Shown here: positions 1 to 64,000 of the stretch, piece by piece | Position numbering within the stretch: position 1 is the first letter of the stretch | How the letters are laid out: each line of letters begins with the position of its first letter | Assembly: GCA_025403435.1 (NCBI GenBank) | Contig: CM046353.1 | Location: 19,679,875 to 19,743,874, forward strand | DNA from: Artocarpus heterophyllus | Lineage: Eukaryota > Streptophyta > Magnoliopsida > Rosales > Moraceae | Length of the DNA: 64,000 nt | Direction: 5' to 3' | Made by a program: the position numbers and the translations under genes | Notes under the pieces: generated by a model | Database searches by the model: none | Told to the model about the DNA's origin: nothing | The model's input: only the letters and a program-made list of their open reading frames with translations

Positions 1-1375
1 CCATCCCTTACCAGCCTTTGAATCCTATTCAGGTTAATATGACCAAGGTGCAAATGCCAAAGATAAGTCTTATTAGAGTGAGAAGTTTTAAGCCTTTTAG
101 AGTTATTATCATTCATCTCAGCATTAAGCAATAAGTCCATCTTAGGTTTGATAAAATATAGATTATTTTGCATCTATCTAGAACAGATAAAAGATTTGTT
201 TGTATGAATCACCACTTTATCATTAAAAGAAACCAAATAGGAGTCTTTAAATAAACAAGCTATAGAAATTAAATTCCTTTTAAATTTAGGAACATAAAAA
301 CAATCTTGCAAAATTAAATTCCTATAATTATCAAAATAAAGATGGACATCTCCCACTACTTCCGTTGAGACCAAGGATCCATCGCCCATCCAAAGCGTGA
401 AGTCTTCATGTAGCAGACTTCTCGTTTCTTTGAACCCCTACAGAGAAACACAAATATGATTAGTTGCACTGGAATCTATGACCCAAATGTCACTCGATTC
501 CTCAACCAAACAAGTTTCTAAATACAGAATATCACACCTACCTCCTTTGGAAAGGAAGTCCTTGCAATGCTTCTTTATGTGCCCGACCTTCCCACAGAAG
601 AAGCACTTAAGCTTCTTCGGGTTCTTCTTCTTCGTCTTCTTGCTCTTGGTGCTAGCAGAAATAGAAGACTTCCCGTTCTTGGCCTGTTGCTTCTTTCCAT
701 TCCCAGAGTTAGGATTGGAACCAGAAGCAGCTATCATGTTGGACTTTCCACCCGCAAGAGACTCCCTGATCAGCAGCTCAAACTCCTATAACTGTTTCAT
801 TAATTCCATCAAGGTCATATCCTGTCTATTGCAGAAATTAAATGTAGCTCTAAACAGAATAAATTCCTTTGACAGAGTCTCGAAGACCATAGTCATCTGA
901 GTTTCAGCATTGATGTCGTCTCCATTGGTTTGTGCCTAAGCGAGGTAACCCATGACCAACATCATGTGCTCTTTTATAGATGTCCCCGGTCTCTGCTTAT
1001 AGTTTAAGAGTTTTTAAAGTGCCCCTTGCCGCTTGTTATGGCTTGGCCTCCAAACATGTCTTCAAGATTATCCAAGGTTTGCTTCACAATCTCATAATCC
1101 TGATGTTGAGCCTGCAGCACATTATTCATGCTAGCCATAACATAGCAGCTGGCCTGATCATTTGCATCTTTCCAACGATCATACGCTTTGGAATTGCTCA
1201 TTAGTTGAGTCTCTCGTAGGCTTGGGAGGACAAAGGGGTTGTCAGTACATATTTCAGTTTCTCAAAGGAGAGGACGATATCTAGGTTCTGTTTCCAATCA
1301 TTATAATTCTCTCCAGTTAATAGGTTTTTGTGAAGTATCGAAGATAAAGCATTTTAGATATTTTTTAATCTACAA
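1..1375 (-). pseudogene. Copia gag and start of pol (C2), degenerate
   Basis: Gag is readable from about 1375 (matching the ENYNDWK region of C1) to about 440 in several frames. The nucleocapsid zinc knuckle CFFCGKVGHIKKHC (CX2CX4HX4C), at about 555-600, follows a lysine-rich stretch. Pol begins with the protease motif DSSATNH at about 460-480, where Copia families normally have DSGATNH. A TAG stop follows at about 440, and the GAG-pre-integrase segment (PKFKRNLISIACLF) lies at 174-389. The DSS motif and the TAG stop are both shared with C1. Where C1 has a stop at 19384-19386, this copy keeps glutamine (CAG, at 993-995 on the plus strand as CTG). Known for the family: Gag forms the virus-like particle and the protease cleaves the polyprotein. 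Confidence 0.88.
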
Positions 1376-1528
1376 TAAAGAATCATATACCAAATATAAG
1401 CAAACATACAATAATAATTTAGTAAGATAACACAATCATGTAAAAACATACAATATATTTATGTGTCAAAACCTTGAAAATATCACAACCTTACAACAGA
1501 TAATTCCCAATTTAGAATTCAACAAGCT

Positions 1529-1828
1529 CCTAGGGGAGTCGTGCCACATTCAATCAGGAATATAGATCCCCTCCTGATTAATATATGCCATCCAGGACTT
1601 CGTATGCTCTAGCATATATTAATAATCGGTTCTTTGCCATTGATTTTATTAACAGATCTTCTAGGGGAGGTTAATAATAAAATTAACGTGAGTGTATAAC
1701 CATCGTTTCAATATTTTATCCATGATTTACAATCACCACCTAGGGGTGTGCAACCATAAATCATGCTAAAATACCTTATCCTCTCAGAGATTCAATCTGG
1801 TACATGATAGAAATCCCTTCCTAGGGGT
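1529..1828 (-). repeat. Four dispersed CCTAGGGG sites in the Copia leader
   Basis: CCTAGGGG or CTAGGGG occurs at 1529, 1661, 1739 and 1820, with intervals of 132, 78 and 81 bp. Related CCCCTAGG, CCCTTAGG and CCTCGAGG sites lie at the equivalent places of the C1 leader (about 18565-18860). Conservation between two diverged copies suggests a structural or regulatory leader element, but the function is unknown. Confidence 0.5.
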
Positions 1829-2320
1829 TGGGACCATCATGTTTTACCTATGGACCAACGATGGAGGCCTTAGGTTCTCTCTTCTAAAACCTTCTCCCAC
1901 TCAATCTTTTGAAATCAAGGTTTTATTTTAAGAACATGCATGAACAATTTTAATACGAGCGACACTCCCTATTCTATATGACATATTATCAATATACATG
2001 GCAAATCATATTATAATGCAGACAAGCAAAGTAATCAAGCAAAGCTACAAGCAAAATAATAACCGTAATATTATGGTTCCATAGAGAATAGAAAAATAAA
2101 GATTACAAGAGAATAATTGAAACATGTTATCGATTCTTCATTCTTAAACCCTCTCGCTGTATCCTTCCTCATGTAATGCCCATCTTCAAGTCTTCAATCC
2201 CTATGAATCGAACACTTCATATTTGGTCATATCCAAATTTAACATTTCTCAGAATTGTCCCAAAAAACAAAATTAAAACTGCAATGAAAAACTACACTTT
2301 TTCTGGAAAAATTTCTAGCT

Positions 2321-2573
2321 CTCGGTCGGCAAGTTGATCTGGGTGATCGGCCTGCCGGTCATGACCCATCGGCCTACCGATTATGCAGATCGGCCTACCG
2401 ACTCATGAAAGATCGGCCTGCCAAACTAAAAGTTTGGCCTGGTTTCATGAGTCGGCCTGCCACCAGAGCCTCCTGATTTCTACCCCGCTGATGGCCTACT
2501 GAACCTCACGTCTGGCCTGCCAATCTACAACCATCAGCCTGCCGAACTGGTGGGTTTGGCATGCCGACCAAGC
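2321..2573 (-). repeat. 22-bp palindromic-core repeat array in C2 leader
   Basis: Degenerate copies of TCGGCCTGCCGA (plus-strand reading) recur about every 22 bp. The GGCC of successive units starts at 2349, 2371, 2392, 2415, 2436 and 2454, and more diverged units follow to 2573. It is the reverse-strand counterpart of the array in C1 at 17837-18070. The last spacing, 18 bp, shows a small deletion. Confidence 0.85.
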
Positions 2574-2793
2574 AGAAATCTCCTATTCCAGAAAATACAA
2601 TATTTAATGCATTTTATCAATTTTTTTTTCAACAATTCAAAAACAAAAATTAGAGACTCAAGAAATACCTGGAAGCGCCATTATCAATCTTCCAGATCCG
2701 CCTTCCTGAATGATTATTTAATTACAAAATTTTTACAAATTTAAAATTAAATAATAATTCCTCAATAAAGAGATGGACTGCCATCTAATTATA

Positions 2794-2893
2794 NNNNNNN
2801 NNNNNNNNNNNNNNNNNNNNNNNNNNNNNNNNNNNNNNNNNNNNNNNNNNNNNNNNNNNNNNNNNNNNNNNNNNNNNNNNNNNNNNNNNNNNN
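2794..2893. other. Assembly gap of 100 N
   Basis: There are exactly 100 unknown bases, the usual placeholder for a gap of unknown size. A Copia leader lies on the left and a Gypsy integrase on the right, so the missing sequence should include at least the Copia 5' end and the Gypsy 3' end. Adjacency across this point is not reliable. Confidence 0.97.
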
Positions 2894-5202
2894 TTCGTCA
2901 CATGCTCCCATTTCCACCCTGGAATAGGAAGCGGCTGAAGCTGACCTGCAGGCTTCTGATGCTCAGCTTTCACCTGAAGACACGTCGAACACTTGGCCAC
3001 GTACTCGCGAACATCTTTCTTCATGCCTCTCCACCAATACTCTTCAAATCACGATACATCTTGGTGCTCCCCGGATGAATAGAACTGAGACCTATGAGCT
3101 TCATCTAGAACGGCTTTCGTCACCTCGGCGATAACTGGAACTGCAAGACGCTCCCGGAAGTACAACGATCCATCTGCATGCACGCTCCATTCCTCGAACT
3201 GCCCCGTTCTGAATCCGCGACCAAATCCCCTGCAAATGTCGATCCTGCCACTGACCTTGCTTCACCATCCGAACAAGAGCTGGAGTCGCTTCCACATGAT
3301 ATAACAAAACTCGATCACCGTCTTCATGATACTGTAGCCGATACTCACTCACTGTCGCATCCCTGCTCCAGTCCTCAAAAATCAAACAAGCGAGAATCCC
3401 TGAAGACTTCCTGCTAAGCGCGTCCGCTACCACATTAGCTTTCCGGGATGATACTGCAACGCGAAATCATAATCCTCCATGTACTACCCATCTGCGCTGC
3501 CTCAATTGAGATCCCTCTGAGTGAACAAATATCTCAAAACTCTTGTGATCGGAGAAGACTTGAAACGACGCTCCATACAAGTAACATCTCCAAATCTTCA
3601 GCGCGTAGATCACCGCCGCAAGCTCTAAATCGTGAGTGTAGGATAATTCCGCTCGTGAGGGTCGTAGCTGTCTCGATCCGTACACAACCACACGTCCAAG
3701 CTGCATCAACATGCATCCAAGTCCACGCCCTGAAGCAATCAGCATAAACCTCATACGACTCGTCACTGCTAGGAATAACCAACACTAGAGCTGAAGTCAA
3801 CCGTTTCTTCAATTCCTGAAAAGAGCAGAGCTCACATCTTCATCCCCTCAAACCTGACATTTTTCTTGATCAATCTCGTCAACGGAGCTGCGATCTTCAA
3901 AAAATCCTTACAAATTTCCTGTAATATCCAGCAAGACCTAAGAAGCTGCGAATCTTCGCTACATTCCTTGGTCGTTCCCACTCCAATATAGCTTCAATCT
4001 TGGACGGATCCACTGAAATACCGTGCTCCGAAATGACAATGACCCAGAAACATTGACCTCAGTAAAACCAAAATTCACATTTTTCCCTCTTAGCATACAA
4101 CTGGTGCTCCCCGCAGGAGTCTGAAGGCACGATTCCGAAGATGCTGCTCATGCTCCCCCAAGTCTAGAATACACAAGATGTCGTCGATGACACGATCACA
4201 AACTGATCCAGATACGGTCTAAATACCCTGTTCATCAGAATCCATAAAAATCTGCTGGAGCATTCGTCAACCCGAAAGACATAACCAGGACTCAAAGTGC
4301 CCATACCGAGTCCGAAAAGCTGTCTGAAGGGATATCCTCTTCCTTGATCCTGAGCTGATTGATTAACCTGACCGCAAAATCATCTTCGAGAAGTATCGCG
4401 AAGCCTCCCAACTGATCAAATAGCTCATCAATCCTAGGCAAGGGAGACTTGTTCTTCACCGTAACACGATTCAGCTGCCGATATCTACACATACCTGAGA
4501 GTCCCATCGTGCTGCTTAGCAAACAAAAACGGGTGCTCCCCACGGAGATGTGCTATTTCGAATATACCCTTTATCAGCAAGCTCCTGAGTTGCTTCCTCA
4601 TTCCTTCATTTCTGGCCGGCGCCATCCGATAAGGGTGCCATAGAAAATCGATGATGTCCCTGGAAACAACTCAAGACCAAACTCAATCTCCCGATGCTGT
4701 GGTAATCCGGCAACTCATCAGGGAAAACATTCTCGAAACTCATCGAACCACTAGAATCGCTACACTATCCCTCGAAACATAGGGCTCGCCATCTAGATGG
4801 CAGAAAAGCAAAACAATCTAGATTCCTTCGCCCTCCTAAACACGACTTCATGAGACGCTCGCTCATTAACCAATCACCACCACCCTAGTAAGTGATCACC
4901 GTCCCCCTATCAGACACTAGGGTTACTTTCCTAAGTTGCAGTCCACGACTGCACTATACCTGGACAAGCAGTCCCTCCCTAAGATTACTCATAGGAGCTC
5001 ATGGGGAGTATAATCAAATCACTTTTCAAAATCTCATCCTCAATCTTTATCTTACATGATTTACACATACAATTCACACACACCCACCCAAGGGAGAAGT
5101 TATAACTAGGGGTTCATTAACTCTTCTACCTCTAATCCAAGGCATGTACAAAAGAACTCGAAATGAGAGAATGAGAGGCACCGGTATCGAATAAAACACG
5201 AG
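2894..5202 (-). pseudogene. Gypsy pol (G1): protease, RT, RNase H, integrase start
   Basis: The protease active-site block FDTGASHSLISSSFVHAL is at about 5140-5200 with the catalytic DTG intact. RT is readable only in pieces: [19 protein letters not shown] at about 4380-4460, then [12 protein letters not shown] sequence near 4300. RNase H (ASGRGLGCMLMQ, HDLELAAVIYALKIWR, FSDHKS) is at 3467-3766. The integrase zinc-binding end (VREYVAKCSTCLQVKAEHQKP, HHCC type) is at about 2925-3024 and stops at the N gap. Frameshifts within RT rule out an active enzyme. The domain order RT-RNase H-integrase is the Gypsy order. Confidence 0.88.
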
Positions 5203-6439
5203 CTAAGGATCTAGAAACCAAAACCATACCATCGACAACCGCTTTACCAGCCTGAGAATCTGACCCTCCAGATGCCATTGCATGAACCTGCACTGGCGCT
5301 TTCCCTTTTCCTCTACTGACATTACTGGGTCCCGGATTACTCGGTCGATGCTGCTGAGATGGAGATGACTGCACACTACCTGTACTCGGTGCTCTATACT
5401 GAGGAACACTACGCTGAAAATACTGCGGTTGTTGCCCCCGTGCCGGATATGAGAATTGCTGAGGAGAAAACTGCAGATACTGCAACTGCGGGTACTACGG
5501 AGGCGGAGGTAGGGTCTGAGGCTGAGGTTGAGATGAACGACTGGCATCCTCCCCAGTCTACGATCCAAGAACGAGCATTCCTGATCGGGCAATTCCTCTT
5601 GATGTGTCCGGGCTGCTGACAGAAATGACAATGGAAGCTGTAGGGATTGCTGCGCCCGCTGCCAGATGAACTGTTGCTGCCACTGTCGCACCGCCTTGCT
5701 TGCCTTTCCCCGGAGCTGGACGACTACTGGTTCTCTTCCTGCCACTCCTCTGCGGTCCTCCTGAAGCCTTGGCTCGATCCTCACAATACTGCACATAATC
5801 ATTCTCCACAGAGATCACCGACGACATAAGCTCTCCAAAACTCCTAAGCCGTAGAGCAACCAACTGCCGTCGAATAGGAGCCTTGAGTCCTTCCTGGAAC
5901 TTGATACACTTCTCGCGCTCCGATGCCACCGCTGATGGAGCAAACCTGGCCAACTCGTTAAACTTTGCCTCATACTCCCGGACTGACAGATCACCTTGCT
6001 GCAATCTATAAAACTCAGCTGCCTTCTGGTCCCTATATCCCTGCAGAAATACCGATCATAGAACAGCTCCTCGAACTTGTCCCAACTGATATCACCACCG
6101 CGCTCCAGACGCTTAGTCTATTTCCACCAAGTGTTGGCGCCACCCTCGAGCTTATACGCTGCGAATTCCACACGATACTCCTCAGGCACACCAAGAGTAT
6201 CTAAGTGCTTTAGGATCGAATCCAACCAATATTCTGCTAACTGCGGATCCCCATTGCCATCAAAAGTTGGAATAGACGCCCGCTGGAATTCCTTAAAGAA
6301 CGCATGCCGACTACCAACACTGGAGTCTTTTCGGTCTAGCCCTGGCTGCCATTTGCCGGAAAGCCGCAAACATAGACCTCATCATGCTCTCGTCATTTCC
6401 GAACTCGGCGTCAGCAGTCGAACGACGTCTAGGTGCCAT
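5203..6439 (-). pseudogene. Gypsy gag (G1), frame-broken
   Basis: The likely start is the ATG at 6439-6437 (MAPRRRSTADAEFG), the same start as gag of G2 and G3. The capsid-like region follows (PTFDGNGDPQLAEYWLDS, then EEYRVEFAAYKLEGGANTWWK) at about 6270-6118. After a stop the second half (LSVREYEAKFNELARFAPS) is read at 6004-5560. A zinc knuckle CHFCQQPGHIKRNC lies at about 5590-5635 in another frame. At least two frame changes separate these blocks. Gag is the structural particle protein; this copy cannot make it as a single chain. Confidence 0.87.
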
Positions 6440-6519
6440 TCTCTCACTTCTGAAGACAAAGTTTGGACTGTCAGAGGTATTTCATTGTCAAACCTATGTG
6501 TGCACAATTCCCAAGGTTC

Positions 6520-6544
6520 ATAACCTTGGGCTCTGATACCATTC
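6520..6544 (-). other. Primer-binding site of G1
   Basis: Directly inside the LTR the minus strand reads GAATGGTATCAGAGCCCAAGG. TGGTATCAGAG is complementary to the 3' end of initiator methionine tRNA, the usual primer for plant LTR retrotransposons. The placement fixes the inner LTR edge at 6545. Confidence 0.88.
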
Positions 6545-8005
6545 TGTCACGCCCCGGAGTACGGAAGGTGACGTGGCGGAATATTTAGGTTAATTAAAAG
6601 AGGATTTAATTGAAATTAAGAGTTTAAAAATCCAATTAAGCAAGAAATAAAGAGATTTTCCACCACATTTGATAAACGAATTTATAAATTTATAAATATT
6701 AAGCAAATAATAATAATTAAATAAAAACCGCGAATATGGGTTCCACAACCCACAACTTGTGCACACACATGGTTCTGACAATATCATAATACAGTTACAG
6801 TCCAAGTACAAATAAAGTTAAGTCTTACATGCCTTGATTAAATAATACCGAATATAAATAAATTCTCCTATTGCTCCTGAGTTCGGTCTGAAGAATCTTC
6901 TCCAAACCTAGAGGGGAAACCACCTAGAGGGGGGAATTTAAAACAGATAAAACGTGAGCGAAAGGCTCAGTAGGACTAAGTTTTATAAAATAATTTAATG
7001 CAAAGAAACATAGCATTATTAGAAGTTATTCAAAAGGACACTTAAATAAATAATTAAATAAATAAATAAATACTTTGAGTAGAACCGTTCTGGCACAGAA
7101 CAGTCTACTCGTCAAATCAAAACACCATTTCGCTTTTACCTAGGCAAACCATGATATCACCACCGTAGTGGCCCAGCTGGGTTTCGGGACCTGCCCCCAA
7201 GGTCGATCGCTACACGACCCGATCTCTAATATGGCATCATGCCTATGTGTTTATTATCATTATCATTCAAAACCCAATTACCGAGTGTTGTCAATTACAT
7301 TCATTATGAAATTCATTTCATAATCACGGTATATTAAAATATAACCGATAAAACCATTTTCAAACAACCGTTGAAAACATTTTGATAGAAATCATTTTCA
7401 AAGCCAAATCATTTTGAAATTAGGCTACCAAGGAAACAGGATAGAAGTCCTACCTCAATACTCGTGCCGGTACCCCACACCGTAATCCCGGTCCGCTATA
7501 CGTTAGCTCCACGGAACCACGAACGATCCTCGAATCGAAGCTTCAATCCACGATTTCGGTTGCCGAATCACGTCCCCGAGCTTCCTCCTCGCTAACCCGA
7601 AGCTTGGATTCGAATGTGGTTTCAAAATTTTTGAAAGAGATTGAAAGAGAGAGGGGCTGCCGAGAGAGAGAGGAAAGAGAGAGAGAGGTGCGTGAGTATG
7701 AGGAGAGAGAGAGAGGAGAAGGAAATAAATAGGGAAAATCAGTGGGCGGTTTTACTGTGCGAAAACCATGTGCCGCTCACGGTTTTGCAAAACGGAGTAT
7801 TTTTAACATTTTACAAATTGTGGTGTTTTAAAACTCAAAACATCATTTTAAAACAATAAGAAATATTTTGGATTCATCAATTTAACAAAACAACCAAAAT
7901 TCAAAATCCAACCAAATAATCTAATAAATGTTAAAACGTTATTTATGGCACATTAATTCATCATTTACATTTACCTTAACATTAAATAAATTTCGGGACG
8001 TTACA
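6545..8005 (-). repeat. 5' LTR of Gypsy G1
   Basis: On the minus strand it starts TGTAACGTCCC at 8005 and ends GTGACA at 6545, the standard TG...CA ends. It is 1461 bp long. A GA-rich tract at about 7630-7725 (CT-rich in sense), next to a TATA-like CTATTTATT, is the likely core promoter and transcript start region; the same arrangement is seen in G2 and G3. No array of the 22-bp repeat is visible in this LTR. Confidence 0.9.
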
Positions 8006-8945
8006 ACATAAGCAGAAGGGAGATCAATAACGCTAGCTGTAATAACTTCCTCTCCATGCCTTTGGTTTTTCTTTCCACGTACACTTTTTTTTTCGATGGT
8101 CACAAACGCTTTGCACTTTGTTCTAGTACTTTTAGCCAGGAAACATACACATGTGTGTGTGTATATATATATATATACATATCATTATATTATCCTCCAC
8201 CCTAATTTAGTGTTTACCATGCCCATCATTATTTAATTTTAGATTTCAAGGACATACTATTTACAACCTTTTGTTTTCATTTAAAATCATATAATATTTG
8301 ATTTCAGATTCTGTGGAAATTCTAACTTATAACTTTTGCTTTCAATATGCTAAGGATATCTAATATTAGATTACAAGTGCAGTTTAACAAACTTTGCATT
8401 CGATATGATAGGACAATCAATTTTAGAAAATTTTTTTTTTTGAAGGAAATCAAGTTTAGATTATGATCAGGACATTTGTATACTTAACAAATAAAAAACA
8501 AAAAAAAAACTATTGCCACATTTTCTCTTATTTTTCTATGAAAACATAGCATAATTATATACCATTACTTTACTTTTTATTTACAACTCTCTGCCACTCT
8601 TTCATATCACAAAATTGCTATTGTGATATTTTACCCACTATTTCTTTTTCTTCCCATTTGAGTGGAAAATTAGTGGTGGACTGGAAACTAGTTTGTTTGC
8701 CCTCTCTTTCTGAAAAGGAGTGAAATAGCACAAAAATTAGAAATATTACACATTATCAATTCTACTAAATAGTATTTTTGAGGAAACAAAAGCCCTAAAA
8801 TGCCCCTAGATCTAATTTTTCTTTATTCATCTCACACTCTTCTCTGTCTTTAGTTCTCTTTCTTCCTTCTCTGAATGATCTTCACTCTCCTTGCGATAGA
8901 ATTCTACCAACGCATAGATCTGACGTTGTTCATCATTGGTAGCTA
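8006..8945. other. AT-rich stretch without a recognised gene
   Basis: No coding pattern, LTR edge or RNA gene is visible. A mixed TG/TA microsatellite lies at about 8151-8178. The sequence begins directly at the outer edge of the G1 LTR, so its first bases (ACATA) are one half of the G1 target site; the other half is lost. Confidence 0.6.
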
Positions 8946-10940
8946 TTCAGATAGATGCCCTCAAAGCATATGATATTTTGTAAATGACATATTTATAAAG
9001 AAATAGAGAGAATTTATTCATCTTATTTGCATGTATACACTTTGAATATTTTATGAATATCATTAAAATTCCTTAATTATCTATGTACCTTTAAATATTA
9101 TATATAAGTGTGTCATATACAAGAGGATAGTATTTAATAATCATAATAAAAATGGTCAGTAACATATGATTAATTATTATAATTAATTATTCAATTGAAG
9201 TATAGAATCTTTAATTGAGAGTTACTAGTGCAAGTCATTTCCATTAAGAATGGGATGAACTGTTAATGTAGTGAATTATTAAATAAGTGCACTATAGATA
9301 ATGAGATTATGTAGGACCAGGACATGATGTGATATAAATAACTTATACTTTCCATTAATTATAGCAAGTTCTAATCACGTCGACTAATGACCATGTATAA
9401 AATAATCTTAATCCTAAGTTATTAACAGACTCCTATTTATAGATTTGTATCTTTTGATTTACTCACTACCAATTAAAGAATCTAATCCCATCCCTTGCAT
9501 TTTGGAGACATAATGAGGTAACTAGCTAGGAATTTTAACATTACAAGACAAGGCCATTCCTTCTCTAATGAGAAGCAAATAAATAATTCTATTGAGTATT
9601 GATTTAGGGCTTGAATAATAAAAGAGCTCAATTTGTGATTACGTTTATTAATTTATTATTAATTAAAGAATCAATGGCACTCAATGATAAGGAAGTAATT
9701 AGAGAGATTGATGGATTTTACTTAGCTTAATTATGAATTACGGAGGATCAACTTTTATATAATGACTATATCAAATGAACGACTTTAAAAGATGAGAAAT
9801 TATATATCATAATTTGAAGAATGCAATTCCAAGTATTTAGTAGAGTTACATTTGAATTAATAAAAATGTAATATATTAATTACAAAGTTTAATTAATATA
9901 TTGGTTTTATTGGTGCTTGAAATTATGAATCTATTAGTCTCTACCATCCTTGTACACACTGTTTAGACAAGTAGAATTGATGGTTTAAATAATTAATTTA
10001 TAATTATAGAATTCTAAATTAAATACCACTCTAAATAAATTAATTATAAATTAATTTATATTTATTAAATAATAAGATTATTTAATAAATAATTTATAAA
10101 TTATTAAATAATGAGCATTTAATAAATAATTAATTTTGAAAGACACACAATAGATGGGCCCACTGTGTATGGTGTGCATAGTAATGAGGGAAAGTCTTTG
10201 TGCACTCCAAAGCTTGATTACCAAGTTTTCAAATCTAGAATTTCCGTCTTTGGATAAATATGATTTAATTCAAATATGAAAAGTTAAATTTGGAAACAAA
10301 TGAGTTTGGGTAACAAGCAGTATTCTCACATGCACTATTTAGAGGTTGGCGCTATATGCATAGAAAATCTCTCTATGAGCTGTGCCTATTACAGTAGTTA
10401 GAAGGGAAACTTGTGTCTTTTATTTAATTAAATATCTGACATTAAATTTAAATAATGAATCTTTCCAAATTAATTGAGTCTCTCATTCTCTATAAATAGA
10501 GGTCTCCTCGATTCATTCTTTACAATTGAGAGTCTTGGTGAGACTACAAAAACTCTGCCAAACATCCTAGTGCACGCGTGTTGAGAGAGAAAGAAAGAAA
10601 AGAAGTGTTCATAGTCCCATGACCTGTTTTGCTCAATCATTGAGATTAACGGGTGACTAAAGTGAGAAGAATGATCTTTTGGAAACCTTAATTCGTTATA
10701 CACCTACCCGTTCGTCCATCTGGTGCAAAAGACAAGCCAAGGAAGATGGTGGTTTCATCCTTTAGAGATCATCTTTGTAATATGAGTTTCCCAATTATCT
10801 CTTATTAACCGAGCAAGTAATGTTTATATATTTATTTAGCGATAAATTAATAAATCTATAGCATGTTTTAACAAATGTTGTGTGAAAATTTTTGTTATAT
10901 ATGTTCCACATCATAACCACGTTTCTGCTATTTTTGTGAA
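8946..10940 (+). repeat. Probable Copia-type LTR of another family, edges uncertain
   Basis: The left part carries a block (GATGCCCTCAAAGCA, then a region like TTTATAAAG...GAATTTATT) that resembles the start of the C1 LTR (ATGCCCTAAGGAG...AATAAAGAATTTATT). About 1.5 kb further on is a TATA box with a similar context (CTATAAATAGAGG, then CAATTGAGAG), again matching the C1 LTR layout. No primer-binding site, internal coding region or target duplication could be found, so it would be a solo or isolated LTR. The edges are approximate and the call is an inference from layout. Confidence 0.45.
10491..10498 (+). promoter_or_regulatory. TATA box of the putative LTR
   Basis: TATAAATA sits in the context CTCTATAAATAGAGG, about 40 bp before CAATTGAGAG. 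The Copia LTRs at 16919 and 24564 have the same arrangement (CTCTATAAATAGGG followed by CAATTGAGAG or a close variant). Confidence 0.5.
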
Positions 10941-12106
10941 AATTATTTTCTAAAACCAAGAGTTGCAACCTTCAACTATAGTATAGAAGCTTCGACGAAT
11001 GCAACAAGATTAGATAAAAAATGCAATCACAAACAAAGAATGGGTAGTCTGGTAGGTCTCGAGGGAAGCACTAAATTAAACCTTATTTAAAGTATTGTTG
11101 TAATCAAGTATAGTGATGAGTGAGAGTCATTTTCGTAGTGGACTGGCTCTAATTAATTAGGCATTGACACTAAAACTTAAGAAACAATAATACTAAACAC
11201 AATTGGGCATTTTGAAAATTAACTAAATGACTAAACTAAAAAAAAACACAAGAAATTAAACAAACATGAAACAATAATAATAAAACCGGTCAAAAATCAT
11301 TAGCCACCACTAAACAATAAATAATAAAATTATTCCTAATCTTCTATTGAAACTATCAACCATGGATAACAACAAGCTTTGCTACCCTAATCTTTCCTTA
11401 TTGTGTCGTTAAGCAAAACAAGCTCTTCATTTAATTCCTTTCCATTAAATAACTTAGAATAAGCTCTCTATATTTAACCTAATAGAAGCATTTAAGATGA
11501 GAAAAAGAGGTTGATCAAGCTAGTAATCATACAAGCTCCGATCATTTAACCTAGGTTATCTTCTACATATGACTATACAAAAGTTTGACCATGATCAATG
11601 ATTACAATCTGCTACTAATGACTAAAAACTCAAGGCAATTACAGATCAAGATTCATAATCTAGCATTAGATAATTTCATGCACAAGTGCTTCTGCACCTA
11701 ATTAAAACAAGAAAATAATCATAAACGATAAGTATGGAAAAACATAAAGAATCTCAACTAGAAATCCTTCTACGTAGATGGTTCTCCATGATCCTACACT
11801 GGAGCTCTCCTCTTTCTCTTCTTCTTATTTTTCATCTCCTAAGATGGCTAAAAAAACTAAGAAAAAGCTAGTGGAAGCTTTTATGTTTTGTGTTCTAAGG
11901 TGGGATATTTATAGTTTAGCATTTGAGGATGAAAAAGGGAAAGTTCAAATCAATTTTAGGTAAAAAATAGAGTAAAAATCCATTTGGTTGCGTTGGGGTG
12001 CAACACTCCTCACGTAGGCCCGCAATGGGATGCAATCAGCAGCCTCTAGGTAGCAAGGGGCTCACGGGTGCTCACGTGTTTCAGCTATAGGCTCAGATTT
12101 CTTGCC
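10941..12106. other. Unidentified sequence, possibly Gypsy LTR
   Basis: No gene is recognised. A short G+C-richer patch at about 11985-12070 (GTTGCGTTGGGGTGCAACACTCC) inside AT-rich DNA resembles the LTRs of Athila/Tat-type Gypsy elements. That would fit its position beyond the 3' end of the minus-strand Gypsy G5. This is an impression only and was not tested. Confidence 0.3.
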
Positions 12107-13313
12107 CTTGGATGGTAAGTTTTCTAATGGTGAGATGATGGAATGTAAGATAAAAATAATTGGTAAGGAAAGATGGAATTTATCCTTAAGCCGATTATGA
12201 AAATCCTAAGGGGATGCGACACATCATGATATGTTGTGGACACTTAGCTAATTTAGAGCTTCGTAATTTTATATAGTTTGAGAGTATAGTTTTAAGCTTT
12301 TAGTGGAGTAGTGTTAGAGTTAATAATTATAAAATGTGTATCTAGGATATTATATTTTACAATTATTGGAGGTTGAACTATATAAGTCCATTAAGTTCCT
12401 TTTGCTAGCTCATAATAAATCCTGTAACGATACAACATGCTTTTATAATAAATTTGTGACTTATATTAAATTATTATATTGGTTGAAATTTAATAGGATC
12501 ATATAATTCTTGTTTGTTTATCTGTTGAATTAATTTATTATAAATTAAAAATTAATTTAGCGTAAACTTGTTGAATTATCAAAAATATTTATTTTCCTAG
12601 AGATTATCTAGATATGACTATTTTAATTAGATAACTTCTCTATTGGGTTATTTGAATTAAAATTGAGGTTCTATCCAAAGAATCTTGAGTGAAAAATAAA
12701 AGATTCTTAGGGTTCATATTATCATAAGTTCGACAGGCTGATCAGTTAGTTTGGCCTGCTGATGGAGCACGTTCGGCAAACCAATCAATTAGTTCAGCTT
12801 GCCAATCTAATGATAATTTAATAATGTGTTTTTTATGCAATTTTATTAGAAATTCATCCATATTTGAATTTTTGAGGCCTTATCTGATAATGACCAACCT
12901 TGGGGATGACCTTTTTAAATAGGAAGTGAGTTTTCTAAGTTATTTAGATCAGTTGAGAAGTTAAGAGTAAGTACTCTTGTATTAGATACTCTGAAACTCC
13001 CTAAGAGCCATTGTTCACAATCACGAACCTTTGCTTTGGATCTTCTCAATTGATTGGAAAGAGAGTACCGGTGGAAGAGCAGTACGACTTATACCCACAC
13101 ATATTTTGGTCGTGGATAAAGAATAGCAAAGAAGACCAATTGGTTGAAGCTTTTTTGGAACGTTCCTCTCTTCACAGATTGTAGGAGCTCTTCAGCAAAC
13201 AAAGGTTAGTAATATCTGGTTAATTTATGTATATAGCATGTCAAACTTGTGTTCTAGAAAATCCTCTTATTTAAAAAAATTTAAAATTCTATTGCGTACA
13301 TGTTTTTCCAACA
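12107..13313 (+). repeat. Truncated Copia LTR (B1), 3' part only
   Basis: From CCTTGGATGGTAAG to TTTTTCCAACA it follows the second half of the C1 LTR (about 16025-17318), including the downstream signal GGTTGGAAAGAGAGT at about 13055. The first 0.7 kb is missing. Diverged units of the 22-bp repeat lie at about 12730-12810. No primer-binding site follows; Gypsy G5 sequence begins at once. It is closest to B2 (25425-27415), for example in the shared ATTATAAAATGTGTATCT. Confidence 0.82.
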
Positions 13314-15334
13314 TTAACGTCCTCAGCCCAAATGTAGACTTGCTTTAATCATTCACCAACATAGGTTGGCTCATCAAGCGGTATCTCCTCCACAATGTGC
13401 TTCTCAAATGATTCATAATATGGCTTGAGTCTATGTCCATTCACCTAGAACTCCTTTCCTATCTTCATGTTCTTGATTTTAGCTGCACCATGAGGGAAAA
13501 CATTTGTGACAATAAATGATCCTACCCAATCAGAACATAACTTACTTAGAGATGACTTAATGCATGAGTGGAATAGAAGGACTCTCTGTCCCACTGAAAA
13601 AGTCTTGTGTGAGATCATCTTGTCATGGAGCGCCTTAATCTTCTCCATGTACATTTTTGAACTCTCGTAGGCCTCTTTTCTTAACTCCCTAAATTCTTGC
13701 AATTGAAGCTTCTTTTGTTCACTTGCAGCATCCATTACTATGTTGCATTGCTTCACTACAAAAAAATGCTTTTTGTTCTAAGCCAACTAGAAGATGACAT
13801 AGCTTACCATAAACCAACCTGTATAGAGACATTCTAATGGGTGTCTTGTATGTAGTCCTGTAAGCCCAAAGTGCCCCATCGAGCCATGAATTCCAATCTT
13901 TCTGATTTAGATTAGCCATCTTTTCAAGAATAGATTTCACTTCTCGGTTAGACACCTCAACTTGCCCACTTGTTTGTTGATGGTATGTGGTAGAGACTCT
14001 ATATGTAATGTTGTATTTCCTTGACAATGCTTCTACCGACCTGTTACAAAAATGTGTAGCTCTGTTGCTGATCATGGTACTTGGTGTTTCAAACCTTGCA
14101 AAGGTGTTGGACCACAAAATCTACAACAACCTTACAATTGTCAACTTTAGATAGCTTTTACTTCCATCCATTTTTGAGACATAATCCATAGCCAAGATAA
14201 TATAAATGTACCAAAAGTAGAAAAAAGGTTCCTATGAAATCAATGCCCCAAACATTAAAGATTTCAACAACTAGAATGGGGGTTTATGGTATTTGATTTT
14301 GGATGCCCATATTACCTATTCTTTGACAACAATCACAAGAGGTAAGAATCTTAGAAAAGTGATGGCCAATAAAAACCACAGTCAAGGACCTTAAGGGCTA
14401 TCCTTTTTGGTCCAAAATGCCAACCACAAGCATATGAGTGAGAAAAGACAAGAATTGAATTAAATTCAGTTTTAGGTATGCATCTTCTAATCACTTGATT
14501 GGAGCAATGTTTTAATAAGTATGTATCATTCCAAATGTAGTGCTTTACTTGGGTTTTGATCTTGTCTCTTTGGGCACATGTCAACTCATCTAGCAACTTT
14601 TTGGTGGCCAAATAATTAATAATATTTGCATACCATGGAAGTGCTATTTTGACTATGAGAAGTTGCTCATCTGGGAAGTTTTCTTGCAGTGATGGAGCAT
14701 CTTCTTCATGAACAAGGCAGTTGAGATGATCCACCACTAAGTTCTTGGTTCCCTTCTTGTCTTTGATCTGTAAGTTGAATTCTTATAAGAAAATAATCCA
14801 CCTTATAAGTCGAGGCTTTGCATCCATCTTCGTGAGGAGGTACCTAAGAGCGATATGGTCAAAGAAAATAGTTACTCTTTTGTACAAATAAGACCTGAAT
14901 TTTTCTAAAGCAAAAATAACTGCCAAAAGCTCTTTTTTTGTGGTGGAATAATTGAGTTAGGCATCATTCAAGGTTCAAAAGCGTAGTAGATAGCGTGTGG
15001 AAGCTTCCCAACATGTTGCCTTAAAATAGCTCTAATGGCATTATCACTTGTGTCACACATGCTCTCAAAAGGCAGATCCAAATTTAGAGGTTGGATCACA
15101 GGGGTTGAAGTCAAGAGCTCCTTCAACTTCCCAAAAGCTACCTTACATTTGCCATCAAAATCAAAAGCCACATCTTTTTGGAGTAACCTGCCTGTATAAG
15201 GGCAATGCTCTTTGAGAAATCTTTGATAAACTTGCATTAAAAACCTAAATGGCCAAGAAAAGAATGAATCCTTGTACATTTGTGGGAGGTGGTAAGGATC
15301 GTACAAGGTCTATTTTAGATTTATCAATCTTAAT
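13314..15334 (-). pseudogene. Gypsy pol (G5), 3' portion: RT end, RNase H, integrase
   Basis: On the minus strand this continues the RT at 24964-25430 after removal of the inserted Copia. From 15334 down it reads IDKSKIDLVRSLPPPTNVQG, then an RNase H-type block (FDFDGKCKVAFGKLKELL, CDTSDNAIRAILRQ) at 15306-14968. The integrase zinc-binding region (WNDTYLLKHC...IRRCIP) is at 14737-14351 and the core ([43 protein letters not shown]) at 14117-13740. The C-terminal region (GQRVLLFHS...MKIGKEF, then VNGHRLKPYYE) runs to about 13370. The wording is that of the Athila/Tat group, different from G1-G4. Several frameshifts and stops make it inactive. Confidence 0.88.
15330..15334. repeat. Target-site duplication of C1, left copy (TTAAT)
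   Basis: TTAAT immediately precedes the TG of the C1 5' LTR and recurs immediately after the CA of the 3' LTR at 24964-24968. Five bases is the usual length for Copia integration. Confidence 0.93.
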
Positions 15335-16715
15335 TGTTAGACATGTATGCCCTAAGGAGTAAAAATGTAATAAGTTTTTGGAGACATTTTTATCAATAAA
15401 TAATTTATTTATTGTTTATATACCAAATCTTGTCCCCTTTATGTTCATCTTTGTTGAATGTATGTTAAGCAAACAAAAGTCTAAGACTGTCGGTCTAAAC
15501 CTTAAGAATTGGGCATATGATGGACAAATTATGCAGGAGACACGATTCTTAAGGTAATGGTCTAAATCGTAAGATCCACAATCGAGGGAATAATGTTGGG
15601 TACTTTATTCATGTAAAAATTATTATGTTGTCTATATCCCAATTGGGAGATGGTTTGTCTTGACCATCGGAGGTGGACTCCGTGAATAGAAACATTAGCA
15701 CGTTGTCATAGGTGACAATGTGTTGGATCGGGACTGAAAGTGAATTGATTTGGATTGTATCTTAATCTTGAGATGAATAGTGGGTCTGTTGTCTTGACTT
15801 GTATCTTTTGATATACCAAAGGGTGACACCCACATCTTAATAGTGGTATGCATGCCGGTACGTTGGAGGCATGACTCTTAATAGCGTAGACGTGTTATTC
15901 ATAGATATGGAATCCATAGCTCCTCTTTAGGAGTAGTGATATCCTCTTATATGCGTTATCTTGTAATTGAAAAACTAGAGCACTCAACCATTTGGATACA
16001 TAGGTGTAACCGAATGGGATGCTGTCTTTGGATGGTAAGTTTTTCGATGGTGAGATAATAGAACGTAAGATAAAAATAATCAGGAAGGTAAGACAGAACT
16101 TGTCCTTAAGTCGATCATGGATTATCATATGGGATACAATACACTATGATATGTCATGGAGACTTAGCTATACGGGCTTCGTAATTCTATGTAGTTCAAG
16201 AGTGTAGCTCCAAGCTTTTAGTGGAGTAGTGTTGGAGTTGATAATTATGAAATGTATATTTGGGATATTGGGTTTCATAATTATCGGGAGCTTGTACTAT
16301 ATAGGTCCATTTGGTTCCCTTTGCTAGCTCACAAAATCCTGTAATGATACGGTGTGCTTTTCCAATAATTGGTGACTTATGTTAGATTTATTAGATTGGT
16401 TGAAATTAGGAAGAATCAAATAATTCATGTCCGTTTATCGGTTGAATTAATTTTGTGATAAAATTAATTCAAGATAAACTTGTTGAATTATTGGGATCGG
16501 ATAATTCTTGTATGTTTATCGGTTGATTTAATTTTTTTGATAAATTAGATCCAGATAAGCTTGTAGAATTATTAGGAATTCATTTATTTTCCTAGAGATT
16601 ATCTAGATAAAGTTGTTTTAATTAGATAACTTTTCTATTGTGTTATTTGAATTAAAACTAAGACTTTATCCTATAGAATCTCAGGTGGAAAATAAAAGAT
16701 TCGCTAAGCTTTTTA

Positions 16716-16802
16716 TTCGACAGTTCGGCATGCGGATCCACGTGTTTGGCCTGTCGATGGGCGTGTTCAGCTTACCAATTATGCAGTTTGGCCTGCTGAT
16801 GA
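16716..16802 (+). repeat. Four-unit 21-bp repeat in C1 5' LTR
   Basis: The core (GGCA, GGCC, AGCT, GGCC) of successive units starts at 16727, 16748, 16769 and 16790, a strict 21-bp period. The matching site in the 3' LTR (24401-24450) is shorter by exactly 42 bp, which is two units. Confidence 0.85.
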
Positions 16803-16918
16803 GCGAAGGATAAGATCACGTATTTTTACGCGGATCTTATCAGATATTGATCCGAATTTGATTCTGATTCAAATTTTTTAGCCCTAATCTAATAAGGGCT
16901 GACCCTAGACCCTACCTC

Positions 16919-16926
16919 TATAAATA
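16919..16926 (+). promoter_or_regulatory. TATA box of C1 5' LTR
   Basis: TATAAATA in CCTCTATAAATAGGGAG is conserved at the same place in the 3' LTR (24564-24571). In the solo LTR it is TATAAAAA (62059-62066). It lies about 400 bp before the LTR end and is the likely promoter of the element transcript. Confidence 0.75.
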
Positions 16927-17320
16927 GGGAGTAAGTCACATAAGTTATTCAGATCAATTGAGAGATTAAGAGTGATACTCTGCTAGTGAGAATCTGAAAA
17001 CTCCCTGAGAGCTCTTGTTCATAAATCATGAACACTTGCTTTGGGTTCTCTCAATTGGTTGGAAGGAGAGTCACCTGGTGGAAGAGCTATACGTGTGAGC
17101 CCACACTCACTCCGATAGTGGATAGAGAATAGCAAAGAAGACCAGTTGGTTGAGGCTCTTCTGGAATGTTACTTCTCTTCACTGATTGTAGGAGCTTTTT
17201 AGCATACAAAGATTAGTAAGATATGGTTAATTTATGTATATAGTATGTCAAACTTGTGTTTTAGAAAATACTCTGATATAAAATTTTTAAAATTCTATTG
17301 CATAGTATTTTTTCAACAAT

Positions 17321-17334
17321 TGGTATCAGAGACC
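17321..17334 (+). other. Primer-binding site of C1
   Basis: TGGTATCAGAGACC starts two bases after the LTR. It matches the initiator methionine tRNA 3' end over TGGTATCAGAG. Confidence 0.88.
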
Positions 17335-17836
17335 GATTTTTATATAAATTTACGAGTTTGTGATCATACTATATGTATAATTTTTTTGATCTTAATCTCT
17401 CCTACGCTTGAATTTAATTTTATAGAAAGTTGGCACTCTAGGTCTCTATATATTATATATATTGTCATGGATTATGTGGTGAATATTTATTAATTAATTA
17501 TGGTTGATTAAATAGTTATTTAATTATTTATTAATTAATTAATTTATACCGGTTATGGTTTCTTAGAGGTTAGAATGTGTATCTAGGTTTTTCATATAAT
17601 TGGATGGCGGACTATCATCACCATCTATGAATTCTTATTTATTTTTAAATTTGTAAGAATCTTGTAATTAAATAATTATTCGGAGAAGACTGATCTAGAA
17701 AGCGGATCTAGAAGAATGATGATAGCGCACCCAGGTATTTCTTGAGTCTCTAATTTTATGTTTTTAAATTGTTGAAAATAAAATTGATGAATTGCATTAA
17801 AAATTGTATTTTCTGGAATGGGAGATTTATGCTCGG

Positions 17837-18070
17837 TCGGCATGCCGAACCTCAAAATTTGACAGGCCGATGGTCGTAGATCGGCAGGCCAGACATGAGG
17901 TTCGGTAGGCCAACAGCGGGATGAAAATCAGGAGGCTCTGGTAGCAGGCTGAACTTTTAGTTCGGCAGGCCGATCTTTCATGAGTCAGCAGGCCGATCCT
18001 CTAGATCGACAGACCGATGGGTCGTGACCGGTAAGCCGATCACCCAGATCGGCCTCTCGACCGAGAGCTG
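17837..18070 (+). repeat. 22-bp palindromic-core repeat array in C1 leader
   Basis: There are about ten degenerate units of TTCGGCAGGCCGAA plus an 8-10 bp spacer. The second half-site (GCCGA or variant) starts at 17844, 17866, 17888, 17909, 17948, 17969, 17992, 18013 and 18035. Spacing is 21-23 bp except one double step of 39 where a unit has decayed. The arms TTCGGC and GCCGAA are perfect inverted repeats with a 2-base centre. Stops in all frames make it non-coding. Confidence 0.88.
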
Positions 18071-18984
18071 GAAATTTTTCCAGAAAAGGTGTAGTTTTCA
18101 ATACAGTTTTAATTTTGTTTTTGGGACAATTCTGATAAACATTAAATTTGGATATGACCGAAAATATGAAGTATTTGATTCATATGGGATTGAAAACTTG
18201 AAGATAGACATTACATGAAGAATGATACAGCTTGAGGATTCAAGGATGAAGAATCGATAATATGTCTCAATTATTCTCTTGTAATCTTAGTTTTCTATTC
18301 TCTAGGGTGGAACCATAATATTATGGTTATTTATTATTTTGCTTGTAGCTTGCTTGATTGCTTTACTTGTCTATATTATCATATGATTTGTCATGTATAT
18401 TGACAGCATTTCATATAGAATAGGGAGTGCCGTTCATATTAAAATTGTTCATGTATGATCTTAAAATAAAACCTTGATTTCAAAAGATTAAGTGGGAGAA
18501 GGTTTTTGAAGAGAGGACCTAAGGCCTCCATCGTTGGTCCATAGGCGGAACATGGTGGTCCCGACCCTTAGGAAGGGATTTTTATCATGTACTAGATTGG
18601 ATCTCTGAGAGGATAATGCATTTTAGCATGATTTATGGTTGTACACCCCTAGGTGGTGATTATAAATCATGGATAAAATATTGAAATGATGGTTATATAC
18701 TCACATTAATTTTATTATAAACCTCCCCTAGGAGCTTTAATGGCCAAAGAAACGATTATTAATATATGCTGAATCATACGGGTCTTAGATGGCATAAATT
18801 AATAAGGAGGGCATCTGTGTTCCTAATTGAATTTGGCATGACTCCTCGAGGAGCTTGTTGAATTCTGAGTTGGGAATTATCGTTGTAAGGTTGTGATATT
18901 TTTAAGGTTTTGACACATAAACACATTTGTATTTTTTTACATGATTGTGTTATCTTACTAATTTATTGTTATATGTTTGCTTAT

Positions 18985-19857
18985 GTTTGGTATATGATTC
19001 TTTATTGTAGATTAAAAATATCTAAAAACGCTTTATCTTTGATACTTGACAAAAACCTATTAATCGGAGAGAATTATAATGATTGGAAATGGAACCTGGA
19101 TATTGTCTTTTCCTTTAAGAAACTGAAATATGTACTGACAACCCCTTGTCCTCCCGAGCCTATGGGAGACTAAACTAATAAGCAATTCCAAGCATATGAT
19201 CACTGGAAAGATGCTAATGATCAAGCCCGCTGCTATGTTATGGCTAACATGAATAACGTGCTACAGGCTCAACATCAAGATTATGAGACTGCGAAGCAGA
19301 TGTTAGATAATCTTGAGGATATGTTTGGAGGCCAAGCCATAACAAAGCAGCAAGGGGCACTTCAAAAACTTCTTAACTATAAGTAGAGGCCGAGGACATC
19401 TATAAAGGAGCACATGATGTTGGTCATGGCTTACCTCGTTGAGGCTCAAACCAATGGAGCCGACATTGAAGCTGAAACTCAAATGACTATGGTCTTTGAG
19501 ACTCTGTTAAAGGAATTTATTCCATTTAGAGCTACTTTTAATTTAAGCAATAGACGGGATATGACCTTAACACAATTATGAAACGGTTACAGGAGTTTGA
19601 ACTACTGATAAGGGAGTCTCCTATGGGTGGAGAGGCCAACATGGTAGCTGCTTCTGGTTCCAATCACAACTCTATGAATGGAAAGAAGCAAAGGGCCAAG
19701 AATGGGAAGTCTTCTATTCCTGGTAGCACCAAGAGCAAGAAAAAGAAGAAGAAGAACCCAAAGAAGCTTAAGTGCTTCTTCTGTGGGAAGGTCGGACATA
19801 TGAAGAAGCATTGCAAGGACTTCCTTTCCAAAGGAGGTAGGTGTCATCTTTTGTATT
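18985..19857 (+). pseudogene. Copia gag (C1), with internal stops
   Basis: Readable blocks are ENYNDWKWNLDIVFSFKKL at about 19070-19125, WKDANDQARCYVMANMNNV (19205-19260), NLEDMFGGQAITKQQGALQKL (19310-19375) and SIKEHMMLVMAYLVEAQTNG (19396-19460). A frame change near 19575 leads to the lysine-rich nucleocapsid with zinc knuckle CFFCGKVGHMKKHC at about 19773-19815 (CX2CX4HX4C complete). Stops at about 19171 and 19384 break the chain. The TAG at 19384-19386 is CAG in C2. No convincing start codon is preserved. Gag packages the element RNA. Confidence 0.88.
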
Positions 19858-21178
19858 TAGAAACTTGTTTGGTTGAGGAATCTAGTGACATTTGGGTCAT
19901 AGATTCTAGTGCAACTAATCATGTTTATGTTTCTCTGTAGGGGTTCAAAGAAACGAAAAGGCTGTTACATGAAGACTTCACGCTTCGGATGGACGATAGA
20001 TCCTTGGTCTCAGGGGAAGCAGTGGGAGACATCCATTTTTATTTTGATAATTATAGGAATTTATTTTTGCAAGATTGTTTTTATGTTCCTAAATTTAAAA
20101 GGAATTTAATTTTTGTAGCTTGTTTATTCAAAGACTCCTATTTAGTTTCTTTTAATGATAAAGTGGTGATTCGTAAAAACAAATCTTTTATCTGTTCTAG
20201 ATGGATGCAAAATAATCTATATTTTATCAAACCTAAGATGGACTTATTGCTTAATGTTGAGATGAATGATAATAACTCTAAAAGACTTAAAACTTCTCAC
20301 TCTAATAAGACTTATCTTTGGCATTTGCGCCTTGGTCACATTAACCTGAATAGGATTCAAAGGATGGTAAGGGATGGACCTTTAAGTCACTTAAAGGTGG
20401 AATCTATACCTCAATGTGAATCTTGTTTGGAGGGGAAAATGACCAAAAGACCATTCGGGAAGGGCAATAGGGTTGAAAGGGTTCTAGAACTTGTGCATAG
20501 TGATGTTTGCGGACCGATGAACATCCAAGCACGAGGAGGGTATGAGTAGTTCGTCACTTTTATTGATGATTACTCAAAATATGGGTATACGTACCTGATG
20601 CACCACAAAAGCAAAACTTTTGACAAGTTCAGGGAGTTTCAGGTTGAAGTGGAAAAGCAATTGGTTAGACCCATAAAGGCACTTCGATTCGATCGAGGTG
20701 GAGAACACCTTTCGGATGAGTTCTTGGGACACTAATTAGAGAATGGGATTTTGTCCCATTTGACTGTGCCGGGCACTCTGCAGTAGAATGGCGTAGCGGA
20801 GAGAAGGAATAGGACTTTGTTCGACAGTCAGGTCCATGATGAGTTATTCATCATTGCCTTCATCCTTTTAGGGATATGCACTACAAACCGCATGTTATCT
20901 TTTGAACAATGTGCTTCAAAATCAGTCCCTAAAACTCCTCACGAGTTATGGATGGGTAGGAAGACATCCTTAAACCATATTCGCATATGGGGATGTCCGG
21001 CTCATGTCCTTTTTAAGGATCCAAATAAGTTGGAAGCACATTCAGAAGTTTACGTATTTGTAGGATATCCAAAAGGGACTAAAGGGGGTTATTTCTATAA
21101 CCCAAAGGAAAATAAAGTCGTGGTTTCAAGTAATGCAACTTTCCTCAAGGAGAGTTACATAGACGACTTTAAATCTTG
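19858..21178 (+). pseudogene. Copia protease and integrase region (C1)
   Basis: The protease block WVIDSSATNH (about 19893-19922) has DSS where the family active site is DSG. A TAG stop follows at 19938-19940. The GAG-pre-integrase/zinc region (PKFKRNLIFVACLF, HLRLGHINLNRIQRMV, CESCLEGKMTKRPFGK) covers 19989-20470. The integrase core has LVHSDVCGPM, FIDDYSKYGY and LRFDRGGEHLSDEF, so the DDE residues are recognisable, but stops interrupt it at about 20547, 20733 and 20784 (the last in Q-NGVAER, where the family has glutamine). The C-terminal part (KTPHELWMGRKTSLNHIRIWGC, VFVGYPKGTKGGYFYNPKENK) ends at 21178. Inactive. Confidence 0.9.
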
Positions 21179-21349
21179 AAGCAAAGTGGTTCTTGAGGAC
21201 TTAAGGAGTGATTCGATCACTCTAGAGGTTTCGAATGAAACTGTTCCGATCAGTGTAGAAAAACCAAACAAACCTGAATAACAACCTGAGGGGCTTCGCG
21301 TAGTGGGAGGATCGGGCGTCAACCTGAGAGGTATATGTTCAATGGGGAG

Positions 21350-22951
21350 GTCTTTTTGGCTGAACCGGATGAACATGACAGGGATCCTTATACTTACGCA
21401 AAAGCTATGGAGGATGTTGATTCAAAACTTTGGATAGAGGCCATGAACATTGAGATGAGGTCTATGGAGACTAATCAGGTATGGGAGCTTGTGAATCTTT
21501 CTAAAGGGGTAAAACCCATAGGGTGTAAGTGGATCTACAAGAGGAAAAGAGGAGTGGATGGAACGATTGACTAGACTAGTAGCTAAGGGTTATATGCAAA
21601 AGGAAGGAATCAATTATGAGGAAACATTTTCGCCTGTAGCCATGCTTAAGTCCATCCAGATTCTATTGTCTACAGCTGCCGCTCTTGACTACGAGATTTG
21701 ACAGATGGATGTCAAGACGGCTTTTCTGAATGGCTATCTTGATGAGTCCATTTATATGGCACAACTAGACTGGTTCAAGGTCAAGGGTCAAGAGAGTAAG
21801 GTTTATAAGCTACTAAAGTCAATTTATGGACTTAAGTAGGCTTCTCGTTCTTGGAACATAAGATTTGATCAAGTGATCAAGACTTATGGGTTCTCACAAA
21901 ATGTGGATGAGCCATGTGTTTACAAACACATTAAGGATGAGAAGGTGGTTTTTCTAATGCTTTATGTAGATGACATTCTGTTAATTGGCAATGACAATGG
22001 GGCATTGTCATCGATCAAATTATGGTTGACCAAGCAGTTTGACATAAAGGACTTGGGTAAGGCTAATTTTGTTCTCGGTATCTAGATCTTTCAGGATGAG
22101 AAGAACAAAATGATAGCTTTGTCCCAAGCCGGTTACATAGATAAAATTCTCAAGAGGTTTACAATGTAGGATTCCAAGAAAGGTGGGCAAACATCTAGGT
22201 CTGGAATTACTCTTTCTAAGAAAGACTCTCTAAAGTCTTATGAAGAAAGAGAATACATAAAGAAGGTACCTTATGCTTCGGCAGTGGGTAGTCTCATGTA
22301 TGCCATGCTTTGCACACGACCGGATATTAGTTATGCGGTCGGGATTGTAAGTCGATTTCAGCAGATCCAGGACCGAACCATTGGGTTGCGGTAAAGCATA
22401 TTTTCAAATACTTGAGAAGGACTCGAGGCTATATGCTTGTATATTCAGGTGAGGACTTGACTCCTCTAGGATATACTGACTTGGATTTTTAATCCTATCT
22501 GGATTCTAGGAAATCGACTTTGGGTTTTGTGTTTACTCTAGGCTACAGTGCCATCAGTTGGAGAAGTGTAAAGCAAGATTGCACATCAGATGCAATGATG
22601 GAGGCTGAGTATGTGGCAGCTAGTGATGCTTCAAAAGAAGCAGTGTGGCTCTGCAAGTTCCTTAGGAATCTAGAGGTAGTTCCTAGTATGGATAAGACGG
22701 TATCACTATACTGTGATAACAGTGCAGAGGTAGCTAATGCTAAGGAACCAAGATTTCATAAGAAGAGTAAGCATATTGATCAGAAGTATCATGTGATAAA
22801 GGACTTCGTTGAGGACAAGCATGTCACGATGTGCAAGATCGCATTAGAGGACAATTTAGCTGATCTATTTACACAAACACTTACTAGGAGAGTCTTCGAG
22901 AGGCATGTGGAAGCTATAGGGATGCGAGATTTGTCATATTTACTCACTTAG
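21350..22951 (+). pseudogene. Copia reverse transcriptase and RNase H (C1)
   Basis: RT starts with WIEAMNIEMRSMETNQVWELV (about 21432-21495) and runs through [29 protein letters not shown] and the catalytic LMLYVDDILLIGND at about 21957-22000, so the YVDD box is intact. TAG stops lie at 21837-21839, 22083-22085 and 22167-22169, all at positions where relatives have glutamine; C3 keeps CAG at the site matching 22167. RNase H (SVKQDCTSDAMMEAEYVAASDASKEAVWL, YCDNSAEVANAKEP, HIDQKYHVIKDFV) is open from 22520 to the TAG after LSYLLT at 22951. The order integrase-RT-RNase H is diagnostic of Copia. Confidence 0.92.
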
Positions 22952-22952
22952 T

Positions 22953-22965
22953 ACAAGTGGGAGAT
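22953..22965 (+). other. Polypurine tract of C1
   Basis: AAGTGGGAGAT directly precedes the 3' LTR. It would prime second-strand synthesis. The same tract is present in C3 (50089-50101) and, on the minus strand, in C4 (56402-56412). Confidence 0.8.
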
Positions 22966-24963
22966 TGTTAGACATGTATGCCCTAAGGAGTAAAAATGTA
23001 ATAAGTTTTTGGAGACATTTTCATCAATAAAGAATTTATTTATTGTTTAAATACCAAATCTTGTCCTTCTTGCGTTCAAATTTGTAGAACGTATGTTAAG
23101 CAAACAAAAATCTGAGACTGTCGGTCTAAACCTTAAGAATTGGGCATATGGTGGACAGATTATGCGGAAGACACGATTCTTAAGGTGATGGTTTAAATTG
23201 TAAAATCCGCAATAGAGGGAATAAAGTTGGGCACTTTATTCATCTAAAGATTGTTATGTTGTCTATATCCCTATTGGGAGATGGATTGTCTTGACCATCG
23301 GAGGTGGACTTCGTGAAAAAAAACATTAGCATGTTGTCATAGGTGACGATGTGTTGGATCGAGACATAAAGTTAATTGATTTGGATTAATAATTCTGTCC
23401 CGGCAAATCGATTCACTTTAGACAATCATTTGTATTATATCTTAATCTGGAGATGAATAGTAGACCCGTTGTCTTGACTTGTGTCTTTTAATGTACTAAA
23501 GGGTGACACCCACATCTTAATAGTGGTATGCATGCTGGTAGGTTGGAGGCATGACTCTTGATAGTGTAGACTTGTTATTCATAGATGTGGAATCCATAGC
23601 TCCTCTTTAGGAGTAGTGATATCCTCTTATATGCGTTATCCTATAATTGAAAAACTAGAGCGCTCAACCATTTGGATACATAGGTGTAACCGAATGGTAT
23701 ACTGTCTTTGGATGGTAATTATGTATCGATACACTATCATATAGGGATATTGGGTATCATAATTATCGAAAGCTTGAACCATATAGGTTCATTTGGCCGA
23801 TTATGGATTATCATATAGGGATACGATACACTATGATATGTCATGGAAACTTAGCTATGCGGGCTTCGTAATTCTATGTAGTTCAAGAGTGTAGCTCCAA
23901 GCTTTTAGTGGAGTAGCGTTGGTATTGATAATTATGAAATGTATATCTGGGATATTGGGTATCATAATTATCGAAAGCTTGAACCATATAGGTTCATTTG
24001 GCCCCCTTTGCTAGCTCACAAAATCCTATAACGATATGGTGTGCTTTTCTAATAATTGGTGACTCTTGTTAGATTTATTAAATTGGTTGAAATTCAAAAG
24101 AATCAAATAATTTATGTCCGTTTATCAGTTGAATTAATTTTGTGATAAAATCAATTCAAGATAAACTTGTTGAATTATTGGGATTGGATAATTCTTGTCT
24201 GTTTATCGGTTGATTTAATTTTTTGGATAAAATAGATCAAGATAAACTTGTAGAATTATTAGGAATTCATTTATTTTCCTAGAGATTATCTAGATAAAGT
24301 TTTTTTAATCAGATAACTTTTCTATTGAGTTATTTGAATTAAAACTGAGACTTTATCCTATAGAATCTCAGGTGAAAAATAAAATATTCGCTGAGATTTT
24401 TATTCGGCAATTTAGCATGTCGATGGGCGTGTTCAGCCTACCGATGAGCGAAGGATAAGATTACGCTTTTTTACATGGATCTTATTAGATATTTATCCGA
24501 ATTTGATTCTAATTTAAATTTTTGAGCCCTAATCTGATAAGGACTGACCCTAGACCCTACCTCTATAAATAGGGAGTAAGTCATATAAGTTATTCAGATT
24601 AATTGAGAGATTAAGAGTGATACTCTGCTAGTGAGAATCTGAAAACTCCCTAAGAGCTCTTGTTCACAAATCACGAACACTTGCTTTGGGTTCTCTCAAT
24701 TGGTTGGAAGGAGAGTCACATGGTGGAAGAGCTGTACATGTGAGACCACACTCACTCCGATCGTGGATAAAGAATAGCAAAAAAGACCAGTTGGTTGAGG
24801 CTCTTCTAGAATGTTACTTCTCTTCCCTAATTGCAGGAGCTTTTTGGCATACAAAGGTTAGTAAGATCTGGTTAATTAATGTATATAGCATGTCGAACTT
24901 GTGTTTTGAAAAATACTCTGAAATAAAATTTTAAAAATTCTGCTGTGTACTATTTTTCCAACA
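22966..24963 (+). repeat. 3' LTR of Copia C1
   Basis: It begins TGTTAGACATG, ends TTTTTCCAACA and is followed by TTAAT. It carries a 55-bp segment twice with no differences (23744-23798 and 23949-24003), which the 5' LTR has once. At 24401-24450 it lacks two 21-bp units present in the 5' LTR. Confidence 0.95.
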
Positions 24964-25430
24964 TTAATAACTTAGGAAAAAACAATATGCCCTAAAACAA
25001 TACCTTTATTTACCATGAAATGATAATTTTCTTGATTCAATACAAGGTTTATTTCAATGCATCTTTTAAGCACAAGTGTAAGGTTATGCAAGCATTTCTC
25101 AAAACAACCACCATAAACACTAAAATCTTCCATAAAAGCCTCTATGATGTTTCCAAATAATCAAAGAAAATACTTACCATGCATCTTTGGAATGTGAAAG
25201 GAGCATTGCGAAGGCAACATTGCATGCGATGGTAGGCAAAGGTTCTAAATGGGCATGTGAATGTGGTTTTATCTTGGTTTTCCAATGAAATTACAATTTC
25301 ATTATAACCAGAGTAAGCTTCAATAAAGTAGTAATAAGAGTGTCTAGCTGATCTCTCAAATATTTGATCAATGAATGGTAGAAGAAAGTGGTCTTTATAG
25401 GCTGTGGTATTGAGCTTTTCATTTATATAC
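24964..25430 (-). pseudogene. Gypsy pol (G5), RT portion
   Basis: On the minus strand it reads YINEKLNTTAYKDHF, LPFIDQIFERSARH, YYYFIEAYSGYN, then KTTFTCPFRTFAYHRM, FTFQRCMVSIFFDYLE (25430-25142) and GHIVFS up to the C1 insertion site. The catalytic FxDD motif region is passed without a clear intact box. The left edge merges into LTR B2 near 25425-25440, where both sequences share TATACC, so RT upstream of that point is lost. Confidence 0.88.
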
Positions 25431-27415
25431 CTAATATTGTCCTCTTCATGTTCATTTCTAGTGAATGCATGATAAACAAACAAAAGCCTGAGACTGTTGG
25501 TCTAAACCTTTAAGAATCGTGCATATGATGGACAGATTATGCGGAAGACATGAATCTTAAAGGTGATAGTCTAAATAAAAAGATCCACAATCGAGAAAAA
25601 AGAGTTGGGTGCTTTATTCATGCAAAGATTGTTATGTTGTCTACATCCTTAATGGGAGATGGTTTGTCTTGGTCATCAAAGTGGGACTCCATGAGTAGAA
25701 ACAACAGTGCATTATCATAGATTACGGTGTATTAGATCGGGACAAAAAGTTGAATTGACTTGATTAATAATTTAATTTGTTTAAATTAATTCACTTTAGA
25801 CAATCATATGCATTGTGTCTTAATCTCGAAATGACTAATGAGCCCGTTATCTTGACTTATGTCTTTTAATGTACCAAAGGGTGACATCCTGACTTAATGA
25901 TGGTACACATACCAGTATGTTGGAGGCATTACTCTTGATTGACGTAGACTCGTTATTCATAGATATCAAATCCATAACTCTTTTGTAGAGTTAATGATAT
26001 TCTCTTATAGGCATTATCCTATAATTGGAATACTAGAGCGCTTAACTATTTGAATACATAAGTGTAATCGAATGGTATATAGTGTAACTGAATGGTATAC
26101 TATATATGGATAGTCCTATAATTGGAATACTGGAGGGCTTAACCATTTGGATACAAAGGTGTAATCGAATGGTATACAGTGTAACTGAATGGTATACTAT
26201 CTATGGATAGTAAGTATTCCAATGGTGTGATAATAGAACATAAGATAAAAATAATCAGGAAGGTAAAATAGAATTTATCTTTAAGCCAATTACAAATATC
26301 CTATGAGGATGTGACACATTATGATATGTCATGGACGGTTAGCTTATTAGAGCTTTGTAATTTTATGTAGTTCGAGAGTGCATCTCTAAGCTTTTAGTAG
26401 AGTAGCGTTAGAGTTTATAATTATAAAATGTGTATCTGGGATATTGTATTTTATAATTATAGGAGCTTGAACTATATATATCCATGGGTCTTCTTTGCTA
26501 GCTCATAATAAATCTAATAACGATACGGCATGCTTTTTCTACATATTGGTGACTTATGTTAAATTATTAGATTGGCTAAAATTCGACTTGGTTGGATTTA
26601 ATAATTCTTGTTAGTTTATTGGTTGAATTAATTTTGTTAATTAATTCAGTAAAGACATGTTGAATTATCCGAATAATATTTTATTTGTATAGGTTTATAT
26701 GTATATGACTATTTTAATTAGACAACTTTTCCATTAAGTTATTTGAATTAAAATTGAGGCTCTAAAAAGGATACCTGGGTCAAATAAGATAGGATTTATC
26801 CAATTGGTTGAGATTAGATCTATTAGATTAGCCTGAGATGTTCAAATTCAATTCAGATGCCAGTGTCACGTCCACGCAGTAGACCGCAATACATTAGGTG
26901 TGATCGAACGCTGTAGTTAGAGTCAGAATCTATTTCATGCATTTTTACCCTGAAACTAATCCAAACTCAAATTTTGAGGCCTAATATGAAAATCATTAAC
27001 CCCAAGTTTGACTACTATAAATAAAGGGGTGAGTTTTCTTTGTTATTCAGATCGCTTGAGAAGTAAAGAATGAGTACTCTAGTGTAAGATACTCTAAAAC
27101 TCCTAGAAAGCTATTGTTCAACATTAAGAACCTTAGCTCTTGGTTTTCTCTAGTGGTTGAAAGGTGAGTCACTGGTAGAAAAGTTGTATGACATGCGACC
27201 ACTTGTACTCCAATCATAGATAGAGAATAGCAAAGAAGACTAGTTGGTTGAAGCTCTTCTGAAACGTTCTTTACATGGATTCAAGCCTACTTCGGTATAC
27301 AAAAAAGGTTAGTAAGATCTGTTATTAATTTATGTATTTAGCATGTTAAACTTGTGTTTTGAAAAATACTCTTATTTAAAATTTTTAAAATTCAATACGT
27401 ACTTGTTTTCCAACA
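25425..27415 (+). repeat. Copia LTR (B2), first ~90 bp missing
   Basis: It is collinear with the C1 LTR from the TATACCAAATCTTGTCC position to the end, TTTTCCAACA at 27415, and more similar to B1 than to C1. A 96-bp tandem duplication lies at 26019-26210. A TATA box is at about 27015 (CTATAAATAAAGG). No primer site follows; the next sequence is CACTA coding remnant. Confidence 0.85.
26019..26210 (+). repeat. 96-bp tandem duplication inside LTR B2
   Basis: CCTATAATTGGAATACT starts at 26019 and again at 26115, and the two copies match over about 96 bp with a handful of substitutions. Confidence 0.8.
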
Positions 27416-27429
27416 AGGGGTTTTAGGTT

Positions 27430-27870
27430 TGACCTCTATGTCACTTTTGTAGAGCCTTACTATGACTTTCTATAGTCGGATCCAAGTATATTTGAGCTAC
27501 CTTCTATGGTAGTACACTACTACCCTAATATATCCGATGATGATTGGGGTAAATTTTTAAAGTACTGACGTTTTAAAAAATTCAAGCAAATATCACAAAA
27601 TGCAAAACACATAAGAAAACAAAATGAATATGACTCAAGAGTAGGCCAAGATGGATATAGAAAATTAGAGCTAAAATTGATAATTTAATATCCTCCTCCT
27701 ATTACATATATAAATGACTTTATTATTAATGTTTTTGATTTTACTGATCTAGTAAAATCAGTATAGGTTATAGAGACCAATGAGGGCAGACAAGAGGGAA
27801 GTTATGGACAAAATCCTGATGGCTAATTCAATGATCCATCATATGCAAAGATTGGCGAATTGATAGTAAG
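27430..27870 (+). pseudogene. CACTA transposase-associated domain (plant Transposase_24-like)
   Basis: In one frame it reads ISDDDWGKFLKY, stop, then FKQISQNAKHIRKQNEYDSRVGQDGY. This matches the plant CACTA pattern of a W..F...R segment followed by KA..NR.KN.Y.HR.GR.GY. Further on FDFTDLVKSV and a KxGxY-like stretch (about 27735-27820) continue the family layout. Stops occur near 27568 and in the last part. The family assignment is from memory of the pattern and not from a search. Confidence 0.6.
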
Positions 27871-28989
27871 TTTATTAGACTCAAATCCTTGAATTGTACT
27901 TTTATAAGTCTTAAAAAAAATTAATTAAGAACAACTTGATTTTGTTATCATTTAATCTACAAGATGAGTATAATGAGCAGCAAACTCAAGAAACCTTCGT
28001 ACCCATTGGTGCGATGACATACTAACCAAGGTATTGGAAAAACTAGAATATTTAGGACATGTTTGCAGTTAATCAAAGTATGTTAAGTGGTCTCAATACT
28101 TCTAGCTACCAACGACTTTGAAACTAGGAGCCGAAGTAATGGGCATGAAACAGAAACTCATAGAATTATGAGGCCTTGTGAACGATATAATTTCATAATG
28201 GGTATTATATTGATGGATGCGAGTGCTTTATAGCGTAGAAACTTTAAGGCTAGCTGCACTACTCATGAAGAACAAATAACATAAAGAATCCATACTCTTT
28301 GTCGATTATAATATTAATGGTGGACTTTTACTTACTGCGATTGGAAATATGTGAATAGAGAGCCTTCCAACTGATACAGTCCACAAAAGAATGTTAGGTG
28401 ATGAAAGCATGGGCGTTAACGATATTATCCCTAAAGCCAAAGCAACACGACTACCTTTTTTGATAGTGAAGGCAGAACTTGTGGGCCAAGTTGCCAGAAG
28501 CTTTATTGCATGGTAGAAAAGGTTAATTGAAGCTACTGAAACACCAAAGACTATTCGAGCACCTAGCTGCATACCTGAAGATGTTGAGGGAAAGAAGCAT
28601 CCAAAAAAGAAAGCTGCCATAAAATCCAAAGGTTTGTAACCTCCCACTTAGAAACAGCTCGTTGAGGATTCTCAACCAGTTGCAAATGAGCCCCTATCAA
28701 TTTTTGTCTCCGTGTCACTTCAAGAAGAATCTAAGTCACTAGCTATGTATGTACAAGCTATCATGCAGGCTAGGCCTACGATTTAGTGCCTGATACAGAG
28801 AGTGATCACTTGCAATGACATGCTTATACAAGTGATGTTCGAAGACATTTATTTTATGCTCAACTTTGACAAAATTATAGTTAACTGTGTAATAGTATAC
28901 CTCAAGTAATAAATGTATCGTTATTTCTCTCTTTGAAATCAAGTACACTTAAATTGTTATTGAAAATAAGTTTGTGCATTGATTCTATT

Positions 28990-29306
28990 GTAGTCATTTG
29001 GCGAAACAATGCAAACATGCGATCGTAAATGATCGATTTGGCTTTATATTTTTGGTGGCTGTCTTAAGCGTTGCAAGGGATGGAGATGATAAGGATATTA
29101 GAGAGCGAGCTATAGCTCTTTTTGCCCTTTTAGATCATGCACTGAGAGGGAAAGCATTCTTTGTGCCATACAATGTTGCAGAACATTCAATGTTGGCAAT
29201 TATTAAACCATGGAAGGACACGCTTTTTGGTTTGATCCCCTTGGAAATATACTATGCCAAGATTTTATACAAGTTATTAGTTGGTAACTGTGATTTCATG
29301 TTGTGA
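28990..29306 (+). pseudogene. Ulp1-like cysteine protease domain of CACTA element, decayed
   Basis: The open frame ends FFVPYNVAEHSMLAIIKP, then WKDTLFGLIPL. In the Ulp1/C48 family this block is PYN-x-xxHW-xLxVI-x(n)-LDPL. The His is present, the following Trp is Ser, and the catalytic Asp of LDPL is Ile here (LIPL). Plant CACTA elements often carry such a protease gene. The Cys/Gln part is not visible, so the domain is partial and inactive. Confidence 0.6.
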
Positions 29307-29819
29307 ACTAAGGTTTGATATATATGTTACATTATTGTGTTTACTTTTTCTTTATTTTGACAAATTTTTGGGGCCTTCAATGATTAAAAAGTTGCAACGG
29401 GAGACGGCGTAACACATCATCAAGGGGGTAAAACGGTTTATAAATCCTATGTGTCTAAGACAATTTGGTAACATTAAATGTGGTTATTTTTTTTACGTTA
29501 TATGGGGGATATACTTTTTACGAATAATGGTACAGTCAAGCTTGCAAGAAAGGAATTTTACATTGGTGATGATTTAATTGAGGTTAGAATTGAGTGAATA
29601 AACTATTTATATAGGTTTCTTAGTTTTTAGGTAGTAGTAGAAATTTTTATGTATTTGAACATGTGATGTATTGTAAACTTTCTGTATTTAACATGTGTTG
29701 CAAAAATCTTAAGTTAAATGTAAATATATGATTTTGTAATTAGGGCATTGGATTAATGGATAAAAAAAAAAGATCTGGTCATCCTATGGGAAATTAGAAA
29801 TTCAGTTTCTTTTTTATTT

Positions 29820-30302
29820 AGACCAATTTTCGATGACGGTTTCTATAAAAAAAACCATCATCGAAAATATAGCTTACATGACAGTTTTCTGAAAAAACCG
29901 TTGTGTAAGACATTTTACACGTCGGTTTCTCCAAAAAACCATCTTGGAAATATATTTTATTTTTACCAATTTTTCACAACGGTTTCTGTAAAAAATTGTC
30001 ACGGAAAATAGTAGCTTACACGACTGTTTTCTAGAAAAACCGTTGTGTAATTAAGCAATGGTTTCTTTAGGAAACCGTGGTGTAAGTCCTATCTTACACG
30101 ACGGTTTTCTGACATAATCGTCATGTAAGATACCGCAAAATGTAGCCAAACCAAACTTAATTGTACCATATACGATGGTAAAAAGCTATCGTGTAAGCTT
30201 TGTTTTGTACTATGACTGAGGATTACACAACGGTTTTTAGCCGTCATGAAAACTTTTCACGATGGTTTTAAACCATCATGAAATAAGCTTTTTGTAATAG
30301 TG
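29820..30302 (+). repeat. Palindromic subterminal repeats of the CACTA 3' end
   Basis: Eight to nine short inverted repeats of the form TTACACGACGGTTTTCT / AAAACCGTTGTGTAA follow one another, at about 29826, 29872, 29915, 29966, 30011, 30052, 30095, 30168 and 30220. Each can form a hairpin. In CACTA elements such repeats are the binding sites of the small transposase-related protein. Confidence 0.8.
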
Positions 30303-31841
30303 ATACCTAAAAAAAAATTATTTATACATAGTAAATAATATTTGTTTAAAATTTGAATATCTAAAATACATAAAAAAAATATCTATAAAATTTTGAATAA
30401 CCCATGCCACATTGTTTCTTTACTTTATAATTCTTTGTATTGGATCAGAATTAAATGGATATCTAGATTGTCTAATTAATTTAGTTACATCTTGTACCTT
30501 GACACTTACTGGTTTTTTCTATTGATCAGCTTCAACAATTATAATTTTGAAAACTAGTTCATAAATAACGTTGAAACACTCTTGCCAGTGCATTTAATAG
30601 TCAAGTACTAAAAACCTGCCAAGAGATAAATCATATAAATTCCACATTATTAATTCATAATTTCACTATCCATAAATGTTCTCAAAAAATCACTAAAAAT
30701 ATCTCTTCTTAATTGAATCTCACTCACTAAGAATATTAATTTTAAGAAAATGTATCTACAAAAAATATGCTTTGAAAAGCATACAATCCTAGCAGTGACA
30801 AGAATTAGTGTTGCATATTTAATTTTGAATAAATTTGCATCAGTCCATCTAGTATTAGCTTCAGCTTTCCTAGGACAGGGTTTAAAATCTAAGAAAAGTT
30901 GATGTGTACATAATTGATTTTTATAATGAGAATAAAGATCTTTCTCTCACAAAGAAGCCTACAGATAGTGTACTATTTTTCCCCGTCAAAATCACTTTTA
31001 TATGCAAATCTAACAACTAAAAGGCAAATATTTAATGATGAGTTATTTTTTTGAACCTATTAAAGAAATTGTCTTAAAATAATGTGTAAAAAAAGCCCAT
31101 AAACATTAAATGGGAAATCAAATAAGGCTAATTTTTGTGACATTGAAGAGTATAGTTTATCCTTTCAAAAAAAAAAAAAGGCTATATATAGTCTAAGATT
31201 TTGACAACGTGCTTGTTTTCACGATGATTGTAATGTTTGGCCAAAGGACTATGATCATTTCCGCAAGATTTATAATCGTTATTATATTCATTAATCAATA
31301 TATATCTCATTCCCTAAGCATGTGGATATACCTGTTCCCAAAAAAAACAGGCGAATATACCTTGGACAGTTACATTCTTCCAAAAAAAAAAAAAAAAAGA
31401 GAAGAGAAACCCTTTAACAATACCTAATTTACAACTCCTAGTTAAGTACACACTACACAAGAATGTAATCTTATTTATTGAGCTAAAAATAAAGTTTCAA
31501 GATATAACTTAATTTAAAGATATAAATTCCACTAAAATCATTCAAAATTCCTATACCATTGTATATCACAAAATTCACACTATTACCGTACAAATTGTCA
31601 CGAATGGCGAAGCCAAGCGCAAAAATTCGCTAGTCTCCTTATAGTGTACTCAATTCAAATCAAATAACCAGTTGACTAATCACATGCTAAGCAAAACAGA
31701 GTCCCCTAAAAAATAAAACTACTAAGGAAAAGAAAAAAAACAACGCCCAAAAATTATTTCATATGAAAAAAAATGCCCTGGAAAAAAATAATGCTATGTA
31801 TGATTTGTATACTTTAATTTCTTGACCATGATCTAGGAGGA
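30303..31841. other. Non-coding flank downstream of the MTP gene
   Basis: AT-rich sequence with several poly-A runs (31167-31180, 31381-31398) and no recognisable gene or transposon. It holds the 3' untranslated region of the MTP gene, whose stop is at 31842, but no clear polyadenylation signal stands out. Confidence 0.6.
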
Positions 31842-34800
31842 TCATGGCATTTTTGGCTTGTGCTCTGGCTTATGAGTGATGTCAAAATCGACATGAACAA
31901 ATGCTCTTTCAACCTCAGGAAGTGTCTCAATCTTGTCTTGAAGTGTCTCCCCAATAGCATGTGCCTGAATGAGACACATTTCCCCAGGTAGAACAACGTG
32001 AACCTCCACGAAATATTTGCAACCAAAGTTGTAAGCTCTCACAGTCTCAATGTGCTTAATCTCTTCATGGTGATTCCAAATTAGATAAGTTAGCTTTGCT
32101 AAGTACTCAGCTGGTGCTGCCCTTCCTATCAACGACCATACATTCTCCATCACTGTTTTCGCCCAATTTGCCATTGTATACAGTGCGATCTGCAACCATG
32201 CAAGTATATGTTATGTTTTATATATATATATATACACACACACATATATATAAATGGAAGAAAAGGGTCCTCAGCTCTGTCGGACTACCGCCCCATTAAA
32301 TATAAAATGGTTGGCCCACCCGGTTGTATTTGATGGAGCAGCAACCCAACAGGGCTAGATAAAACTACCAATGTATTATTTGAAAGGCACCAGAAATGAC
32401 TGAAAATACAAATGATTATTTACTTCCAGCTAATTTTATGCACGTTAAAAAAATATAAAAGTATGAAAATTGTTGGAGGTGCCACCAGAATTAAGCATCA
32501 CAACTAAAATAGAAGATGAATCTCATTTGTGAGTCTCATGTTGCAGTACTCATCTTTTATTAGTATGTGATGTTTAGCACTAATGATGCTCTATCACTTT
32601 ATAACATTGTTCTAAAACCACCAAAAAAATCCATGCATGTGAATACATGTTAGGTATGGTACATATAAGGGTGCAGCTAGAAAAATTAGTCATCAAGAGC
32701 GGAGCGTATACTAACATTATCAATAAAAATTAAATGAAGAACATAATTTCAGGAGAAGTGGGGGAGAAGAGTTTGTCGCAAAACTAATTGAATAGCTTTA
32801 ATCATGTGTTGATCACACAATGAACTCATAAATTGATCGCCAAAAATTAATTATGCATTAAAGTTGCAACTTGCAATTATAATTTCAGCAAAGATTTTGT
32901 CTCATTTGAAGTTGTAGAGGGTAAAGTGAGACAACCCCTATTCTTCAACAACTAAATTTGAAATGCTACACTATAACGTTTCTTTTTTTTTTTTTCCTAG
33001 AACCTGTAATTTTTTTTTTTTTTTGTAAATTTACAAATTGTATATATATTTTTAACTTACAAGAATGGCTCCAAGGGGATCGATCCACCAATAGAACTTG
33101 ATTGCTAAAACGGCAGCAGCAAGGCCAATTGAGTTGGTAACGACATCAAAAAAATGATCTTGAGCATATGCCCTAACTATTTCATTCTTAAATGTGCGAC
33201 AATACGACATTAGCAAGAATTTCACCACCGTCACCGATACCATAATTCCAATCGTCCATTTTTCTTTCACTGGGTCCCTTACAGGTTGAGCCTGCACAAA
33301 AAGTAACTTCATTAATTAGATGATGGGTGTCATTTTCTCCAGTGAAGAATTTCATTTGAATTTTTTTTTTCCACTATCTGGTAGTGATTGATGGTGATGC
33401 AGCACAAACTAAAAATCCAAAAACCCAAAAATTCAGATAATTCAATCAAGGATCCAAATGGAAAGCACAAATCGAACTGGGCACCTTTTTTTTTAACAAA
33501 CGCCTATTTGAGTGTATCTTACGATCTGAATCACCCAAATTCAAATTAAAAGAGTGGTTGATCAACTGTTTTAGGTGTACCTTGCTGACAAGTTCTCGAC
33601 CTGATTCAAATAGCACCTGTAACCCAAGAGTTGCCATTACTGATGCGAAAACGACAATGCCCTGCAAAGACTCGGACGCAGTGGATAGTAGTTAGATAAA
33701 TACATATATTGTATGAATGAATTTGAAAAGAAATAAACACGCAAAAGATTTTTTTTTTAAGGAAAAAAAAAAAGAACGCACCAACACTACCAGATGTCAA
33801 TTAAACTTTCTGTCCCAGCCTTGCAAAGGGAGACTAAACTAATCATAGATTTGTAACTAATAAAGGCTCATGATAACAAATTAAATAAATTCTATTAAAT
33901 ATTTACACTCATCTTACACAAAAACCAATGGAGTAATTGCAGGATTAATCTTGGCAGTACATTAACACTATTCTTTCAATTTTGGTACCCAAAATTCGAA
34001 TCCTCTAGTCCTTGAAAAAAAAAAAAAAAAACTATTGTACATATATGCGGCGTTATGTATGTATGCTGTTGAAGCAGCCGTCGGATGATTTTTTGAATTG
34101 AAGAAAGAGGGCAGCAAAAACCTAACTACTTTTCTCCTTTTTCCTTTTAAAATAGAAAAAAAGTAGTTAAATAACAAGGAGATCTTCAGCTTTCTTTAGT
34201 AAAGAATTATCATTGTTTTGAAGTTAATATTCAGCCAAAATGATACAAGAAAAAAAAAATAAAAAGAGAGAGACATAGAGAATATTTTCAGGAATTATAT
34301 AATATACAAGTACTCCATACCACAGGCTGCATGCGACTCTTGCCAATGGGGTAGCGAAACTCGTTTGGTTTTCTCATGGCATAAGCTGTGAACCAAAGAA
34401 TGAAGCCTGACAAGAGATCCAGCAGAGAGTCTAGTGTTGAAGCTATTACCGCTAATGATCTGCTCTCAACTGATGCGTAAACTTTTGCTAAGAACATCAC
34501 CAAGTTCGCTACATTCGAAGCATAAATCGTGGTCCTCTCACTCCTTGCAAGTTCCTTCATTTCTTCCTGCAACCAAATTTCAATTTGACACATTGCATGT
34601 CAAAGCAAAATTTGGTTGAAATAGAAAATAAGAAAGGAAAAAAGAGAGAAATAGAAATAAAAACACGAGACCAAGTTTATAAGCACATTTTATTTAATAA
34701 GATGACAAGGTTGCTTGTTTTTAAGTTATGGTTCTAATCAATATCTTATCGCTAGTAATTATGGAGGTACACCATTCTTTTATCTTGATAATATATTGAT

Positions 34801-35259
34801 AGAAAAGAAAAAAAGATAAGATTTAATAACTAATCACCTTTGTTAAAGTACCAGACAAAACGTCCAACTCAGTAAAAGAATCCACTTCATTAAATCCCTT
34901 GAGAAGTTTATCTTGCCTTCTGTAATATTCTGCAATTTTTCTCTGTCTCCCTAATAAATTAACACAAAACTAATATTATCATTTACTAGGGAAGAGAGTT
35001 TTTTTTTTTTTTTTTAAGAACACAGATTAAATGAAAGTACAATTAATTTTCTAGGGCGCTTACTCAATGAGTTGATAACATATCCGAGACCAAACTGAGA
35101 ATTCTTATGCCTTTCCGGCAACTTGAAGCCATCCATACTAAGCCGCCATGACGGTTCACTTGGCAGTTCTCTCACATTCCCCGCCACTGCCGCTGGAGAC
35201 AGCAATTCCGTTCTATTTTCTGATGAATCGGTTCGAAGACCATTGCCCGATGTCGCCAT
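31842..35259 (-). CDS. MTP9/10: Metal tolerance protein, Mn-type cation diffusion facilitator (MTP9/10-like)
   Basis: Six coding exons on the minus strand: 35259-35064, 34950-34838, 34566-34321, 33661-33581, 33291-33061 and 32189-31842. All introns are GT-AG and phases join exactly, giving 404 residues (Arabidopsis homologues have about 400-430). The family exports divalent cations, mainly manganese, from the cytosol into the vacuole, Golgi or related compartments by proton antiport. Visible marks: the CDF signature [18 protein letters not shown] with DxxxD at D149/D153 (helix II), a second DxxxD at D257/D261 (AQDHFFD, helix V), [11 protein letters not shown] after helix III, and a C-terminal cytosolic domain ([27 protein letters not shown]). 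The start chosen is MATSGNG; an in-frame ATG at 35286 would add nine residues. The wording is nearest MTP9/MTP10; these two cannot be separated here. It is the only intact host gene in the window. Confidence 0.95.
32216..32252. repeat. TA/CA microsatellite in intron 5 of the MTP gene
   Basis: A (TA)n-(CA)n-(TA)n tract lies 27 bp from the exon 6 acceptor. It is likely length-polymorphic. Confidence 0.8.
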
Positions 35260-35289
35260 TTTTTCTTTGGCATAACAATGTGCCAATAA

Positions 35290-36111
35290 TTTAGGATAAA
35301 GTTGAGAAGCAAAAACTAACGGGATAGTTACAAATATATTACAAACTCATAGAATATATAAAGGAAATTCGGCGAATAAACGAATTTGGGTTTGGCTTCA
35401 TTCTCTTAACTTTGATAACAAAGGGAAATCAGGCATGCGTATGTTGACTTTTATATGTAATAAACAAATTAAGCATGGAGAATGTCGGTTTCTCAGGTGT
35501 ATATGTTTCCAATTTTAATGTATAGTTTATCAGAAGTGGATCACATATATATAATTTGGAAATTATCTATTGGACAAGAAGAGCTGACTTTCCTGTAGCA
35601 GCTAATGGAAACGTAATCTTGGACCAAAGAAAAATAAATATAATATGTAAGAGAAAAAGATAACAATGTTTACTTAAATATTTATTAATATCTCCATTTT
35701 CACTCTTTCACAACTGTAGGGATATAATTTTTTTATTTTGAAGTATGATGACTTTTTATTACTTGGTCATAAATTGCGCTTCTCTTTCTCCCTAAGTTGC
35801 GGGGTTTAGGTTTTCATATTAATAAACAAGTTTCAAATTTCTAAATGATCAGTATAACTGTGGCCACCAGATCATTAGGCAACCAAATCAATATAACATA
35901 TGAATTTAAATTCAAATTTAGACATAGGTTAGCCCACAAATCCAGATATTGCTCACATGTACACAAGAAGATGGCCATGATATGCATTTCTGATATTGTA
36001 TTTTGCTTGAACTGTGCTTTAGTTGGTATGCAGAGAAATTGGTTGAAAGAAGTGAAAGAAGAACTAGGAGGCTGTGGGTATGGGTTACTTATGAATTTTT
36101 AGCATTCTTAT
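35290..36111. other. Upstream flank of the MTP gene, no other gene seen
   Basis: AT-rich intergenic DNA between the MTP start and the Gypsy G2 LTR. It would hold the MTP promoter. An 85-codon open frame at 35845-36102 resembles nothing recognised and is probably chance. Confidence 0.6.
35355..35360 (-). promoter_or_regulatory. Possible TATA box of the MTP gene
   Basis: The minus strand reads CCTTTATATATTC about 95-100 bp upstream of the chosen start codon, a plausible distance for a short 5' UTR. The region is AT-rich, so this could be chance. Confidence 0.35.
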
Positions 36112-37658
36112 TGTAACCCTTAGAAATTTAATTAAGCATAATTAGTGTATAAAATGATAAATTAGTATGTCTTAATGTTATTTAAACTTAATTTAATTAT
36201 TTCATGGTTTTTTCTAATTAATCTCACTTTTAATTATTTTTATTTGATGTCTTGAATTTTGAAACAAAATAATTTGTCAAATGCCCAACATATCCTCTTT
36301 TGAAACCATGTGTTGGACATGGTTTTCTTGTTAAAAACCACTCTGCTCCCTTCTCTATTTAACTCTCCTTCACTCTCTCTTTTCCTCACACACACACTCT
36401 CTCTCTTTTTCTCGCTGCCTTTCTCCCTCTCTTCTCTCTCTCATTTCGTTTAAAAATTTTGAGCTAGAGCCTTGAACTTTAGCTAGAATTGGAAGCCTAG
36501 AAGCATGTTTGAGCCTCTATAAACTCTATTCAAGAATTAATTCAAGGTTAGTTACCTTTATTTTTAAAATTTCAAAATTTCACCATGAGATAGCATAGTA
36601 TTGTAGAATACTCTAAGTCAAATATTGATGGATCTAGTTTATATCTAAGGTTGTTCGTGGTTCCATGGAGCTAACATATAGCGGGTCAAGACTGCATTGT
36701 TTAAGCTTCTGTACTTGATAACGAGGTAGGACTCTAGACTTCTTTCTTTGGTAGCCATGTTTTAAAAAAGATTTTTGGCCACAAAGTGATTTCTTTCAAA
36801 ATGTTTTCAAGAAATGATTGAGATGAATTTATTAGTTATTTTCATTAACTGTTAAATAATGAAATAATCATAATGAACAGAACAATGAATGTAAATAATA
36901 ATACTTGGTAAGATGAGACCTAAATATGACATAATATCGGACGCGTCGTAAACATCGTTGGAATGATATACATAAGGGCATGATGCCATACTCAAAGATT
37001 GGGTCATGTAGAGAGCGACCTTAGGGGCAGGTTCTGAAACCCAATTGGGCCACTACGATAGTAATTCTATTGGTTTACTGAAGACTAAATAATAAGACTA
37101 TTTTCGGATGAATACTCAAATCAAATAGTAATAATGAGATCAGTGAAGTTAGTTTATCATATTTTAAATTTTTTGTGTTTACAATGAATTTCAAATTAAA
37201 ATTAACTGTTTCCAGAGCTCTAGTTCTATTGAGCCTTCTGCTCATAGTTTTATTTATTCTAAAACTTCTCCCCCTCTAGGTAGATTGCAGCATAGGGCTG
37301 ATTGGGACCCTACCGAGCAGACACGTGGGCTGTAGGATTTCTAGCTTTAGGTTATTGACTTACTAAATCAAGGCATGTAATATTTTAATTATTTTGTATT
37401 TGGATTTAGACTGTGGTTGTATTTATTATGTTGTTACTATGTGTATGCACCATTGTGGGTCCAGGGTGCCCGGACTGAGTTTATTGGTTCTTATTATTTA
37501 ATTTTAACTGCCTTATCTCAAAAGCAAACATTTAAAAGTTTTAAAACTCACCACATTTTTATAAATAAACTAATTATTTACTTGGCAATTTTAATTAAGA
37601 TTGGTTTAATTAACTTAATTAATCTGTCACGTCACTAATTGGATTGGGGAGCATGGCA
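36112..37658 (+). repeat. 5' LTR of Gypsy G2, internally deleted
   Basis: It starts TGTAACCC and ends GCATGGCA before the primer site. Relative to the 3' LTR it jumps at about 36587 from TTTCAAAATTT straight to CACCATGAGATAGC, losing about 615 bp that include the whole 22-bp repeat array. A CT-rich core promoter region (about 36350-36445, with CTATTTAACTCTCC) is retained. Confidence 0.92.
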
Positions 37659-37660
37659 GA

Positions 37661-37680
37661 TTGATATTAGAGCCCTAGGT
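37661..37680 (+). other. Primer-binding site of G2
   Basis: TTGATATTAGAGCCCTAGG follows the LTR by two bases. It is a mutated form of TGGTATCAGAGCCC seen in G1 and supports the LTR edge. Confidence 0.75.
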
Positions 37681-37764
37681 TTTGAACCTTGGGAATTGTT
37701 CACACATAGGTACAACAATGAAAAAAACCACTAATTGCCCAATTTTGATTTCAAAATTGAGAGA

Positions 37765-38690
37765 ATGGCACCTAGCCGTCATTTAGTTGCTACTGGCGCA
37801 AATCCCACTAATGATGAGGGCATGATGGGGGCTATGTTTACTGCTTTTTAGTAGATGGTGGTAAGGGCTAGGCCTAATGATTTTGAGGTATGTCACCGGC
37901 ATAAGTACTTCAAGGAATTTTGATGTGTATCCATCCCAACTTTCAATGGAAATGGGGACCCACAAGTAGCTGAGTACTGGTTAGATTCGATGGTAAAACA
38001 TGTGGACACTCTTAGAGTACTGGTGGAGTATCGCATTGAATTCACAGCCTACAAACTAGAAGGTAGCGCTAACACCTAGTGGAAGTAGGTAAAGCATATA
38101 AAAAATAACAGGAACATTGGCTGGGATAGATTTAAGGAATTGTTCTATGAGCGTTATTTTCTGCAAGGATACAAAGACCAAAAGATCGCTGAATTTTATC
38201 GTTTGGAGCAAGGTGCCATGATAATGCATGGGTACAAGGCAAAGTTCACTGAATTGGTTAGATTTGCCCCATCCACTGTGGCTTTTTACCTGGAAAAGTG
38301 TATTAAGTTTTAAGAAGGGCTTGAACCAAACATTCATCAACAACTGGTTGCCTTACAACTCCGAAATTATGGTGAGTTAGTATCGTCAGCTTTGTCAATG
38401 GAAAGCGACAGTGTTACTTATTTTGAGAACTGGGCAAGGACATCAAGAGGACCCCAATGGAGTAACAAGAGAGGTAATAACAATTGTCAGGCTCAAGTAA
38501 AAAATCAGCATGGTTATACTAACAATGGGAGTAGTAGTTCTTTAGGCAGTGGACGCAGCAATCTTTACAACTTCCATTATGACTACTGTCAGCAGCCGGG
38601 ACACATCAAAAGGAACTACCCAATAAGGAATGCTCGATAAGGTTCTCAGGTTGGAGAGGGTGCAAGTCGTCAAACCCAGGTCTAGGCTTT
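37765..38690 (+). pseudogene. Gypsy gag (G2)
   Basis: It starts ATG at 37765 (MAPSRHLVATGANP) and is recognisable throughout: FNGNGDPQVAEYWLDSMVKH (37938-37998), FTAYKLEGSANT (38041-38076), WDRFKELFYERYFLQGYKDQK (38121-38183), YKAKFTELVRFAPS (38233-38274) and LVALQLRNYGELVSSALSME (38344-38403). About five stops interrupt it before 38390. In the zinc knuckle YDYCQQPGHIKRNYP the first and last cysteines are tyrosine, so zinc binding would be lost. Both changes are G-to-A type (TGC/TGT to TAC/TAT), compatible with deamination. Confidence 0.88.
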
Positions 38691-38984
38691 AGCTTTACCC
38701 CAACAACTCCCTCAACTGTAGTTTCATCAGTTCACTCCACAACAGACACATTACCTAGTGCAAGGATATCAACAGCCAAATTTTTAGAGGAATGTCTCGT
38801 AGTATAAAGCACAAAGTACAGCTAGTATGCAGTCACCTCCACCGTAATAGTATCAGCTAACTGGCCCTGGACCTAGCAATGCCAACAAGGGAAAAAGAAA
38901 GGCTCTAACTCAAGTTCATACTATGACTTTAGAGAGCTCTGATGCTGAGACCAGCAATGCAGTTATCGACGGTACGATCATAGT

Positions 38985-40725
38985 TTCTTGATCTTTAGCT
39001 CATGTTCTATTTCATACTGATGCCAGTTATTCTCTCATTTCGAGTTCATTTGTATATGCCTTAGGATTAGAGATAGAAGAATTTAATGGACCTTTGATTA
39101 TTACCTCACCTTTGGGCCGAGTGTATGTGAACAAAATATGTAAATCTTGTAAGATAATGATTAGGAGTGAGATTCTAAAGAGTTATTTGATTGTAATCCC
39201 CATGAATTCCTATGATGTAATCTTAAGAATGGAATGGTGGCCCAAGTATAATGCTATTGGAGATTGTCACCTTAGGAAGGTGGCCCTAGTGACCGATAGG
39301 GGGACCATGATTACTTACTAGGGTAATAATGAGTGAGTGATGAGTAAGTGATTCATGAGACATGTCACGGTGGACGAAGAAATCTGGCATGTTATGCACT
39401 TCTTTTGAATCTAGAGGAGGAGTCTAGTGCAGTAGGATACGATACCGGTGGTTTATGAGTTCGATGATGTCTTTCCCGACGAATTACCTAGATTACCACT
39501 GCATTGAGAGATTGAGTTTGGTATTAAGTTACTCCTCAGCGCCATTCTAATTTTTGTAGCACCGCTCAAATGGCGTCAACAAAAATGAAGGAATTGAGAA
39601 ACAATTTCAGGAACTCGCAGATAAGGGGTATATTGGGAATACTACGTCACCGTAGGAAGCGCCAATTTTATTTGCCAAAAAAGATGATAGTACCCTCAGA
39701 TTATGTATTGATCATCGATAGCTGAATAGGGTCATTGTGAAGAACAAGTTTCCACTACCTGGGATCGATAAGTTTCCGGTGATGCTGTTTGGATTAATGA
39801 ATGCTCCTATAGCTTTTTATGGATTTAATGAACATGATTTTCAGGCCTTATTTAGATTAGTTTGTGATCGCATTCATTGATGACATACTTATCTATTCTA
39901 AGACTTGGGAAGAGCATGAGCAATATCTAAGGATTATGCTTCAAACTCTATGAGAGCAGCAACTGTATGCTAAAAAGAAAAAAGTGTGAATTTTGGTTGA
40001 CCGAGGTTAAATTTTTAGGACATATCATCTCCGAGCAAGGTATTTCAATAGATTCTATAGAAGAAATAATGCAATGGGAGTGACCGAGGAACGTGGCCGA
40101 GATCTGCAGCTTCTTAGGACTCGCTGGATACTATAGGAAATTTGTGCAAGATTTCTTGAAGATAATAGCACCACTGACAAGATTGATCAAGAAAAATGTC
40201 AGGTTTGAATGGGATATAGAATGTGAGTATGTCTTCCAAGAGCTGAAGAACCAATTGACCACCACTCTAGTGCTAATCACACCGAGTAGTGACGAGCTAT
40301 GCAAAGTCTACACTAATGCATCAGGACGAGGACAAGAGTGCGTGTTAATGCAACATGGACCAGTTGTGGCTTGTGGATCATGACAATTGAAGCCTCACAA
40401 GCAGAACTACCCTACTCATGATTTGGAGCTTGTAGTAGTAATTCATGCACTAAAGATTTGTAGATGCTAACTGTATGGAGCGACCTTCCAAATTTTCTAA
40501 AATCACAAGAGCCTAAAGTATCTGTTCACTTAGAAGGATTTGAACTTAAGACAACAGAGATGGATGGAGTATATGGAAGACTATGATTTCATGCTACAGT
40601 ATCATTCGAGAAAGGCCAATGTAGTTGCAGATGTGCTTAGTGGGAAGTCTTTTGGAATTCTCGCATGCTTGGCACTTGAGGATCAGCAAAGAGATGCTAC
40701 AGTGAGTGAATATGGGCTATAGTAT
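38985..40725 (+). pseudogene. Gypsy protease, RT and RNase H (G2)
   Basis: The protease active site reads HTDASYSLISSSF where G1 has DTGASHSLISSSF, so the catalytic Asp is lost. RT begins near 39690 (LCIDHR, LNRVIVKNKFPLPGIDK) and then jumps, in frame, to FPVMLFGLMNAPIAF at 39774. About 45 residues including the [10 protein letters not shown] block with a catalytic Asp are absent. The second catalytic block ([11 protein letters not shown]) follows near 39875-39905 in another frame. RNase H ([55 protein letters not shown]) covers 40310-40620 and [22 protein letters not shown] ends it at about 40687. Inactive. Confidence 0.9.
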
Positions 40726-41034
40726 TATGAAGATTTCAATTAGTTTTTGGTATATCATATGGAATTGACCCCAATGCTCATTCAGATGGTGAAGCAGAAT
40801 CAATGGTAGGACCAACATCTATAGGGGATATGGATGTAGATTCAAACGAAGAGTAGTTTAAGGAATGAAAAATACATGCAAATGGGTCGTTGTATTTCAA
40901 GAAATGTTTGGCAGTACCTACAATAGAGGAAGTGACGAAGGCCGTAATGGACGAAGCCCACAAGTCTAGATTTGCTATTCATCCAGGGAGTATGAAAATT
41001 TATTGCGATTTGAAAAGGGAATATTGGTAGAGAG

Positions 41035-42240
41035 GTATGAGAAAGGATGTTCTTGAGTACGTCACCAATTGCATGACTTGTCTTCAAGTGGAAGTTGAGC
41101 ATTAGAAGCCCGTTGGGTAGCTTCAGCCGTTTCCCATTCTAGGGTGAAAATGGGAGCATGTTACGATGGATTTTCTCACTGGCTTGTCAAGAATAGAGCA
41201 GAAACATGATGCAATTTGGGTCATTGTTGACAGGTTAATGAAATCAGCATATTTCATACCTTTTAGATTGACATGCATGAGGAGAGTTCTAGAGAGTTAT
41301 ATTAGGAGAACATAGTAAGAGTGCATGGAGTTCCATTGTCCATCCCTTTTAATAGGGACACCTGGTTTAACACCAAGTATCACAGGAGTTTCCAAGAAGC
41401 CTTGGGAACAGATTTGAATTTTAGCATTGGTTTTCATCCTTAGACCAATAGGCAATCCAAGTAAGTTATTCAGATTCTTAAGGATATGTTGCGGGCTTGT
41501 GTATTAGATTTTGGCAAGAATTGGAAAAGACACTTGCATCTCATAGAATTCGCGTACAACAATAGTTACCAAGTGAGTATCAAAATGGCACCATTTGAGG
41601 CACTTTATGGGAGGCTGTGTCAATCACCAGTATGTTGGTCAAAACCGAAGGATAAGATTGTTATCAAACTAGATGAGATTCGTGAGAGCAATAAAAAGGT
41701 CGTTGTGATTTGTGATCAGTTAAAAGTTGCTCAAAGTAGGCAAAAGAGTTTTGTTGATAGGAGACGCCGACCTCCAGAATTTGAAGGAGGAGATTTCATT
41801 CTCTTGAAGGTTTCACCGCACAAAGGAATTTTGCATTTTGGTGTAAGCAAGAAACTTGCACCCAGATACATTGGACCGTTTGAGATTTTTCAACGTGTTG
41901 GTGTGGTCGCTTATCTACTCAATCTTCCTCCTGAGCTCTCTCATGTCCATAATGTATTCCACATGTCAATGCTTTGAAAATGTCCACCCGAGCCAAGCAA
42001 GATTATTTTGTTTCATAATGTACCGATCTAGGAAGACACGACCTATGAGGAAGTGCCGGTCCAGATTATTGATATAAAGGTAATAAGTTTACGGTGCCGT
42101 GATATATCACTAGTGAAAGTTGTGTGGCAGCACCACGGGGTTTATGAGGTAACATAGGAATTAGAATCAACAATGTAAGAGTTGTACTTGCATTTATTTT
42201 GTTTTTGAGATGATTTATAATTTTGAGGTCGAAATTTCTT
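41035..42240 (+). pseudogene. Gypsy integrase with chromodomain remnant (G2)
   Basis: The zinc-binding end (VLEYVTNCMTCLQVEVEH) is at about 41050-41103 and the core start (KWEHVTMDFLTGLSR) at about 41148-41193. IWVIVDRLMKSAYFIP follows, then stops and frame changes to about 41485. The C-terminal part is open at 41486-41977 (IEFAYNNSYQVSIKMAPFEALYG, GGDFILLKVSPHKG, LAPRYIGPFEI, PPELSHVHNVFHMSML). Beyond it, 42030-42225 reads YEEVPVQIIDIK...ISLVKVVWQHHGV, which matches the chromodomain-type tail of chromoviruses that directs integration toward marked chromatin. Stops lie within this tail. Confidence 0.88.
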
Positions 42241-42255
42241 TTAGAGGTGGAGAGC

Positions 42256-44407
42256 TGTAACACCTAAAAATTTAATTAAAGCATAATTAGTGCGTAAAAT
42301 GGTGAATTAGTGTGCCTTAATGTAATTTGAACTTAATTTAATTATTTCGTGGTCTTTTCTAATTAATCTCACTTTTAATTATTTTTATTTATTGTCTTAA
42401 ATTTTGAAACAAAACAATTTATCAAATGCTCAAAATGTCCTTCTTTAAAAACAATGTGCAGGACATGGTTTTCTTGTTAAAAACCACTCTACTCCTTTCT
42501 CTATTTAACTCTCCTTCACTCTCTCTTTTCCTCACTCACACTCTCTCTTTTTCTCTCACTGCCTTTCTCCCTCTCTTCTCTCTGTCATTTTGTTTCAAAA
42601 ATTTGAGCTAGAGCCTTAATCTTCAGTTGGAATTGGAAGCCTAGAAGTAGGTTTGAGCCTCCATAAACTTGATTCAAGGATTAATTCGAGGTTAGTTTCC
42701 TTACTTTCAAAATTTCAAATTTTTGCCTCAATTATTCCATCCTCCTTGTATGTTGAAATCTGAGTTTCTTAGAAACCTTTCAATCTAAGTTTGTAGGACT
42801 CAAATCATTATGAACCTAAGCTCGATTGGACAACATCAAGCTAAATCAAGTTTTTTCTCTTTTTTTTCCATTTTTGGCATAATTTGAAAATTTTTATGTA
42901 AAACTTGTTTAAAAGCGCTTAAATGTGTTCTAATGTGTTTTTCTATCATTTCTGAACATTATGTATGCTCTAGGAACTGAAAAACAAGTTTCAAATGAGA
43001 TTTTGAGCTCAGGGAGGCCGAGGCTCTAAATTTAGAATTTTTCAGATTTTGCTAGTTCCACAGACCGATCTTGAGCATTGCTAGGCTAGATTCATGAGTC
43101 TAGTACACCGGACTCATTTTTTCGATAGGCCGAACCTAGAGCAGTTCGACAGGGCAGTTTTGGATGGTCGATAGATCAAATAGAGCATTTTAGCAGGCCA
43201 GACTAAAGAATTTGGCAGGCGGACTGAACTTTAGAAAGATGACTGATTTTCACCGATTTTCAATATTTAAAACATAAATAGAGACTTTAACCTTATGGCA
43301 TGATTTTGTGAACCTAAATGGCACACTAAGACACCATGAGATAGCATAGTATTATAGAATACTCTAATTTAGATACTGACAGATCTAGTTTATATCTAAG
43401 GTTGTTCGTGGTTCTATGGTACTAACATATAGTAGGTTAGGACTGCAGTGTTTGAGCTCCTGTATTGGATATCGAGGTAAGACTCTAGACCTCTTTCTTT
43501 TGTAGCCATATTTTAAAAATGGTTTTTGGCCACAAAGTGATTTCTTTCAAAATGTTTTCAAAAAATGATTGAGATAAATATATTAGTTATTTTCATTAAC
43601 TATTAAATAATAAAATGGTCATAATGAATAGAAAAATGAATGTAAATGATAATACTCAGTAAGATGAGACCTAAATAATGACATAATACTAGACATGTCA
43701 TAAACATTGTTCGAAATCATATACATATGGGCATGATGTCATACTTAGAGATCAGGTCGTGTAGAGAGCGTCCTTGGGGTAGGCCTCTAAACCCAGCTGA
43801 GCCACTACGATGGTGATTCTATTGGTTTGCCCAAGACTAAATAATAAGACTGTTTCTAGATGAATACTGAATCAAATAATAAGAATGAGATCTGTGAAGT
43901 TATTTTATCATATTTTATAATTTTTGTGTTTATAATGAATTTCATATTAAAATTAAATGTTTCCAAAGCTCTAGTCCTATGAAGCCTTCTGCTCACAATT
44001 TTATTTGTTTTAAAACTTTCCCCCTTAGGTGGATTGTAGCATAGGGATGATTGGGATCCTACCGATCAGACGAGTGGACTATAGGATTTTTAGTTTAAGG
44101 TTATTTACTTACTAAATCAAGGCATATAATATTTTAATCATTCTATATTTGGATTTGGACTGTGGTTGTATTTATTATGTTGTTACTATGTGTGTGCACC
44201 ATTGTGGGTCCGGGGTCGCCTGGATCGTATTTATTGGTTCTTTTTATTTAATTTTAACCACCTTAACTTAGAAGCAATCATTTAAAAGTTTTAAAACTTA
44301 CCACATTTTTATAAATAAACTAATTATTTATTTGGTTATTTTAATTAAGATTGGTTTAATAACTTAATTAATTTGCCACGTCAACAACCAGATTGGGGAA
44401 CATGATA
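42256..44407 (+). repeat. 3' LTR of Gypsy G2
   Basis: It starts TGTAACACC after the purine tract GAGGTGGAGAGC. It ends at CATGATA, where the 5' LTR has CATGGCA, so the terminal CA is mutated. At 2152 bp it is the full-length form of this LTR; the 5' copy lacks the segment at about 42720-43335. Confidence 0.9.
43055..43230 (+). repeat. 22-bp repeat array in G2 3' LTR
   Basis: Eight or nine degenerate units of TTCGGCAGGCCGAA. The second half-site starts at 43064, 43085, 43107, 43129, 43154, 43175, 43197 and 43219, a 21-25 bp period. The sense orientation matches the Copia leader array. Confidence 0.82.
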
Positions 44408-44645
44408 GTAATTCCATGAATTATTGGCTGCTGTATTTGATTTATTATTATTATTATTATCACGTCCCTAGCCTAAATTAGCCAATAATGAAATTCTATA
44501 ATATAACATTCATCTAATGTCATAACTTCTAATTTTATGTAATTGAAAATAGAAAGTATAAATTGCAAAGAAACTAAGCTTTTAAAGCGCATTGCCACTT
44601 TTTAAATTTTGGAAAAAATGGAATCCCATAACTAATTTGCTTAGA
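44408..44645. other. Short unassigned stretch with a TTA microsatellite
   Basis: ATTATTGGCT and AGCCAATAAT form an inverted pair around a (TTA)n tract at about 44440-44460. No gene is seen. Confidence 0.5.
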
Positions 44646-44790
44646 AAGTTGAGTGATGTCCTCAAAGGGCTAGGTAAAGTGGTTGTGGGCTTGATCTTAA
44701 GACTTCCACTAAGGGAGAGGTCAAAGATTCAAGCCTCCTACCCTACCCTAGACGACATGCTTAATGATTAAAAAAAAGTAAGCTGAGTGA
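44646..44790 (+). mobile_element. Probable tRNA-derived SINE with target duplication
   Basis: A 123-bp body (44657-44779) lies between AAGTTGAGTGA (44646-44656) and AAGCTGAGTGA (44780-44790), an 11-bp duplication with one mismatch. The body contains a box A-like GGCTAGGTAAAGTGG and, about 50 bp on, a box B-like AGATTCAAGCCTCC, and it ends in a short A-rich tail. These are the marks of a SINE transcribed by RNA polymerase III. The family is not identified. Confidence 0.55.
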
Positions 44791-44927
44791 AAATAAATCA
44801 TCATAATCCCCTTATCTAAGGGACTAACAACTTAAACAACAAAGAAAATATTAAAAGGGAAGAAAGTTTGTTCTTCATTTCTTTATTCGCCTCCAATTCT
44901 TTCAGAAAGCCCAAAGTTAAGGCTCAA

Positions 44928-45040
44928 GCCAATTTTGGGACTTAAGTAGGTAAATACCACTTTTGTAGTCCACAGTTGCATTCATATAGCTAAAGGCCAA
45001 TTTTGGGATTTGAGTAAGGTGCAATACCACTTTTGCAGCA
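44928..45040 (+). repeat. Tandem duplication, about 68 bp
   Basis: GCCAATTTTGGGACTTAAGTAGG...ACCACTTTTGTAG at 44928 recurs with few changes at 44996. It directly abuts the LTR element that starts at 45046. Confidence 0.75.
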
Positions 45041-45045
45041 TATGG

Positions 45046-46970
45046 TGTGACGCCCCGAGGTGGGGGTCAGGGAGTTTTAGGTAAAGAAGTTGAATTAAAC
45101 GAAGTAATTAAAGAAAAAGTAAATAAATATCATTGAAAATAAATAAATATCATCGGCGGTCACTGTCACATGAATGCCACGAAAGTGGGGCTGAAATGTT
45201 ATTCTCATTCACCGTCATGTGGATACTTACCACAAAGGTGGGCAGGTAATTAAAATACAATATCAAGAATAATAATACAAAAAATTGAAAATCATCGTCT
45301 ATGAGATAAATTAAAATATACTATTAACAGAGACAAAAATGACATCAACACTGGGACAAGTCGTACAGTACACGCATCATACCACAGCTCTAAAGAAAAT
45401 ACCATTTCAATCTAAAGAGTCAGGTTCGATCCTGGGCCCATCCTTCCTCCTTAACCTGGAAGTGGGATTTTAAAAACAAGAAAACGTGAGTGGAAGGCTC
45501 AGTAGGATAATTAGTTAAAAACAAGTTATTTTAAAATAGTAATAAAAAAAAGATAATTATTCATAAACCGTTCTATTTGAGATGAATCTCAAAGTCTTAA
45601 CAAATCAATAAAAACATTTACTTGAAAGCAACTTGATAAAACATCACCATATGGGTTTTGGAAATCCGAAAGGAATATCAAAATATAATTCTTCAGAATC
45701 AAAGACAAAAATCATTCTTAAAAAGAGACATTTAAGAAATAAACTTTGGCTAAACAATTTAAAGGGGCTACTAAAGAAAGGGATAGTAATATCCTACCTC
45801 ATTAAAATCCAATAACATAAGCTCCAAATAAAATCCAACATACGCTCCACATATGTTCAAAACCTTAAAAACTGTATTTAAGATCAGAAATCATATTTAA
45901 CAAATATCATTATGTTAATTTAATTATCAGTGTGCCTTTCACTCAAAATAATCATAACCCAAAATCATAATCCTTTTTGTAACATTTCAGAATCATCAAA
46001 CATTGAAAACTGTAGTAAAAACATAATTTTTCAAGTCCACAGTCGGCCTACCGAACACCATGAACTGGCCTACCGAACTGCACAGTTTGGCCTGCCAACC
46101 AACCAGGACCGGCTTGCCGAACTTTCCCATGTTCGGCCTACCGACCTGATGAATCCAACCTGCCAAACCTATGAATCTGGCCTACCGAAGATCAAGTTCG
46201 GCCTACCAAACTGGCAAAATTTGGGCACCTGAGACTTCGAGTCTCGACCTCCCCAAGCTCAAAATTTAAATTTAAAACCTGTTTTTCAATTTGCAGATCA
46301 TGAGAATCATATAGAAAGCATAGAAAATCATAGTAGAACAAGTTTAGACCATTTTCTCCAAATTTAAACTCAATTTCACCTTTGATTTAAAAATCAAAGA
46401 AAAATGTCAAAACTTGATTAAATCAAATTTTGTTCAAATAAAGCTTAGATTCGTTATAAAATAAGGCCTACAAGCTTAGATTAAACATTATCTAAGCTCA
46501 CCAAACTCCAAATTAGAAAATGCATAAAAATTCAAACCGAAAATCAAAATTTTAGAGAGAAAAAGGGCTATCCTCAAATCAACCATTTTGAAGAGGATTT
46601 TAGGCTTCAATCTTGTTTCTTGGCTTCAAATCAACGAGAATAAAGCTCGAGTTTTAAAATTTTTGCAAAGAAGAGGGAGAGGGAGATTTGCATTGAGAGA
46701 GAGAGACGGGAGGGAGCCAAGAAAAAAGGGGAAAGGAAAAGGAAAGGAAAAAGAAAAGAAAAAGAAAGGCCGAATAACATTTTCGTAAATATGGAGAAAA
46801 TGTGGGGTAAAATGTCATTTGGTATTTTTAACACTAAAATTCAAATTTTTAAATATGACAAATGCAGCAAAATCTTCAAATGACTAAAATTATCAACAAA
46901 ATTTACACTAGCATACTTAATAACTAAACTTAACATAACTAACCTTACTTTGAAATTCAGGGGTGTTACA
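45046..46970 (-). repeat. 3' LTR of the minimal element
   Basis: On the minus strand it starts TGTAACACCCC (46970) and ends GGGGCGTCACA (45046). A purine-rich tract at about 46660-46775 marks the promoter region as in other Gypsy LTRs here. The repeat array lies at 46040-46215. Confidence 0.88.
46040..46215 (-). repeat. 22-bp repeat array, the most regular copy
   Basis: Eight units; GGCC (or variant) starts at 46045, 46067, 46089, 46111, 46135, 46157, 46179 and 46200, so spacing is 22, 22, 22, 24, 22, 22 and 21 bp. The consensus on the plus strand is TTCGGCCTACCGAAC plus a 7-bp spacer. Confidence 0.9.
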
Positions 46971-47165
46971 ATCCACCCTCCTTAAGAGCAATTTCATCCT
47001 CGAAATTTAAAAACATAAAAAATTTTCCATAAATAACACTATGTACTCAAACGCAACTGTAACGACAACTGTCCTGACATAAAACTTAAAAAATCAAAAC
47101 AAAACAGTAAAACTCTCACAGGTTCAGTTCCCGAAAGATTTGAAGCCTACGCTCTGAAACCATTC

Positions 47166-48268
47166 TATGACGCCTCGAGGTGGGGGTCAGGGAGTTTGAG
47201 GTAAAGAAGTTGAATTAAACGAAGTAATTAAAGAAAAAGTAAATAAATATCATTGAAAATAAATAAATATCATCGGCGGTCACTGTCACATGAATGCCAC
47301 GAAAGTGGGGCTGAAATGTTATTCTCATTCACCGTCATGTGGATACTTACCACAAAGGTGGGCAGGTAATTAAAATACAATATCAAGAATAATAATACAA
47401 AAAATTGAAAATCATCGTCTCTGAGATAAATTAAAATATACTATTAACAGAGACAAAAATGACATCAACACTGGGACAAGTCGTACAGTACATGCATCAT
47501 GCCACAATTTTAAAGAAAATACCATTTCAATCCAAAGAGCCAGGTTTCGATCTTAGGCCCATCCTTCCTCCTTAACCTAGAAGTGGGATTTTAAAAATAG
47601 GAAAACGTGAGTGGAAGGCTCAGTAGGATAATTAATTAAAAACAAGTTATTTTAAAATACTAATAGAAAAACAGATAATTATTCACAAACCGTTCTATTT
47701 GAGATGAATCTCAAATCTTAACAAATCAATAAAAACACTTACTTGAAAGCATCTTGATAAAACATCACCGTACGAGTTTTGGAAATCTGAAAGGAATATC
47801 AAAATACAATTCTTTGGAATCAAAGACAGAAATCATTCTTAAAAAGAGACATTTAAGAAATAGACATTTAAGAAATAAACTTTGGCCAAACAATTTAAAA
47901 GGGCTACCAAAGAAACGGATAGTAATACCCTACTTCATTAAAATCCAATAACGTAAGCTCCAAATAAAATCCAACATACACTCCACATACATTCAAAACA
48001 TTAAAAGCTATATTTAACAAATATCATTATGTTAATTTAATTATGAGTGTGCCTTTGACTCAAAATAATCTTAATCCAAAATTATAATCCTTTTTGTAAC
48101 ATTTCAAAATCATCAAACATTGAAAACCATAGTAAAAACACAATTTTTCAAGTCCACAGTTGGCCTGCTGAACACCTTGAACTAGCCTACCGACCAACCA
48201 GGACCGGCCTGCTAAACTTTCCCAGGTTTGACCTACCGATCTGATGAATCCAACCTGCCGAACCTATG
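47166..48268 (-). repeat. 5' LTR of the minimal element, truncated
   Basis: It matches the 3' LTR from its inner edge for about 1.1 kb and stops inside the repeat array at CCTATGAA, where Copia C3 begins. It has one repeat unit fewer than the 3' LTR (exactly 22 bp, near 48192), lacks about 19 bp near 48012, and has a 14-bp duplication at about 47848-47876. Confidence 0.88.
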
Positions 48269-50088
48269 AATAAAGTCATGGTTTTAACTAATGTAACTTT
48301 CCATGAGGAGAGTTTCATGGATAGCTTTAAGCCTTGAAGCAACGTGGTGCTTGAGGAGTTAAAAAGTGATCCAATTACTCCAGAGGTTCTGAATGAAACC
48401 ATTTTGATCAGTGTAGAAAAACCAAATGAACCCGAACAACAACCTGAGGGGCTTCGACATAATGGGAGGATCAGGCATCAACTCGAGAGGTATATACTCA
48501 ATGGGGAGGCCTTCTTGGCTAACCGAATGAACATGAGAGGAATCCTTATACTTATGTAGAGGCTGTAGGGAATGCTGATTGAAAACTCTGGATAGAGGCC
48601 ATGAACATGGAGACGAAGTCTATGGAGACTAATCGGGTTTGACCCTTTCGGTTGTAAGTGGATCTACAAGAGGAAAAGAGAAATGGACTGAAAGGTCGAA
48701 ACCTTTAAAGCTAGACTGGTAACTAAGGGTTACACGCAAAAGGAAGGAATCGATTACGAGGAAACCTTTTTGCCTGCAACCATGCTTAAGTCTATCCAGA
48801 TTCTCTTGTCCATGGCTACTGCTCTCGATTATGAGATTTGGTATATGGATGTCAAGATAACATTTCTAAATGGCTACCTTGATGAGTCCATTTATATAGA
48901 ACAACCAAACGGGTTCAAGGTCAACGGTCAAGAGGGTAAGGTTTATAAGGTGCTAAAGTCAATTTATAGACTTAAGTAGGCTTCTCGTTCTTGGAACATA
49001 AGATTTGATCAGGTGATCAAGACTTATGGGTTCTCACAAAATGTGCATGAGCCATGTGTTTACAAACACATTAAGGATGGGAGGTACTTTTTCTACTACT
49101 CTCTGTAGATGACATTCTGCTAATTGGCAATGATGTTGGGGCATTGTCATCGATCAAATTATGGTTGACCAAGCAGTTTGACATGAAGGACTTGGGTGAG
49201 ACTAATTTTGTTCTCGATGTCGAGATTTTTCAGGATAAGAAGAACAAAATGATAGCTTTGTCATAAGCTGGCTAATAGATAAAATTCTCCAGAGGTTTGC
49301 ATTACAGGATTCCAAGAAAGGTGGGGAACCACTAGGTTTGAACTTACTCTTTCTAAGAAAGACTCTCCAAAGTTTGAGGAAGAAAGAGGATACATGAAGA
49401 AGGTGCCTTATGCTTGGTAGTGGGTAGTCTCATGTATGCCATACTTTGCACACAACCGGATATTTGTATGCGGTTGAAATTGTAAGTCGATTTCATGTAG
49501 ATCCAGGACGGAACCACTGGGTTGCGGTAAAGTATATTTTTAAGTACCTAAGAAGGACTCGAGGGTATATGCTTGTCTATTCGGGTGAGAACTTAACTTC
49601 TCTAAGATATACTGATTCGGATTTCCAATCCTGTTTGGATTCTAGGAGATCGACTTAGGGTTTTCTGTTTACTCTAGGCAGTGATGCCATCAGTTGGAGA
49701 AGTATGAAGCAAGATTGCACATTGGATTCAGCGATGGAGGTTGAGTATGTGGCAACTAGTGATGCATCGAAAGAAGCAGTGTGGCTCCACAAGTTTCTTG
49801 AGGAACTTGAGGTAGTTCCTAGTATGGATAAGGTGGTATCACTATACTGTGATAATAGTACGGCGGTAGCTTATGCTAAGGAACCAAGCTTTCAAAAGAA
49901 GAGTAAGCATATTGATTGAAAGTATCATGTGATAAAGGACTTCATCAAGGGCAAGCATATCACGATGTGCAAAATCGCATCAAAGGACAACTTAGCTGAT
50001 CCATTTACAAAGACACTTACTAGGATAGTCGTCGAAAGGCATGTAGAAGCTATTAGGATGCGAGATTTGTCATATTTACTCAGTTAAT
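48269..50088 (+). pseudogene. Copia RT and RNase H (C3)
   Basis: RT blocks are TPEVLNETILISVEKPNEPEQQ (48370-48435), ILLSMATALDYEIWYMDVKITFLNGYLDES (48800-48885) and, in a shifted frame, SVDDILLIGND at about 49105-49135, where C1 has YVDD. A TAG at 48977-48979 is shared with C1 (21837-21839). Where C1 has TAG at 22167, this copy keeps CAG (49306-49308). RNase H runs through SMKQDCTLDSAMEVEYVATSDASKEAVWL, YCDNSTAVAYAKEPSF (49700-49900) and DNLADPFTKTLTRIV to about 50085. Several stops and frameshifts; inactive. Confidence 0.9.
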
Positions 50089-50101
50089 GCAAGTGGGAGA
50101 T

Positions 50102-51691
50102 TGTTAGACGTGTATGCCCTAAGGAGTAAAAATGTAATATGTTTTTGGAGACATTTTTATCAATAAAGAATTTATTTATTATTTATATACCAAAACTTGT
50201 CTTCTTTATGTTCATATTTGTTGAAAGTATGTTAAGTAAACAATAGTCTGAGACTGTCGGTCTAAACCTTTAAGAATTAGGCATATGATAGATAGATTAT
50301 GCAAAAAACACGATTCTTAAGGTGACAGTCTAAATCATAAGATCTGCAGTCGCGGGAATAAAGTTGGGCGCTTTATTCATGAAAAAATTGTTATGTTGTC
50401 TATATCCCTATTGGGAGATGATTTATCTTGGCCATCGGAGGTGGACTACGCGAATATAAACATTGACATATTGTAATAGGTGACGATGTGTTGGATCAAG
50501 ACAAAAAGTGAATTGATTTGGATTAATAATTCTGTCTCAGCAAATCGATACACTTTAGACAATCATTCGTGTTATCTTAATCCTGAGATGGATAGTGGGC
50601 CTATTGTCTTAACTTGTGTCTTTTGATGTACCAAAGGGTGACACCCATATTTTAATAGTGGTACGCATATCAGTATGTTGGGGGCATGACTCTTGATAGC
50701 GTAGACCTGTTATTCATAGATGTGGAATCCATAGCTCCTCTTTAGGAGTAGTGATATCCTCTTATATGTGTTATCCTGTAATTGGAAAACTAGAGTACTC
50801 AACCATTTGGATACATAGGTGTAACCGAATAGTCTACTGTCTTTGGATGGTAAGATTTTTGATGGTGAGATAATGGAGTGTAAGTTAAAAATAATCGAGA
50901 AGGAAAGACAGAATTTTTCCTTAAGCTAACTATGGATATCCTATAGAGATACGATACACTATGATATGTCATGAAGACTTTGCTATACGCGATTCGTAAT
51001 TCTATATAGTTTGAGAGTGTAGCTCTAACCTTTTAGTGGAGTAGCGTTGGAGTTGATAATTATGAAATATGTATATGGGATATTGGCTTTCATAATTGTC
51101 GGGAGGTTTGGCAGGCCGATTTGCCAATTCATCCTACCAATCACGCAATAAAAGGATCACCTATTTTGACACGGATTTTTTTAGATATCGATTCTAATTT
51201 GATTTTGATTTGAATTTTTGAGGCCTTATTTGATAAGGACTGGCTCCTAGGCCTAACCTCTATAAAATGGGAGTGACTCCTAGGCCTAACCTCTATAAAA
51301 TGGGAGTGAGTCTCATTATTATTTAGATCAATTAAGAGATTAAGAGTAAAACTCTACTGGTAAGATTCTGAAACTCCCTGAGAGCTCTTGTTCACAAATC
51401 ACGAACACTAGCTTTGGGGTTTCTCAATTGGTTGGAAGGAGAGTCGCTTGGAGGAAAAGCTATATGTGTGAGCCCACACTCACTCCGATCGTGGATAGAG
51501 AATAGCAAAGAAGGCTAGTTGGTTGAGGTCCTTTTGGAACGTTACTTCTCTTCACTGATTGAGGAAGCTTTTTGGCATTTATAAGGTTAGTAAGATCTGG
51601 TTAATTTATGCATATAGTGTATCAAACTTGTGTTTTAAAAAATACTCCGATATAAAAAATTTTAAAATTTTGCTTCATACTATTTTTCCAA
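50102..51691 (+). repeat. 3' LTR of Copia C3
   Basis: It starts TGTTAGACGTG after the purine tract and ends TTTTTCCAAC at the G3 junction. It is about 400 bp shorter than the C1 LTR: at 51105 CGGGAG jumps directly to the repeat region TTTGGCAGGCCGATT. A 33-bp tandem duplication at 51244-51309 doubles the TATA box. Confidence 0.9.
51244..51309 (+). promoter_or_regulatory. Duplicated TATA region in C3 LTR
   Basis: CTCCTAGGCCTAACCTC followed by TATAAAATGGGAGTGA occurs twice, starting at 51244 and 51277 (33-bp period). Each copy has its own TATAAAA, at about 51261 and 51294. Confidence 0.8.
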
Positions 51692-52346
51692 CTGAGAGCG
51701 TTGTTGCTTTTCGCAAACAAATCTGATGATACTAAATCTCCAAAATTTTGGAGTCGCAGGGCACCCAATTGTCGTTGGATGGAAGCTTTGAGCCCTTCTT
51801 GAAACTTAATACACTTTTCCTGCTCAAAAGCCATGGCGAATGCAGCGAATTTGGCCAACTCATTGAACTTTGTTTCGTACTCCCAAACCATCATATCACC
51901 CTGTTTCAATCGATAGAATTTGGCAACTTTCTGATCCCTATATCCCTACGGAAAATATCGTTCATAGAATAACTCTTCAAATTGGTCCCAATCGATACTC
52001 CTGTTGTTTTCCAAATGCATAGCTTACTTCCACCATGTGTTAGCACTATCTTCCAATTTATAGGCTACAAATTCCACTCTATATTCAGCTGGTATGCCAA
52101 GGTTTTCCAAGTGTTTCACCACCAAGTTTAACCAATATTCAACTGCTTACGGATCCCCGTTTCCGTCAAAAGTCAAAATAGATGCGCATTGGAATTCCCT
52201 GAAGTACTTATGCCGGTGACTCGCCTTGAAATCCTCAAGCCTAGCCCTCGTAGCCATTTTTCAGAAAGCAACAAACATAGCCCCTATCATGCACTCATCA
52301 TTTCTAGGGTTTGCATTAGTAGTAGCCGGATGACGCCTAGGCGCCA
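51692..52346 (-). pseudogene. Gypsy gag (G3), 5' part
   Basis: The start is the ATG at 52346-52344 (MAPRRHPATTNANPRNDE). It continues through FQCASILTFDGNGDP and EYRVEFVAYKLEDSANTWWK, then YETKFNELAKFA, EQEKCIKFQEGLKASIQRQL and ALRLQNFGDLVSS near 51730. Stops occur after MFVAF and after NGDP. The copy ends at the C3 boundary before the zinc knuckle. Confidence 0.87.
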
Positions 52347-52449
52347 TTCTCTTAGCTCTGAAAACAAAATTGGACTGTCAGTGGTTTATCATTGTCGTAT
52401 CTATGTGTCCAATTCCTAAGGTTCATAACCTAGGGCTCTGATGCCATTC

Positions 52450-54629
52450 TGTCATGTACACCGAACCAAGGAATGATGTGACGAATTAATTAAGTTAATT
52501 AAACTAAATTTTTAATAAAAATTACCGGTTCAAATAATTTTGAGTTATTTAAAAACAAGATAATTTAAAACTTTTAAGAGCAATTTCTTCTAAATTAAAG
52601 CAAGTTAATAAGATAAAATATTAAGGATAATTATATTCAAGAAAATACGAGTCGGACCCCACCGGACCCATGTTTGTGCATACGCATAGTATCGACAACA
52701 GTACATTACAATCACAATCCAATACTAGAAATAAAATTTAAATATTACTTGCCTTAAATTAAGGTAAGTATACTAGAAATCCTACAATCCATGTGTCTGC
52801 TCGATGGAGTCCTAATCGGTCTTAAGCTGGAGTCCAACTAAAAGGAGAAAAGTTTAAAACAAAAGAAAATGTGAGCGAAAGGCTTAATAGGACTAAGCTT
52901 TAGAAAACATTTAATTTAGATATAAAATTCTAGCTTTTGCATCTGAATTATAAAGCATAGTAAATAAACATAATTTATTAAATTCATTCTTATCATTTAG
53001 TTCATTATTCATTTGGAAATAGTCTTATTTCTAGTCTTAGGCAAAGCCATTATATTCACCACCGCATTGGCCCATCTGGGTTTCAGGACCTGCCCCCAAG
53101 GTCGCACTCTATATGACCTGATCTCTGAGAATGACATCATGCTCTAGTATATCATTTCAAACTGTGTATACGACACGTCTAGTATTAATCATTATTTAGG
53201 TCTCATATTACCGGGTATTCTCATTTACATTCATTATTCAGTATGATCATTCATTATTCATCAATTAATGAAAATAATTTTTAAATTCACCTCAATTGTT
53301 TCTTGAAAGCATTTTTTAAAGGAATCACTTTGTGGCCAAAACCCTTTTTAAAAACATGGCTACCAAAGAAAAAAGTCCGGAGTCCTGTCTGGATATCCCA
53401 TACCAAAGCTCAACACCATAGTCCCGACCCATTATACGTTGCTCCATGGAACCACGAGCAACCTTAAAGGTAAACTATATTCATTAATATCTAACTTGGA
53501 GTATTCTACAATACTATACTATCTTATGGTGTCTTAGTATGCCTTTAACATTCATAAAACCATATCACAACATCAAGGTCTTTATGTGTGTTTTAAATAG
53601 TGAAAATCAATGAAAAACAGTGAATTTCATAAAGCCCGATTGGCCTGTTAAACTTCCTGGTCCGACCTACCGAATTCCACAATTCGGCCTATTGATTGTA
53701 TGGAACCGGCCGGCCAAACTGTTCTAGGTTTGGCCTGTCGATGATATGAGTCTAGCATGCTGAACTCATAAGTCTAGCCTACCGATGCCCATGATCAACC
53801 TATCGAATTGGCAAAATATAGGAGATTTGAGTCTTCAAATCTCGGCCTCCCTAAGCTCAAAATCTCATTTCTAACTTGTTTTTCAGTTGCCAAAGCATGC
53901 ATAATGTTCATAAATGATAAAAAAACACATTGGAACACTTTTTAACACTTTAAACAAGTTTTACATTGAAATTTCTAAATTATTCCAAAAATGAGAAAAA
54001 GAAGAAAAACTTGATTTAATTCGAATTTCATTCAATCAAGCCTAGATTCATGACAATTTAAGTTTCACTAACTTAGATTGAAGGGTTTATCAGCTAATGA
54101 ACTTAGATTTCAACATACAATGAAAATTAGAGAATTTGGGGAAAATTTTAAAATTTTGAAAAAAAGTAAACTAACCTTGAATTTAAGCTTTAAATCGAGT
54201 TTGTGGAAACCCAATCATGCTCCCAAGCTTCTAATCTAGCTGAGAATCAAAGCTCTTGCTCAAATTTTTGGATCAAAGTGAAAGAGAGAGGAGAGAGGGA
54301 GAGGCAACATGAGAGAAAGAGAGAGGGAGAGAATATGAGAGAGAGTGAGAGTGAGGAAAGAAGAGAGGGAGAGGAGAGAATAAATAGAGAGGGAAAGAGT
54401 GGTTTTCAGTTTCACAAAACCATGTCCCAAACATGGTTTTCCAAAAGGGGACATATCGGGTATTTGACAAATTATTTTGTTTCAAAATTCAAATAACAAA
54501 TAAAAATAACTAAAATTAAGATAAATTTAAAAGTACCACAAAATATTTAAATTAAATTCAAATTACATTAAGGCATACCAATTCACCATTTACACACTAA
54601 TCTCACTTAATTAATTTCAGGGTGCTACA
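52450..54629 (-). repeat. 5' LTR of Gypsy G3
   Basis: On the minus strand it starts TGTAGCACCCTG (54629) and ends ACATGACA (52450); 2180 bp. It is the same type as the full G2 3' LTR. A GA-rich tract of over 100 bp (54280-54395) marks the promoter region. The outer edge directly touches truncated Copia LTR C4. Confidence 0.88.
53636..53812 (-). repeat. 22-bp repeat array in G3 LTR
   Basis: Units start (GGCC or variant, plus-strand reading) at 53642, 53664, 53686, 53708, 53732, 53754, 53776 and 53797: spacing 22, 22, 22, 24, 22, 22, 21. The sequence of spacings is identical to that in the minimal element at 46045-46200. Confidence 0.88.
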
Positions 54630-56401
54630 AGAATGTCCTAGAAAAGCCTCAACCAACTAGTCTTCTTTGCTATTCTCTATTCACGATCAGAGTGTAGGTG
54701 GTTACATATCGTACAGCTTTTCCTCCTGTGATTTTCCTTCCAACCACTTGAGAAGACCTTGAGCTAGGGTTCTTGATATTAAACAATAGCTCTTAGGGAG
54801 TTTTAGAGTTTCTTAAACTAGAGTATTGACTCTATACTTCTCAAATGATCTAAATTATTGAGAAAACTCATCCCCTATTTATAGTGGTCAAATTTAGGAT
54901 TAAACCTTATTAGATTAGGCCTCAAAATTTGAGTCTGGATGAACTTCTTATAAAAAAACGCGTCAAAAAATGCGTATATAGATTATTACACGATCAACAA
55001 GACAATCTGGGAACTTACTCCATCGACAGGCCAAAGTTTCCCATCGGCCTGTTGAACTTATGATAATTTTGATCCCTAAAAATATCTTATTTTTCACCTG
55101 AGAATCTTAGATAGAGTCTCAATTTTAATTCAAATAAGCCAATAGTTATTTGATGAAAACAGTCATATCTAGATAATTCCATAGAAAATAAAATATTATC
55201 CAAATAATTCAACATGTTTATCTTGAATTAATTTACAAAATTAATTCAACTGATAAACTAACATGAATTATTAAATCCAATCTTATCGAATTTTAGCCAA
55301 TCTAAAAATTTAACATAAGTCACTAATACGTAGGAAAAACATGTCGTAATGTTACATGATTTATAATGAGCTAGCAAAAGGGACTCGATGGACATATATA
55401 GTTCAAGCTCCTATAATTATAAAATACAATATCCTAGTTATATATTTTATAATTATCAAATCTAATGCTATTCTACTAAAAACTTAGAGCTGCACTCTCA
55501 AACAATATAAAATTACGAAGCTTTAATAAGCTAACTATCTATGACATATCATAATGTGTTACATTCTCATAGGATGTTCATAATCGGCTTAGGGATAAAT
55601 TCCATTTTACCTTCCCTGATTATTTTTATCTTACATTCCATTATCACACCGTTAGAATACTTACTATACATAGATAGTATACCATTCGGTTGCACTTATG
55701 TATTCAAATGGCTGAGCGCTCTAGTCTTTTAATTATAGGATAATGCATATAAGAGAATATCATTCTCTACAAAAAGAGCTATGGCTTCTATATCTATGAA
55801 TAATAAGTCTACGTGAATCAAGAGTCATGTCTCTAATGTACTGGTATGCGTACCATCTTTAAGTCAAGATGTCACCCTTTGGTACATCAGAAAACATAAG
55901 TCAAGAATATGGTCCCATTAGTCATTTCAGGTTTAAGACATAACACATATGATTGTCTAAAGTGAATAGATTTGGACAAATAGAATTATTAACCAAATAA
56001 ATTCAACTTTTATGTCCCGATCTAATACATCATCACCTATGATAATGTATGAATGTTTCTACTCACGGAGTCCCACTCCGATGACCAAGACAATCCATCT
56101 CCTGTTAGGGATGTAGACAACATAACAATCTTAGCATGAATAAAGCGCTCAATTGTGGATCTTATGATTTAAACCATCACCTTTAAGATTTAGGTCTTCA
56201 GCGTAATTTGTCCATCATGTGCACAATTCTTAAAGGTTTAGACCGATAGTCTTAGACTTTTGTTTGCTTATCATACATTCAATAGAAATAAATACAAAGA
56301 GGACAACATTTGATATATGAATAATAGATAAACTCTTTATTGATAAAATGTCTCCAAAAACATATTACAACGTTTTACTCCTTAGGGCACTATGTCTACC
56401 A
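54630..56401 (-). repeat. 3' LTR of Copia C4, truncated
   Basis: It is collinear with the C1 LTR on the minus strand, from the start (56401) to a point about 150 bp before the normal end. Two diverged repeat-core sites lie at about 55022-55060 (CGACAGGCC and CGGCCTGTTGAAC). Confidence 0.87.
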
Positions 56402-56409
56402 ATCTCCCA

Positions 56410-57955
56410 CTTGCACTAAGTGAGTAAATATGACATATATCACATCCGTATAGCCTCCACATGCTTCTAGAAGCTCTGGTAGTTAGTGTCTTCATGAAAG
56501 GATCAGGTAAATTGTCCTCAAACGCGATTTTACATACTACAACAGGCCTACCCTCAACAAAGTCCTTTATCAAATGATATTTCTGATGAATGTGATTATT
56601 CTTCTTATGAAACCTTGGTTCCTTAGCATTAGCTATCATTGTAGTGTTATCACAATGTAGTGATATCGTCTTATCCATTCCAGGACTACCTCAAGATCCC
56701 TAACAAACTTGCAGAGCCAGATTGCTTCTTTTGAAGCATTACTACCTGTCACATACTCAGTCTCCATCATTGAATCTAAATTGTAATCTTGCTTGACACT
56801 TCTCCAAACAATGGCACCGCCACCCAGAGTAATCATCGAACCAGAAATCAATCTTCTCGAATCTAGACAAGATTAGAAATCTGAATAGTGTATCTTAGAG
56901 GTGTTGGATCCTCACCCGAATACACAAGCATATACCCTCGAGTCCTTCTCAGATACTTAAAAATATGCTTGACCACAACCTAGTGGTTCAATCCTAGATC
57001 CGACTGAAATCGACTTCCTATCCAGACTGCATAACAAATGTCCAGTTGTGTGCAAAGCACAGCATGCATGAGACTACCCATTGCCAAAGCATAAGATATC
57101 TTCTTTATGTATTCTCTTTTTTCATCAGACTTTGGTGACCCTTTCTTAGAAAGAGTGATTCCAGACATAGATAATTGCCCACTTTTCTTAGAATTTTGCA
57201 TTGCATACTTCTCAAGAATTTTATCTATGTATGCAGCTTGGGATAAAGCTAACACTCATAATTAGCTTCTCCTAAGTCTTTCACGTCAAACTGCCTGGTC
57301 AACCATAATTTGACTAATGACAATACCCCAACGTCATTGCCAATTAGTAGAATGTCATCAACATAGGGTAGTAGAAAAGCCACCTTCCCATCCTTAATGT
57401 ATTTGAACACAGTAGAAAAACACATAGTTCATCCACATTTTGTTTAAACCCATAATTTTTAATCACCTGATTAAATCTTATGTTCCAAGAATGGGAAGCC
57501 AACTTAAGCCCATAAATGGACTTTAGCAGCTTACAGACCTTACTCTTTTGACCCTTAGCCTTGAACACATCTAGTTGTACCATATATATGGACTTATCAA
57601 GATAGCTATTCAAAAAGGCTGTCTTGACATCTATTTGCCAAATCTCGTAATTGAAAGCAGCAGCTACGGATAAGAGAATGCTGATGGACTTAAGAATAGC
57701 TCTAGGCAAAAAAGTTTCCTTGTAATTGATTCCTTCCTTTTTCTTGTATACCTAAGATACCAATCTAGTCTTATAGGTTTTGACTTTCTCATCTGCTCCA
57801 CTCTTTCTCTTATAGATCCACTTACACCCTATGAGTTTTACCCCTTTGGGAAGATCCATAAGCTCCCAAACTTGATTAATCTCCATAGATTTCATCTCTA
57901 TAATGCCTAATTAACTCATAATTAGTCAGTAATAAGCATCTTTCATGTCTATACA
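56410..57955 (-). pseudogene. Copia RT and RNase H (C4)
   Basis: RT reads [20 protein letters not shown] (about 57845-57785, frame-broken) and ILLSVAAAFNYEIWQIDVKTAFLNSYLDKS, SKVCKLLKSIYGLKLASHSWNIRF (57709-57480). The YVDDI block near 57360 is out of frame. LSQAAYIDKILEKYAMQNSKKSG (57250-57180) precedes RNase H: SVKQDYNLDSMMETEYVTGSNASKEAIWL (56810-56725), YHYIVITLQ in a shifted frame, then HKKNNHIHQKYHLIKDFVEG and DNLPDPFMKTLTTRA to about 56475. Several frameshifts; inactive. Confidence 0.88.
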
Positions 57956-59080
57956 TTTAATGGACGCTGTTGAATTTCGAGCATATAAAATGCATATCTT
58001 ACGTGCATGAGTACTTATTATTTTTAAGATTGAATCATGCATAAACATGCTTATATTCATAAATATGACATTGAATTATTAATAGATGATTTAACATGTT
58101 TTAAAAAGGCTCTAGTTATAGTGAAGAGCTTGGTTTTTTAGTAAGGAAGATTGATGTGCTAAATGGTTACGAATTGATTGGAAAGTGTTTTTCCATTTTA
58201 AATGAATTATAAACTAATTGTTTTTCCTATTTATACTTGAAAAATAGCTAGAATTTTTTAGAATTAAAAGTATGCAAATGGTGGAATTTGAATGGTTTGT
58301 TGACTAGGTTATAAAAAATTAAGTTGCACTTGTTTGTACTTGATTTTAATTTGGTAACAATTAGCTAAATTCTTTTATTACTCAGCATTATTTTCACATG
58401 TCAAACCCTAGAAAAAGATGGCAAAAGCTCCTAAGCCACCTCCTTCTTCATCCCACCTCCTTTTGACTAAGACAAATAACTAGAAAACTCTATTTTTGCT
58501 TCCTATCTTCCCTAATAGTCCCCAAAATGTCCAACATTCTCCCCACTTTTTTCTCTCCATTTTCCATATTCTAAAGCTCACAAAAACATAAACAAGACCA
58601 TAGAAATTTGCGTTGTACAAACCAGGCTAAGTTCTCATCATTGTGAGCAAAAAATCAAGTGTTTTGACCTTTAACAGAGCCCTAACTTCAAGCACTACAA
58701 GGTAAAATCTATACTAATTTTTCTTATTGAAATGAGTTGTTTCTGTTATATATGGTTTAAAAATGTAGGAAAGTAAGCTAAAACATATTTGAGCTCAAAC
58801 TAAGCTAGTTAAATTAGTTTCTTTGCACAATTGGAAATCTTGTGGAATTTGGTTATTTCTTTTATTTCTATAGATCCTTAGTGTTTATTAAGAGATTTTG
58901 AATGCTTGTAGATAAATGGGAATTAGTTAGAATGCTATTTCTAAGTTTATGGAAAGAAAATGCAAAACTAGGTTATGTGGAATATCAAATTTGTGCCATG
59001 CTTAACTCTCATGTATTAGGCTATTTTTATAAAGATTATGTACTTCCTTTAATGATATTTAATGTTTGAAGTAGCATCTC
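57956..59080. other. Unassigned AT-rich stretch
   Basis: Between the truncated C4 RT and the truncated G4 RNase H. There are no open frames of note, no LTR edges and no repeat array. It may be old host intergenic DNA or an unrecognised LTR; nothing in it supports a specific call. Confidence 0.5.
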
Positions 59081-60467
59081 TAAATCTTCAAAGCATGAAT
59101 CACTGCCATGAGCTCTAAATCGTGAGTGGGATAGTTCTGTTCATGAGGTCTTAACTACCGCGACCCAAAAGCTACAACTCGTCCATGCTGCATCAACACA
59201 CACCCGAGTCCTCATCCTGATGCATTGGTGTAGACCTCATAAGGTTCATCACTACTTGAAATAATCAATACAGGAGCTATAGTTAACCGATCCTTTAACT
59301 CTTGGAAAGCATATTCACAGTCCTTATCCCATTCAAACCTGACATTTTTCTAGATGAACCTTGTCAATGAAGCCGTTATCTTAGAAAAATCCTTCACGAA
59401 TTTCCTGTAATACCCAACAAGTCCTAAGAAGCTACGAATTTCTACCACGTTCCTCGGTCGTTCTCACTATACTATAGCCTCAATCTTAGATGGATCCACA
59501 GAAATAACTTGCTCGGAGATTATGTGTCCCAAAAATTTAACCTCAGTTAACCAAAACTCACACTTTTCCTTCTTGGCATATAGTTGGTGATCTTGTAGAA
59601 TTTGAAGCATGATCCTAAGGTGTTGTTTATGCTTCTCCTAGGTCTTGGAATAAATCAGTATGTCATCAATAAACACAATCACAAACTGGTCTAAATAAAG
59701 CCTAAAAATACTATTCATCAAGTCCATGAAAGCTGTAGGAGCATTCCTCAATCCAAATGGCATAACAAAAAACTCAAAATGCCCATACCGAGTCCTGAAG
59801 GTAGTCTTAGGAATATGCTCCTCCCTAATCCTGAGTTGGTGATATCCAGATCGCAAGTCAATCTTTGAGAAATATCGGGAACCTCCTAACTGGTCAAACA
59901 GCTCGTCGTTCCTGGGCAGTGGATACTTATTCTTCACGGTAACCCTATTTAATTATCGATAATCAATACACAATCGGAGAGTATCATCATGTTTCTTAGC
60001 AAACAAAACTAGTGCGCCCCATGGCGATGTACTGTTCTGAATATATCTCTTATCTACTAATTCCTAAAGTTGTGCACTAAGTTCTTTCATTTTTGTTGGC
60101 ACCATCCGATATGATGCTACAGAAATCAGAGCGGTCCTGGGAAACAACTCAATGTTGAACTCAATTTCTCGATGCGACGACAATCTAGGCAACTCATCAG
60201 GGAAGACATCGTCGAATTCATCAACCACTAGTATCGCTACATCCTCCCTTATTGCACTAGATTCTTCTTCAAGATTCATGAGAAGCGTATAACAAGCCAA
60301 ATTCCTTCGCCCTCTAAGACATGGTTTCATGAGTCGCTCACTCATCACCTGATCATTACTACCCTGGTAAGTAATCATTGTCCCCCTATCAAACACTAGA
60401 GTTACTTTTCTAAGTTGACAGTAACTAAAGCATTATATTCAGACAACCAGTCCATTCCCAGGATTAC
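59081..60467 (-). pseudogene. Gypsy pol (G4): RT and RNase H, plus end of protease
   Basis: Below the solo LTR the minus strand resumes with ILGMDWLSEYNALV (60460-60415), the conserved end of the protease region. RT is the best preserved in the window: [52 protein letters not shown] and [15 protein letters not shown] without a stop from 59937 to 59638, so both catalytic blocks (DLRSG and FIDD) are intact. Upstream (60396-60064) an open block includes DEFDDVFPDELPRL. RNase H follows to about 59085 (GHLI...WDKDCEYAFQEL-type wording, then ASG and LELMAVI) with stops. Integrase is missing. Confidence 0.9.
60463..60467. repeat. Target-site duplication of the solo LTR, left copy (ATTAC)
   Basis: ATTAC precedes TGTTAGACATG at 60468 and recurs right after CCAACA at 62458-62462. 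Confidence 0.93.
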
Positions 60468-62457
60468 TGTTAGACATGTATGCCCTAAGGAGTAAAAATG
60501 TAATACATTTTTGGAGACATTTTTATCAATAAAGAATTTATTCTTTTATATATACTAAATCTTGTCCTCTTTACGTTCATATTTGTTGAATGTATGATAA
60601 GTAAATAGTAGTCTGAGACTATCAGTCTAAATCTTAAGAATTGGGCATATGATGGACTGATTATGCGGAAGACACGATTCTTAAGGTGACGGTCTAAAAC
60701 ATATGATCTGCAATCGAGGGAATAAAGTTGGGTGCTTTATTCATATAAAAATTATTATGTTGTCTATATCCCTTTTGGGAGATGGTTTGTCTTGACCATC
60801 AGAGTTGGACTCCGTGAATAGAAACATTCGCACGTTGTCATAGGTGACGATGTGTTGGATCGGGACATAAAGTGAATTGATTTGGATTAATAATTCTGTC
60901 TCAGCAAATCGATTCACTTTAGACAGTCATTTGTATTGTATCTTAATCCTGAGATGAATAGAAGGCCCGTTGTCTCGACTTGTGTCTTTTGATGTACCAA
61001 TGGGTGACTCCCACATCTCTATAGTGGTACGCATGCCGGTACGTTGGAGGCATGACTCTTGATAACGTAGACTTGTTATTCATAGATATGGAATCCATAG
61101 CTCCTCTTTAGGAGTAATGATATCCTCTTATATGCGTTGTCCTGTAATTGGAAAACTAGAGTGCTCAACCATTTGGATACATAGGTGTAACCGAATGGTA
61201 TGCTATCTTTGGATGGTAAGTTTTCTAATGGTGAGACAATGGAACATAAGATAAAAATAATCTGGAAGGTAAGACAGAACTTGTCCTTAAGTCGATTATG
61301 GATGATCATATGGGGATACGATACACTATGATATGTCATGGAGACTTAGTTACACGAGCTTCGTAATTCTATAAAGTTTGAGAGTGCAGCTCCAAGCTTT
61401 TAGTGGAGTAGCGTTGGAGTTGATAATTGTGAAATGTATATCTGAAATATTGGGTTTCATAATTATCATGAGCTTGAACTTTATAGGTCCATTTTGGTCC
61501 CCTTTGCTAGCTCACAAAGTCCTGTATTGACACGGTGTGCTTTTCCAATAATTGGTGACTTATGTCGGATTTATCAGATTGGTTTAAAATTTGTAAGAAT
61601 CAAATAATTCATGTCTATTTATCGGTTGAATTAATTTTGTAAGAAATTAGTTCAAGATAAACTTGTTGAATTATTGAAATCAGATAATTCTTGTCTGTTT
61701 ATCGGTTGTTTTAATTTTGGACAAATTAGAATAAGATAAACTAGTAGAATTATTGTGAATTGATTTATTTTCTTAGAGATTATCTTGATAAAGTTTGTTT
61801 TGATCAGATAACTTCTCTATTGGGTTATTTGAATCAAAACTGAGACTTTATCCTTTAGAATCTCGGGTCGAAAATAAAAGAATTACGGAGATTTTTTCTC
61901 GGGAGTTCGGCCTGCCAAATGACGTGTTCGGCCTGCCGATCAGTGAGAGATAAGGTTACGCGTTTTCACGCGGATCTTATCAGATATTGATCCGAACTTG
62001 ATTCTGTTTTGAGTTTTTGAGACCTAATCTGATATGGACTGACCCTAGGACCAATAACTATAAAAAGGGAGTGAGTCTCATGATTTACTCAGATCAATCG
62101 AGAGATTAAGAGTGATACTCTTCTAGTGAGCATCTAAAAACTCCTTGAGAGCTTTTGTTCACAAATCACGAGCACTAACTTTGGGTTCTCTTTATTGGTT
62201 GGAAGGAGAGTCACTGGTGGAAGAGCTGTACGTGTGAGCCCATACTCACTATGGTTGTGGATAGAGAATAGCAAAGAAGACCAATTGGTTGAGGCTTTTC
62301 TGGAATGTTACTTCTCTACACAGGTTGTGGAGGTTCTTCGGCAAACTGAGGTTAGTAAGATCTGTCTAATTTATACATATAATATGTCAAACTTGTGTTT
62401 TGGAAATTACTCTGATGAAAAATTTTTAAAATTCCACTGCTCACTTTGTTTCCAACA
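60468..62457 (+). mobile_element. Solo Copia LTR (C1 family) with target duplication
   Basis: A single 1990-bp LTR (TGTTAGACATG...TTTCCAACA) flanked by ATTAC on both sides, with no internal region. This is the product of recombination between the two LTRs of a former full element. It lies in the protease-RT linker of Gypsy G4, opposite in strand. It retains a TATA box (62059-62066) and two near-perfect repeat units (TTCGGCCTGCC at 61906 and 61927, 21 bp apart). Confidence 0.95.
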
Positions 62458-62462
62458 ATTAC

Positions 62463-63894
62463 GTCATAGGACCTCATGGAGATTATAATCAAATCACTCC
62501 TTAGAGTCTCACCCCCAATCACTATGTTGCAGGATTTACATATATAGTTTACACACACCTGCCCCAAAGGTGAATAAATTATCAAGGGCTCATTAAATTC
62601 CTCTATTTCTAAACCCAATGCATGTACAAAAGAACTCAACATGAGGGAATGAGTGGCACCGGTATCAAATAAAGCGTGAGCTAAGGACTGAGAAACTAAA
62701 ATCATACCACTAACATAGCATGGCTAGCTTGAGCATCCATGCTCCTTGATGTCATGGTGTGAATCTGAATTAGAGACTTCCCTTTTCCCTTGTTGGCATT
62801 ACTGGGTCCCAAATTTGCTAGTCGATACTGCTGCGGTGGAGACGACTGCACACTTACTGTACTTGATGCTCGATACTGTGGAGTGTTCTGCTGGAAACCC
62901 TGTTGCTGATGTCCTTGAGTCGGGTATTGCATCTGCTGAGGTGCGGACTAATAAAAAGGTAGTTGATGAGGTTGTTGCGAAGGAACTAAAGACTGACCCT
63001 GAAACTGACGACTCGCACCCTCTCCAGCTTGGAATCCCTACCAAGCATTCATGATTGGGCAATTCCTCTTAATATGTCTTGGCTGCTGGCAGTAATGACA
63101 ATGAAAACTATAAGGATTACTGTGCCCGCTGCCTGACGAACTACCACTCCCACTGCTGGCATCTCCTTGCTAGTTTTTCACCTACGTTTGACGGCTGCCA
63201 CTATTTCTTCGATTACTCCTCTAGCGCCCTCCTGACATTCTTGCCTGGTTCTTACTATAAATAGTTTGTTCACTTTCCACAGAAATAGCTGATGATACCA
63301 ACTCACCAAAATTCTGGAGTCGTAAGGCCATTACTTGCCGTTGGATAGATGCCTTAAGCCTGTCCTGGAACTTGATGCATTTCTCCCACTCAGAAGCCAT
63401 AGTGGATGGGGCAAACTTAGTCTCATATTCTGGAACCGCCATATTGCCTTGCTTTAACTAATAAAACTTAGTAACCTTTTGATCCCTGTACCCTAACAGA
63501 AAGTAACGCTCATAGAACAGTTCCTCAAATCTGTCCCAACCAATGTTCCCAGCATTTTCCAAACGCTTAGCTTGTTTCCACCATGCATTAGCACTACCTT
63601 CCAACTTGCAAGCTGCAAAATCGACACGGTATTAATCGATAGTCCGAGGGTATCCAAGTGCTTCACTATAGAATCCAGCCTGTATTCAGCAATCTACGGG
63701 TCTCCGTTCCCATCAAAAGTCAGAATAGATGCGCAACGAAACTCTTTAAAGTTTGTATGCCAGCGACTCACCTCGGAATCCTCAGGCCTAGCCCTCACTG
63801 CCATTTGTCGAAAAGTCGCAAACATGGCTCCCATCAGACCTTCCTCATATGCAGAATTCACATCTACAGCAGCTAGACGACTTCTTGGTGCTAT
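62463..63894 (-). pseudogene. Gypsy gag and protease (G4)
   Basis: The gag start that reads MAPRR in G1 and G3 is ATA here (63894-63892, IAPRSRLAAVDVN); an in-frame ATG lies seven codons earlier. Blocks are FRCASILTFDGNGDP (63735-63695), a gap with stops, then EKCIKFQDRLKASIQRQVMALRLQNFGELVSSAISVE (63395-63285). The zinc knuckle CHYCQQPRHIKRNC at about 63050-63100 has Arg in place of Gly. A glutamine-rich region (QYPTQGHQQQGFQQN) follows at 62930-62880. The protease (LFDTGATHSLMLSSFVHALGLEIEEF) is at 62660-62580 with catalytic DTG intact, open to SYDVI at the solo LTR. Confidence 0.88.
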
Positions 63895-64000
63895 TTCCCT
63901 CAATTTTGAAAACAAAATTAGACTGTTAATGGTTTCTCATTGCCGTACATATGTGTGCACAATTCCCAAGGTTCATAAACCTAGGGCTCTAATACTAATC

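What the first reader, a model, noticed from the sequence alone, without database searches (positions are those of the whole stretch)
17837..18070. A 21-22 bp palindromic-core tandem repeat shared by Copia and Gypsy elements
The same degenerate unit, core TTCGGC-AG-GCCGAA plus a short spacer, is arrayed in the Copia leader (17837-18070, 2321-2573), the Copia LTR (16716-16802, 24401-24450, 61901-61945 and others) and the LTRs of Gypsy G2 (43055-43230), G3 (53636-53812) and the minimal element (46040-46215, 48158-48268). Spacing measured by eye is 21-24 bp in every case, about two turns of DNA, so cores would face the same side of the helix. The unit is G+C-rich in AT-rich surroundings and non-coding. 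Copia and Gypsy share no homology in these regions otherwise. Either the array spread between superfamilies or it is kept by selection, for example as binding sites for a host or element factor. Short motif arrays bound by the VANC anti-silencing proteins of VANDAL transposons are a possible parallel, by analogy only.
Basis: partly seen in the sequence, partly recalled or inferred. Interest (0 to 1): 0.78.

Follow-up and report, generated by a model that had tools for sequence, protein, structure and literature searches.

The report
Shared palindrome arrays in plant retrotransposons
Two unrelated kinds of plant jumping gene (Copia and Gypsy) in this stretch carry rows of the same 14-letter near-palindrome about every 22 letters in their non-coding regions, most likely landing sites for one host DNA-binding protein, a feature so far described mainly for one other group of plant retrotransposons.

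Summary
A 14-bp unit, TTCGGY-AG-GCCGAA, recurs at 21-24 bp steps in two Copia leaders, six of seven Copia U3 regions aligned and four of six Gypsy LTRs. The window has 23 hit pairs at 20-24 bp; 20 Markov sequences have 0 or 1 each. A matrix trained on Gypsy units alone recovers 18 of 20 Copia leader units. Copia and Gypsy share core and period; for spacers the evidence is mixed.

The closest known thing is the CGG-CCG palindromic motif of Sirevirus LTRs, reported as Sirevirus-specific (PMC2829016). This Copia fails two Sirevirus tests (PPT octamer, linker), and the other host is Gypsy: a new variant of a known kind.

Additions: in G2 and G3 the array sits inside a ~710-bp GT...AG, intron-like segment that a related LTR lacks at the same junction, to within one base. 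Unit number changes by whole units between two LTRs of one insertion. 'Cores face one side of the helix' holds for U3 but fails for Gypsy.

Best mechanism: binding sites for one host regulator. Inferred, not shown. No genome-wide count was possible.

The parts
17836..18061 (+). Copia leader array C1, 10 units (14 bp), spacings 22,22,21,39,21,23,21,22,21
   Evidence: centre AG in element sense in most leader units (15 of 20 in both copies)
2325..2568 (-). Copia leader array C2, 10 units, in a second, reversed copy of the same family, near a 100-N assembly gap (2794-2893)
15335..24963 (+). Copia element with both LTRs (15335-17318 and 22966-24963), TSD TTAAT, PBS at 17321, terminal PPT-like AGTGGGAG at 22956; RNase H-like reading frame ends at 22951, 14 bp before the 3' LTR; coding parts broken by stops
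16724..16800 (+). Copia 5' LTR U3 array, 4 units at exactly 21 bp, ending 118 bp upstream of the TATA box (CTATAAATAGGG, 16918)
24411..24445 (+). Copia 3' LTR U3 array of the same insertion, 2 units (two 21-bp units fewer than the 5' LTR)
12729..12806 (+). U3 array of a more distant Copia LTR, 4 units
51107..51141 (+). U3 array of a Copia LTR, one strong unit and one degraded
55022..55056 (-). U3 array of a reversed Copia LTR, 2 units
61906..61940 (+). U3 array of a Copia LTR that looks solo (Gypsy-like sequence on both sides), 2 units
42691..43400 (+). Gypsy G2 3' LTR: GT...AG intron-like segment (710 bp) that contains the array
43056..43224 (+). Gypsy G2 array, 8 positions (3 poor matches), about 550 bp downstream of the TATTTA/CT-rich region at 42502
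53463..54175 (-). Gypsy G3 LTR: GT...AG intron-like segment (713 bp) that contains the array
53639..53807 (-). Gypsy G3 array, 8 units, same spacing series as minimal element A (22,22,22,24,22,22,21)
46042..46210 (-). Minimal Gypsy-like element, LTR A (45046-46970), array of 8 units
48159..48262 (-). Minimal element, LTR B array, 5 units; one whole 22-bp unit missing against LTR A, and cut where Copia-like sequence begins (about 48269)
7528..7529 (-). Gypsy G1 LTR: junction where the array-bearing segment is absent (ATTCGAG|GATCGTTCG), like a spliced form, one base longer than the G2 join

Best explanation
The arrays are clustered binding sites for one sequence-specific host protein, probably a dimer, that recognises TTCGGY-AG-GCCGAA. 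In the Copia LTRs the cluster lies in U3 upstream of the TATA box, the place of an enhancer. In the Copia leader and in the Gypsy LTR segment it lies downstream of the probable start of transcription, the place of an intronic enhancer or of an anti-silencing tract. Copia and Gypsy share the core because they use the same host factor. Units are gained and lost whole, by slippage or unequal exchange, and cores decay by C-to-T change in silenced copies. Shown: the shared core, the period, the positions, whole-unit gain or loss, and the excess of transitions in cores. Inferred: protein binding, that the protein is a host one, the start sites, and any effect on transcription.
For: A matrix from 26 of 29 Gypsy units finds 8 of 10 and 10 of 10 leader units and 13 of 14 units in five U3 arrays above the third-best score outside the arrays; one from 20 Copia leader units finds 23 of 29 Gypsy units. 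U3 array ends 118 bp upstream of TATA. Transversions are rarer in cores than flanks in two of four comparisons (G3-minA 3/96 against 103/464, p=1.3e-6; G2-minA 7/88 against 95/478, p=0.006), and no gap falls in core or spacer in the three G2/G3/minA comparisons, against 6-10 gaps in flanks. Parallels in print: Sirevirus palindromic motifs upstream of TATA; VANC motif arrays upstream and in introns.
Against: No binding, expression or methylation data. Cores as a whole are less conserved than flanks in three of five comparisons (G2-G3 0.625 against 0.779, minA-minB 0.833 against 0.935, C1-C2 0.831 against 0.892) and only slightly more in two (0.659 against 0.623; 0.677 against 0.614). The transversion deficit is absent in the two other pairs tested (p=1 and 0.56), and the two positive pairs share minA. 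Homogenisation of units could also keep cores alike. Gypsy cores are not in helical phase. Spacers may be partly shared (C1-minB 3, 4 and 0 of 300; C2-G3 1, 26 and 15 of 300), which a common origin would explain. The uniform AG orientation in transcribed arrays (23 of 26 Gypsy, 15 of 20 leader, 3 of 15 U3) is not needed for a symmetric site.
Confidence: 0.42

Rival explanations
1. Common origin without function: a minisatellite that arose once, expanded by slippage and moved between families by recombination or template switching.
For: Whole-unit changes between LTRs of one insertion: two 21-bp units in Copia, one 22-bp unit in the minimal element. Some spacer comparisons exceed controls: C1-minB (3, 4, 0 of 300), C1-minA (10 of 300 for spacer letters), C2-G3 (1 and 15 of 300); 6 of 24 tests at or below 15 of 300. 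Overall core conservation is not above flanks in three of five pairs.
Against: The other 18 of 24 tests are ordinary, and results disagree between the two Copia copies. No flanking homology accompanies the unit (no Copia-Gypsy match of 120 bp or more across the arrays). Positions recur across diverged copies. Core transversions are low in two pairs.
Confidence: 0.24
2. RNA-hairpin source: palindromic units pair with each other in the transcript, and the host cuts the double-stranded RNA into small RNAs that silence the families.
For: Three of the six leader/Gypsy arrays were folded as RNA and fold better than dinucleotide shuffles: C1 z -5.1, minimal A one long stem z -5.5, G3 z -3.1 with 2 of 200 shuffles as good. 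A maize paper says excess small RNAs map to clusters of palindromic motifs in Sirevirus LTRs (PMC10760457 passages).
Against: Any array of near-palindromes folds well, so the z-scores add little. The asymmetry of positions 6 and 9 is not what selection for pairing predicts. U3 arrays lie upstream of the TATA box. It explains a consequence rather than why elements keep the arrays.
Confidence: 0.2
3. RNA-level element function: the transcribed arrays act in splicing, dimerisation or packaging of the genomic RNA.
For: Same sense orientation in leader and Gypsy arrays but not in U3. G2 and G3 arrays lie in a GT...AG segment. Units contain YAG-G, like a 3' splice site; position 6 varies between C and T while A7, G8 and G9 are mostly kept.
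Against: The same unit stands in U3, upstream of TATA, in both orientations. Units within an array are duplicates, so shared orientation may be one event.
Confidence: 0.1

Closest known systems
Sirevirus LTR repeated motif (RM), Bousios et al. 2010, PMC2829016 (abstract, and sections 6, 9-12 and 19, read)
   Same: Short palindrome, CGG...CCG core in 12 of 13 elements, clustered in the LTR upstream of TATA, with extra clusters elsewhere in some elements.
   Different: There described as Sirevirus-specific and absent from classic Copia. Here in a Copia that lacks the Sirevirus PPT and linker, in its leader, and in Gypsy LTRs downstream of the probable start. TTCGGY-AG-GCCGAA is none of the 13 listed consensuses (Osr9, TTTTCGGAC..TCCGAAAA, is nearest to my eye).
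Maize palindrome CACCGGAC-NNN-GTCCGGTG found in Copia and in Helitron elements (PMC10760457 passages)
   Same: One palindrome in two kinds of element of one genome; linked there with cis-regulation and small RNAs.
   Different: Other sequence; Helitron rather than Gypsy; no regular array described in the passages seen.
VANC-target motif arrays of VANDAL elements (PMC5735166 passages)
   Same: Short motif in same-orientation tandem repeats, non-coding, in introns and upstream regions, changing copy number between relatives; VANC6 motifs also occur in an unrelated element (AT9TSD1).
   Different: VANC is encoded by the elements themselves (VANDALs are DNA transposons, by recall). Motifs differ (YAGTATTAY; AGTTGTCC). 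No such gene was seen among the six window ORFs of 150 aa or more; it was not sought elsewhere.

Membership tests
Sirevirus repeated motif (as a motif type) | Palindromic unit with CGG...CCG core | tested here: met
   TTCGGY-AG-GCCGAA, tabulated units; imperfect at positions 6/9
Sirevirus repeated motif (as a motif type) | Clustered in the LTR a short way upstream of TATA | tested here: met
   Copia U3 array ends 118 bp before CTATAAATAGGG. Not so in Gypsy: about 550 bp downstream of TATTTA
Sirevirus repeated motif (as a motif type) | At least 8 copies per element | tested here: inconclusive
   Copia: 10 in the leader but only 2-4 per U3; Gypsy: 8 positions where complete; the paper counted linker and 3' LTR
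Sirevirus (the Copia element itself) | PPT octamer AGGGGGAG at the 3' LTR, in several copies near it | tested here: not met
   Terminal octamer AGTGGGAG (22956); AGGGGGAG absent from the + strand of 17317-22980; other AGTGGGAG at 18491, 20021 and 21302, not clustered at the LTR
Sirevirus (the Copia element itself) | Linker (0.52-3.96 kb in the paper's table) between pol and 3' LTR, sometimes with env | tested here: not met
   RNase H-like frame (named from recall; no Pfam hit) ends at 22951; 3' LTR starts at 22966
Sirevirus (the Copia element itself) | LTR/internal junction CA/ATTGG-TATCAGAGC | tested here: met
   CA|ATTGGTATCAGAGA, last base differs; also common in other Copia, by recall
Angela/BARE lineage (Copia) | Position in polyprotein phylogeny | not tested
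   Likeness from recall of LTR ends and long leader; Angela = BARE-1 group per PMC6317226 passages
Tekay/Del lineage (Gypsy) | Polyprotein phylogeny and, in most chromoviruses, a chromodomain | not tested
   Only an SH3_Tf2-1 domain in G2, LTR ends like TGTAACACC (recalled as Tekay-like), Met-type PBS in G1 and a variant in G3
VANC/VANDAL anti-silencing | Element-encoded VANC protein binding the motif | not tested
   Of six window ORFs of 150 aa or more, three have gag/pol-type Pfam domains and three none; no VANC search was made and the genome search did not complete

The most novel reading that the evidence does not exclude
Unrelated Copia and Gypsy families of one plant have converged on, or exchanged, the same array of sites for one trans-acting factor that keeps chromatin open or switches transcription on: a shared access key. 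In the Gypsy family the key is carried in an LTR intron, so that splicing before reverse transcription yields daughters without it (G1 would be such a lineage). The host or a third element could supply the factor.
Probability: 0.2. Interest if true: 0.8.

Novelty: new variant of a known kind. Interest (0 to 1): 0.52.

Why it matters
Palindromic CGG-CCG motifs were described as specific to one Copia genus. The same type of array in another Copia and in Gypsy elements of one genome, with the same core, would mean that the trait follows the host's factor rather than element ancestry. That gives a direct way to find the factor: one probe, several unrelated families. It also gives a sequence-defined place to look for small RNAs and for demethylation. 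The intron-like segment in a Gypsy LTR, if spliced, would add to the few introns known in plant LTR elements (a 2025 review names Ogre and EVADE as exceptions and notes BARE1 splicing; PMC12786077 passages).

Tried and rejected
Helical-face model: rejected for Gypsy (coherence 0.14-0.25), kept for U3.

Block transfer of a whole array between Copia and Gypsy: not settled. The first control used only one Copia copy; the second copy, added while checking this report, gave a different pattern: G3 high (1, 26, 15 of 300), minB ordinary (38, 83, 61), minA 22, 129, 78, G2 80, 204, 218. For the first copy: G2 148, 147, 161; G3 129, 156, 147; minA 10, 57, 29; minB 3, 4, 0 (spacer letters, unit order, core/spacer reassortment). 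Because of this I moved the odds a little from the binding-site reading (0.45 to 0.42) to common origin (0.20 to 0.24).

Simple CG/CHG decay as the source of the T at position 6: disfavoured, since mirror sites change less often (T6 20, A8 6, A9 4 of 55 oriented units). Units are not independent.

Relatives elsewhere: a spaced-pair pattern had 0 matches in viral contigs and 56 stretches in prokaryote genomes, 53 of them single matches, read as background (L025 with 5, L037 and L047 with 2 were not looked into). Two protein queries found no relatives in viral contigs. A protein search gave 632 hits, best 120 listed, of which three carry plant names (Xanthoceras sorbifolium, Cucumis melo twice); it did not name the window's species.

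Literature: six spelled-out forms of the unit had no hit in the held PMC library; this does not show that it is unpublished. Bousios et al. 2016 on maize palindromes is not held and is known here only through.

Full report
Observation. The window is rich in decayed LTR elements (GC 0.36) and is taken to be plant DNA from the elements it holds; the species is unknown. Three separate tabulations give consensus TTCGGCAGGCCGAA (29 Gypsy positions), ATCGGCAGGCCGAT (20 Copia leader units) and TTCGGCCTGCCGAT (15 Copia U3 units). The last is the same unit with the centre mostly read from the other strand. Against 20 Markov sequences, the window has 62 hits (8-22) and 23 pairs at 20-24 bp (0 or 1). Of the 90 orderings of the half-site letters, TTCGGC has 47 hits and the next 23.

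Same unit in Copia and Gypsy. A matrix trained on 26 of 29 Gypsy positions (three poor G2 matches dropped) finds 8 of 10 and 10 of 10 leader units and 13 of 14 units in five U3 arrays, above all but two positions outside the arrays. Trained on the Copia leaders, it finds 23 of 29 Gypsy units: G2 3 of 8, G3 7 of 8, minimal A 8 of 8, minimal B 5 of 5. Whole arrays align across superfamilies better than mononucleotide shuffles: 7 of 8 pairs beat all 300, one beat 299. When the core is kept and only spacers are shuffled, unit order changed, or cores and spacers reassorted, results are mixed. For leader C1, G2 and G3 are ordinary while minimal B is high (3, 4, 0 of 300 controls as good) and minimal A slightly so (10, 57, 29). 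For leader C2, G3 is high (1, 26, 15) and the rest are not. Six of 24 tests lie at or below 15 of 300. The core and the period are shared; a weak common origin of some spacers is neither shown nor excluded.

Element anatomy, Copia. The element at 15335-24963 has LTRs of 1984 and 1998 bp, TSD TTAAT and a Met-type PBS. Its U3 array ends 118 bp before CTATAAATAGGG. The leader array starts about 520 bp after the 5' LTR, between PBS and gag. Six of seven aligned Copia LTRs have U3 units; the one at 25421-27416 has none that I recognise. The two LTRs of this insertion, taken to be identical when it landed, now differ by two 21-bp pieces in the array (LTR identity 0.899). The element is not a Sirevirus by two tests: AGTGGGAG in place of AGGGGGAG, and no linker, the last pol-like frame ending 14 bp before the 3' LTR. 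It resembles Angela/BARE elements by recall; no tree was made.

Element anatomy, Gypsy. LTR starts are like TGTAACACC (G2, G3, minimal A, G1). In G2 a TATTTA and CT-rich region lies at 42502, and the array begins about 550 bp further on. It sits in a 710-bp segment (42691-43400) with GTTAGT at one end and TCTAAG at the other; G3 has the same at 713 bp. The G1 LTR reads across this place: ATTCGAG|GATCGTTCGTGG against ATTCGAG|...|GTTGTTCGTGG, one base longer than a clean join. This is what a spliced and re-inserted form would look like. An insertion flanked by a 5-bp repeat (AGGTT) is the alternative; no transcript was available, and in minimal A the donor place reads GATAG rather than GTTAG. 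The 5' LTR of G2 lacks its array through another deletion of about 608 bp. So four of six Gypsy LTRs aligned have the array. In the minimal element, LTR B lacks one whole 22-bp unit present in LTR A.

How cores evolve. Cores gain transitions faster than flanks in three of four tested pairs (G2-G3 p=0.0005, G3-minA 0.006, C1-C2 0.012; G2-minA 0.08), as methylated CG and CHG sites would. Transversions in cores are rare in two (G3-minA 3/96 against 103/464, p=1.3e-6; G2-minA 7/88 against 95/478, p=0.006) and not in the two others (p=1 and 0.56). The positive pairs share one sequence. Overall identity of cores is below that of flanks in three of five pairs and slightly above in two. No gap lies in core or spacer in the three G2/G3/minA comparisons, against 6, 10 and 8 in flanks; minA-minB and C1-C2 have one gap each in the array. 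This hints at past constraint and does not prove it.

Symmetry and phase. Position 6 is T in 20 of 55 oriented units, the mirror position 9 is A in 4. The centre reads AG in element sense in 23 of 26 Gypsy and 15 of 20 leader units, but in 3 of 15 U3 units. Helical phase is kept in U3 (coherence 0.96-1.00; three of the five arrays have only two units), partly in the leaders (0.79, 0.53) and not in Gypsy (0.14-0.25).

Interpretation. Position in U3, a core shared more clearly than its spacers, and known parallels favour binding sites for a host protein (0.42). Common origin without function is next (0.24). Folding of the three arrays tested as RNA is strong (z -5.1, -5.5, -3.1), but any array of palindromes would fold so; a small-RNA role is possible and not exclusive (0.2). 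An RNA-level role is less likely (0.1).

Known and new. Bousios et al. 2010 (PMC2829016, abstract and six sections read) describe palindromic repeats in 13 Sireviruses, 12 with a CGG-CCG core, upstream of TATA and of env, and absent from classic Copia. A 2023 maize paper (PMC10760457, passages) found one palindrome in both Copia and Helitrons. VANC target motifs (PMC5735166, passages) form same-orientation tandem arrays, introns included. The present case differs in host elements, location and sequence. I searched the held literature and saw, in the listings, no report of such a unit shared by Copia and Gypsy; most subscription papers are not held.

Limits. The species is unknown, the genome could not be searched, and all statements rest on one 64-kb window.

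Noticed in passing
42691-43400 (+), 53463-54175 (-), 7528-7529 (-): Intron-like GT...AG segment within Gypsy LTRs G2 and G3, absent from the G1 LTR at the same junction to within one base.
   Followed up: partly
43477-44028: A second GT...AG segment in the G2 LTR (GAG|GTAAGA ... CCCCCTTAG|G, 552 bp), with similar ends in G1 (GAG|GTAGGA, CCCTCTAG|G); it could be a second LTR intron.
   Followed up: no
17735-19010: Copia leader: donor-like CCCAG|GTATTT and acceptor-like TTATTGTAG near the start of gag, both kept in the second copy; possible leader intron that would hold the array.
   Followed up: no
51237-51309: Tandem duplication of a 33-bp piece with the TATA-like CTATAAAAT in a Copia LTR.
   Followed up: no
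16420-16577 and 24107-24264: 81-bp tandem duplication in both LTRs of the same Copia element.
   Followed up: no
45046-48271: Minimal Gypsy-like element: LTR A of 1925 bp (45046-46970) and a cut LTR B ending at 47166, with only 195 bp between them.
   Followed up: partly
16724-16800, 61906-61940: U3 spacers hold ACGT-type words (CCACGTGT, TGACGTGT) that resemble bZIP sites, by recall.
   Followed up: no
2794-2893: 100-N assembly gap at the LTR-side edge of the second Copia leader copy; the piece beyond it matches the Gypsy G2 interior, so the order there is uncertain.
   Followed up: no
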